Shown one piece after another: positions 1 through 39,103 of a stretch of DNA of 39,103 nt. Position numbers and translations under genes: made by a program. The notes under the pieces were generated by a model. The model saw only the letters and a program-made list of their open reading frames with translations. It had not been told where the DNA came from and did no database searches. This DNA comes from a virus. The stretch is taken from positions 1-39,103 of IMG/VR virus record IMGVR_UViG_3300043446_000315; one strand, 5' to 3'. Numbering within the stretch: the stretch's first letter is position 1; each line of letters starts with the position of its first letter.

Positions 1-48
1 CTCTCTGGTAAAACTCAAATAAATTAGTTTATAACAAAAATGTATTCA

Positions 49-477
49 CTACATCAAATGAGTGGCTACTGCGCCCTCATAGTCTTCAATGCTGAATGTG
101 ATTACACCATCTTTGGTGTAGTGTTCGCACTTTCCCTGTCTTTCTAGCCCTGTTTTATGGCTATGACATTCTAGGCATAGACTCTGCATTATGTTGCGCG
201 TAAACGCCCTAAATCCAATCTGCTTCCAAGGGAACACATGGTCTACATGGTTAGCGTTTTCTATACGCCCACGCAGTAAACACGCCTGACACAATGGCTG
301 GCGACTTAACTGCACCGCTCTTATCTTGCGCCATTGATTAGTAGAGTAACTGTTATCAGAATCCTTATGCTCAGTATGGTTAAGCCCACCATGCGCCATA
401 CAAAATGTATTCAGTTTAGACCGTGGTTCTTTGCATCCTAAATGAGCGCACTTAGTCTGTCTGGGTACAGTAGGCAT
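49..477 (-). CDS. HNH endonuclease
   Basis: Predicted HNH homing-type or packaging-associated endonuclease, 142 residues. Zinc-ligand cysteine pairs (CQAC near 63-66, CLEC near 101-104) frame the HVDH motif (77-80) and the final HSHKT (105-109), the classic HNH layout. I chose the ATG at 477, which overlaps the upstream stop as TAATG; a TTG at 501 would add 8 residues but lacks a ribosome binding site. In HK97-like phages an HNH protein is usually encoded just before the terminase genes and stimulates cos or pac cleavage by the large terminase. Here the small terminase starts at the opposite edge of the window, so the two are neighbours if the genome closes. The fold is clear; the packaging role is inferred from position. 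Confidence 0.88.
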   Translation of the reverse strand: MPTVPRQTKCAHLGCKEPRSKLNTFCMAHGGLNHTEHKDSDNSYSTNQWRKIRAVQLSRQPLCQACLLRGRIENANHVDHVFPWKQIGFRAFTRNIMQSLCLECHSHKTGLERQGKCEHYTKDGVITFSIEDYEGAVATHLM

Positions 478-995
478 TACTTTTCTAGTACGGGTTTCCA
501 ACTATTACCGAAACCAGCCTGTCTGCGTTCTGCTTGGTCTGGCATACCAGCCCTGTCTACTAGGCGGTCTACCTCTTCATCTTCCATACCGAGGCGCGAC
601 TGTATTTCTTCTTTACTTACGCCATCTGCCACAATGCCACGCACAATATTAGCCATAGGCACAATGCCATGCGTACCACGCGCTCTGTTATGTCTGATAG
701 TACTCATTTGCCGATGCACGGGGTCTATGTCTACCACCACAATCGGAACTTGACCCTTAAATCTGTCCATTAATCTTTTGTCTTTGCTTACCGTGTAGCG
801 ATGGAAACCATCCACGATAGTGCCATCTGGTAGCGTAACAATGGGCTGTGTCCACCCATCTTCCAGAATAGAAATAATCAACAATTCTAATTCTGGTGGC
901 GCAACCTTATTAGGGTTGTAGTCATTGGGTTTCAATGTTTCACGGGAAACCCACTTAACATTGCTTATAGGTTGTGTTTTAGTATCGTGTGCCAT
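477..995 (-). CDS. ParB/Srx-domain protein, IbrB-like
   Basis: ParB-like N-terminal domain protein of 172 residues. Visible signatures are the early YNPN turn, the LEDGWTQPI strand-turn (44-52) and DGFHRY (62-67), the nucleotide-binding box of the ParB/sulfiredoxin superfamily. The remainder is helical and charged, with no clear HTH. It overlaps the PAPS-reductase-like gene upstream by 17 nt. A DUF3440 PAPS reductase next to a ParB-like protein is the arrangement of the E. coli prophage pair ibrA/ibrB, regulators of immunoglobulin-binding protein genes, so this is most likely an IbrB-like partner. The biochemical activity of such pairs is not settled. Chromosome partitioning is unlikely because there is no ParA. 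Confidence 0.8.
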   Translation of the reverse strand: MAHDTKTQPISNVKWVSRETLKPNDYNPNKVAPPELELLIISILEDGWTQPIVTLPDGTIVDGFHRYTVSKDKRLMDRFKGQVPIVVVDIDPVHRQMSTIRHNRARGTHGIVPMANIVRGIVADGVSKEEIQSRLGMEDEEVDRLVDRAGMPDQAERRQAGFGNSWKPVLEK

Positions 996-2166
996 AGTCT
1001 TCCTGTGTTACATCTTCCAAGGAAATGCCTAAACTTTTACGCGAGGTAACTGCTTTGCTGTGAATCCCGCCCTTGCGTCTGCCTTTTAAATCTGCACGGT
1101 TGGCAATCATTGCAAGCGTTTTCCAATTAAGCCCTGTCTGCAAATCTGGTTCTGTCTCATGTATTGGGCGGTTAGTCTTTGATTGATGCAATTTAATGAG
1201 CGTTGCAATATTTCCAGAAACTATTTTTTTTAGGTCTTTGGGATATAAGTCAAGTAATGCGTATGTCCATGTTTTCCAAGTCATGCCCTCTGGTAGCGTC
1301 AATTTACCAAAGCCATACAGTTCTGTATTTGCATAGCGACCAGCCGTTGCCGCACCGTGTACGCGACCAATCATTTTGTGCCACAAGTCTTGCCAGCATT
1401 GGGCATATATCCATAAACCACGCAACGGCTCTTCACCGTATGGCGGACATACGCGCTGTATATTGGGCGGTACTCCAGCCATAGCCATCAAATCATAAGA
1501 ACGGTTATAGTCCCATCCAAACATCCTTGGTGCAGTCCATACATCAAAGGTTGTCCAATCGTATATAGGACTGACAGGGTAGTTGTACCCCGCCCTTGGT
1601 GCGCTAATCCAATTATTTTTGCTACGCTGTGCAACGCTCTGGTAGCGTCTAAGCGATTCATCTGCGCGGATGCCACGCACATCGGCAACAGACCCGCATT
1701 CTGGACCATAAACCATGTGCGCTATGTCAGGCACACTATCGCCCATTTTAAAGCCCTCAATGTGCGTCACCACGCAATCAAATGTTGGCATAGGGCGAAC
1801 CCATTTATCTTTTTTTGTCTCATCCCAACAATACCAATATGGCTCTTTGCGTGAGCAAGCATTTCTATGCTTAATCTGTACGCATAGCCATTTAAGCCTT
1901 ACCTCTGGCAAACGCATCACGCGCTCTACATACTCAATGGTTTCTGGATGTATAGCCTCTTCATCCCAAAAATAAACATCTAAAGGCAATTTATTTTTTT
2001 CTTTAGCAATTTGTAAGGCTAGATTTAGGCAAACTGTTGAATCTTTACCGCCACTAAAAGAAACAACAACTTTATCGAAATTGTCAAACAAATATCTAAA
2101 CCGTTCTAGCGCGGCTTCATAGACATTGATTTCCTCTACAAATTGTTTTTTTAATATGCGACTCAT
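979..2166 (-). CDS. PAPS reductase-family protein, IbrA-like (DUF3440)
   Basis: Member of the phosphoadenosine-phosphosulfate reductase / PP-loop ATPase family, 395 residues. The PP-loop SGGKDST is at 38-44, after a helix, in a VVVSF strand. The middle and C-terminal parts carry the long DUF3440-type extension (for example RGIRADES, then PPYGEEPLRGLW). It lies between a periplasmic binding-protein gene (ATGA overlap upstream) and a ParB-like gene (17-nt overlap downstream), so it is translated from a coupled operon. The family includes true sulfate-assimilation enzymes, DndC-like DNA phosphorothioation proteins and the prophage regulator IbrA; length and ParB partner favour IbrA. Whether it modifies DNA, tRNA or another target cannot be read from sequence. 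Confidence 0.85.
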   Translation of the reverse strand: MSRILKKQFVEEINVYEAALERFRYLFDNFDKVVVSFSGGKDSTVCLNLALQIAKEKNKLPLDVYFWDEEAIHPETIEYVERVMRLPEVRLKWLCVQIKHRNACSRKEPYWYCWDETKKDKWVRPMPTFDCVVTHIEGFKMGDSVPDIAHMVYGPECGSVADVRGIRADESLRRYQSVAQRSKNNWISAPRAGYNYPVSPIYDWTTFDVWTAPRMFGWDYNRSYDLMAMAGVPPNIQRVCPPYGEEPLRGLWIYAQCWQDLWHKMIGRVHGAATAGRYANTELYGFGKLTLPEGMTWKTWTYALLDLYPKDLKKIVSGNIATLIKLHQSKTNRPIHETEPDLQTGLNWKTLAMIANRADLKGRRKGGIHSKAVTSRKSLGISLEDVTQEDYGTRY

Positions 2167-2993
2167 TTAATTTTGTATTTTTCTTGTTCTTGCACAACAA
2201 AATCAGCAAATTGTTTTCTTGACATGATTTTTTGGTTATAACCCTGTGTTTTAAGCCAATCCTTGGTGCTCGGGTCTTTTAATATTTTGCTGATTTCGCT
2301 ATGCCAGTAATCAAGTATTTCTGGGCTTGTGCCTTTAGGTGCAAACAATCCCCACCACAATTGGTCAGTTGTAGTTGTAGGTATAACTTTAATTTTTAGT
2401 GAATTCATCCATGTCTTGGCTACTGGTTCTGGTGAGTAGGCAATGCTTGTTTCATTTATAAGCACCGATTGCAAGGCTGGCGCACCGCCTTTATACGGTA
2501 CATGGATTGTCTCGTAGCCCTTGAGCAACTGCGCCATCAGCAAATCAGCAACAGAACCAATCCCATCTGATGCATAAGTAACCGTGTTTTTGCTTGCATA
2601 GGCTTTTAATTCTTCAACGGTGTTGGGCGCAAATGCTGGGTTAGCAATTAATACTTCTTTTGCCGTAGCGACAATCACGATTGCATCCAAATTCCAATTA
2701 ACCGTCATAGGCGGTGTCATGTATGCCCCGACATTTATTGCATTTGGCGTTACATGACCCATAAGCAAGGTTTTACCATCTGGTGCAGATTTGGCAACAA
2801 AATCAGTACCAATCATTCCAGATGCGCCAGCCCTGTTGTCTATATAAATTTTGCCATCTAGTTTTGATTCTAGGTATCTAGCAATGATGTCTGTACCACC
2901 GCCCACAGGATATGCAACAACAACCCTCACAGGCTGTGCATTTGCAAACAATGAAAATAATAATCCTAAAAATATAAATGCAAACTTAAGCAT
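2163..2993 (-). CDS. Bug/TctC-family periplasmic solute-binding protein
   Basis: Tripartite tricarboxylate transporter receptor of the Bug (TctC) family, 276 residues. It starts with a signal peptide: MLKF, a hydrophobic stretch and a probable SPase I site ANA|Q near residue 19, with no lipobox cysteine. Family motifs follow in order: AYPVGGGTDIIAR (27-39), DNRAGASG (52-59), PDGKTLLMG (71-79), then VPYKGGAPAL and LFAPKGTSPEIL. Bug proteins are usually about 320 residues; this one is shorter mainly in the loop before LWWGLFAPKG and at the C-terminus, yet the core looks intact. A strong AAGGAG sits 7 nt before the ATG inside the ParB gene. It probably binds a small organic acid outside the inner membrane. 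A phage-borne copy is unusual. Confidence 0.92.
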   Translation of the reverse strand: MLKFAFIFLGLLFSLFANAQPVRVVVAYPVGGGTDIIARYLESKLDGKIYIDNRAGASGMIGTDFVAKSAPDGKTLLMGHVTPNAINVGAYMTPPMTVNWNLDAIVIVATAKEVLIANPAFAPNTVEELKAYASKNTVTYASDGIGSVADLLMAQLLKGYETIHVPYKGGAPALQSVLINETSIAYSPEPVAKTWMNSLKIKVIPTTTTDQLWWGLFAPKGTSPEILDYWHSEISKILKDPSTKDWLKTQGYNQKIMSRKQFADFVVQEQEKYKIK

Positions 2994-3621
2994 CTAAATA
3001 CTCCTTACATATAACCCAAATTGCTTGCCCGCTAGTGTCCAAAAAATTATCTTGCTTGGCTTTACGTAATGCTTTAAACACGACCTCGCGCTGGTCATGG
3101 TCTAGCATCAAAGATAGCGGATACATTTCTTGTTCTGGTTTTTCTTTGATTACAGTTGGCTTGTCGCTCATATCCTCATCATCTTCAGCCATGCCATCTA
3201 GCCTTGCCAAATCTTTGTCATCCTCAAATCTGGATAAGTCATCAGCACTAAACCCTAGTATGCCAATATCTATATCGGTAGACATTAAGTAATCTAATTC
3301 TTCACCTAACATCTGTATATCCCACTCGCTATTTAAAGCAATTTTATTGTCGGCAATGATGTAGGCGCGTTTTTCATCATCGCTCAAATGGGTGAGGTCT
3401 ATGGTTGGGACTTCTAGCAGATTTAGGTGTTTAGCGGCTTCATATCGCCCGTGTCCAGCGATTATTTCATTATTGCCATCTAGCAATATGGGAGCATTAA
3501 AGCCAAATTTTTCTATGCTTTTGGCTATTTGGGATATTTGGTTTTCGCTGTGTTTACGCGAATTTTTGGCGTATGGCGTTAAGTCTTTGATTTTTTTGTA
3601 TTGTATTTTCAGTTTTGTCAT
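2986..3621 (-). CDS. ParB-like nuclease domain protein
   Basis: A second ParB-superfamily protein, 211 residues from the ATG at 3621, chosen because AAGGA lies just upstream; an upstream ATG at 3642 has none. Motifs: LTPYAKNSRKHS (14-25), then GFNAPILLDG and IIAGHGRYEAAK (53-64), followed by DNKIALNSEW (91-100). This is the ParB domain that in many phages is fused or adjacent to DNA modification methylases; no methylase is seen here. The middle is very acidic (about 135-155). The reading frame ends within the start of the Bug/TctC gene and carries that gene's ribosome binding site. A nucleotide-dependent or DNA-modification role is likely; the substrate is unknown. Confidence 0.82.
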   Translation of the reverse strand: MTKLKIQYKKIKDLTPYAKNSRKHSENQISQIAKSIEKFGFNAPILLDGNNEIIAGHGRYEAAKHLNLLEVPTIDLTHLSDDEKRAYIIADNKIALNSEWDIQMLGEELDYLMSTDIDIGILGFSADDLSRFEDDKDLARLDGMAEDDEDMSDKPTVIKEKPEQEMYPLSLMLDHDQREVVFKALRKAKQDNFLDTSGQAIWVICKEYLDA

Positions 3622-3736
3622 TTTCCTTATATCCATGTGCATAGGCGGCTCGCGCCACCGCTAACGCTTTGGCTTTAGTTGGGAATGGACCTTTGCTTCC
3701 CCACATCCAGCCGCCCTTTGTATGTCTTAATGGCAT
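3554..3736 (-). CDS. small basic phage protein, unknown function
   Basis: A 60-residue protein starting GGWMWGSKGPF after MPLRHTK and followed by a helix rich in Ala and Lys (TKAKALAVARAAYAHGY). It begins in a TAATG overlap with the gene upstream and overlaps the ParB-like gene by about 68 nt. Small proteins with a WxWGSKGPF-type start and an Ala-rich helix look like a recurrent phage type, but I cannot name a function. The overlapping start and the amino-acid composition support it being real. Confidence 0.65.
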   Translation of the reverse strand: MPLRHTKGGWMWGSKGPFPTKAKALAVARAAYAHGYKENDKTENTIQKNQRLNAIRQKFA

Positions 3737-4143
3737 TACTTTAGAAATCTTAACTTATAAAGTGTACTGTCAATCAAACTTGCAATTTCATCTGTGATGT
3801 TTTGCAATTCTGTGTCTTGCGGAAAGTTGTACTCATTACGCAAAACCATGACCTCATCTTTTAAGTATGTTAAGTATTCTAATGCGCTTTTGGGCGGTAG
3901 CGCATAATCGGCAATAAAATCATGCAATAACCCATATTTGCCTTGAAATGCTTCTACAAAATTATCCACTAAATCGCCAATTTCTGTATAAAACGATTCA
4001 AGTGCTTTATGTTCTGAGTAACTCTGCGTTGTCAAATGCAGAATGTGGGCATTTGTAACGCTGTGCAATAAGCACATGGTAAACACCATAACAGGGTCAG
4101 ATGTAGGTTGTTGGGCTTCTATGCTTGCTCTGAATTTAACCAT
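3736..4143 (-). CDS. DUF5856/Dps-like helical protein
   Basis: A 135-residue, almost fully helical protein. The segment AHILHLTTQSYSEHKALE followed by FYTEIGDLVDNFVEAFQG resembles the His/Glu/Asp pattern of the phage DUF5856 family, which is related to ferritin/Dps four-helix bundles. AGGGGTG lies 7 nt before the ATG. If the ferritin-like relation holds it may bind metal or DNA and protect phage DNA, but the metal ligands are not certain by eye. Located in the early operon between a YbcO-like nuclease and a small basic protein. Confidence 0.62.
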   Translation of the reverse strand: MVKFRASIEAQQPTSDPVMVFTMCLLHSVTNAHILHLTTQSYSEHKALESFYTEIGDLVDNFVEAFQGKYGLLHDFIADYALPPKSALEYLTYLKDEVMVLRNEYNFPQDTELQNITDEIASLIDSTLYKLRFLK

Positions 4144-4469
4144 GTATCACCCCTTGGGATAGGCACACCAGATGCCCATTTGTTTGTGTCTAGCAAAATT
4201 CTAACTGTTCTTTGATGCGCCTTCAACCACAATTCCTGACGCTGTGTTTTAGTCAAATTTTTGCCTTGGTCAATTTCATAATGGCAAGTCTGACATAGCG
4301 CGGCTACCAGATTATCGTCAGCCTTGATTCCACGCCCTTTGCCACCGCCCCAATTGGTATGCGCGGCTTGCACCCCGTATCCAGCCCCGCAACATTGGCA
4401 ATCCAATTCTGCTACTGCCCGAAGTAATTTAGGGCTTCTAATATAAGTATGCTTTTTAATCGAAATCAC
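4119..4469 (-). CDS. YbcO-like (DUF1364) HNH-type nuclease
   Basis: Predicted small nuclease of the YbcO/DUF1364 type, 116 residues, beginning at a GTG that overlaps the end of the upstream zinc-ribbon gene. Motifs: RSPKLLRAVAELDCQCCG (11-28), AAHTNW (35-40), then KGRGIKADDNLVAALCQTCH, with the paired cysteines and histidines of a treble-clef HNH core. This family lies beside ninB in lambdoid phages, as here, where recombination nucleases cluster. Overlaps the downstream gene by 25 nt. The nuclease assignment rests on family knowledge. Confidence 0.78.
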   Translation of the reverse strand: MISIKKHTYIRSPKLLRAVAELDCQCCGAGYGVQAAHTNWGGGKGRGIKADDNLVAALCQTCHYEIDQGKNLTKTQRQELWLKAHQRTVRILLDTNKWASGVPIPRGDTWLNSEQA

Positions 4470-4614
4470 GCTTTTTCCATTGACGCTTTGGTTTTGGCTC
4501 AGTCAGCAATATTTCTTGTGTTTTAAAAGTATGGTTATTAAAACACTCACGGGTTCTCAATCCATCTTTAGTGTGCTTAACATCTGTTGGGGCTTGGCAT
4601 TTAGGACACTTCAT
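4456..4614 (-). CDS. NrdR-like zinc-ribbon mini-protein
   Basis: A 52-residue protein from the ATG at 4614 (GGGA 6 nt upstream; overlaps the ninB stop). It begins MKCPKCQAPTDV and continues TKDGLRTRECFNNHTFKTQE, matching the N-terminal zinc ribbon of the ribonucleotide-reductase repressor NrdR (CPKC, then RRRECxxCxxRFTTYE), but the fourth ligand appears to be His instead of Cys. The ATP-cone that makes NrdR a nucleotide sensor is absent; instead a short basic tail (PKPKRQWKKRD) follows. It may bind DNA or RNA as a regulator, or simply be a phage zinc-ribbon protein. Confidence 0.7.
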   Translation of the reverse strand: MKCPKCQAPTDVKHTKDGLRTRECFNNHTFKTQEILLTEPKPKRQWKKRDFD

Positions 4615-5011
4615 AAGTAATCCCATGTTCTGCGCCCCACGCAAGCAACCACTCAACAAATTCTGAGGCTTGCTCTTTGCTAAATCTTCTGGTCTGTGAA
4701 CCCAATTGCACAATACCCGTGCCGTCTAGATTAGGCAATATGCGGTTGCCGCCCATTTTTGAATCACGCATAAATTGATCTACCAACAATCGTTTCCAAC
4801 TTTCAGCATCCCATTTAGCCCCCAAATGCTCGGCTTGCTTGGCAATCTCACCAATCATGGCGTGATATTTTTCCTCTTGTTCTCGGCTTTTCGGTGCTTG
4901 CTGTATGTCCATTATCAAAGGTCTGCCAGCATCTAAGGCTTGCTTAATCTTTGGAAAAAGCGTATTCCACAATACTGCCGCTTGTTCTGTGGTATTTAAC
5001 TGGTAACGCAT
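4601..5011 (-). CDS. ninB: NinB-family recombination protein
   Basis: NinB (Orf) family, 136 residues, close to the roughly 145 residues of lambda Orf. Recognisable parts are the start with Leu-rich helix, RPLIMDIQQAPKSREQEEKYHAMIGEIA (29-56, the most conserved block), WDAESWKRLLVDQF and the end EFVEWLLAWGAEHG. Lambda NinB/Orf is a dimeric recombination mediator that loads annealing protein on SSB-coated DNA. Here it could cooperate with the ERF annealing protein and SSB-like protein encoded on the opposite strand. It overlaps the VRR-NUC gene by 16 nt. Confidence 0.88.
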   Translation of the reverse strand: MRYQLNTTEQAAVLWNTLFPKIKQALDAGRPLIMDIQQAPKSREQEEKYHAMIGEIAKQAEHLGAKWDAESWKRLLVDQFMRDSKMGGNRILPNLDGTGIVQLGSQTRRFSKEQASEFVEWLLAWGAEHGITYEVS

Positions 5012-5265
5012 TTCAACATCCTTAATGCCGCTTCTGGGCTATCAATCCTCGCCAAGCCATCACCACACCAGTTGGCAAAAAAGTCTTTCTGAAGGGGCGT
5101 AAATTTGCTTTTGGTTGTGCTTTTTATTTCTACAAGGATTGTCCTGTTTTTGTATCCCACTAGCAAATCTACGGGCAAACCAATAATCCATACATAAGCA
5201 CCAGCCGCCCGTAACGCAGAAACAATCTGTTCTTGGTTTGCATCAACTCTTTTTGCATATCTCAT
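4996..5265 (-). CDS. VRR-NUC domain nuclease
   Basis: Stand-alone VRR-NUC nuclease, 89 residues. The PD-(D/E)xK core is visible: PVDLLVG with Asp33, ILVEIKS with Glu46 and Lys48, then TPLQKDFFANW with the family's conserved Gln59. Such phage proteins are predicted structure-specific nucleases, commonly thought to resolve Holliday junctions or process flaps. It starts in an ATGA overlap with a small gene upstream and overlaps ninB downstream by 16 nt, placing it in a recombination module. Confidence 0.87.
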   Translation of the reverse strand: MRYAKRVDANQEQIVSALRAAGAYVWIIGLPVDLLVGYKNRTILVEIKSTTKSKFTPLQKDFFANWCGDGLARIDSPEAALRMLKCVTS

Positions 5266-5405
5266 TTATAGGCTTCCATATACATTTCATGAAATCCCCA
5301 CATTACCAGCCAATCCCACATCATCAATGGGCAGTTATTGACACAAAAGTAATGTGCCATCAATAAACAATATTCTTTAGTTGGCTTTTTAACTCTGGAT
5401 TTCAT
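5262..5405 (-). CDS. 47-residue hypothetical protein
   Basis: Translated by hand: 47 residues, starting MKSRVKKPTKEYC and continuing with a Trp/Met-rich stretch (PLMMWDWLVMWGFHEMYME). Both ends are ATGA overlaps, with the gene before it (5405-5402) and the VRR-NUC gene after it (5265-5262), which is strong evidence of translation. It fills what would otherwise be a gap of 136 nt. No family recognised; the many Met and Trp residues suggest a hydrophobic surface helix, too polar overall to be a clear membrane segment. Confidence 0.7.
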   Translation of the reverse strand: MKSRVKKPTKEYCLLMAHYFCVNNCPLMMWDWLVMWGFHEMYMEAYK

Positions 5406-6070
5406 GTGTTTTTTTCCTTGAGTTGATAGTCTTTAAAAACAATTCCTTTGCTTGCATCACCTTTCCAGCATTCACTTACCCATCCTCGTTTTCCAGATTT
5501 GTAGGTGCGCCAATGTCCACGAACCTGATGGCGGCGTGGTGATGCGTGTGTTCCGCCTTGATAATCATTCTTGGATTTAGGCGGTTCAATTTCCACCGTA
5601 TGCCAGTCAAAAGTCAAAGCAGGTTTTCCTTTTAATTGCCGTTTTTGATTGATGAAAGTGCGCTTTGGTGTAGGACGATAACCCTGAGATAGGTTGGCAA
5701 GTTTTATTAACACTGCAAGTACCATTCGGTGAACAGGTTTAACATCTTCAAGAGTTACTTCTTTGTCCTTCTGATAAATTCTGAACCCTTCTTCGGTAGA
5801 AACATAAGCATAGGGAGGAAAATATTTACCACCATGCCACATGGAACAACCGCCCACAGTTACTGAATCGTTGCCTTTCAGAAGCCAAAGGGCAAAGTCT
5901 TTTCCCTTCGTATCCAAACCAACAATCCCAGTTCTTTTTGAAGGCAAATTCATCAAAATATCTGCTGGAACTTTAGTTTCAAGTGCGGATTCCATTTGAC
6001 CGACATCAAACCACAAAGCAGTTTCCGGTTCAGGCGCAAACTTAACGGCTTTGCAAACCAAGGGAGTCAT
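5402..6070 (-). CDS. conserved phage protein, unknown function
   Basis: 222 residues from the ATG at 6070, which forms an ATGA overlap with the upstream stop; AAGGAGAA lies ahead of it. The C-terminal third carries the block SPRRHQVRGHWRTYKSGKR followed by WVSECWKGD, a basic, aromatic motif recurrent in phage early-region proteins of unknown role and suggestive of nucleic-acid binding. The N-terminal part (LWFDVGQMESAL, GLDTKGKDFALWLL) is not recognised. Its last residues LKEKNT are identical to those of the gene before it, see the junction repeat. Confidence 0.72.
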   Translation of the reverse strand: MTPLVCKAVKFAPEPETALWFDVGQMESALETKVPADILMNLPSKRTGIVGLDTKGKDFALWLLKGNDSVTVGGCSMWHGGKYFPPYAYVSTEEGFRIYQKDKEVTLEDVKPVHRMVLAVLIKLANLSQGYRPTPKRTFINQKRQLKGKPALTFDWHTVEIEPPKSKNDYQGGTHASPRRHQVRGHWRTYKSGKRGWVSECWKGDASKGIVFKDYQLKEKNT

Positions 6071-6414
6071 GTGTTCTTCTCCTTGAGTTGAGTCATCGCA
6101 AAAACAACCCCAGCACGCCATGCGTGTGCAGTTTGTAGCGCGTAGTCGGAGCGCAGTAAGCCTTGTTCTATGTCCTCATCCGTCAGCCCTACCCATGTGC
6201 GTTGTTGTGGTGTGGTGTAGAGAGGTGTTTCTTTTAAAAACACATAGTCACATGTAATGTGCCCACCAAGCGCCCACGCCACAGGCTCTTGCTTCTCTGC
6301 CTCTGCGATGGCTTGGCGTAGGGATGTGATGGCTTCATTTTGATAACGCCAAAAATCGTCTTTACCAGCGTCTTCCAACGCCTCAAGTGCCTGTTTCATT
6401 GCTTCTATGCTCAT
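6067..6414 (-). CDS. conserved early phage protein, unknown function
   Basis: 115 residues. Composition is typical of a widespread phage/metagenome protein: an N-terminal helix MKQALEALEDAGK, a QEPVAWALGG strand, PLYTTPQQRTWVGLTDEDI, and a terminal helix. Proteins with EPVAW...PLYTTP...WVGLTDEEI occur in many phages of Proteobacteria but have no assigned activity. Both ends show ATGA overlaps (start at 6414 with the upstream stop, stop at 6067 with the downstream ATG), so it is part of the coupled early operon. Confidence 0.72.
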   Translation of the reverse strand: MSIEAMKQALEALEDAGKDDFWRYQNEAITSLRQAIAEAEKQEPVAWALGGHITCDYVFLKETPLYTTPQQRTWVGLTDEDIEQGLLRSDYALQTAHAWRAGVVFAMTQLKEKNT

Positions 6415-6658
6415 TTTTTAATTCCTTGATTTTTTTTGCAATCGAGATACCTAGACCAGCCCACTCTTTCTCTAATTGGCGTGTCATATAACGCGCATGG
6501 TCTATTGAACCTTTGTTCATCGCCATCAACGCATAATGTTGGACTAGATGCTCTCTCATGTTGGCATAGTTTGGTAATGTCTCCTGTTGCTTGTAAGGCT
6601 TCAATTGTGAGAGCCACGGGCATGGCTTTACCTCTTTTGCATCTGTCAAGTATTTCAT
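6383..6658 (-). CDS. overlapping frame of hypothetical protein (likely true C-terminus)
   Basis: 91 codons from an ATG at 6658, overlapping 6411-6677 in a different frame. From about residue 30 it reads as a plausible soluble helical protein: ANMREHLVQHYALMAMNKG, HARYMTRQLEKEWAGLG and IAKKIKELKNE. The N-terminal 25 residues are less convincing and have no ribosome binding site. The stop lies 32 nt inside the next gene. I favour a single gene whose N-terminus is in the other frame and C-terminus here; comparison with relatives would settle it. Confidence 0.45.
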   Translation of the reverse strand: MKYLTDAKEVKPCPWLSQLKPYKQQETLPNYANMREHLVQHYALMAMNKGSIDHARYMTRQLEKEWAGLGISIAKKIKELKNEHRSNETGT

Positions 6659-6677
6659 GCGCTTGTAATCTATCCAT
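6411..6677 (-). CDS. hypothetical protein, possibly frameshifted
   Basis: 88 residues, starting in a TAATG overlap at 6677 and ending in an ATGA overlap at 6414-6411, so the context of both ends supports translation. The first 33 residues (MDRLQAHEILDRCKRGKAMP, then a helix ending ATGD) look like a phage protein start. After that the composition becomes unlike a protein (HERASSPTLC, many Ser, Cys, Arg), while another frame (6383-6658) reads like a normal helical protein. Either two genes overlap, or one gene spans 6383-6677 with a frameshift near 6570-6600. Confidence 0.5.
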   Translation of the reverse strand: MDRLQAHEILDRCKRGKAMPVALTIEALQATGDITKLCQHERASSPTLCVDGDEQRFNRPCALYDTPIRERVGWSRYLDCKKNQGIKK

Positions 6678-6907
6678 TAAAAAGCATCCTTATTCCACCA
6701 TTGCGGTTCTTTCGGTTCATTCGGTAACAGGGCGGCTACATCTTTTATCGGGGTTGGCGTGTCGCTTGCCCATGCGTGTTTTGAACACATAGGTCGCCCC
6801 ATATCCACAGTCCAGCGTTTGCCACAACCCGCTACGGTGCATAGTAGTTTTCTCAAACCATCATCCTCTGGCTCTGATTTTCGTTGCAGTTGATTTTTAA
6901 ATGACAT
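6677..6907 (-). CDS. small zinc-finger-like protein
   Basis: 76 residues from the ATG at 6907 (AAGG 5 nt upstream inside the previous gene; a GTG at 6913 is an alternative). The motif CTVAGCGKRWTVDMGRPMC followed by SKH gives a C-x4-C...C-x2-H zinc-site pattern. A charged N-terminus and a Pro/Trp-rich C-terminus (PKEPQWWNKDAF) flank it. Proteins of this kind follow DUF1376/DnaT-like replication proteins in many phages, with unknown function. Overlaps the neighbours on both sides, consistent with coupled translation. Confidence 0.68.
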   Translation of the reverse strand: MSFKNQLQRKSEPEDDGLRKLLCTVAGCGKRWTVDMGRPMCSKHAWASDTPTPIKDVAALLPNEPKEPQWWNKDAF

Positions 6908-6909
6908 TT

Positions 6910-7677
6910 TCACCTTCCATTATCGTAATGACCTTCGACCACTTTTAAAAAATTTGTCGGCAATATAAGCCAATCTAGGCTTGCCTTCCAAACGCGCCCG
7001 TTCTTGTTCTGGGTTCTACCGCACAAAAAATCAGACTTGTTTACGCGCTCAAAAAAAGATTTAAATATTTCTATGCCTTCGTACTTATCAGCAAACTTAT
7101 CAGTAGCGTAGACCTCGCGCCATCGGCTAACCAAATGCTTGCGCCTATTGCCATTCAGCATCATGGCTCTAGGCAAGGATTGGCATTGCGTATGGTAGAG
7201 ATTTAGCAATTCATCTGCTGGACATGGTATGCGGTCAATAACTGACTTGTCAGTTTTGACAAGCACCGTAGGTGCTATATCTAATGGTTCTTGGTTTATG
7301 GTTAGTGGTTCTTGTTTAGGGTTATTTTGGGTTAAGTCTGGGTTTCCCGTGGGTTTCTCTTGGGTTTTTTTAGGTCTGCCACCCTTACTGCCATTGGCTT
7401 TCTGTCTCGCCATGTATTCGTGATAACTGGCAATTTCTAAATCTGCTCTGTGATTTTTATAACCGTCATCTGTCAGCGTAAAAAATTCATCAAGCACCGT
7501 CTTTACTACTTGAGAATCCAGCCGTAACCTACGGGCTACCCGTGGAATATCCTTGGGTATTGGTTGCTCTGAATCGTAGTAAAAATCAAGAAGTCTGCGA
7601 TATGCCAAATCTTCCATAAGAGAAAGATGTAGCGTGTTTTTGATGTAATCACCAATGTTGAATTGGTAGTAGTGCAT
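6910..7677 (-). CDS. DUF1376 replication-initiation-like protein
   Basis: 255 residues with an N-terminal DUF1376 domain: MHYYQFNIGDYIKNTLHLS, then LMEDLAYRRLLDFYYDSEQP (18-37) and RLRLDSQVVKTVLDEFF. A low-complexity linker (GGRPKKTQEKPTGNPD and the following Gln/Pro/Asn-rich part, about 98-130) leads to a C-terminal domain with RKHLVSRWRE and WKASLDWLILPTNFLKVVEGHYD, resembling the C-terminal part of phage replisome organiser / DnaT-like proteins. It probably binds the origin or loads the host helicase. First long gene after the Cro-like protein. A GG-rich site (AAGGTGG) precedes the ATG. Confidence 0.8.
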   Translation of the reverse strand: MHYYQFNIGDYIKNTLHLSLMEDLAYRRLLDFYYDSEQPIPKDIPRVARRLRLDSQVVKTVLDEFFTLTDDGYKNHRADLEIASYHEYMARQKANGSKGGRPKKTQEKPTGNPDLTQNNPKQEPLTINQEPLDIAPTVLVKTDKSVIDRIPCPADELLNLYHTQCQSLPRAMMLNGNRRKHLVSRWREVYATDKFADKYEGIEIFKSFFERVNKSDFLCGRTQNKNGRVWKASLDWLILPTNFLKVVEGHYDNGR

Positions 7678-7779
7678 AAGCCACCTTGTCCATCACCTTT
7701 GAAAGAAACATCGGCAAGGGAAGGTGGTAACCCCTTTCGGTACGCTCATGACTTCGCACCTAGCCGTGTCTCAAAAATG

Positions 7780-7938
7780 TTACTCAGTAAACCATTCGGG
7801 CTTTAGCAATCTTAATTGCCATTCCCGTGCCTTGGGTACATTCTCGCCCCATTGGGCTACTGCGGCTTGCGTGATGCCGAGCAGTTTTGCCAATTGAACG
7901 CCTGAACCCGCTAGTCTGATTGCGTCTTGTGTTTTCAT
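7780..7938 (-). CDS. Cro/YdaS-like HTH transcriptional regulator
   Basis: Translated by hand: 52 residues. It reads MKTQDAIRLAGSGVQLAKLL, then GITQAAVAQWGENVPKAREW: a helix-turn-helix with the recognition pattern GSGVQLAKLLGITQAAVAQWG (residues 11-31), typical of the YdaS/Cro group (for example xxAAALGVSQPAVSxW). As first gene of the minus-strand early operon facing a divergent plus-strand operon it is the expected Cro-type switch protein. No Shine-Dalgarno is visible before the ATG and a TATACT hexamer ends about 8 nt upstream, so the message may be leaderless. Operator-like repeats lie at 7993-8021. Confidence 0.85.
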   Translation of the reverse strand: MKTQDAIRLAGSGVQLAKLLGITQAAVAQWGENVPKAREWQLRLLKPEWFTE

Positions 7939-7945
7939 GGGCGAG

Positions 7946-7951
7946 AGTATA
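7946..7951 (-). promoter_or_regulatory. putative -10 element for the minus-strand early operon
   Basis: TATACT on the minus strand, seven bases before the ATG at 7938. A start of transcription 7-8 nt downstream would fall at or beside the A of that ATG and give a leaderless message, as lambda PRM does for cI. The matching -35 (around TGTACT, 18 nt further up) is weak, so this promoter may need an activator. Confidence 0.4.
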
Positions 7952-7992
7952 AACGGGCTTAGTGGCTGAAGTACAGGCTTTTTTAATGTAAT

Positions 7993-8021
7993 ACCTCTGT
8001 TTTCAGTAATTTAAACCTCTG
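7993..8021. promoter_or_regulatory. operator-like repeats in the divergent control region
   Basis: ACCTCTG occurs at 7993-7999 and again at 8015-8021, start-to-start 22 bp, i.e. two helical turns. Each is followed by an A/T run, and CTGTTTTCAG (7997-8006) is itself a CTG/CAG palindrome and near-inverted to CTGAAAACC (8019-8027). The position between divergent operons fits binding by the adjacent Cro-like protein. Inference from symmetry and position only. Confidence 0.45.
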
Positions 8022-8060
8022 AAAACCACAGCAATATAAATCTGGCTAATACCCCCCAAG

Positions 8061-8089
8061 TTGTAACGGGTATTAAGTTGGCTTATACT
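8061..8089 (+). promoter_or_regulatory. promoter of the amidoligase operon
   Basis: TTGTAA (8061-8066), 17-bp spacer, TATACT (8084-8089): 4/6 and 5/6 matches to sigma70 boxes with optimal spacing. The spacer and -10 contain TTAAGTTGGCTTAT (8073-8086), which matches the near-palindrome at the DUF932 promoter. Transcription would start near 8096, just ahead of a short hairpin and 40 nt before the amidoligase ATG. Confidence 0.65.
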
Positions 8090-8098
8090 GCCCCCATG

Positions 8099-8118
8099 CC
8101 GTAACGAAACGGTCTTTT
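8099..8118 (+). promoter_or_regulatory. leader hairpin with U-tract, copy 1
   Basis: CCGT-AACGAA-ACGG stem-loop followed directly by TCTTTT, placed between promoter 8061-8089 and the ribosome binding site AAGGAG. The same order (GCCC..., hairpin, GGTCTTTT, AAGG, ATG) recurs at 9677 and 10743. The stem is short (4 bp), so it is at best a weak terminator; it may cap the 5' end or act as an attenuator. Confidence 0.5.
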
Positions 8119-8137
8119 AAACCCAAGGAGAGTAATC

Positions 8138-8926
8138 ATGACAACAGTAGGCAAATTCGGAATCGAACTAGAGTGCTTTAATGTGGAGATGAGTACAGTA
8201 GTAGGAATGCTCAGAAGCATCGGATTAAATACATATTCATCTGGATATAGCGGTCGCCAATACAGCGTTTGGCAAGTCAAGTCTGACTGCTCAATCCAAG
8301 GCGTAAACGGTTTTGAGGTTGTCAGCCCCATACTTGAGGGCGAGGCTGGTTTGGCAGATGTTCAAAAAGTTTGCGATGCCTTAGTCAGTTTGGGCGCACA
8401 AGTCAACAAGTCTTGCGGTTTCCACATCCACCACGATGCAACTGGCTGGGGCATCCAAAAATTCCGCAACCTCTTCAAGCGTTTCATCAAGTTTGAAACT
8501 GCCCTCGACAGCATCCAACCAGAATCCCGTCGTGGCAACGCTAACCGCTACTGCGGTTCAATCATCAAGACTTTTGCAGAAATCGACAAATGCAACACGC
8601 TCAACAAATTGTCTGAGTTGTACGGTAACAGCCGTTACTACAAACTCAATCTGCAATCATTCTTCCGCCAAAACTCTGTCGAGTTCCGCAACCACGCTGG
8701 TACGGTAGATGCTGAAAAAGTCATCAACTACATCCGTCTGACAAGCGCAATGGTGGCTGATGCTGATGACAAGACTGCCGTGCAAAACTTCACAAAACCT
8801 ACAACCGCCAAAGAATCCCTCGACACAATGCTCGCTGGCATGGTTCGCAGAAACCGCATAGCACCCAGAATCGCCAAGTTTTACAAAGCCCGTCAAGTTA
8901 AGTTTGCACAAGGAGTAACAGCATGA
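8138..8926 (+). CDS. amidoligase (glutamine-synthetase-like COOH-NH2 ligase)
   Basis: Putative amidoligase (PF12224 type), 262 residues. Signature motifs: KFGIELECF (6-14), GFEVVSPIL (58-66), CGFHIHHD (93-100) and VEFRNHAGT (181-189), which supply the acidic, His and Arg residues for Mg-ATP and the acyl phosphate in this glutamine-synthetase-like fold. These enzymes are predicted to form amide or peptide bonds between a carboxylate and an amine. A strong AAGGAGAG lies 8 nt upstream. The small gene after it overlaps by ATGA, and a gamma-glutamylcyclotransferase follows, a partnership noted before for phage and bacterial amidoligases. Substrate unknown: a peptide tag, cell wall or nucleotide side chain are possible. 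Confidence 0.87.
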   Translation: MTTVGKFGIELECFNVEMSTVVGMLRSIGLNTYSSGYSGRQYSVWQVKSDCSIQGVNGFEVVSPILEGEAGLADVQKVCDALVSLGAQVNKSCGFHIHHDATGWGIQKFRNLFKRFIKFETALDSIQPESRRGNANRYCGSIIKTFAEIDKCNTLNKLSELYGNSRYYKLNLQSFFRQNSVEFRNHAGTVDAEKVINYIRLTSAMVADADDKTAVQNFTKPTTAKESLDTMLAGMVRRNRIAPRIAKFYKARQVKFAQGVTA

Positions 8927-9171
8927 CAAAAAAAATCTATCTATTTAGCGGTGGCGGTTTCGTCATCGCATCTAACCCTGACGAGTTTGTAGACAAAATG
9001 AACAAATCTAGTCTTTTCGGCAGTAGCGACTCCGCGCAAGATTTCATGACAAATGTCTCTACGCGCTGTGCGTTACAGAATGGCTCCAAGATTAGCACCC
9101 TCACCCCCGAGTGGTTTCTTGAAGACCTCATATCTGCCGAGTTTGTGACCGCCATACCCCTCAACTATTGA
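8923..9171 (+). CDS. 82-residue protein between amidoligase and GGCT
   Basis: 82 residues, ATGA overlap with the amidoligase and AAGGAG upstream. The sequence starts MTKKIYLFSGGGFVIASNPD, continues with a Ser/Asn-rich helix and DFMTNVSTRCALQNG, and ends PEWFLEDLISAEFVTAIPLNY. No family recognised. Given its tight coupling between a ligase and a gamma-glutamyl cleaving enzyme, it could be the protein substrate or a specificity subunit, but nothing in the sequence proves this. Confidence 0.75.
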   Translation: MTKKIYLFSGGGFVIASNPDEFVDKMNKSSLFGSSDSAQDFMTNVSTRCALQNGSKISTLTPEWFLEDLISAEFVTAIPLNY

Positions 9172-9181
9172 AAGTGTAATC

Positions 9182-9649
9182 ATGTACGAATCTGAAATTC
9201 TTTATTGCGCCTACGGCAGTAATCTTAATCACGACCAAATGGCTTATAGATGCCCCAATGCGGTGTTTGTAGGCACGGGCGTAGTGCCTAACTATCGTTT
9301 AGTATTTCGTGGTGTCGCTGACATTGAATGGGCGCGTGGTCAGCAAGTCCATGTAGGCTTATGGCGCGTGACCGACCAATGCGTAAATGCTCTTGACCGC
9401 TATGAGGGCTACCCACACTTGTACGAGCGCGGGGGCATCGAGGTCATTATGTCTGGCAAAAAGAAACCGCGCACCGTTGAAACATTTTTCTATTACATGA
9501 ATTCTGGTGGTTATGCCGAACCAAGTACAGGCTATTTGAAATCTATTGCAGATGGATATGTAGACTGTGGTTTGCCACTTGAAGACCTAACTAAAGCCAT
9601 AACGCAAACCGAGAGGCTTTATTGGGAACAGCATGAGTTGACCGCATAA
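9182..9649 (+). CDS. gamma-glutamylcyclotransferase-like (AIG2/GGCT)
   Basis: GGCT/AIG2-family protein, 155 residues. The nucleotide-free substrate loop YGSNLNHDQM (11-20) and the catalytic glutamate in LDRYEGYPHLYER (71-83, Glu75) are both present, with the beta-barrel strand WRVTDQCVNALD between. The family releases 5-oxoproline from gamma-glutamyl amines or peptides. Beside an amidoligase it could reverse or edit the ligase product. Only a weak ribosome binding site (GAAAGTG) precedes the ATG, 10 nt after the preceding gene. The promoter for the next gene begins inside its last codons. Confidence 0.9.
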   Translation: MYESEILYCAYGSNLNHDQMAYRCPNAVFVGTGVVPNYRLVFRGVADIEWARGQQVHVGLWRVTDQCVNALDRYEGYPHLYERGGIEVIMSGKKKPRTVETFFYYMNSGGYAEPSTGYLKSIADGYVDCGLPLEDLTKAITQTERLYWEQHELTA

Positions 9650-9667
9650 GTTGACTTATCTTATAAT
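9638..9667 (+). promoter_or_regulatory. promoter of the DUF932 gene
   Basis: TTGACC (9638-9643), 18-bp spacer, TATAAT (9662-9667): near-consensus sigma70 promoter. The -35 box lies in the last codons of the GGCT gene. The spacer contains the 14-bp near-palindrome ATAAGTTGACTTAT, positioned to occlude polymerase when bound. Confidence 0.75.
9646..9659. promoter_or_regulatory. operator-like palindrome in the DUF932 promoter spacer
   Basis: ATAAGTTGACTTAT is a perfect inverted repeat (ATAAGT / ACTTAT) around a 2-bp centre. A close copy, TTAAGTTGGCTTAT, lies at 8073-8086 in the equivalent place of the amidoligase promoter, and a looser one (TTAGTAGGCTTAT) at 10719-10731. Likely a common regulator binding site; the Cro-like protein is the obvious candidate. 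Confidence 0.5.
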
Positions 9668-9676
9668 TTAACCACG

Positions 9677-9696
9677 CCCCTATTTCGGGGTCTTTT
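9677..9696 (+). promoter_or_regulatory. leader hairpin with U-tract, copy 2
   Basis: CCCC-TATTTC-GGGG followed by TCTTTT, between promoter 9638-9667 and the ribosome binding site AAAGGAGAG of the DUF932 gene. Same layout as the copies at 8099 and 10743. Confidence 0.55.
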
Positions 9697-9710
9697 AAAG
9701 GAGAGTAAAA

Positions 9711-10682
9711 ATGTCGCATGAAATTGAAACCAACCAAATTACGGGTAGCCGTGAGATTGCATTTGTAGGCGATACGCCTTGGCATGGCTTGGGTCAGCAA
9801 TTAACCAAAGATGCGCCCATCGATGTATGGCGCAGAGAAGCGGGGCTAGATTGGACTGCTCAGAGTGCCAAAGTAGCATTTCAGCCATCACCCGAACAGC
9901 CGTACCAAGAGATAAACAACAAAGTTGTAATATTTCGCAATGACACATTTGCGCCACTAGGCGTTGTAACTGAAAAATACAAGATACATCAGCCAAACGA
10001 AGTATTAGAGTTTTTCAATACGCTGGTGCAATCTGCTGGTTTTTCGCTAGAGGTTGCGGGTGCAATTAAGGGCGGTAAACGCATCTGGGCATTGGCTAAT
10101 GTCAACAAAGAAGCGGTAGTGCTACATGATGATGCTGTGCGCGGTTATCTGTTACTAAGCACCTCATTTGATGGCTCTACGGCAACCATTGGGCAATTCA
10201 CTAGCATCCGAGTAGTCTGCAATAACACGCTGTCTGCGGCTGATGCTGAAGACGCGCCAAGTCGCGTAAACCTCACCCACGGCTCGACCTTTGACGCAAG
10301 TCTGATGCGTGAGCGTTTAGGCTTGGTTGTCTCAGGCTTCGAAGGCATGATGGATAAATACCGCGCACTTGCACGGGCTGGAGTAGGCGAGAACTACGCC
10401 AAGACATTTGCCGACAAACTTTTCCCACCCGCCTATAACCACCAACTCAACGCATACAAGCCATCACGGGGCTTTAAGCGCGTAATGGAGTTATTTGATG
10501 GTGCTGGTATGGGCGCATCAAATCACGGGGTTTATGGCACTAAATGGGGTCTGCTCAATGCCGTCACGCAATACATAGACCATGAGCGCGGACACAATGT
10601 CGATACCCGCATGAACAATGCATGGTTTGGGCAAGGCAACCGCATCAAAGCACAAGCAGAGGAACTGCTATTGGCTAATTAA
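9711..10682 (+). CDS. DUF932 phage/plasmid-like protein
   Basis: 323 residues with the features of the DUF932 / TIGR03299 family: PWHGLGQQL near 23-31, ALGVVTEKY-like segment (FAPLGVVTEKYKIHQP), KGGKRIWALA and SIRVVCNNTL, and the late WGLLNAVTQYIDHERGH. The family is common in phages and plasmids that infect Proteobacteria and actinobacteria; its role is unknown, though it is often an abundant early protein. It has its own strong promoter, leader hairpin and AAAGGAGAG site, suggesting high independent expression. A 13-bp inverted repeat follows the stop. Confidence 0.86.
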   Translation: MSHEIETNQITGSREIAFVGDTPWHGLGQQLTKDAPIDVWRREAGLDWTAQSAKVAFQPSPEQPYQEINNKVVIFRNDTFAPLGVVTEKYKIHQPNEVLEFFNTLVQSAGFSLEVAGAIKGGKRIWALANVNKEAVVLHDDAVRGYLLLSTSFDGSTATIGQFTSIRVVCNNTLSAADAEDAPSRVNLTHGSTFDASLMRERLGLVVSGFEGMMDKYRALARAGVGENYAKTFADKLFPPAYNHQLNAYKPSRGFKRVMELFDGAGMGASNHGVYGTKWGLLNAVTQYIDHERGHNVDTRMNNAWFGQGNRIKAQAEELLLAN

Positions 10683-10691
10683 GGGTATATC

Positions 10692-10726
10692 CCTACTAAT
10701 AGCCCGATAGTGTGGCTATTAGTAGG
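10692..10726. promoter_or_regulatory. perfect 13-bp inverted repeat between transcription units
   Basis: CCTACTAATAGCC (10692-10704) and GGCTATTAGTAGG (10714-10726) pair perfectly around a 9-nt loop, 10 nt after the DUF932 stop. There is no U-tract behind it, so it is not a standard intrinsic terminator; the right arm ends 3 bp before the TATAAT box at 10729, so it may be an operator or an RNA 3'-end stabiliser. Dual use is possible. Confidence 0.65.
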
Positions 10727-10728
10727 CT

Positions 10729-10734
10729 TATAAT
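10729..10734 (+). promoter_or_regulatory. -10 element for the 10783 operon
   Basis: TATAAT preceded by GGCT, as in the 8084 promoter (GGCTTATACT). No -35 match is seen at 16-18 bp because that space is taken by the inverted repeat; an activator may be required. A leader hairpin and gene follow. Confidence 0.5.
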
Positions 10735-10742
10735 AAGCATAC

Positions 10743-10770
10743 GCCCTAGCACTTCGCACGGGGTCTTTTT
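10743..10770 (+). promoter_or_regulatory. leader hairpin with U-tract, copy 3
   Basis: GCCC ... GC-ACTTC-GC ... GGG, imperfect stem, followed by GTCTTTTT and then GAAAGG before the ATG at 10783. Matches the layout at 8099 and 9677 (shared ACGCCC before and GGGGTCTTTT after). Confidence 0.45.
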
Positions 10771-10782
10771 GAAAGGTGTTGT

Positions 10783-11034
10783 ATGAAAAAATACAAATTA
10801 GATGTGCCTAATGATGTCGATATAGATAAAAGTATATTTAGCACTTCAGTAGGTTATATCCTTAATCTTCCGCATGGCTTTAGATTTGATGATGAAGTAG
10901 TCCATGTGCGCGGCTTTGATTCAATGGCAGAACTCAGGCAAGCCGCCAAAAACGATGTGATTCCCTGTGACTGCAAAAGTTGCAAAGAAGGTTTAATGAA
11001 TCTACGCATCAAACAAAGATTGGGTTACAAATGA
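10783..11034 (+). CDS. hypothetical protein with CDCKSC motif
   Basis: 83 residues, preceded by GAAAGG and its own promoter module. The end carries CDCKSCKEG (65-73), a possible small metal site, after the segment VHVRGFDSMAELRQAAKND. No family recognised. It shares an ATGA overlap with the next gene. Confidence 0.7.
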   Translation: MKKYKLDVPNDVDIDKSIFSTSVGYILNLPHGFRFDDEVVHVRGFDSMAELRQAAKNDVIPCDCKSCKEGLMNLRIKQRLGYK

Positions 11035-11336
11035 AAGAACCTGATTTTGACATCAAGACTATTTGGCATAGTAGCAAATCCAACAAGCGTCACCCTGTTT
11101 TAATTACCGCAGAATTTGCGGATGATTCTGACGATTGGGATTCGCATCCAACATACATAGCAGAACTATCAATTTTCTGGGATGGCGAAAACATTTATAG
11201 CCTTGTCCCACAAGAAGATTTAGACGAATTAGCGGATGAAATTAAAGACGCTTATGAATCCTATGTATCCCTACAAAAGCAATGGAATGAGACAGATTTC
11301 ATTGAACCTAAACACATCACCTCTTGGAGTTTTTAA
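11031..11336 (+). CDS. hypothetical acidic protein
   Basis: 101 residues from the ATG at 11031, in ATGA overlap with the preceding stop. It is acidic (DDSDDWDSHP; PQEDLDELADEIKD) with a beta-rich middle (YIAELSIFWDGENIYSLV). No family recognised; the compact coupled context indicates it is translated. Confidence 0.7.
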   Translation: MKEPDFDIKTIWHSSKSNKRHPVLITAEFADDSDDWDSHPTYIAELSIFWDGENIYSLVPQEDLDELADEIKDAYESYVSLQKQWNETDFIEPKHITSWSF

Positions 11337-11337
11337 C

Positions 11338-11478
11338 ATGAAACATCACGACTATTTGCAACACGCTATTGATGGTCCACATACCAATGAGCATCCAACA
11401 AAAATTGACTTAGTTCTGCTCTGGCTGTCTGGCTTTGTGGCTGGATTTTTATTTGCACTTTTTACAACGGGGAATTAA
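11338..11478 (+). CDS. small single-pass membrane protein
   Basis: 46 residues from the ATG at 11338, one base after the upstream stop, so coupled. Soluble His/Thr-rich N-terminus (MKHHDYLQHAIDG) followed by one membrane helix (LVLLWLSGFVAGFLFALF). The stop TAA overlaps the next ATG. Function unknown. Confidence 0.62.
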   Translation: MKHHDYLQHAIDGPHTNEHPTKIDLVLLWLSGFVAGFLFALFTTGN

Positions 11479-11660
11479 TGGAAACTGATATTAAAAAAAC
11501 CTATGCTGAATCTGTGCAATGGGCAAGAGATTTTGCAGAAACTAAATGCCCGTACAACATCTATGAGCAACTACTGTTACGCATAGAGTGTCTTGAGGGT
11601 TTGTTAAAAACAAGTATGTATTACTTGGCTAATGCAGAAGAAAGTGCAAGGAAAAAATAA
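11478..11660 (+). CDS. small hypothetical protein
   Basis: 60 residues, TAATG overlap with the gene before and with the gene after. Helical: KKTYAESVQWARDFAETKC, then LLRIECLEGLLKTSMYYLAN. No family recognised; the tight junctions on both sides support it. Confidence 0.62.
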   Translation: METDIKKTYAESVQWARDFAETKCPYNIYEQLLLRIECLEGLLKTSMYYLANAEESARKK

Positions 11661-11809
11661 TGGCGCACTTTATTGGATGGATGTGTTTCTTTGCATGGCT
11701 GACGCACATCTTCTACTGCTTTAGCCATACGCTCTGGGGCTTTTTAGTCGCTGGTGCGCTGTTTTTCCCGATTGGAATTCTCCACGGGTTTTATGTCTGG
11801 TTTTTTTGA
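11660..11809 (+). CDS. 49-residue two-helix membrane protein
   Basis: Translated by hand: 49 residues, TAATG overlap with the preceding gene. Almost entirely hydrophobic and aromatic: MAHFIGWMCFFAWLTHIFYC, then LWGFLVAGALFFPIGILHG, ending WFF. Two closely spaced membrane helices. Could alter the host inner membrane early in infection (for example exclusion or holin-like), but no family is recognised. Confidence 0.6.
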   Translation: MAHFIGWMCFFAWLTHIFYCFSHTLWGFLVAGALFFPIGILHGFYVWFF

Positions 11810-11819
11810 AAGGTAATTT

Positions 11820-12434
11820 ATGCAGAAAATAGCAACCGCGCTGGTCAACGCACAAAAGGCATTTCAGCCCGCTTTAAAGACCTCTCTGAACCCGCATTTC
11901 CGTAGCAAGTACGCAGACCTATCCGCTTGCGTTGAGGCTGTCATTGATGCGTTAAATCAGAATGGCATCTACCTCTTGCAAAAGAATTATGACTGCCCCG
12001 ATGGGGTAATGGTGGAAACCGTGTTTGTGCATGAATCTGGGGAAATGCTGGAATGTGGGATTGTGCATTTTCCAGCCACTAAAAAGGACAGTCAGGGCTA
12101 CGCTAGTGCTTTGACCTATGCCCGTAGGTATAGCCTTATGAGTGCCTGTGGAATCGCGCCAGAGGATGATGATGGCAATGCGGCAAGCAAGTCCGTACCG
12201 CGCATAACCCCGACACGCGCAGAATCAGAAATAAGTGAAAAACGCCTGTCTGTCCTGACAGATGTGGCAGAGGCAATCAAAGAACGCATGGCACAAGATG
12301 ATGTGATTGGTGCGTTTGATGAGGCAAACGGCATCACCGATGTTGAGGAAAAAGTCGCGCTATGGTCAATGCTAGACAGCAAAACCCGTAGCGCAATCAA
12401 GAAACAGGCAGAACTCTCTAAGGAAACAAAATGA
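11820..12434 (+). CDS. erf: ERF-family single-strand annealing protein
   Basis: ERF superfamily recombinase, 204 residues. The N-terminal ERF domain is clear: LVNAQKAFQPALKTSLNPHF, FRSKYADLSACVEAVIDALN (24-43), then KDSQGYASALTYARRYSLMS and GIAPEDDDGNAA (118-129), the family's most conserved end motif. It anneals complementary single strands for circularisation and recombination. AAAGG lies upstream. It is followed by an overlapping gene with an SSB-like tip, and NinB and VRR-NUC are encoded in the other operon, together making a full recombination set. Confidence 0.93.
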   Translation: MQKIATALVNAQKAFQPALKTSLNPHFRSKYADLSACVEAVIDALNQNGIYLLQKNYDCPDGVMVETVFVHESGEMLECGIVHFPATKKDSQGYASALTYARRYSLMSACGIAPEDDDGNAASKSVPRITPTRAESEISEKRLSVLTDVAEAIKERMAQDDVIGAFDEANGITDVEEKVALWSMLDSKTRSAIKKQAELSKETK

Positions 12435-12682
12435 GAAAATTTGATATTAAATACGCTTTCCGCAAGTACGAATCCCAAGGTCAGCAAAAAACCTATTGGA
12501 CTACCCACGGCACATTGTGGGTAGATGATGGGGGGAAAATGAAAATAAAGATGGATTCTGTGCCAGTTGTGGATGGATACGATGGCTGGTTTCAAATCTT
12601 TGAGCAACAGACACCAGAGCAACGCGCACAACGGCAAGCCCCGCGCAATCTGCCCAACGATGATGAAGATGTACCGTTCTGA
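12431..12682 (+). CDS. small protein with SSB-type acidic tip
   Basis: 83 residues, ATGA overlap with the ERF gene. An N-terminal beta-rich region (FDIKYAFRKYESQG, KTYWTTHGTLWVDD, MKIKMDSVPV, YDGWFQIFE) is followed by a Gln/Arg/Pro linker and the end DDEDVPF. That tip is the same type as the DDDIPF end by which bacterial SSB recruits partner proteins. Together with position after ERF it suggests a phage ssDNA-binding protein or SSB mimic. The N-terminal domain is shorter than a usual OB fold, so DNA binding is unproved. Confidence 0.72.
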   Translation: MRKFDIKYAFRKYESQGQQKTYWTTHGTLWVDDGGKMKIKMDSVPVVDGYDGWFQIFEQQTPEQRAQRQAPRNLPNDDEDVPF

Positions 12683-12983
12683 GAAAACCTACGCAGAACG
12701 CAAACAGGATTGGTGGAAATGGCATTGCGCCAATCCTGATGTTTGGTTATATTTTGAACGGTTTTCGCTTGAGGCTATCAGTAGGGGCAGAACAAAAATA
12801 AGCCATTGGTTAATAATCAATCGCATACGATGGGAAGTCAATATTGTGACCACAGGCGAAGATTTCAAAATTTCCAACGACTATATTGCTTTCTATGCGC
12901 GTCTTTGGAACGCAAGATATCCACAATACAAGAACCTTTTTACGATTAAAAAAATGATTGGAGAGGTATGCGCCAACCCGTAG
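12660..12983 (+). CDS. conserved phage protein, unknown function
   Basis: 107 residues from an ATG at 12660 (ATGs at 12663 and 12669 are equally possible), overlapping the preceding gene by 23 nt. Recognisable as a widespread phage family from FERFSLEAISRG, then INRIRWEVNIVTTGEDFKIS (52-71) followed by NDYIAFYARLWNARYPQY. Family members lie in early/recombination regions and have no known function; the basic, aromatic core suggests DNA binding. The last codons overlap the next gene by 16 nt. Confidence 0.75.
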   Translation: MMKMYRSEKTYAERKQDWWKWHCANPDVWLYFERFSLEAISRGRTKISHWLIINRIRWEVNIVTTGEDFKISNDYIAFYARLWNARYPQYKNLFTIKKMIGEVCANP

Positions 12984-13180
12984 GAATATCTGCCCCGTAT
13001 CGCTATGCCACGGCTGAAGAAGTTGAGGCTTTTAACGACATAGAAAGGCGCAGTAAAGTCAAACAAGAAATTCTGATGCACCCATCCAAGGAAACCAAGT
13101 TGCTTGCAGAAGTAGCGCAACTAACAGAAATGGTCAGAGTTTTATCTGCGCGTGTCGCAGAATTGGAGACTAAGCAATGA
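12968..13180 (+). CDS. small coiled-coil protein
   Basis: 70 residues with GGAGAGGT upstream of the ATG. After a short N-terminus with an acidic helix (ATAEEVEAFNDIERRSK) the end is a clear coiled coil with leucine/valine heptads (TKLLAEVAQLTEMVRVLSAR, then VAELETK). Stop overlaps the next ATG as ATGA. Function unknown. Confidence 0.68.
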   Translation: MRQPVGISAPYRYATAEEVEAFNDIERRSKVKQEILMHPSKETKLLAEVAQLTEMVRVLSARVAELETKQ

Positions 13181-13281
13181 TTGAAAGCATCCTTACTTTA
13201 TTTGTACTTTTGCTCTCTGGTTTTTGCATAGGCATAGGCGTGATTATCGCTGTGCTATGGTTTAGCGTAGACAAAGATTAA
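13177..13281 (+). CDS. 34-residue single-helix membrane peptide
   Basis: Translated by hand: MIESILTLFVLLLSGFCIG followed by IGVIIAVLWFSVDKD. One membrane helix with short ends. ATGA overlap with the coiled-coil gene supports translation. It is the last gene of the plus-strand operon and its stop overlaps, in opposite orientation, the stop of the M15 peptidase gene. Confidence 0.58.
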   Translation: MIESILTLFVLLLSGFCIGIGVIIAVLWFSVDKD

Positions 13282-13742
13282 AAGTGCTTGTCGTATTCCT
13301 CTTTTGACAATAGCCCACTTACATATTTGCCCTGTGGTCTAAAGATAGTCAACTTTTGACCTCGCATTTCAGGCGCAAAACTGATGTGTGTCCAAGTAGC
13401 GTATTCGTGAATCATTTGGTCAAACTGTATGCCAGATGCCTCAATAGCCTTGCAGACTGCCAAGGGATTGCCAAAATCTTTACAGACAAAATCAATAGCC
13501 CATCCATCCATGTGGCTGGATATCTTAGAGCCACCAACCGCGACATTGACCTCTGGTAGCCGTAGCCATGAATTAACATGAATAGACTTGCCCAATAGGG
13601 CGCGTACTTTTTCCATGCCCTCAGAGGCTTTTTTCATGTTTTCCAGTTGTGCATCTGATGGCTGATTGCTAATGCCAAGCCGTGTGGCTGTCTCAGAAAA
13701 TGTTGCTTCTTCTAGCGTGAAATGCTCACTCAGTTTTGTCAT
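13278..13742 (-). CDS. M15-family peptidoglycan peptidase (endolysin)
   Basis: Zinc D-Ala-D-Ala carboxypeptidase-like endolysin of the Peptidase_M15_3 group, 154 residues from the ATG at 13742, preceded by GGGGA. Zinc motif SSHMDGWAID (75-84, His77 and Asp84), catalytic Glu113 in MIHEYATW and His119 in WTHISF. The N-terminal helix SEHFTLEEATFSETA is typical. No signal peptide, so release depends on a holin, and small membrane proteins are encoded just upstream. It cleaves peptide cross-links or stems of the cell wall. Confidence 0.9.
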   Translation of the reverse strand: MTKLSEHFTLEEATFSETATRLGISNQPSDAQLENMKKASEGMEKVRALLGKSIHVNSWLRLPEVNVAVGGSKISSHMDGWAIDFVCKDFGNPLAVCKAIEASGIQFDQMIHEYATWTHISFAPEMRGQKLTIFRPQGKYVSGLLSKEEYDKHF

Positions 13743-13947
13743 TGTTTTCCCCAATCTTAATTCCAGTTATAAGCCCGATAAAGCCACCGACAATTGTTTG
13801 AAATGCTGGACCAATAATGTCAAACACAATTTTGTCATCAACAGTTGGGTCAAGCAAAGCAATTACGAACATCACAACCATTGAAACAACAACCGCCACA
13901 AGGGAACTGGTTGCCGCTACTACGCAAAAATTCTTTAAATTAATCAT
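13726..13947 (-). CDS. small two-TM membrane protein, holin candidate
   Basis: 73 residues, ATGA overlap with the gene before (13947-13944). Two membrane helices: VVAATSSLVAVVVSMVVMFV (9-28) and a second around IVGGFIGLITGIKIG, with DPTVDDKI between and a charged tail (ENNDKTE). Located directly ahead of the M15 endolysin and after a GTA-type holin. Likely part of the lysis cassette; it could be a second holin or an antiholin. Confidence 0.7.
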   Translation of the reverse strand: MINLKNFCVVAATSSLVAVVVSMVVMFVIALLDPTVDDKIVFDIIGPAFQTIVGGFIGLITGIKIGENNDKTE

Positions 13948-14441
13948 TTCATTCCCTTCATCATTTCCTCAGTTTTAGCCTTACTACCAGCAGAACTGCC
14001 ACGATGAAAATTCACCACCGTACCCGTCAAAGTCCACAAAGAACCTAGCGCGGTAAACGCCATGCTTTTGTTCTGTTCTGGCACACCAATAATAAACACC
14101 ACAAATGTCATAAGCAAAGAACCAGCAATAATTGCCACATCTATGACATAGGCAATGTTTTTTGCAAGCCATGATGCAGTAGCGGAGTTCTGTATTTCAG
14201 AATTCATTTTTCTAGCATCCGCAGTATTGCTCGCGTCAATCTTTGCCATTTCCAATTCTAGTTCTGCTAGTTTTTGCGTTGCCTGTGGGTCACCAGCAAT
14301 AGCCTTTGCAACCGATTCAACGCTATCAGACACGCCAAACTTAGAAGCCAAAGCGGTAACAACAGCCCCGCCCATAGGACCAGCGACAGCAGTTGCCAAT
14401 GTGGGCGCAACGCCTTTGAGTAAATTAAATATTTCATTCAT
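13944..14441 (-). CDS. 3TM holin (GTA_holin_3TM-like)
   Basis: 165 residues. An N-terminal Ala/Gly/Val-rich hydrophobic region (ATAVAGPMGGAVVTALASKFG) is followed by a charged helix (QKLAELELEMAKIDASNTAD) and two adjacent membrane helices (WLAKNIAYVIDVAIIAGSLL; FIIGVPEQ...FTALGSLWTLTGTVVNF), ending in a charged tail. This is the layout of the holin family that releases gene transfer agents and many phages. Starts in ATGA overlap with the small gene upstream. It should form the inner-membrane pore for endolysin access. Confidence 0.82.
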   Translation of the reverse strand: MNEIFNLLKGVAPTLATAVAGPMGGAVVTALASKFGVSDSVESVAKAIAGDPQATQKLAELELEMAKIDASNTADARKMNSEIQNSATASWLAKNIAYVIDVAIIAGSLLMTFVVFIIGVPEQNKSMAFTALGSLWTLTGTVVNFHRGSSAGSKAKTEEMMKGMK

Positions 14442-14605
14442 GCCTTTTCCTTTAACTCTTGTTTAAGTTTCCGCAATTCTTTTATTTCTTTTTTTAATTG
14501 CGCCTTCATGTAAAGGGTTTCTATGTAGGCAATGCTGGTTGTGGCAACAATGATGCACAGAGCCACCGCGCTTAAAATCCACCCAACAAACCGCGCAGTT
14601 GCCAC
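14438..14605 (-). CDS. small TM/coiled-coil protein, spanin-like candidate
   Basis: Translated by hand: 55 residues from a GTG at 14605 (a GTG at 14566 is an alternative that would avoid the 34-nt overlap with the upstream gene). One membrane helix, GWILSAVALCIIVATTSIAY, then a charged amphipathic helix (KAQLKKEIKELRKLKQELK). ATGA overlap with the holin gene at its end. An N-terminal membrane anchor plus a helical rod resembles an inner-membrane spanin (Rz), though short; no Rz1 partner was seen. Confidence 0.6.
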   Translation of the reverse strand: MATARFVGWILSAVALCIIVATTSIAYIETLYMKAQLKKEIKELRKLKQELKEKA

Positions 14606-15279
14606 ATCAGCCACCCAAAAATTAAAGATATAAATACCACGGCTATCACCCCACTTGTAATTTCTATAACTCTAATATCTTGTTGTTCTTGTTGCCATCT
14701 AGCCAGACGCGCTTTGCGTATCATTTCTGACCTAGCCCAAGCCTGTTCTTGCTCAATTTTGGCATACATTTTTAAAAAACGACTGTACAAATCTTTTAAT
14801 TCGGCTGGTGCATAGACCATCGCTTCTCTGACTTGTTCCATCAATTTTTCCATCTGCAACTCAATCAATGCCCTCTCAATCGCTTTTTTTGATGTGTTCT
14901 GTGTAGGGTCGTAATTGGTCTTGCTGGTTTCTTCTAGTTCTATGTAGTGATTTGTAATTGCCTGTTGTGCGTCAAACAGCACCCCTAGCCTCTCGCCAAT
15001 CTCCCGAATAAGATTAAGTTCCATCTCCTCGTAGGATTGTTGGATGGCTTTGGCTTTCTTTTGCGCCACAGGCTTTGGCGTATCAACAGGCTTGCTTTTC
15101 TTAAATAAGCCGACAAACCAGTTCCAAATTCCCTGTATTGCTTTGACATCTTCTAATACGCCTTGGACTGTGGACTTGGCATTTTCCAGTTCCATACGCC
15201 CTTGATGAAGCATATCGCACCCTTGCTTGATAAAGCCGACCGCGCTTTGGGCAAGCAATAGCAAGGAAAAAGGGTCAAT
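14572..15279 (-). CDS. C-terminally anchored helical lysis-region protein
   Basis: 235 residues if translation starts at the AUU at 15279, which is preceded by AGAGGT at the right spacing and gives an N-terminus of MDPFSLLLLAQ. The only usual start is TTG at 15264 without a ribosome binding site. The chain is almost all helix: IKQGCDMLHQGRMELENAKS, a KKAKAIQQSYEEMELNLIRE segment, a long coiled coil, then a membrane helix near the end (TSGVIAVVFISLIFGWLMW). Proteins beginning MDP(F/L) with a KQGxxxLxxGR helix are frequent near phage lysis genes; function unknown. Could be an internal virion or lysis accessory protein. Confidence 0.68.
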   Translation of the reverse strand: MDPFSLLLLAQSAVGFIKQGCDMLHQGRMELENAKSTVQGVLEDVKAIQGIWNWFVGLFKKSKPVDTPKPVAQKKAKAIQQSYEEMELNLIREIGERLGVLFDAQQAITNHYIELEETSKTNYDPTQNTSKKAIERALIELQMEKLMEQVREAMVYAPAELKDLYSRFLKMYAKIEQEQAWARSEMIRKARLARWQQEQQDIRVIEITSGVIAVVFISLIFGWLMWQLRGLLGGF

Positions 15280-15457
15280 GTTTTACCTCTTTATAGATGT
15301 GATAGACCTTCTGCACAATGAGCAAACAAGTGTAGATAAGCGTAGCCCAGACCAGCACATCCGACACGGGATAGCCAAAAATAGATGCCAACGATACGCT
15401 AACAGGCGGGGCTGACTTAACCGCTATCGCTGTAACTGTTTCGTTGTTGTCAGTCAT
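15275..15457 (-). CDS. single-TM holin-like protein
   Basis: 60 residues from the ATG at 15457, with GGGGA upstream. A polar N-terminus (MTDNNETVTAIAVKSAPPVS) is followed by FGYPVSDVLVWATLIYTCLL as one membrane helix and a charged end (YHIYKEVKH). The GxPVSDVLVWATLIYT pattern is typical of small phage holins. Its last codons contain the ribosome binding site of the next gene and overlap its proposed AUU start. One of up to four small membrane proteins in this lysis region. Confidence 0.72.
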   Translation of the reverse strand: MTDNNETVTAIAVKSAPPVSVSLASIFGYPVSDVLVWATLIYTCLLIVQKVYHIYKEVKH

Positions 15458-15489
15458 TTTTTCCCCACTATTTGATTGGGGAAAGTATA

Positions 15490-15918
15490 TCAAAGACACT
15501 TAAATACTTCATGCGCTGGCACAAAAGTTTCCTTATTGTGGTCATACGCTTCCCACCACAGGAATTGATTGTTTACCAGATACTTACGGTCTTTAAGTAG
15601 GTTTATATTTTCTGGATGCCCGTATATCAAAGGGTCGCTGACTGACCATAGCACAATGCCTTTCTTGCCCTCTATCCAGCCTAGATGCTGGAAAAAACTG
15701 TCGCATGAAATCCATGTACGGCACTCGCGCAATAGTTCTTTAAGTTGGCTTATCGGCAAGCCTTTTCTAAAATCAGGCACTAATTGCTTTTCGCCTTCAA
15801 CGCCTATTTGCACAATAGGTTCTTTAATCATGCTTATTAATTCTTCCCAAAATGGATAGTTTTTTGGGTTTTCTTTTCCATTGTTTAACTGGCGCGAGTA
15901 TGGGGAAATAATAATCAT
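15490..15918 (-). CDS. GT9-like C-terminal half-domain (split glycosyltransferase)
   Basis: 142 residues, ATGA overlap with the preceding fusion gene. It matches the nucleotide-sugar-binding half of family 9 (heptosyltransferase-like) enzymes: IIISPYSRQLNNGKENPKNY, WEELISMI...PIVQIGVEGE, then LKELLRECRTWISCDSFFQH, the position of the family's SNDTGxxH motif, and GKKGIVLWSVSDPLIYGHP. The N-terminal half of the fold is missing here but is present at the C-terminus of the upstream protein (GLGDHIVFSKVLPKI). The two probably form one enzyme. Confidence 0.78.
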   Translation of the reverse strand: MIIISPYSRQLNNGKENPKNYPFWEELISMIKEPIVQIGVEGEKQLVPDFRKGLPISQLKELLRECRTWISCDSFFQHLGWIEGKKGIVLWSVSDPLIYGHPENINLLKDRKYLVNNQFLWWEAYDHNKETFVPAHEVFKCL

Positions 15919-17486
15919 AAATACATCTTTTCAAATGCTTTTTCCAGACTGTCTGTCCATTTCCATTTGTCCATTTGGGCATAGATATTCCATTGTTCTA
16001 GGCTACCAAATCTAGCCCTAGCCTCTGCAATAGATAAACCTTCTACTACCTCTGGATAGCAAGTAAACACAATAGGATTTTTAATTTTAGGCAAAACCTT
16101 GGAAAACACAATATGGTCACCCAGACCACAATTAAGGACAACTATTGTCTTGTCTTTAAACTTTACATGATTGCGGAAAATCTGCTCATCATGTTCATAC
16201 ATTTCACGGTTTGTTTCGCTTCTAATACCGCCATTAGGATTTTTCAAATGCCAGCAAATAGCATTGCTGACTGCATATATGTCATAGCCCTTTTGATACA
16301 ACCCATAGGTAAATAGCGTTTCCTCTCTATGCGCGACCCGTGACAGTTCTAGGTTGTAATCATGGACACCAGCCCGATACAGAAATGAACAATGCAAATG
16401 CTCTACTTTTTTATATCCATCAATCATTCCCCATTGAATGTTAGGTTCTAGGTCTATCAAATCTACCGTGCCAGATACCCGCGATGTGTCCATGATTGGC
16501 GGGGTAAGGATAGAGCCACCTACCGCGCCCACATTTTCAAAAAAGGTTGTGAATGTGTATAAACGCGCAAGCACATTGGGTTCTGGGATTGCATCATCAT
16601 CTACGCGCCAAACCCATTCATATCCCATGCTATTAGCCATTTGATGGATATGATGCTGACCCTTTTTGCCAGCGTAAATCCATTCCCACGCTATACCTTT
16701 TATGTCTAGCATCTGGAAAAAATGCGCGTATATAAGTTCGTTCCGCATATCTTGCGGTTCGTCATTGTCATCAAAGATAATTAACTTATCTACTTGCTGT
16801 GTCTGGTTAATAATTGCTTGTAATGTCAACGGCAAAGTTGTGAAATATCGACCTCGCGTAGCCACAGAGCAAAGCACTTTTTCTTTTTTTTCCCATTTAG
16901 CAATCATTAGATTAAATCGGTTAGTTTCGTTAATAGGTTGTACGCGCTGAGTTATATTACCGTTTTCTGCTATGTATTCAAACTTAAAGCCTTTAAAGTG
17001 GCTTTCGTTTAAACCGTGCAGTTTGTGATGCTCACCCCAAAAACCTTTAGGTTCATTCCAAGGACAAGTAATTAAAAGCACTTTGCAATGCTGTTGCAGT
17101 TTTTTGACAATTTCTAATCCATTGTCTAAATGCTCTATGACTTCAAAGGCAATGATGGTGTCGTATTGCTCTAGTTCAAATGTGTTTATGTCAGCATGGA
17201 TAAATTGATTATTGCCATTCCACCCTTGTTCTTTGGCAACTTTAATGATTCTGGAATCGTAATCTAAACCCGTGTAATCTATATCTGGCAAAAACTGTCT
17301 GCCGTAGCCATTAGAGCAACCAACTTCTAAGACTTTTTTGCCGTAGATATGTTGGTTAGCCCATTCATAGCGTTGCTTTTCACGGGGATAAACAGCATCT
17401 CCTTTTAGAAATACCGCCCTTTCATAGTTGTTCATTAACTCTAATATCTTGTCTTGTTGCGTCATGTTATCGTGGATACACGGCAT
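15915..17486 (-). CDS. methyltransferase-GT2-GT9(N) fusion protein
   Basis: 523 residues, three domains. (1) SAM methyltransferase, about 1-195: KVLEVGCSNGYG (51-62) and IIAFEVIEHL (111-120). (2) Family 2 glycosyltransferase, about 200-435: VLCSVATRGR (204-213), FDDNDEP (238-244), metal motif VDDDA (295-299) and HREET (386-390). (3) N-terminal half of a GT9 fold, 445-523, with GLGDHIV (454-460). The GT9 second half is the next gene, coupled by ATGA. The ATG at 17486 has AAGG upstream; 17465 is an alternative. It probably builds or caps a sugar on the virion (the Ser/Tyr-rich fibres are adjacent) or on the host surface. Confidence 0.85.
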   Translation of the reverse strand: MPCIHDNMTQQDKILELMNNYERAVFLKGDAVYPREKQRYEWANQHIYGKKVLEVGCSNGYGRQFLPDIDYTGLDYDSRIIKVAKEQGWNGNNQFIHADINTFELEQYDTIIAFEVIEHLDNGLEIVKKLQQHCKVLLITCPWNEPKGFWGEHHKLHGLNESHFKGFKFEYIAENGNITQRVQPINETNRFNLMIAKWEKKEKVLCSVATRGRYFTTLPLTLQAIINQTQQVDKLIIFDDNDEPQDMRNELIYAHFFQMLDIKGIAWEWIYAGKKGQHHIHQMANSMGYEWVWRVDDDAIPEPNVLARLYTFTTFFENVGAVGGSILTPPIMDTSRVSGTVDLIDLEPNIQWGMIDGYKKVEHLHCSFLYRAGVHDYNLELSRVAHREETLFTYGLYQKGYDIYAVSNAICWHLKNPNGGIRSETNREMYEHDEQIFRNHVKFKDKTIVVLNCGLGDHIVFSKVLPKIKNPIVFTCYPEVVEGLSIAEARARFGSLEQWNIYAQMDKWKWTDSLEKAFEKMYL

Positions 17487-19869
17487 CCACCCTTGTATTA
17501 ACTGCTAGTCCTGTGCCAAACACAATAGATGTTCCGCTTGTCACAGTTACATCTGTGCCGTTTACCATTTTTACACCATTAACAAACACTTGTATTTTTC
17601 CTGATGTGTAAGAAAGTGAAGTTGTAAATGTTGTTTGTGATGCTGTGGCTGTAAACGAATCATAAATCATGCCAGTAGCAGAACCAGAATATCCTGAATA
17701 GCCTGAAAATCCTGATGTACCTACTGCACCAGAATAACCAGAATATCCGCTTACGCCTGAACCAGAGTAACCTGAATAACCACTAAATCCGCTTGTTCCA
17801 GTTGCGCCATTAATGCCTGAATACCCAGAGTAACCAGATGTGCCGACAGCACCGCTATATCCTGAATATCCACTTGTGCCTTGTGCGCCTGTTGCCCCGC
17901 TATAACCAGAAATACCTGATGCACCATTGATGCCTGAGTATCCAGAATAGCCACTTGCACCAGTAGCACCTACCGCGCCCGAATATCCAGAATAGCCACT
18001 TATGCCTGTTGCGCCATTTTGTCCAGAATATCCGCTATAACCACTTGCGCCTGTTGCACCCACAGCACCAGAATATCCAGAGTAACCGCTTGTGCCTACT
18101 GCACCAGAGTAACCAGAGTAACCTGATGCCCCTGTTGCACCTACTGCACCTGAATAGCCCGAATACCCACTTGTGCCACTAGCACCGTTTAAACCCGAAT
18201 AACCAGAGTATCCAGACGCACCAGTAGCACCAACTGCACCTGAGTAGCCACTAATGCCAGAATAGCCACTTATGCCACTAAAACCGCTATAACCGCTCTG
18301 CGTGTACATCACTTGCGTAGCAGTAACAATCACAGACGGGATTGCTGGTGCGGGGCTAGATGCAACGGCTGATTGCAATACTAAATGGACATTATTTGTT
18401 GACCACATTAATTCAAGATAGTCACCAGAGTTTAATTTCATTACAAAATTAGCCGCGCCCAACACAAACACCGCGCTATTTGTAATGCTTATCTTGCTAT
18501 CTGTGTCTGGCACATTTGTGCCGTTTTTGCGTAGCCAAATGTTTATATCTGTGCCTGAACCACCGCCACCCGTATCTGTGGCTTGCACAGAAAATTGGAT
18601 GTTATAAACACCCGTAACATCAAAATTAATGTGTGATGTGGATGATATGTTTACGCCAACAGAATCCGCATCTGTTGTAGGCAGAGCAATAGGATAGGCT
18701 GTATTTATTGCGGGTGCAGTAATGGTGTTACTGTTCCAAAAAGAACCCCAATTACCCTGTGCGCCCCCTACACCAGCCGCGCCCGATTGCCCCGAATATC
18801 CGCTATATCCTGAGATTCCAGAATAACCACTATACCCAGATGTGCCACTACCAGAAAATCCAGATATACCAGACCAACCTGAGTAACCAGACCAACCAGA
18901 AATGCCACTACCTGAGTAACCAGAAAATCCGCTATACCCAGAAATTCCAGACCATCCGCTAAAGCCTGATACACCAGAACCTGAATATCCGCTTGTGCCT
19001 GATTGTCCAACCGCACCACTAAATCCAGAAATACCGCTATACCCTGAAATACCAGAGTAGCCGCTAAATCCAGAAATACCTGATTGTCCAGATGGTCCAA
19101 CAATTTGACCAACATCATTCCATGTTGTGCCTGTCCAAACATAAAGATCACCATCCGAATCCACAATGTATGCGTCATTGGGATTGTTGCCAACCAAAGG
19201 CAATAGGGCTGGATTAGCCACAGAGCCTTTTATGTTTATGGATGTGCCTTGCTGTCCAGAGTATCCAGAAAAGCCCGAATAGCCACTAATCCCAGAGCCT
19301 GAGTACCCAGAATAACCTGATACACCAGACCCAGAATAGCCACTAATACCAGACCAGCCTGAAAACCCAGAATAGCCTGATATGCCACTACCAGAATAAC
19401 CAGAAATTCCAGAAAACCCGCTTATGCCCGACCAACCACTAAATCCAGAAATACCAGAACCAGAGTAACCGCTAATTCCAGAACCGCTATATCCAGAATA
19501 ACCTGATTGCCCACTATATCCAGAGTAACCAGAGGTAGATGCACCGCTTAATCCACTAAAGCCAGAATATCCAGAATATCCAGAATAACCTATTCCAGAA
19601 TAACCAGAATAACCAGAATAACCGCTAACCCCAGAACCTGAAAATCCTGAGTAACCACTAAAGCCTGAGTAACCGCTATAACCACTTCCACCTATAAATC
19701 CATCTTGACCAGAATACCCACTAAAACCTGAATAACCTGATTGACCACTATACCCAGAAATTCCCTGTGGTCCATATAGCCCTCTATCAATGTTAATAGT
19801 TTGCGTTGGTACTGGTGTAACTTCTACATTAATGTTGTTGTCGTTTACGACTGTGACTTGTATAGACAT
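17467..19869 (-). CDS. collagen-like tail fibre with C1q-like domain
   Basis: 800 residues. After a 30-residue N-terminal part (tail attachment, IQVTVVNDNNINVEVTPVP) come three blocks of Gly-X-Y triplets dominated by Gly-Tyr-Ser, Gly-Phe-Ser and Gly-Ile-Ser (about 34-205, 259-365, 530-725), with almost no proline. Between blocks 1 and 2 lies a compact domain (NPNDAYIVDSDGDLYVWTGT); between 2 and 3 a jelly-roll C1q/TNF-like domain (ISSTSHINFDVTGVYNIQFS ... LNSGDYLELMW). The C-terminus (ASQTTFTTSLSYTSGKIQVF, FVNG) is a usual fibre end. It should form a trimeric rod binding the host surface. Confidence 0.88.
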   Translation of the reverse strand: MSIQVTVVNDNNINVEVTPVPTQTINIDRGLYGPQGISGYSGQSGYSGFSGYSGQDGFIGGSGYSGYSGFSGYSGFSGSGVSGYSGYSGYSGIGYSGYSGYSGFSGLSGASTSGYSGYSGQSGYSGYSGSGISGYSGSGISGFSGWSGISGFSGISGYSGSGISGYSGFSGWSGISGYSGSGVSGYSGYSGSGISGYSGFSGYSGQQGTSINIKGSVANPALLPLVGNNPNDAYIVDSDGDLYVWTGTTWNDVGQIVGPSGQSGISGFSGYSGISGYSGISGFSGAVGQSGTSGYSGSGVSGFSGWSGISGYSGFSGYSGSGISGWSGYSGWSGISGFSGSGTSGYSGYSGISGYSGYSGQSGAAGVGGAQGNWGSFWNSNTITAPAINTAYPIALPTTDADSVGVNISSTSHINFDVTGVYNIQFSVQATDTGGGGSGTDINIWLRKNGTNVPDTDSKISITNSAVFVLGAANFVMKLNSGDYLELMWSTNNVHLVLQSAVASSPAPAIPSVIVTATQVMYTQSGYSGFSGISGYSGISGYSGAVGATGASGYSGYSGLNGASGTSGYSGYSGAVGATGASGYSGYSGAVGTSGYSGYSGAVGATGASGYSGYSGQNGATGISGYSGYSGAVGATGASGYSGYSGINGASGISGYSGATGAQGTSGYSGYSGAVGTSGYSGYSGINGATGTSGFSGYSGYSGSGVSGYSGYSGAVGTSGFSGYSGYSGSATGMIYDSFTATASQTTFTTSLSYTSGKIQVFVNGVKMVNGTDVTVTSGTSIVFGTGLAVNTRVDAVYPR
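17676..18300 (-). repeat. collagen-like coding repeats, block 3
   Basis: Tandem degenerate 9- to 27-nt units coding Gly-Tyr-Ser-Gly-Tyr-Ser with inserted GAVGATGAS / GINGATGTS units. The larger unit (about 14-16 residues) repeats some ten times, making this block more regular than the others and a likely site of length change by slippage or recombination. Confidence 0.8.
18776..19098 (-). repeat. collagen-like coding repeats, block 2
   Basis: Degenerate Gly-X-Ser triplet repeats (GYSG, GFSG, GWSG, GISG) between the two globular domains of the fibre. Confidence 0.78.
19250..19770 (-). repeat. collagen-like coding repeats, block 1
   Basis: Degenerate Gly-X-Ser triplet repeats near the N-terminus of the fibre, with occasional Gln/Ala positions (GQSG, GASTSG). 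Confidence 0.78.
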
Positions 19870-19870
19870 A

Positions 19871-20353
19871 TTAGTTCACCACGCCATCTGAACGAACTAA
19901 AAACAACAAGAAAATAATTTGGTCTTGTTCTGGGTTTGTTCCATCACTAGGAAAACTTAACTTTATACGCCCACTAAACGCTACTGGGTCTGTTGCGTTA
20001 ATGTCTAATTGTGGGTCTGTGGAAATAACAGACCAAGTAGATTCGTCAATGACTAGAGTAAACAATCCAGACGCATTTACACGATTAGCAATGGTCAATG
20101 ATACTGCTGTGGGTGTGCTAACCGTATAATCAGCAATATCAAAACTAAGCCCGTAGCGCGTATCTACAAGATTAGAAATTTGTCTGCGAATAATCTGTGC
20201 GTCAATCGTAACGCCTGTTAAATCTATTGGCACTCCATCAGTAGCAAGTGCTAGATTCCAAAAAATTTTTTGGTTGTAAACAAGTTCGCCAGAAATAATC
20301 TGGTTATCAAACCCTGATACTTGCGTAAGGGTATTTTTAGAAAATAAAGCCAT
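19871..20353 (-). CDS. tail/baseplate-associated structural protein
   Basis: 160 residues, ending just before the fibre gene (stop and ATG adjoin) with AGGGA before its ATG. It is beta-rich, with IFWNLALATDGVPIDLTG and DAQIIRRQISNL near 30-60 and TDPVAFSGRIKLSF, followed by an FLLFLVRSDG end. The IDLTGVTIDAQIR pattern is shared with small beta-sandwich proteins at phage tail tips (fibre adaptor or baseplate upper-protein type). Likely connects fibre to tail tip, inferred from position. Confidence 0.65.
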   Translation of the reverse strand: MALFSKNTLTQVSGFDNQIISGELVYNQKIFWNLALATDGVPIDLTGVTIDAQIIRRQISNLVDTRYGLSFDIADYTVSTPTAVSLTIANRVNASGLFTLVIDESTWSVISTDPQLDINATDPVAFSGRIKLSFPSDGTNPEQDQIIFLLFLVRSDGVVN

Positions 20354-20429
20354 GACAGTTCCCTGTACTCAGGTTGTAACGCTCCTCGCGTACTCGCAAG
20401 GGTCGAGTGTCTTATCTTATGGTTTTATT

Positions 20430-20708
20430 TTAATACTTTCCTTCAGAAAACACATTCACAAACACAGTTCCATCTTCTAATGCTTCAATTTCATGCCATT
20501 CTTTTTCTTTGAGGTTTATGGGTTGTGTGTGCTTGTCAATTATTTTTTCAATGTTTTCTTTGCGTATAACACAACTTCCAGCATGACACATGGTTAGATG
20601 TGCATAGGCGTGTTCATGTTTTGGCAATCCCTCGCCTGTATTGGCATGGTAAACATTTATAACTGCACCGTCATACATTACATTGTGCGTTGGATTGATT
20701 GCTCGCAT
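20430..20708 (-). CDS. small cupin-like protein in the tail cassette
   Basis: 92 residues with a single-cupin pattern: LPKHEHAYAHLTMCHAGSC (28-46, the H-x-H...E-like metal box) and a second strand pair KEWHEIEALEDGTVFVNVF. It overlaps the previous gene by 38 nt. Cupins are uncommon in phage tail operons; this one could be a small structural jelly roll or a metal-dependent enzyme acting on a surface sugar. A 76-nt non-coding gap with a CTCG/CGAG hairpin follows before the next gene. Confidence 0.65.
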   Translation of the reverse strand: MRAINPTHNVMYDGAVINVYHANTGEGLPKHEHAYAHLTMCHAGSCVIRKENIEKIIDKHTQPINLKEKEWHEIEALEDGTVFVNVFSEGKY

Positions 20709-20853
20709 TTTCTTTTTCCGTTTTTACATCCATCCATTTACCTACATAACCTACTGACGCATTTATATATCTAACTTGCATAACCATAGTACCGTCTGCT
20801 TTTTGAAACATACGAAACTCAGGTGTAGAGTTTGGATATATCCCGCAAATCAT
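20671..20853 (-). CDS. small tail-cassette protein
   Basis: 60 residues, ATGA overlap upstream. The segment EFRMFQKADGTMVMQVRYIN followed by GYVGKWMDV is a beta-rich pattern seen in small phage proteins linked to tail or fibre genes; no defined function. The downstream cupin-like gene starts inside it. Confidence 0.6.
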   Translation of the reverse strand: MICGIYPNSTPEFRMFQKADGTMVMQVRYINASVGYVGKWMDVKTEKENASNQSNAQCNV

Positions 20854-21092
20854 AGCGTTTGCGAACCTTGTGTTTGTGGTTGTGTAGGTTCAGGTGGTAC
20901 ATAAGGCTTAATTTCACCAAATTCACCAGCAATTATTCTGTTGTATAAATCAATACCATGTGCTTCTACATCAGTAGCCATTGCACCAAAAGGCATTTCT
21001 TCATTAAATTCTGCCCATTTCACAGTAATGTGAATACAGGATTGGTCTTGTGTTTGATAAAACGGGTTTTTAGCGTATTCAAGAGTTAGCAT
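20850..21092 (-). CDS. small hypothetical tail-cassette protein
   Basis: 80 residues with AAGGAAAT ahead of the ATG at 21092. Contains CIHITVKWAEFNEEMPFGAM, then DVEAHGIDLYNRIIAGEFGE and a Pro/Gln-rich end (PPEPTQPQTQ). This resembles short phage proteins lying between fibre genes that have no assigned role. Stop overlaps the next ATG. Confidence 0.65.
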   Translation of the reverse strand: MLTLEYAKNPFYQTQDQSCIHITVKWAEFNEEMPFGAMATDVEAHGIDLYNRIIAGEFGEIKPYVPPEPTQPQTQGSQTL

Positions 21093-21104
21093 TTTTATTT
21101 CCTT

Positions 21105-21620
21105 TTAAGATACACGACAAAATGTATACGGGTCTTGCGTTGGACAAGCGATAGTAACACCAGCACCTTTAGCCATACATCTCCAAGTACCAGCCCCTAT
21201 TCCATCAGGATTAGAATATGTGCTTCCAACTGTGTAAGTATTAGGGATACGAATTGTTACCCCGTAAGAACCAACAGAAGCGGCAGTAGGACAAGCAACA
21301 GTTAAAGTTCCACTAGTTGTAATAGTGCCACCAGATAAGCCGTTGCCTGTTGCTACTGAAGTAACAGTTCCAGAACCACCAGTTCCCGTAATAGTAACTG
21401 CGCCTGTTGACGCAGAAACTGATACTGTTCCAGCACCTGTTACAGATGTAACACCAGCATTTGTTAGCGTTACAGAACTGCCCAAACTAACTGCGCCACC
21501 GCCTGACATACCAGTTCCAGCCGTAATTGTTACCGCAGAATTTTGCAATCCAGCGTTTGAGGTTGCCCCGCTTGTGTTTAGGTTATTGGCAAAATTTGCC
21601 AGATTTAATGCTTGCGTCAT
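21105..21620 (-). CDS. tail fibre-like protein, Gly/Thr/Ser-rich
   Basis: 171 residues, ATGA overlap with the tail-tip protein gene. Middle region repeats short beta motifs (TAGTGMSGGG, VTSVTGAGTVSVS, VTSVATGNGLSGGT), the usual phage tail-repeat style, followed by a compact Cys-containing end (WRCMAKGAG, FCRVS). Probably a short fibre or receptor-binding decoration at the tail tip. Confidence 0.72.
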   Translation of the reverse strand: MTQALNLANFANNLNTSGATSNAGLQNSAVTITAGTGMSGGGAVSLGSSVTLTNAGVTSVTGAGTVSVSASTGAVTITGTGGSGTVTSVATGNGLSGGTITTSGTLTVACPTAASVGSYGVTIRIPNTYTVGSTYSNPDGIGAGTWRCMAKGAGVTIACPTQDPYTFCRVS

Positions 21621-24600
21621 ACCGCCCCCGTTCTAGTAAAAGTTTGTTGTACCAAAATGTTTGTGTTTGTTGTAGGAGTTGTGGACAAAGTGTATTGCCC
21701 ACTAGCCACGCCATAATCCACAGTTTCTAATAACAATGCGCCATTATTCCAGATATTAACGGCATTTACATCATAGGTAAAGGGATAGACTGCCTGTCCA
21801 GCAATCGTAAATGCATCAATGTTTACGGGTGTTCCATTGGGTACGCCAAGGTTGTTTTGCGACCATTGGATAATCTGCAAATCACCCGTACAAGCATTTA
21901 CAAAATTTATATCTTGTCCAACTATGTTGTAGTCTTGCGCGTTGATAACCGTGCCATTTAAAAATAATAGTTCGTAACCCGTAACCAGCGTAAATCCAGA
22001 TGCTGTGTAAGAGCCTTGATTGCTTAATGTTGCGGAGTTACGGGTAAATGAGTTATAAGTAACGCTAGAAGAATTAACAGATGCAAAAGAAATAATGGTC
22101 ACAATATCGCTAGCCGTAACACCAGTTCCTAAAGTAACAGATGAAGATGCGTCTGTATATTCGCTAGTATCTAGCAATAATCCATTTCTAAACACCCAAC
22201 AATTACCGACTACATATCTAGCACTTCTACTGACGCTAAAAACAGTTTGTCCGCTAGATGCCGTAAAAGCGGTCATGGTGTAATAAAAATCATCGGGCGC
22301 AGAAAATCCAACTACGCGACCATAAATATCAATAGTCAGCGTTGCAACAGATGAAGTTTTGGTATATGCGCCACCAGCAAAAGTTAACAATTGCGCCAAA
22401 CTTGCCACGACTTGACCCTGTGGATTGTTGCTAATTGCAATTTCGCCCGTGCCGACTGTGGTTGTGCCTGTTTGTATTAATTGACCAGTACGCACATTAA
22501 GGTCAATTATGTTATAACCATCCTCTAACCCGTTCCAAGTTGTTGGGTCATAATTGGTTGTATCAGTAGGTACAAACTGCGCTGAACCAGCCGCAAAATC
22601 TGCATTGCCCGTAGAAAAACTCACTAGATTATTAGTGCGATTATTCCAAAGAACATAGTTTGTTGTGCCAAATGTAGGACTTGCTGGATACCAGTTGTAA
22701 TCAGATGGCGTTGTAGAAAATACTGGATTGTTTAAGTTGTAGATACCAAAATAAGTTTTGCCACCACGAGGGCTAGAACTAAATCCAGTTCCTGTTGCAC
22801 TTGTTGCGTAGGCTATGCTTAAATATCTTGCAGAGAATTGGAATGTCAAAGGTCGCCAATTCAATACAGAACTAGCAGAACTAAATGGAGACTTAGCCAC
22901 AGAGTTAACCATGCGACTAAAGAAATACCAGTTACCAGCAGTCAATCCAGATACCGTCACGGCTGGCATTACTTCACTATTTCCATAGGGTGTGCCATTA
23001 CTCTGCACGGCTGTCGTGCCAGCAAATATCATTTGTGCCATTGTGGGCGTAGCAAATGCCGAATACCAAACCTCTGCATATTGCGTAATACCAGCACTAG
23101 AGGTTGTGACAATTACTTGAAATGATGGTACGGGCGCAGATGCTAATACATTAGAAACAGTAGGCGTAGGCACAGTTCCAAAAATATTAGGGTTAGGCAA
23201 TCCCGTATTAGCAGATGGCGTGAATTGTGTAATGTTGGCATCATTAAACACAGTCGGATCATAGTTAGTCATTGTCAAATCGACTGTGATTTCCCCGTCT
23301 TGACCAAACTTTTGCACCACTTTTGTGATTCTGAATAACTTAGCAGTCCAGCCATAGTTAACGCTTGTGACTGTAACAATATCGCCAGCGTTCAATTCCA
23401 GACCAATGTAGCCGACTGTGCAAGTAACTTGCAAATCCATACGGGCAGACTTTAGGAATCTATTTCCTAGCATTTGCGCTTGGACATTGTTGTTACACAA
23501 ATTTAACTGTACCGTCTGCATATTGACGGGTTCGTTAGGATATAGCAAAGAAGGCGCAACCACCGCCAAATCTATTTGCGTAGTGTTAAATGCGCTGTTT
23601 ATGCTTAAGTCTGGAAATTGGCATTGCGCTATGTTGTAGGTGTTAGAAATATCTAGCGTAGATATGTTCATTGACGAAATCATGTTGCTATCATTTATGT
23701 CCATAGCAACCGTGTATGTCGGGCTTTGCACAATGACTGACCACAACCCATATATTTCGTTGTACTGCAAAAGACAATCACAACAGTTAGTCATGTCTTG
23801 CAGATTCTGCATGATGGTTTTTGTGGTATCCACAAAGCCATTCATTTTGAATCGCGCCTGTGTAGCAGAGCCACCAGAATAAGGTGTGTAGTTAATTGTT
23901 TGATTGCAATATGTATTTAGGGCAGTCAGGCTTGTTGTGTCTATTTGTGCCGTAGGTATTGCCGCGCCATATCTTGTATTGGTCAAATAATCATAAAGCA
24001 CATCTCCCGCGCTATTGCGTGGATTTATCACCTCAAATTGTGTTTGCTCTATGTTAGTAATGTTGGCGTTTTGGTTATAGTTCAAATGCACGATAGCAAA
24101 CGCACAATCGCTCATTAGTTTTGTGGAATCCCATGTATAGGATAGCCCACTTGTCTGCATTACAGTTATTGCACTTGTAGACGAATTGACTGGGCTGTTA
24201 GAGCCGTTGTTATATAAATAAATATATAAATGTCCGCTTACGCTGTTGTCTGTCGTGCCTGTGGATTGGTCTGTAAGCCCTACAACTTTTGTCTGGTCTG
24301 TCCCATCAAACACGCACAATTTACCGCCATAGTAAATGTTGCCAAATGACAGCGTGTCTGGCGTTGCCCCGCCTGTTACTTCGCAAATAGACAACACATA
24401 GTAAAGGTCTTGATTGTTAGTTGTAATGCTTAAATCGGTAATAGTGCCACCAATGTATGTTCTGCCATAGACAATAGGCAATTTATTATTTGTGGCTGGT
24501 GCTACTTGTAGATTGCTTCCCGTATTTAGCGTATTTTCGTTTGCATTAGGCTGTACAGGGTCACTTGCAAATGCTTTAGAAACAATAGATGATGCAACCA

Positions 24601-24682
24601 TTGTGACAGCAAATGAGATAACTTGCGCTGTCATTCCAACAATGCCAACCTCTGCTAATAATGGTATTAATACAAACGACAT
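21617..24682 (-). CDS. central tail-tip / host-specificity protein (J-like)
   Basis: 1021 residues, the largest protein. N-terminus with a hydrophobic stretch (EVGIVGMTAQVISFAVTMVA), then LPIVYGRTYIGGTITDLSIT and LYYVLSICEVTGG, the start of the J/gp53-like hub family; IGLELNAGDIVTVTSVNYGW around 460-480 is the hub's OB-like part. The second half holds fibronectin-like and beta-rich modules. It forms the tail hub that contacts the host receptor. Located directly after the small tail-tip genes and before fibres, as in lambdoid phages. Confidence 0.86.
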   Translation of the reverse strand: MSFVLIPLLAEVGIVGMTAQVISFAVTMVASSIVSKAFASDPVQPNANENTLNTGSNLQVAPATNNKLPIVYGRTYIGGTITDLSITTNNQDLYYVLSICEVTGGATPDTLSFGNIYYGGKLCVFDGTDQTKVVGLTDQSTGTTDNSVSGHLYIYLYNNGSNSPVNSSTSAITVMQTSGLSYTWDSTKLMSDCAFAIVHLNYNQNANITNIEQTQFEVINPRNSAGDVLYDYLTNTRYGAAIPTAQIDTTSLTALNTYCNQTINYTPYSGGSATQARFKMNGFVDTTKTIMQNLQDMTNCCDCLLQYNEIYGLWSVIVQSPTYTVAMDINDSNMISSMNISTLDISNTYNIAQCQFPDLSINSAFNTTQIDLAVVAPSLLYPNEPVNMQTVQLNLCNNNVQAQMLGNRFLKSARMDLQVTCTVGYIGLELNAGDIVTVTSVNYGWTAKLFRITKVVQKFGQDGEITVDLTMTNYDPTVFNDANITQFTPSANTGLPNPNIFGTVPTPTVSNVLASAPVPSFQVIVTTSSAGITQYAEVWYSAFATPTMAQMIFAGTTAVQSNGTPYGNSEVMPAVTVSGLTAGNWYFFSRMVNSVAKSPFSSASSVLNWRPLTFQFSARYLSIAYATSATGTGFSSSPRGGKTYFGIYNLNNPVFSTTPSDYNWYPASPTFGTTNYVLWNNRTNNLVSFSTGNADFAAGSAQFVPTDTTNYDPTTWNGLEDGYNIIDLNVRTGQLIQTGTTTVGTGEIAISNNPQGQVVASLAQLLTFAGGAYTKTSSVATLTIDIYGRVVGFSAPDDFYYTMTAFTASSGQTVFSVSRSARYVVGNCWVFRNGLLLDTSEYTDASSSVTLGTGVTASDIVTIISFASVNSSSVTYNSFTRNSATLSNQGSYTASGFTLVTGYELLFLNGTVINAQDYNIVGQDINFVNACTGDLQIIQWSQNNLGVPNGTPVNIDAFTIAGQAVYPFTYDVNAVNIWNNGALLLETVDYGVASGQYTLSTTPTTNTNILVQQTFTRTGAV

Positions 24683-25099
24683 TTATATAACCCAATCATT
24701 AGCGATTTTTTTTGCGCCATATTTAGACAAATCCGCATCGGTGAAATTGGAAATATAAAATTCCACAATTTCATCCCGTGCTTTCATTTCATTGCCAATT
24801 TCAATGTATTTTTTTATAAGTTTTACGCTTGTTTTTTTGCTAGTGCTGTAAAGCATAGATTCTTGCAAAATCCACAATTTAGGAATCCAAAAACACGGGG
24901 CTTTTAGCGCACAAAGAAATCCATCTTCTGCAATCAGCACAAAACCTAGACCAGCGTATATTTTGGCTAGTTGCTCATCTACAAAATTGCTTGACCATTT
25001 GTCTATATGCAAAGACAAAGCATTACCGTGGTTAGCATGGAATTCTTTTAGGAATTCTTTTATCTGCTCATTGTCAAACTTATTGGCAAATCTAATCAT
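24683..25099 (-). CDS. GNAT-like acetyltransferase in the tail module
   Basis: 138 residues from the ATG at 25099, ATGA overlap with the gene before. Pattern of a GNAT fold: MIRFANKFDNEQIKEFLKEF start, AKIYAGLGFVLIAEDGFLCA (beta3-beta4), WILQESMLYSTS and a C-terminal YIEIGNEMKARDEIVEFYI. Similar small acyltransferase-like proteins occur next to tail-tip genes in many siphoviruses; whether they are active or structural is unknown. The acetyl-CoA loop (Q/RxxGxG/A) is poorly conserved here. Confidence 0.6.
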   Translation of the reverse strand: MIRFANKFDNEQIKEFLKEFHANHGNALSLHIDKWSSNFVDEQLAKIYAGLGFVLIAEDGFLCALKAPCFWIPKLWILQESMLYSTSKKTSVKLIKKYIEIGNEMKARDEIVEFYISNFTDADLSKYGAKKIANDWVI

Positions 25100-25683
25100 A
25101 CTTGTTTGCCGAATGGGTAATAAATTGTTGACACAAACCCAACGCGATTCATGCTTGTATCTGTCGAATTGTAAAACTTCCAACTGGCGTCATTGGTAAA
25201 TCTGCCACCAGTACGGTTTTGCAAAATAATCTGGATGCTAGATGCGCTGACAGATATTGTGCCTACAAACATTCTTGCATCTTCCATCCATTGTTCGCTA
25301 ATGGTAAAAGTATTTATATAACCATAAAAATATTGATACAGACCGCCCGTGCCACCGCCAGTTATAAGGTTGCCATCGGTATCAAAAAAGCCTTTCCACA
25401 TTGTTATCTGTGAGCCTTTAATTTCCTGTCCTAGCACCCACCCAAGCAATGCAGTATCTATACCGACCAGCGTTATGGATGTTTGGTTAGCGGTACTCTT
25501 AATGTCGCGCTGTACCTCACCAATACCAATCAGCGACCCTAGCCCGTCAAATGTTCCAATACCAGATATGGTCAATGCTGTTGGCGTAGTCGCAAACCGA
25601 TAAGTAGCCGTAGGCGTAACCACTTGCACAAAGTCTGCATAGCGGATATTGCTAGTGTTTTCTACGGGCGCAATTACATTCAT
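25096..25683 (-). CDS. tail-tip protein, unknown (DUF2163-like position)
   Basis: 195 residues. Beta-rich with IRYADFVQVVTPTATYRFAT, LGSLIGIGEVQRDIKST and NQTSITLVGIDTALLGWVLG; then YFYGYINTFTISEQWMEDAR and a C-terminal part. Such proteins occupy the place of the distal tail/tip adaptor between tape measure and J-like hub. It overlaps its neighbours by 4 nt on both sides. Confidence 0.7.
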   Translation of the reverse strand: MNVIAPVENTSNIRYADFVQVVTPTATYRFATTPTALTISGIGTFDGLGSLIGIGEVQRDIKSTANQTSITLVGIDTALLGWVLGQEIKGSQITMWKGFFDTDGNLITGGGTGGLYQYFYGYINTFTISEQWMEDARMFVGTISVSASSIQIILQNRTGGRFTNDASWKFYNSTDTSMNRVGFVSTIYYPFGKQV

Positions 25684-26366
25684 AGCACCAGTTCCATTGC
25701 TTTAAATGTGGAGTTCCACGCCACAAACGAATCGTTAGTCATTGGGACTAGCGTATAGGTCGGGTATTGCTGTAAAACAATCTGGAATGTCACGCCTGTA
25801 TAAGTAGAGCCACCCATAGATACGGTTGTGCCATATTGACCAATTACCGCATTGACTGCACTTCCTAATGGTCCATTAATTAAATTTCTATGCACGGGGA
25901 TAGTAACCGTAGAGCCTGTTCCGCGCTGAACATCTGCGGTTGCTATGTAGGTATATAGCCCTATTTGGCAAAAGTCTCCAGTTTTAACAATGTAAGCAGA
26001 TGATGAAATGGCTGGCAGATTTCCAAGCACCATGTTTTTTGCGCTAGAACTGGTCTGCCATTGACATGACGCAATTTGCCCACTTGTCATATTGCCTTGA
26101 TAAGCAATGTAGTTAACCCAACCCGTAGAGCCAAAGTTTAAATACTGCGGTAAGGCTTTATCGTAGTAGCGTAAGTTTGCAAGCAATCCGCGATTGGTGC
26201 TGTATTGCAAATAACTGTGTGGCTTGAATTCAAACTGAAATGGCACAACCGTGATAATTTCAGATGTAGATATGCGTTGATTGCGTGAAATGACTTGCCC
26301 GACAAAACGCTGGTCATTGATAGACACAGATTCAGCGATAGCAAGAATGTCGTTAATGTTTGCCAT
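25680..26366 (-). CDS. distal tail / tail-tip protein
   Basis: 228 residues, starting 4 nt after the tape measure stop. Contains VVPFQFEFKPHSYLQYSTNR near 40-60 and repeated beta segments (GSAVNAVIGQYGTTVSMGGS, FQIVLQQYPTY). By position (right after the tape measure) it is a distal tail protein candidate. No motif gives proof. Confidence 0.68.
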   Translation of the reverse strand: MANINDILAIAESVSINDQRFVGQVISRNQRISTSEIITVVPFQFEFKPHSYLQYSTNRGLLANLRYYDKALPQYLNFGSTGWVNYIAYQGNMTSGQIASCQWQTSSSAKNMVLGNLPAISSSAYIVKTGDFCQIGLYTYIATADVQRGTGSTVTIPVHRNLINGPLGSAVNAVIGQYGTTVSMGGSTYTGVTFQIVLQQYPTYTLVPMTNDSFVAWNSTFKAMELVL

Positions 26367-26369
26367 GTT

Positions 26370-28319
26370 TTACCTACTTTGCGGTAATGACCTTTGCGCG
26401 GTCTGGTTAGCCGCCCAAACTGCGCTCTTGTTTTTAGCCAAAAATTGTGTGGCTGATTGTGTATCTATCGCGCTCATGTTGGCGATATATGGACCATTGT
26501 AGGTAATGCTTGGCTGATTGTTACCTAATGAGCCAAGCATATTATTAGGAATAATTGTGCCAGCCGTTTTAGGCACAAATATTTCTGGACCACGCTCACC
26601 AACAATAGATGGCTGTCCTACTGCGGGGTCACCGCCATTCGCATACATTCCAGAAACATCTATGCCATATTGATGTGCGCTTGCACTCATAGTTGTGCCA
26701 CCACTAAATAAACCACCAAACATTGACATTCCACCCATGCCTTTAAAAATAGATAAGGCTTGTGCTTTAAGTTGAATAGCAATAATGTCTTGAATGATGC
26801 TTTGGGCTAATGATTTAAATGATATTTTTCCAGTACGGGCAAAGTTATCTATTGCCGCTTCCATATTACCTATAACAGCCTCAAAAGCCATTTGCCCTTG
26901 TTCCATTTCTGTTTTGGCATTACGGAAGTAATCACGCATTGCCATTTCAAATCCCTGTCCAAATGTTCCTTGGCGCAATGCTTTTGTAGCCTCATTTCTA
27001 GCCCTAGCATTTTTTTCTGCTAAATCAAATAATTCATACTCTTGAAGTATGAGTTGTTCTTTTGCGTCTTTATCTAGGTTTGTGTTTTGACCAATTTCTT
27101 TTATTTTTTGTGCTCGATTACTTTCAATTTCGTACAAATCTTTTTCTAACTGCACATCTTCTTGTCTCATGTGCAATCCGCGAATACTTAATTCAAACAT
27201 TGCTTGCTGGTCTTTTAATTCACGCTCTGCAACTTGCTGACGAATAGCAATCGTATGATAGGCTTCAACTTCTTTTTCTAAGGTTTGCATCCTTAATTTA
27301 TCTTGGTCTTGCAAATCTTTATTAATAATTCGATTGTTATGCAATGCCAATGCCGCCAATCTTTTGGCTTCGGCATCTACACCTTCTTTTGTTTTTCTTC
27401 CATATCCTGTTGCGCTCTCTTGTCCCATCCAATCTTTGTATGGTCCAGTATCAAATTGCCCTAATTCCTGAAGTCTTTTAAAACGCGCATATTCATCATT
27501 AAATTTTTTAAGTTTTTCTGCATCTGCACCAAACATTGCAAAACCAAATGCACTTGTAAAGTCATACAACATTTTCATGTTGCGACCTAAATTTTCAAAT
27601 ACATCTGTCAGTTTTTGCATTTCTAATTTGGTTTCTTCTACCCAATTTAGAAACCTTAATGCTGGTGTTCCAATAAATTCTGTAAATGCAACTAAAGATT
27701 CATGTTGCATTTTGTGGAGTTTGTCCCATGCATCACCAGCATCTTTTACGCTCTGTGCTTGTTCCTCTGTAATATGGGTTATTTTTTCCATATCACGCGC
27801 AACATCACCAATAGCAACGCCTTTAACGGCTTTGCCAAACATTTCCATAGCGCGAGCATTTCTTGTCAATGTATCTGGCATTTGCTCAAGACCTTTAAAA
27901 GTCTTAGCAAGCAGTTGTTCCATGCTCATAGAGCCTAAATCTTTTAGGCTTATGCCAACATCTTTAAATGATTTTTGCGCTTCAAATGAGCCTGTTGCCG
28001 CCTTATCTACAAATGCAGTAAATGACGAAAGCATTTTGCTTGCGTTTTCTGCTCTACCACCGTTTTGCTCTAATGCCTCGCTTAACTTTAAAACAGTAGT
28101 AATTGCAACTTCGTTAGCAGTAGCCACATCTGCAATAGAGTCAGCAAACTCTAATGCTTTATAAGTCATTGCGGTGAATGCGGTTGCCGCCACAAGTCCA
28201 TAATTTTTGGCTTGCGTAGCAAATTCAGACAGATTCTTTTTGGCTTCTTCTATGCCTTTTACAAACTCTGCACTATCTATGCCTAGTCTTACACCTAGTC
28301 GAGCAATCGTATTAGCCAT
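26370..28319 (-). CDS. tail tape measure protein
   Basis: 649 residues. Helical N-terminus (LGIDSAEFVKGIEEAKKNLS), a hydrophobic helix region, long coiled coils (EKEVEAYHTIAIRQQVAERE, YEIESNRAQKIKEIGQN) and the lambda-H-like end: Gly/Met-rich LSIFKGMGGMSMFGGLFSGG then SIVGERGPEIFVPKTAGTII. At about 1.5 angstrom per residue this predicts a tail near 100 nm. It overlaps the chaperone T-like gene by 8 nt, as usual. Confidence 0.93.
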   Translation of the reverse strand: MANTIARLGVRLGIDSAEFVKGIEEAKKNLSEFATQAKNYGLVAATAFTAMTYKALEFADSIADVATANEVAITTVLKLSEALEQNGGRAENASKMLSSFTAFVDKAATGSFEAQKSFKDVGISLKDLGSMSMEQLLAKTFKGLEQMPDTLTRNARAMEMFGKAVKGVAIGDVARDMEKITHITEEQAQSVKDAGDAWDKLHKMQHESLVAFTEFIGTPALRFLNWVEETKLEMQKLTDVFENLGRNMKMLYDFTSAFGFAMFGADAEKLKKFNDEYARFKRLQELGQFDTGPYKDWMGQESATGYGRKTKEGVDAEAKRLAALALHNNRIINKDLQDQDKLRMQTLEKEVEAYHTIAIRQQVAERELKDQQAMFELSIRGLHMRQEDVQLEKDLYEIESNRAQKIKEIGQNTNLDKDAKEQLILQEYELFDLAEKNARARNEATKALRQGTFGQGFEMAMRDYFRNAKTEMEQGQMAFEAVIGNMEAAIDNFARTGKISFKSLAQSIIQDIIAIQLKAQALSIFKGMGGMSMFGGLFSGGTTMSASAHQYGIDVSGMYANGGDPAVGQPSIVGERGPEIFVPKTAGTIIPNNMLGSLGNNQPSITYNGPYIANMSAIDTQSATQFLAKNKSAVWAANQTAQRSLPQSR

Positions 28320-28635
28320 GCTTGAACCTATCCTGTTTAAAATCTGGTGCTTGGGTCATAAACGCCAGAAGGCTGTTATTTACTGCGGCTTTCTTGTCTT
28401 GTTCGCTCAATGGCGGGTAGATGTAATCATACGCGCTACCCAAAATATTGGCTAGTTTATATGGGCGAGAATTTGCCTGTCTCATGTAATTAAACACACC
28501 AGCAGTCAGCGTACCCAAAGTTTCCAATACGGCACGATTGCCAATCAGCCCATCTGCATACATTGTCTGTATTTGCGCCATTGTTATATCGTCTATGTCC
28601 GCAATAGAATCATGTGTATGCCCATTGAAAATCAT
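28312..28635 (-). CDS. tail assembly chaperone, T-like (made also by frameshift)
   Basis: 107 residues from the ATG at 28635, preceded by GAGGT; the frame is open without stop to 28670 and continues, through the slippery site at 28671-28677, from the upstream chaperone. Sequence features: IADIDDITMAQIQTMYADGL and NILGSAYDYIYPPLSEQDKK, with no further motif. It equals the T part of lambda G/GT. Independent translation is possible because it has its own start and ribosome binding site; the fused product is predicted as the main role. Confidence 0.75.
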   Translation of the reverse strand: MIFNGHTHDSIADIDDITMAQIQTMYADGLIGNRAVLETLGTLTAGVFNYMRQANSRPYKLANILGSAYDYIYPPLSEQDKKAAVNNSLLAFMTQAPDFKQDRFKHG

Positions 28636-28667
28636 TGCGACCTCAACTTGCTTTCTCAATGAGCAAA

Positions 28668-29150
28668 TTAGTTTCCCCGTGTTTCCTTATAGTTAGGGCT
28701 AATAGCCTCTGCAATTTTTTCCACTAAAGTTATTTGGATGGATATGGGAAATTCTGCTTCTATTTCCTCATAAGATAAGTCTGCTAATGAATCGGCTTCG
28801 TTTTCAGGTATAAGCAGTTTTATATATTCTGTAATCCTGTTCTGCGTCATCAATTTAAGTTTGGCAGTTTCGTGCAAAGATTTACCATTTATCAAAATGT
28901 CGTTATCTACAAACTTAAATTCCTCAGTTTCCTGATTTCTAAACTGCTCTATGGGCTTGGCAATCTGGTCATAGATTACCGCCACATCCTCATTTTTGGG
29001 GTTCTGGATGCGCTCATACATAGCATCAGATTCAGCCACAGTCGGAACTCTGACTTTGAAGGTATGACCGCCTAATTCAAATTGACGGATAAATAGATTT
29101 TTGCGCTTGCCCTCATATTGAGAGCCAAGCAATGTGGCTAGTTTTGTCAT
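28668..29150 (-). CDS. tail assembly chaperone, G-like
   Basis: 160 residues, beginning MTKLATLLGSQYEGKRKNLF. Central part FKVRVPTVAESDAMYERIQN and NRITEYIKLLIPENEADSLA, then acidic DLSYEEIEAEFP and VEKIAEAISPNYKE. Length and position before the tape measure match lambda gpG-type chaperones that keep the tape measure soluble and recruit tail tube protein. The last codons are GGA AAC TAA, containing the slippery heptamer that feeds into the next frame. Confidence 0.8.
   Translation of the reverse strand: MTKLATLLGSQYEGKRKNLFIRQFELGGHTFKVRVPTVAESDAMYERIQNPKNEDVAVIYDQIAKPIEQFRNQETEEFKFVDNDILINGKSLHETAKLKLMTQNRITEYIKLLIPENEADSLADLSYEEIEAEFPISIQITLVEKIAEAISPNYKETRGN
28671..28677 (-). promoter_or_regulatory. 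-1 ribosomal frameshift slippery site GGGAAAC
   Basis: Read on the minus strand: G GGA AAC TAA, an X XXY YYZ heptamer in phase with the G-like chaperone and directly followed by its stop. A -1 shift continues as AAA CTA ATT into the T-like frame, which has no stop up to its own start. Lambda uses GGGAAAG at the same place. Any stimulatory RNA structure was not identified. Confidence 0.85.
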
Positions 29151-29162
29151 ATATTTTCCCTA

Positions 29163-29729
29163 TCATTTAGTGTTTTTTGCCCTGAAATTTTCAATGCGCC
29201 TACCGATTATCGCACCTAGCGTATTGGCTACTTGGCTTGCATTTATCTCTAGCGCGGGGCGCATAAATGGCTGTGCGCCATTATGGGCAGAGCCAAATTC
29301 TTGTGCTATCGCTCTAGCGTCATAAGGAAAGTTAATAGATGCGGCAAACTCTTTAAACTTTTTCCTGTACGCGCTTTTATCCCGCAAATATAGGTCTGCG
29401 TTTTCAGCGTAAAACTGTTGGCGTTTCTTTTTTGGAAATGCCTTAGTAGTCACCAAAGCAATAACGGTATCTGTCGGGTTAGCGTACTTTGACCGTTGGT
29501 CACGCTTAGTAGGTCTACGCGCCTCTATTTGCAGAGTACGGGCTAGGTCACCAGTATCTTTAGGGGCTAGTAGTTTGGCAGTTGCAAGCACGGGGCGCAT
29601 TGCTTCTCTCGCGGCTGGCACTAACACCTTGCTAGTAGCCTTTTTATCGCCTATCTCATCCGCTAATTCATTAAATACGGCTAGTGCATCACTTAATCCA
29701 GTAACCTCAACTTTACTGTAAGTAGCCAT
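29163..29729 (-). CDS. HK97 gp10-like tail completion protein
   Basis: 188 residues of the HK97 gp10-like family: VTGLSDALAVFNELADEIGD (9-28), KVLVPAAREAMRPVLATAKL with LAPKDTGDLARTL (57-69), and the C-terminal YDARAIAQEFGSAHNGAQPF followed by MRPALE. This family usually joins head and tail or completes the tail end. Here it is encoded after the tail tube rather than before it, a slightly shuffled order. Confidence 0.87.
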   Translation of the reverse strand: MATYSKVEVTGLSDALAVFNELADEIGDKKATSKVLVPAAREAMRPVLATAKLLAPKDTGDLARTLQIEARRPTKRDQRSKYANPTDTVIALVTTKAFPKKKRQQFYAENADLYLRDKSAYRKKFKEFAASINFPYDARAIAQEFGSAHNGAQPFMRPALEINASQVANTLGAIIGRRIENFRAKNTK

Positions 29730-29730
29730 A

Positions 29731-29955
29731 TTAGACTTTCTTGCTAATCACCCGTTGGAACAATTCGTTATTTAATTCAATAACATAGTCAACAATCTGG
29801 GTTGGCGTTAATTTGTCTGCGTGGTTAGCCGCGATTTGATGCGCCAAGGTAATGCCGATAATCTTTTGTTGCAAAAACCCAAACCATTGCTTGTTTCCCG
29901 TATCCGCTTGCGCCACCAAAAAACCAAGCAAATCGTTTGAATCTTTTATCTGCAT
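29731..29955 (-). CDS. small tail-module protein
   Basis: 74 residues: SNDLLGFLVAQADTGNKQWF, then IIGITLAHQIAANHADKLTP and VIELNNELFQRVISKK. Helical, uncharacterised. Adjoins neighbours with 1-2 nt gaps. Lies between tail tube and gp10-like genes. Confidence 0.65.
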   Translation of the reverse strand: MQIKDSNDLLGFLVAQADTGNKQWFGFLQQKIIGITLAHQIAANHADKLTPTQIVDYVIELNNELFQRVISKKV

Positions 29956-30165
29956 TTATTCTTTTGTTTCTTTTACTGTTTCTTGTATTGTCACGGGATT
30001 CCATTTAGCCAAGGCTTGCAAGGCAACCATTTCTGGGGAATCTGGGTCTGCTTTTGCAATCGCTTGCGCGACCTCGTTTGCATCGACCACCTGACCCCTC
30101 GCTAAAAGGGTCAGGTCAGAGTAACTGCTGACCATTGTTGTCAGCACATCTTTTAGTTTTGCCAT
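29956..30165 (-). CDS. small acidic tail-module protein
   Basis: 69 residues from the ATG at 30165 (one base after the tail tube stop; a GTG at 30201 inside the tail tube gene is an alternative). Contains MAKLKDVLTTMVSSYSD, VDANEVAQAIAKADPDSPEM and a Lys/Glu end. No family recognised; probably a tail assembly helper by position. Confidence 0.62.
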   Translation of the reverse strand: MAKLKDVLTTMVSSYSDLTLLARGQVVDANEVAQAIAKADPDSPEMVALQALAKWNPVTIQETVKETKE

Positions 30166-30166
30166 A

Positions 30167-30661
30167 TTAAGTGCTTGCTGTCCAGCCGTACTGGTTGCCA
30201 CGGGGGTGAATAGTGAATGTCACTTTGGCTTCCGCATTGGGTGCGGAATCAATCTGCCACTCGCCTACGCGCCCGTTAAAGGCGTAGTTCACAATGCCTG
30301 TGCCATCGGTAGCAGAAATCACAAATGTGCGGTCAATCATGCCGTTATAAGCATCTCCACGCAACAACAACAGGACAGAATCGCTAGGATTCCATGCCGC
30401 AGTAATTGTCATGCTAGTAGGCGCAGATTGCGTTGGGATTTTGTCCGATTGGCGCGAACCAGCCACAGCAAACGATGCCATTGCGTCATCTTGCCCAAAC
30501 GCTGGAATAGCCTCTACTGGCACTAAATTGCTAGATACAGCAATCGCGCTGACGCTTGCATAGACAGACAAATTAGCCACAGTCAGGGGCGTTGGCGTTG
30601 CCGATGGTTGGCAATATAAGGTTGCTGAAAATCCAGCAAGAATTTTATTTGGTAATGCCAT
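30167..30661 (-). CDS. major tail (tube) protein
   Basis: 164 residues: ALPNKILAGFSATLYCQPSA start, then QSDKIPTQSAPTSMTITAAW, ILLL-type strands, GDAYNGMIDRTFVISATDGT and YAFNGRVGEWQIDSAPNAEA ending in KVTFTIHPRG. The GRV...A..KVTFTI(H/R)P pattern is typical of siphovirus tail tube proteins, which polymerise around the tape measure. Preceded by AAGGA. Tail tube identity also follows from location between connectors and chaperones. Confidence 0.83.
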   Translation of the reverse strand: MALPNKILAGFSATLYCQPSATPTPLTVANLSVYASVSAIAVSSNLVPVEAIPAFGQDDAMASFAVAGSRQSDKIPTQSAPTSMTITAAWNPSDSVLLLLRGDAYNGMIDRTFVISATDGTGIVNYAFNGRVGEWQIDSAPNAEAKVTFTIHPRGNQYGWTAST

Positions 30662-30698
30662 TTTGATTTTCCTTCAAAAAAAAGTTTGTGAAATTATC

Positions 30699-31115
30699 TT
30701 ATGTTGGTACGTCAATTGTGCAATCCAGAAAAATCTGCGCCAATTTGTCTGTGTTGTCGTATGAGTTATAGAGCCATTGCACATCTGCTTTGGACACATA
30801 AACCTGATTGGGCGAACTGCCTAAAAGACCGCTATACCCGTGCAATGATTGTAGTATCAAATTACTGATTGTGAAACCATCCTCAATTAATTGCGTGAAT
30901 ATGGAAATCTGGAATGTCGGGGTATCTATGCCTTTTACGCCCTGATAAATACCCGTGTAAACAGGCTGATGGACATTCCGCAAATTCCAAGTCACAAACT
31001 TTGGCTGTGTGGCAAAGTTGCGGTTAAATGCCGCATACACAGGCACAGGCGTGACTATTTGCTCTAGTTGGTACTGGATAGCCTTGCCGTATAAAACGGG
31101 GTTCATTTGTGCCAT
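30699..31115 (-). CDS. tail terminator-like protein (DUF3168-like position)
   Basis: 138 residues: MAQMNPVLYGKAIQYQLEQI, PVPVYAAFNRNFATQPKFVT start, a middle of beta strands, and FQISIFTQLIEDGFTISN; end LAQIFLDCTIDV. The fold pattern of a helix, PVY strand and TPTFQISIFT matches tail terminators/completion proteins that cap the tail tube at the head end. Lies directly before the tail tube gene. Confidence 0.7.
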   Translation of the reverse strand: MAQMNPVLYGKAIQYQLEQIVTPVPVYAAFNRNFATQPKFVTWNLRNVHQPVYTGIYQGVKGIDTPTFQISIFTQLIEDGFTISNLILQSLHGYSGLLGSSPNQVYVSKADVQWLYNSYDNTDKLAQIFLDCTIDVPT

Positions 31116-31460
31116 TTAAACCGCCACAACAGGGTCATTGCGGACACAAAGGATTCTGACCGTCATACGGTCATCCGCTTCCCGCACATTGTCTATACGC
31201 CAATCAAAGCCTCGCCAGTTAATGGAATAGAGGTTTTGGTTATCAATCATTTCTTTTGTGTAGGGCGTGTAGTTCAGCGTGAAATCCACTACATCCGAAT
31301 AAACCCTGTATTTTTCAGAAATCTTTACATGGTTAGCAACCGAATGGACACGCGCACGGGTCTGAAACCATTGCGTCTGCGTTGTGCTTTGCTCACCAAA
31401 AGTGCTTTTACCAAAGGTCAGCGAATTCACGGTAATGTTTTCAAACCGCGCTATTGCCAT
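31116..31460 (-). CDS. head-tail closure/adaptor protein
   Basis: 114 residues, beta-rich: ARFENITVNSLTFGKSTFGE, TQWFQTRARVHSVANHVKIS and a WRGFDWRIDNVREADDRMTV end. The middle (R-V-Y-S-D-VVDFTLNYTPYT) and WRIDNVREADD recall the head-tail joining (SPP1 gp16 / HK97 adaptor) proteins. Position between connector and tail terminator supports it. Confidence 0.73.
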   Translation of the reverse strand: MAIARFENITVNSLTFGKSTFGEQSTTQTQWFQTRARVHSVANHVKISEKYRVYSDVVDFTLNYTPYTKEMIDNQNLYSINWRGFDWRIDNVREADDRMTVRILCVRNDPVVAV

Positions 31461-32129
31461 TTACATCACCAAAGGTTTATACGGGCGCAACAAAGTTGAT
31501 ACGCCAAAAGGAATGTTTTTTAATTGAATGTCTGTTGTATCGCTACGATTGTTGTAAAGATGGGTCAGTAGCAGTAGTGCCGCTTGCTTAACCACGGGGT
31601 AAGCCGATATCGGGTTAGCCACAGTCGTATATTCGCAATACACGGGGCTAGTCATGCTGGAATTAAGGTCTGAAGGCAAGGTCTGCAAAACCACTTTATT
31701 GCCAGATGGGTCGTAATAATAAGTCGTAGCAGATAGCGTGTATAGCACGGGGATGCTTGCATCTGACCAATACTTAACCGCATTAACGGTCACACCAGAT
31801 TGGGTCGGGTTGTAGTTTTGACTTACCTCTGGCAAGTCTAGCGTTAATGGCGTTCCATAAAGACTTGTAGCGTTGTACCAGACCCGATAAGAAGTAGGGA
31901 ATACCGATAGCCCCAGATAATCCTCAATAGCCTGTCTAGTGGCTAATTCAAGCCCATACAGATAATCCGCTTGGCTGGTATCGCCAAACAGATTAAGTTG
32001 TTGGGTTATCTCATCTAGCGTAAGCCAAGGCGTAGCCAAGTCACGGGCAATCTGTTCAACTTTTGCGTAATTGAACGGGTTGCGCGTGGGTGCGCCATAG
32101 TTTAAAAAGCCTGTTTGGTCAACAGACAT
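31461..32129 (-). CDS. head-tail connector protein (gp6-like)
   Basis: 222 residues. Front part WLTLDEITQQLNLFGDTSQA, YLYGLELATRQAIEDYLG (HK97 gp6 pattern: L..xK.xLRIxxxxxD..L..Li..Ar..xE..lg), middle beta domain, and a helical end AYPVVKQAALLLLTHLYNNR. This ring protein sits under the portal. Located after the capsid genes as in HK97. Confidence 0.84.
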   Translation of the reverse strand: MSVDQTGFLNYGAPTRNPFNYAKVEQIARDLATPWLTLDEITQQLNLFGDTSQADYLYGLELATRQAIEDYLGLSVFPTSYRVWYNATSLYGTPLTLDLPEVSQNYNPTQSGVTVNAVKYWSDASIPVLYTLSATTYYYDPSGNKVVLQTLPSDLNSSMTSPVYCEYTTVANPISAYPVVKQAALLLLTHLYNNRSDTTDIQLKNIPFGVSTLLRPYKPLVM

Positions 32130-32131
32130 AA

Positions 32132-33163
32132 TTAAACCCCGACTAGGCGAACACCAGCAAACGGGTCGCGCACGGTGCTGACCATGCGCTTTTCAGCAAA
32201 TAGGGTTATAAAACCAGCCTGTGTTTGTTCCATTGCTTGCACGGTCATTTCTTCTACATCAGCAATAGTTACAAACCGTGACCAGTTGGCTAAATACACA
32301 GAAAACTTACCGTTTCCAATAGTGTCCATGTTTGGATTAGGAATAACGGGGAATCCAAATACATAGGCAAGTGCGCCACCATCTTCGTCACCCACTTCCA
32401 CAAACATAGGTGCGCCACCCGTAGAGCCTTTGAGTTTACGCAGAGCCTGAATAGTGCTTGGGTGCATCATCCATGCCGTGCCAGCCAAACTCCAATACGG
32501 GGCTGGTAGCGCATTAGCCGTGTTAACGATATCATCATAGGCAATAGATGCACCAGCCTGACTAACGGTTGCAATAGAGTGGATTCCATCTGTGATTGCG
32601 TAACCGCTAGAACCATAGGCAGATGTTCCCGCGCTTGTGTAGGAATTAAGCCCACGCAAGCCATTTGTGCCACCCGTGGTTGTTGTGGTTGTTCCAGATT
32701 GGTCGTTATTTTGAACCATTGATGCACCCTCAATAGTCAAAAATTCCAGAGCCAAATCTTCTACGATTGTTTCGTTTAAATAATTTACATCCGACAGCAC
32801 GGCTGTGCGGATAGGCAATTGCGCCACAATCACGCGAGTTGGCAGTTGCCAAATGCTAGTGTTAGTGTTTGGTGTGCCTGAATCGGGTGTGAATGTATAA
32901 GTCCAAGGATTGGCTTGGTCTGCCGCATTACCCGTCTTAGCCACAAACTGCACAGCAGAGCCAGATGCGGGGATTACTCGCGCACCTTGGCGAATTGGGT
33001 TTGCGAAACGCAGAGCCGCAAACGCATCATCAAAATAAGTGCGACCACCAACCCCATAACCAGAGCCTGTGATTGCAGACGCTTCGCGCAAATCAATTTT
33101 TACTTGATTGCCTGTCTCTAGTGTTTGCTTAATGCCTGTTAGGATTTTTTCGGTGATGGTCAT
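32132..33163 (-). CDS. second HK97-fold capsid protein (short paralogue)
   Basis: 343 residues, paralogous to the capsid gene before it. Shared blocks: GGRTYFDDAFAALRFANPIR, SIWQL, LPIRTAVLSDVN, SMVQNNDQ, GGTNGLRGLNSY, ANWSRFVTIAD, LFAEKRMVSTVRDPFAGVR. It lacks the coiled-coil Delta domain that leads the first copy; only a short leader (MTITEKILTGIKQTLETGNQ) remains. It may be a vertex, minor or alternative capsid subunit. An intrinsic terminator (33189-33216) lies between it and the first capsid gene, predicting lower expression. Preceded by no strong ribosome binding site (AAACAAA). Confidence 0.85.
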   Translation of the reverse strand: MTITEKILTGIKQTLETGNQVKIDLREASAITGSGYGVGGRTYFDDAFAALRFANPIRQGARVIPASGSAVQFVAKTGNAADQANPWTYTFTPDSGTPNTNTSIWQLPTRVIVAQLPIRTAVLSDVNYLNETIVEDLALEFLTIEGASMVQNNDQSGTTTTTTGGTNGLRGLNSYTSAGTSAYGSSGYAITDGIHSIATVSQAGASIAYDDIVNTANALPAPYWSLAGTAWMMHPSTIQALRKLKGSTGGAPMFVEVGDEDGGALAYVFGFPVIPNPNMDTIGNGKFSVYLANWSRFVTIADVEEMTVQAMEQTQAGFITLFAEKRMVSTVRDPFAGVRLVGV

Positions 33164-33188
33164 TTTGTTTATCCAAATTTGGTTGCAG

Positions 33189-33216
33189 AAAAAAGGCGAG
33201 GGGCGAACCCCTCACC
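33189..33216 (-). terminator. intrinsic terminator after the first capsid gene
   Basis: Minus strand: GGTGAGGGG-TTCG-CCCCTCGCC then TTTTTT; 9-bp stem (one G-U) closed by a UUCG tetraloop and followed by six T. It lies 14 nt after the capsid stop at 33230 and 26 nt before the second capsid gene, so only read-through transcripts would express the second copy and the tail genes. Resembles the T7 terminator located after gene 10 in purpose. Confidence 0.92.
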
Positions 33217-33229
33217 AAGTTGGCAACGA

Positions 33230-34579
33230 TTAGGTCGCTGTACCAGTAGAACGATAGCGAACACCAGCGTTAGGATCACGCACAGATGTTGCCAAACGCT
33301 TTTCACCAAAGAATGTGATATATCCAGGGAGTGTTTGATCGTATCTACGCATGACCATATTCAAACGGTCAATGATTGTGTGGAAACGCGACCAATCAGC
33401 AAAGTACATTGGATAAAGGCTGTTTGTACCAGCAGAACCAGTTGTTGCTTGTGATGGGTTGTCAAGATACTTGTTCATAACAACATCAAAGCCTAACATC
33501 TGTCCAATAATGCCATCTGGGTTCAACGATTCAACAGAGTTGAAAATTGGTCGACCATTAGTATCTTGCAGACCGCGAATTGCCTGTGCCAAGATTGGAT
33601 TGACCATAAACTTAGCGTTAGGTGTCCAATATTGTTGTGGCAATGCGTAAATAAGATTAATCACATCTTTATACGCAATGTTGTTAGCACCGACAGTATT
33701 AGCGTTTGTGGTTAACTGGTCATAGGTTGCAAGGCTATGCAAGCCTGTGGTAGAGCCTGTTCCGCTAGAGCCAAAAGCGGCAGTAGAGGTTGTTCCACCA
33801 GCATAGGTAGCGTTAGAGCCAGCGTATTGGTCAAGACCACGCAAGCCGTTAGTTCCACCGTAAGGGTTAGTTCCAGACTGTGCGGCTTGGTCATTGTTTT
33901 GAATCATTGACAGGGCTTCGCTTTGGGCGAATTCCAGCAACATATCATCAACGACATTGGCTTCCAAACCATCAATGTCATCCAACGCGGCAGTACGAAT
34001 CGGGAATTGCACATTCAAATCTTGCAAAACTAATTGCCAAATAGATGTGTCCTCAGTTGTAGTCGCACCGTTGTTTTGGATGGTGTAGCCCCATGCCGCA
34101 CCCGCATTACCAGTTTTGACGCGGAATTGATAAGAAGAACCATCGGTTGCTACTGTGCGTGAGATACCGCGCATGGGGTTAGCCAAACGCAATGCAACAA
34201 ACACAGGGTCATACGCAGTACGACCACCTTGGTTATTACCACCACCCGTCAATGCAGAGGCTTCAGTCATATACGCATCGTATTGACTTTCATCTTCAAA
34301 CATTTTGAGTTCTTTTTCCACCATGCGACCGCCCTTGTAGTAAGAGGCAATTTGCTCTTTTACTGCGCGGTTTACATCCTGACGCACAGTCTTTGCTGGT
34401 GCGCGGATAACCTCTGGTGCTTGCACAGATGCTACTTTGGCTTCCAGAGCAGAAACAATTTCTTGAAACTCTGCTTTAACGGCTTCCACAGATGCTTGTG
34501 CTTGTGCTGTAACTTCTTCAATTTTTGCTGTATTTGACGCTTCAATAGCGTCTAATTTTTCAATGATTTCTTTAGACAT
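33230..34579 (-). CDS. major capsid protein, HK97 fold
   Basis: 449 residues. N-terminal coiled-coil scaffolding (Delta) domain, about 1-105 (EIIEKLDAIEASNTAKIEEV, VKAEFQEIVSALEAKVASVQ), then the HK97-fold core: GGRTAYDPVFVALRLANPMR, IWQLVLQDLNVQFPIRTAAL, LSMIQNNDQ, GGTNGLRGLDQY, and the C-terminal ADWSRFHTIIDRLNMVMRRY, FFGEKRLATSVRDPNAGVRY. The upstream protease should remove the Delta domain. It has AAGGTTAATC before the ATG and ends at a strong terminator, as expected for the most abundant protein. Confidence 0.93.
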   Translation of the reverse strand: MSKEIIEKLDAIEASNTAKIEEVTAQAQASVEAVKAEFQEIVSALEAKVASVQAPEVIRAPAKTVRQDVNRAVKEQIASYYKGGRMVEKELKMFEDESQYDAYMTEASALTGGGNNQGGRTAYDPVFVALRLANPMRGISRTVATDGSSYQFRVKTGNAGAAWGYTIQNNGATTTEDTSIWQLVLQDLNVQFPIRTAALDDIDGLEANVVDDMLLEFAQSEALSMIQNNDQAAQSGTNPYGGTNGLRGLDQYAGSNATYAGGTTSTAAFGSSGTGSTTGLHSLATYDQLTTNANTVGANNIAYKDVINLIYALPQQYWTPNAKFMVNPILAQAIRGLQDTNGRPIFNSVESLNPDGIIGQMLGFDVVMNKYLDNPSQATTGSAGTNSLYPMYFADWSRFHTIIDRLNMVMRRYDQTLPGYITFFGEKRLATSVRDPNAGVRYRSTGTAT

Positions 34580-34581
34580 GA

Positions 34582-35361
34582 TTAACCTTTCAGTCTGTTA
34601 TTAAGTTGTTTGAGAATCTCGCGCTCATCTAAGGCTTTGAGAATCTCTGCTTCGGTCACATCCACATCTGATTCGCTCAGTTGGGGCGCATTTTCAATAG
34701 GTTTGGATGCATCACGCTGTTCCAATACTTTCTTGAAGATAGATGCGGCTGTGACCGCATCCTTTTTAGATAGGCTTGCATCGCGCAATGCCCGTTCTAA
34801 AACTTTTAAATCCGCAGTTCCATCAGCGCGGAAAAACTCTAATTTCTGCACTTCTGCCATTGGATTGTTGGGATACATGACTACGCTGACTTCGCGCAGT
34901 CCACCTTTAGTAATTTGGAAATATGCCTCGTCACTATCATCTGGTTCACCGTCTGCATTGACCATCATGTAGTTTTCTGCATACGCACCAACAGATACGC
35001 CACCAAACATATTGGGGCTTTCGCTCATTACTTGGTACAAATCAGAGCCAGCAGTTGTGTTCATGTATATACGACCTTGCGCTGACATACCTTTGTCATC
35101 AAACTCAAATGAAGTCCATTCACCAACGGGAATTGCATCTGCATCATGGTTTACAAACATCGGTAATGGTCTGCCTTCTTTAGAAAAAGAATCAGCCCAT
35201 TCCATAAATGCCTCTGGCTTGTAATTAAAGCGTCTACCATCTGCGCCCTCTCGCGCACCCCAAGTAGTTACAACGGCTTCAATCTTCCCTGTCGGTTCTG
35301 CGTTGCCTTGGTTTTCTAAAACCAATTTCGCCTCGCATACCATCATTAAGTTTTGCGTCAT
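34582..35361 (-). CDS. HK97-type prohead protease
   Basis: 259 residues from the ATG at 35361 (GAGG 7 nt upstream). Protease domain 1-175: VTTWGAREGADGRRFNYKPE, PLPMFVNHDADAIPVG (66-81, catalytic His72), NMFGGVSVGAY (117-127, Ser123) and LREVSVVMYPNNPMAEV. The rest (ALRDASLSKKDAVTAASIFK, EILKALDEREILKQLNN) is a helical tail that may act as scaffold. It trims the capsid scaffolding domain during maturation. Confidence 0.92.
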   Translation of the reverse strand: MTQNLMMVCEAKLVLENQGNAEPTGKIEAVVTTWGAREGADGRRFNYKPEAFMEWADSFSKEGRPLPMFVNHDADAIPVGEWTSFEFDDKGMSAQGRIYMNTTAGSDLYQVMSESPNMFGGVSVGAYAENYMMVNADGEPDDSDEAYFQITKGGLREVSVVMYPNNPMAEVQKLEFFRADGTADLKVLERALRDASLSKKDAVTAASIFKKVLEQRDASKPIENAPQLSESDVDVTEAEILKALDEREILKQLNNRLKG

Positions 35362-35470
35362 GTATAACCTCATTGACTTTAGTTCGGTCTATATCTTTTA
35401 TTGTAGTCAATGGTCTGCCCCTCTTATTTTGGGCAGATTTTGTGCTGTATTTTTTCAGCAATGCTACCAT
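35279..35470 (-). CDS. doubtful small basic ORF between portal and protease
   Basis: 63 codons from an ATG at 35470 (a TTG at 35506 would add 12), overlapping the protease start by 83 nt. The part before the overlap is plausible (LLKKYSTKSAQNKRGRPLTT, an AT-hook-like RGRP core) and fills a 135-nt gap in an otherwise gapless operon, but there is no ribosome binding site and the overlapping part reads like a shadow frame. Kept as a low-confidence gene. Confidence 0.35.
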   Translation of the reverse strand: MVALLKKYSTKSAQNKRGRPLTTIKDIDRTKVNEVIHDAKLNDGMRGEIGFRKPRQRRTDRED

Positions 35471-35495
35471 TAAATCAAAATTATTGGACAATTTT

Positions 35496-36890
35496 TTATT
35501 GCCCAATGTTCATTTTTCTGGTTTGATTCCCGCCACCACCGCCCGTATCTTGTGGGCTAGTGCCTTTAATCGGGTCACTAGATTTTGAAGAATTGAGTTC
35601 ATCTGCACCATCCATATTCATTTTTCCTAGATACTCCCGCGCCTCATTTTGCGTAAGTATTCCAGCATTTACACCAGCAACCACATAGTTCATTTGGTCT
35701 AGTGGTGCGCCCTTTAAAAAGTCTTGCACATCAAATTCTATGCACAAATTGGGATAGCCCTTAAATAAAGATTGTTTCAATTTCTGCTGAAGATTGACAA
35801 TGATTGGATACATTGTCGATTTATAGAATTCATCCAGCATCGTCTGTGTATTATTATATTTTTGGTCACCAATATGCAACATGGCTGGCGGTACGCCATA
35901 TAAGCCACAGATGCGTTTCATGGTCTGCATCTTTAAATTAGCCAAATCCGCATCTTGCAAAGTCAGCATTTTTAACGGTTCGTATTTCATACCTTGGTCT
36001 AGCAACATACCCTGACCAACTTTGCTTGGGTCTGTCTGCTGACTGCCGACCATGCTCGACCATGCTTCCTTTAGCCGTGCCGCAATTTCTTTATATTTGC
36101 CATCTGGGATTACATTTTCTGTAATAAACATACCAGACGGTTTTGCCCCATTAAGCATAATAAAGTTTGCATATAAATCAATATCTTGGTCTAAACCGAC
36201 TAATTCTGCCGCCAAAATCCCTTTGTTAAAACCCGCAGAACCTTGCCACGCCATATCTTTGCAATGCATGATTTGATGCGCCTGTAATGGTTCGTCTTTG
36301 CTGAATCCATAGGATGGCGTAGATAGCCTATAACTAGGATAGCGCGTAGGCGTTATCTGGACAGCAATAAGCGTACTGTCCATTTCATACATTTCTAGCG
36401 GGGTCTGCGTTGAATCTTCTTGGTTTTTTCTCCACCAAAGCGTAAACGCCTCGCCTAGCAATTCATGCCACATCATCCATTGATACCAAAACTCATAGGA
36501 TGATTGGAAATTATTAGGGTTTGTCAGTAGCGCATAAACTTGCTTGGCTTTGACCTTATCCCGTGCGCCTACGGTTTCATCAGTCAGCGCATTTACATAA
36601 GTGCCATCATCAGCCAACGCCATGATTTTTATGGGCAGTTGCGCCAAAGCACGGGCTTTTACAGCCACGCAAGACATAACCGTGCTATTGCGCGTCAGTA
36701 AAGATACATCTACTGGTCTGCCAGCCGTGGTTGTGCTGGATGTAGTGACATAGAGAATCTGCGTGTTTACCGTAGGTCGCCTGTTATCGCCCTGATAAAC
36801 AATGTTATTACCTAGCGCAGTCTGTCCAAAAAGCGTATTAGATTCTTTGGAAATATTGTCTTTTCTTTTGAATATGTCAAACATTCCCAT
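35496..36890 (-). CDS. portal protein, HK97 type
   Basis: 464 residues with the HK97 portal pattern: NSTVMSCVAVKARALAQLPI (68-87), a WYQWMMWHELLGEAFTLWWR segment, TLQDADLANLKMQTMKRICG, VPPAMLHIGD (around 340), and the FDVQDFLKGAPLDQMNYVVA helix and an EAREYLG end with a low-complexity Gly-rich tail. It forms the dodecameric ring for DNA entry. AGGGG precedes the ATG. Confidence 0.93.
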   Translation of the reverse strand: MGMFDIFKRKDNISKESNTLFGQTALGNNIVYQGDNRRPTVNTQILYVTTSSTTTAGRPVDVSLLTRNSTVMSCVAVKARALAQLPIKIMALADDGTYVNALTDETVGARDKVKAKQVYALLTNPNNFQSSYEFWYQWMMWHELLGEAFTLWWRKNQEDSTQTPLEMYEMDSTLIAVQITPTRYPSYRLSTPSYGFSKDEPLQAHQIMHCKDMAWQGSAGFNKGILAAELVGLDQDIDLYANFIMLNGAKPSGMFITENVIPDGKYKEIAARLKEAWSSMVGSQQTDPSKVGQGMLLDQGMKYEPLKMLTLQDADLANLKMQTMKRICGLYGVPPAMLHIGDQKYNNTQTMLDEFYKSTMYPIIVNLQQKLKQSLFKGYPNLCIEFDVQDFLKGAPLDQMNYVVAGVNAGILTQNEAREYLGKMNMDGADELNSSKSSDPIKGTSPQDTGGGGGNQTRKMNIGQ

Positions 36891-36899
36891 GTTTTTCCC

Positions 36900-38561
36900 C
36901 TAAAAGGTTCTGAATCCAAACCCTGACATTGTAGGATTATCTAGCGAACAATGCATCGCTATGATTAAACTGATTATGCCATCAACTTTGGCAGATTTGT
37001 CAGCCTCATTTTTTCTGACTTTAACATTTCCGTTTACATCTTCATAGACTTCGCAGTTTCCTAATTGCCAGCCAACAAACGGGTTTCCGTTGTGCTTGAC
37101 TCCGTAGTTCATTATTAATTTTTCAACATGCTTGCTTGGGTTGCTTAAAACCGCCATGCCTTGACCGACTTTTTTAACTGGCAGTCCAGCATCATGCAGA
37201 CGGGCTACAAGGCTTGCCGCATTGTAGGCATCAAAGCCAATTTCTTTTACATCGTATTTTGTGGATTGGGCAATGATGTAGTCGCTTATCTCGCGGTCAT
37301 CCATTACATTACCCTCTGTTATATGCAAAATTCCAGATTGCCGTGCAACCCTAAAAATATCACCATAATGTTTAGGTATAAGGGCGTAGCCTTCCTCTGG
37401 CAGAAAAAATTTAAACTCTGCTTCAAAGTCATCATCTGCAAATCGCTTAAGGGTGCAGACTGCGTTCAGGTCGCGAGTAGCCGCCAAGTCAAATCCTATA
37501 AACACCGCCTCGGGTTCACGCTCTCCCACAATGGCGCATTTTTCATCATCCCAATAAGCACGGTCTACCCAAGCGGAGTTAGCACTAACATATATATTTA
37601 GTGTTTTGCAGAGAAACTCATTTAGCGCGGCTGGCTTATGTTTTGCCTCTTCTGCGCGTTGGGCAATAGCATCCTCAAAAATAGATATGCCGTGCATCGG
37701 GTTAGCCTTTGCCCATGTAGCGGGATTGCGCCAATCATCATGCGGGTCTAGCCCATACATAAGCCCAAACCATCGCGGATTGTCTGTTGCCTCGCCTTTA
37801 AGCATTGCCTCTAGTAACATCATGTCTTCATAGAATTTTGTCTCTTTTGTAAATGATGCTGTTGTAATGTATATCCGTAGCGGATTTTGTCGCGCCACCA
37901 TACCAGAGTAAATAACCTCAATAGCGTTGCGATCAACAATCTGCGCGGCTTCATCAATAATGGCGCAAGACGGGTTCATACCGTCACCCGTTTTTTTAGT
38001 GTCACGCGACAGGGCTTTAAATTTTGTCTGGGCATCGCCTGTTTTAGTTATCTGATGCCGAGACACATTGTATAAGTTGGCTACATCTGTGGGCATATAT
38101 TCCACAAAACCCGATGCCGCATTAAACACAATAGATGCTTGGTCGCGGTTAGTTGCCAGCGTATAGACCTCTGCGCCAGCCTCGCCAAAAACCAATTCAT
38201 ACAAACCAATAGCGGCAATCAGCGTAGACTTTCCAGCCTTGCGCGGAATGAAAATAATCACATCCGACACCATACGCTTGCTTTGGTCTTTTTTGCCTCT
38301 AAAGCCGTAGATAGCGCAAATGATAAAAATCTGAAATGGCTGAAGTTCTAGCGGTTTGCCAGCATCAGGACCTTTAGTGTGTTTTAGTGTGGATGCAAAT
38401 TCCAAGAAATGTTCAACATATTTGACATGGAATTCCCAAGCCCAGTTTCTGTCTTCGAGTTGATTAAGAAATCGCTGACACGCAAGCCGTACATTGTGAC
38501 AAACAATTGTTTCACCTTTGACAACTGAAACCGCATACAGGATTCCATCTTCATAATTCAT
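36900..38561 (-). CDS. terminase large subunit
   Basis: 553 residues. ATPase: Walker A PRKAGKST (106-113), Walker B SCAIIDEAAQ (198-207, Asp203-Glu204), coupling motif YITTASF (231-237). Nuclease: FIGFDLAATRDLNAV (354-368, Asp358), and a late EADKSAKVDGIISLIIAM. This is a HK97/lambdoid-type (Terminase_1) large subunit that packages and cuts concatemers. AAGG lies 9 nt before the ATG. Ends just before the portal gene. Confidence 0.95.
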   Translation of the reverse strand: MNYEDGILYAVSVVKGETIVCHNVRLACQRFLNQLEDRNWAWEFHVKYVEHFLEFASTLKHTKGPDAGKPLELQPFQIFIICAIYGFRGKKDQSKRMVSDVIIFIPRKAGKSTLIAAIGLYELVFGEAGAEVYTLATNRDQASIVFNAASGFVEYMPTDVANLYNVSRHQITKTGDAQTKFKALSRDTKKTGDGMNPSCAIIDEAAQIVDRNAIEVIYSGMVARQNPLRIYITTASFTKETKFYEDMMLLEAMLKGEATDNPRWFGLMYGLDPHDDWRNPATWAKANPMHGISIFEDAIAQRAEEAKHKPAALNEFLCKTLNIYVSANSAWVDRAYWDDEKCAIVGEREPEAVFIGFDLAATRDLNAVCTLKRFADDDFEAEFKFFLPEEGYALIPKHYGDIFRVARQSGILHITEGNVMDDREISDYIIAQSTKYDVKEIGFDAYNAASLVARLHDAGLPVKKVGQGMAVLSNPSKHVEKLIMNYGVKHNGNPFVGWQLGNCEVYEDVNGNVKVRKNEADKSAKVDGIISLIIAMHCSLDNPTMSGFGFRTF

Positions 38562-38576
38562 TAAGCAACCTTATTT

Positions 38577-39035
38577 TTATGGACCATTTAGCAATTTGCT
38601 GTATTTGCCACCTTCTTGTTTGTTAGTAGCCAAACGCCCTCTAGGGGTTAGCCCTAGTTCATTCATTAAAACAATAGCGCGTGATAGTGCCTTGTCACCA
38701 GCAGTCAAAAACGGGTTAGGTCCAATAGTTTGCCCGTTATTAAATGCGGTAATGATTCCTTTTTTTTGCACTCCTTGCCAGCACTTAATGTAAATCTCAA
38801 TCTGTGTAGCAAGCGCGGCTAGGACATGCTTATCTTGGTCAGAACCTATCCCATAGGTATCCCATAGGAATTCGCTGGTTTCGGTTATGAATCTGTTTCT
38901 GTCCCAAGAATCTGGGTCGTCTAACCAATCTGCTCGAGGTACGCGCTGACGCACTTTCTCAGGCAAGGGCGTAGCGTTGTGCGCTTGCTTTGTGCCATGC
39001 ACTAAATGCAGTTCTGGCGGTAAACGATTAGTCAT
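38577..39035 (-). CDS. terminase small subunit (P27 family)
   Basis: 152 residues. P27 pattern: PPELHLVHGTKQAHNATPLP (5-24) with PEKVRQRVPRADWLDDPDSW, a helical middle (LAALATQIEIYIKCWQG), then SRAIVLMNELGLTPRGRLAT near the end. It recognises the packaging site and hands DNA to the large subunit. AAGGAA precedes the ATG at 39035. Between it and the edge are 68 nt containing a run of seven G on the coding strand, beside which the packaging site would be expected. Confidence 0.88.
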   Translation of the reverse strand: MTNRLPPELHLVHGTKQAHNATPLPEKVRQRVPRADWLDDPDSWDRNRFITETSEFLWDTYGIGSDQDKHVLAALATQIEIYIKCWQGVQKKGIITAFNNGQTIGPNPFLTAGDKALSRAIVLMNELGLTPRGRLATNKQEGGKYSKLLNGP

Positions 39036-39103
39036 TGCTGTTCCTTTTCATATTATCTGGCTTATATACCCCCCCGCTCCTACTCATTTTGTGCAAATGT
39101 ACC
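39036..39103 (-). other. leader of the small terminase, possible packaging-site region
   Basis: 68 nt upstream of the small terminase: on the minus strand a GAGCGGGGGGG run, TATATAAG, and AAAAGGAA before the ATG. It holds no gene. If the genome is circular it continues into the 48 nt after the HNH stop. Position between HNH and small terminase is where cos sites of HK97-like phages lie; I cannot see cohesive ends. Confidence 0.35.

Follow-up and report, generated by a model that had tools for sequence, protein, structure and literature searches.

A Bug gene in the window

The stretch of DNA analyzed here (the window) is the whole of an IMG/VR virus record (IMGVR_UViG_3300043446_000315; 39,103 bases) from a bona fide freshwater virus of bacteria, with a terminase, a portal, two capsid-family genes, a tape measure and tail genes. 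On the minus strand it carries an ATG-initiated gene for a Bug/TctC solute-binding protein, which lies between a ParB-N domain gene (ParB1) and a gene of the PAPS-reductase family (PAPS), with a second ParB-like gene (ParB2) beyond (Table 1). The Bug product matches the TctC profile PF03401 at 123.2 bits (Pfam gathering score 27) over profile positions 7–265 of 274, and its N-terminus is Sec-like, as n-, h- and c-regions and a small-x-small cleavage site are visible by inspection in the aligned phage copies. A first-pass annotation of this DNA had described a complete Bug protein with signal peptide and core motifs, and the description holds, every quoted motif included. At the level of sequence, a Bug/TctC-type gene with an export signal at this position is confirmed as real.

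The translation signals had been read correctly as well. The ribosome binding site said to be embedded in the preceding ParB gene lies inside the end of ParB1, and its AAGGA core is conserved across all phage copies; ParB1 runs 8 bp into Bug, and the ATGA coupling of Bug to PAPS is present. Two other statements stood in part. The protein had been called about 45 residues shorter than usual, mainly in one loop; it is shorter (276 aa vs. a bacterial median of 317), but the loop accounts for only some of this, the largest single loss being 21 residues and the remainder small gaps and a shorter C-terminus. The label "early operon" proved approximate: Bug sits between replication/recombination genes and HNH–TerS–TerL.

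Table 1. Positions of the cassette genes, of signals and sites in and around Bug, and of other genes mentioned in the text.
Feature	Position	Strand	Basis or remark
HNH endonuclease closing the cassette downstream; adjoins TerS across contig ends	49–501	-	PF01844
ParB2 (IbrB-like), overlaps PAPS	477–995	-	phrog_2159
PAPS: PAPS-reductase-family/DUF3440 (IbrA-like) PP-loop protein	979–2166	-	PF01507, PF11922, phrog_2302
ATGA overlap, Bug stop and PAPS start coupled	2163–2166	-	sequence
Bug/TctC solute-binding protein	2163–2993	-	276 aa; PF03401 E 1.8e-35; AF2 pLDDT 93.8; Z 33 to TTT SBPs
Codon 208/209 junction, site of the 21-residue LPxVPTxxE segment present in other Bugs and missing here	2367–2372	-	alignment
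Predicted Sec signal peptide MLKFAFIFLGLLFSLFANA, cleaved before Q	2937–2993	-	read from the sequence and aligned N-termini
ParB1 (ParB-N domain), 8-bp overlap with Bug	2986–3642	-	PF02195; phrog_620
Shine–Dalgarno AAGGAG for Bug, within ParB1 coding end	3001–3006	-	sequence
DUF5856 protein, conserved cassette neighbour	3736–4143	-	PF19174
Amidoligase_2 and gamma-glutamyl cyclotransferase-like pair	8138–8926, 9182–9649	+	PF12224, PF06094
Methyltransferase-domain protein	15915–17486	-	
Collagen-repeat tail-fibre-like protein	17467–19869	-	800 aa
Tandem major-capsid-family genes	32132–33163, 33230–34579	-	PF05065

Away from the cassette, both tandem capsid-family genes occur also in the Methylophilaceae phage P19250A. 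The tail-fibre-like protein has extensive internal repeats, and the gene beside it encodes a methyltransferase domain followed by a weak, below-cut-off glycosyltransferase match, in a product 71% identical to that of a P19250A gene over 323 residues. Contigs L370–L449 belong to a very large phage lineage (>570 terminase relatives) in which many contigs start about 500 bases before TerL, which suggests a fixed genome end near TerS.

Fold, pocket and phage clade

The AlphaFold2 model of the Bug protein (pLDDT 93.8) predicts a two-domain type II periplasmic-binding fold like that of solved TTT proteins. Its best structure matches are 8HKA, 7NDS and 5OEI (Z 33; next families at Z 17), and against ligand-bound (closed-form) Bug structures it aligns at Z 31–33, with an rmsd of 1.8–2.1 over about 257 residues (1.8–2.0 over 256–261 aa at Z 33). 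The pocket was mapped by transferring published TphC contacts (PMC8556258) through the alignment. The domain-1 loop is retained (Tyr28, Gly31, Gly32 and Asp35 of YPVGGGTD); its motif P-F-x-A-G-G-x-x-D, which coordinates the two waters, reads AYPVGGGTD, with the aromatic residue, both glycines and the aspartate present in 7/7 phages and Ala or Pro at the first position. Relative to TphC, four pocket positions are changed in the phage Bug (His80/Pro86, Asp143/Gln150, Pro188/Asn197 and Leu212/Thr242). Specifically, His80, Asp143 and Leu212 are found in all seven phage copies and in 0/49 bacterial ones, and Pro188 in all seven and in 1/49. The loss of pocket residues that the first-pass annotation had considered was therefore not seen: the phages keep both the pocket and its ligand loop, and where pocket positions have changed they do not vary from phage to phage. 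A pocket that is conserved yet different argues for a particular ligand, not decay. The 21-residue segment, kept in 49/49 bacterial copies, is absent from the aligned siphophage clade copies, present in L028 (a T4-like phage contig), and whole or nearly whole in the other phage Bugs examined; a surface used for docking could be lost with it.

Six further contigs with Bug copies at 63–77% identity (L026, L027 and L078–L081) came from profile searches among viral contigs. The order ParB1–Bug–PAPS–ParB2 holds in every Bug contig read far enough and continues, where contigs extend, as (DUF5856)–HNH–TerS–TerL–portal, so the clade that the first-pass annotation had proposed looking for, compact, specific to phages and set among the same genes, does exist, in seven contigs. 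In a quick tree of 97 rows, the siphophage Bugs and that of L028 form one clade (support 100), which has a long stem and branches from within the bacterial Bugs. A model built from four phage Bugs scored no more than 208 bits against the proteins of 399 Burkholderiales genomes, and none of the genomes searched held a bacterial chromosome with a clade Bug and the same flanks. Among isolate phages the sole Bug match was weak and lay in an unannotated faecal contig. An assembly join or host contamination is ruled out by the same ParB–Bug–PAPS junctions in seven contigs, with no bacterial copy in the clade. Two pairs provide usable substitution estimates (L079–L081, dN 0.003/dS 0.046; L078–L026, dN 0.119/dS 1.08), the remaining pairs being near dS saturation, and the mostly synonymous changes in these unsaturated pairs indicate that the clade Bug is under purifying selection.

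Exchange slot and PP-loop partners

The ParB1–PAPS junction holds different contents in related phages. In its backbone genes L437 is closer to the window (TerL 83%, TerS 86%, ParB2 85%), but here a cupin gene replaces Bug, likewise overlapping by 8 bp at its start and through ATGA at its end; a similar cupin occupies the slot in L076 (matching start, similar end junction), while in L374, where PAPS is more distant, the slot is empty. Among 32 related records, a good part of which are fragments, two gave a PAPS match and none a Bug match, the Bug search having no built-in positive control. As near-complete close relatives do without Bug, the gene is dispensable for the lineage, and as the slot holds Bug, cupin or nothing, with Bug missing in relatives, it is a rare, swappable accessory gene. 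Bug and PAPS also differ in the relationships they suggest: the window PAPS is about 75% identical to those of L078, L026 and L027, which are about 92% identical to one another, while in the Bug tree the window joins L078 and L026, with L027 left outside (support 98). For a reading of the neighbours as a defence system, the window PAPS offers only a weak PP-loop resemblance to DndC/BrxP/SspD, and ParB1 a match to the ParB-like part of a methyltransferase model.

Bug genes were found in many other viral contigs, some >300 kb, and often beside a PP-loop gene. In the first, unbiased set, a same-strand, directly adjacent SGGxDS PP-loop gene occurred at 8/27 Bug clusters vs. 9/247 other genes (p 4e-5), and over all Bug-fetched loci at 24/67 Bug clusters vs. 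44/1,076 other genes, or 4% (p 9e-15). The first set is the fairest, since the families from which subsequent Bug queries were made were themselves PP-linked, and loci fetched with a PP-loop query were excluded from these statistics because they are biased. Bacterial Bugs had no such neighbour (0/19). The junction is most often a 4-base overlap, and 14 of the 36 phage PP-loop clusters adjoin a Bug. The adjacent PP-loop proteins match essentially no Pfam family above cut-off; their SGGxDS motif is invariant in 10 sequences, and profiles match N-type ATP pyrophosphatases weakly and the PAPS genes at the motif. A low-confidence model (pLDDT 54), used for superfamily only, gave Foldseek matches mostly to PAPS reductase, AsnB, NadE, GMPS and LarE. 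In L053, L056 and L065 an AMP-binding ligase stands upstream of Bug in place of the PP-loop gene. The 337-kb phage contig L053 carries the AMP-ligase, Bug and, downstream, Rieske dioxygenase alpha and beta genes in one run (6334–10605), and phage islands in L067 (3587–8951) and L070 (2769–8891) hold two Bugs in a row with between one and three PP-loop genes. The literature searched yielded no report of a phage Bug/TctC or of a Bug/PP-loop partnership, so it is the recurrent partnership in phages that lacks a published description among those found; the protein family itself is known.

The setting of Bug between DNA-modification-like genes, which the first-pass annotation left unexplained, is thus explained in part, by an exchange slot at the ParB1–PAPS junction and by a Bug/PP-loop pairing that recurs in phages. 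Such a slot might simply take up unrelated coupled genes, in which case Bug would be stand-alone cargo unrelated to PAPS. The cupin and empty versions of the slot are consistent with this, as are the >200 phage records with PAPS genes, none of which has a Bug of this clade, but a PP-loop adjacency far above background in unrelated Bug lineages speaks against it, and we consider it unlikely. In the siphophage clade itself the Bug/PAPS pairing may nonetheless be incidental, because the IbrA-like PP-loop type is common in phages without Bug.

Proposed role, host and known systems

We propose that phages took Bug from a Burkholderiales-like source, reshaped it and kept it as an exchangeable accessory gene. 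During infection the protein would be translated in coupling with ParB1 and PAPS and then reach the periplasm, where it would bind a specific small molecule, probably a carboxylate, in a pocket altered from that of bacterial Bugs. Most likely it would raise uptake of this ligand through a host permease, and in other phages the coupled PP-loop enzyme would use ATP to activate the substrate (i.e., an import-and-activate pair). To this scenario as a whole—an exported phage Bug that scavenges a carboxylate in concert with import by the host and that has, in many phages, an ATP-activating enzyme as its partner—we assign a probability of roughly 45%. It is the most likely reading because the family does this and because PP-loop and AMP-forming ligases are enzyme kinds that activate carboxylates or similar groups. 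Bacterial TTT binding proteins are commonly orphans, outnumber TctAB and bind carboxylates (PMC5812351). In the window, the Amidoligase_2 gene lies near the cyclotransferase-like gene, and the pair is conserved in the Bug-bearing phages examined and unmatched in P19250A; a link to a carboxylate or glutamate ligand of Bug is possible.

No transporter genes occur among the annotated window genes, as the first-pass annotation had observed. The nearest cultured relative of the window phage is P19250A, which infects Methylopumilus, and TctC is absent from 185/187 Methylophilaceae-like genomes (assigned by hexulose-phosphate synthase and small genome size) and TctA from all 12 tested. A Methylophilaceae host would thus leave Bug with no known partner, and the first-pass suggestion that it feeds a host transporter is weakened for such a host; the caution of that annotation about function was justified. 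TctA is present in some other Burkholderiales, and a TctAB-bearing host (e.g., another small-genome member of that order) is possible. Tetranucleotide composition is split, the window lying nearest to TctC-positive genomes of 45% GC and its relatives of 38–40% GC nearest to small Methylophilaceae-like genomes. Terminase matches in bacterial genomes reach only 33–38% identity and so provide no prophage link to a host.

Two readings would dispense with import. Bug could bind a metabolite and engage a sensor of the host, in the manner of BctC and BctE, thereby altering host gene expression instead of transport. BctC of Bordetella is needed for signalling (PMC5812351), PBP-like sensor domains such as that of BvgS share the Bug fold, and this role works without TctAB; but no sensor gene adjoins Bug in the phage loci examined, and PP-loop and AMP-ligase genes as coupled partners suggest a metabolic role, which makes signalling rather improbable. 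We hold it equally improbable that Bug sequesters a periplasmic ligand or displaces host Bugs from TctAB, so that the host takes up less, or that it shields a receptor from other phages; competition with a host Bug and receptor blocking had both been raised in the first-pass annotation. The loss of a segment kept in all 49 bacterial copies tested could uncouple Bug from a permease, and most genomes of the presumed host family have no TctC and, where tested, no TctA. Against this, many other phage Bugs retain the segment, a sink does not predict the repeated link to activating enzymes, and no receptor-like partner was found for shielding. That Bug is a host gene, an assembly join or a neutral passenger, as the abundance of Bugs in Burkholderiales bacteria might suggest, is scarcely credible: the junctions recur in seven contigs, selection on the gene is purifying, and the clade has no bacterial member (best 208 bits).

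The scavenger reading can be extended, if speculatively. In many unrelated freshwater phages, Bug and a coupled PP-loop or AMP-forming ligase may constitute a module that imports and ATP-activates a specific carboxylate, for a phage process (e.g., nucleic-acid or surface modification), with the compact siphophage clade being a version adapted to no, or an unusual, host permease; we regard this as doubtful. Phage metabolic enzymes are known already, but a conserved, coupled and swappable periplasmic binding protein that recurs beside ATP-pyrophosphatase-like genes in many phage groups suggests that acquiring small molecules is a strategy to which phages turn repeatedly.

Compared with known systems, the window Bug shares its fold, size class, signal peptide and loop motif with the TTT SBPs TphC/TBP (7NDS, 8HKA), AdpC (5OEI), BugD (2F5X), Bug27 (2QPQ) and MatC (6HKE), at 25–30% identity and Z 31–33. 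It differs from them in being phage-encoded, in missing the 21-residue segment, in its pocket residues (His80/Asp143/Pro188/Leu212) and in that no TctAB was seen in the phage. Annotations of the domain in phages already exist, as the BFVD/UniProt entries "PBP2_Bug_TTT" and "Bordetella uptake protein" of uncultured Caudovirales have a Bug fold, but these are only 13–19% identical to the window Bug and represent different lineages; no published discussion of them was found in the literature searched. For SUP05 phages, tctA has been described among the auxiliary genes, with a role unknown to the authors (PMC4164917); it too is a TTT component in a phage contig, but by a permease-domain match rather than as a binding protein. 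P19250A resembles the window phage in most structural genes (37–73% identity) and is without the ParB1–Bug–PAPS–ParB2 cassette. The L028 Bug is full-length, retains the 21-residue segment and comes from a different phage type with different neighbours, yet it is sister to the siphophage clade (46–50% identity), has the same pocket residues and likewise adjoins a PP-loop gene.
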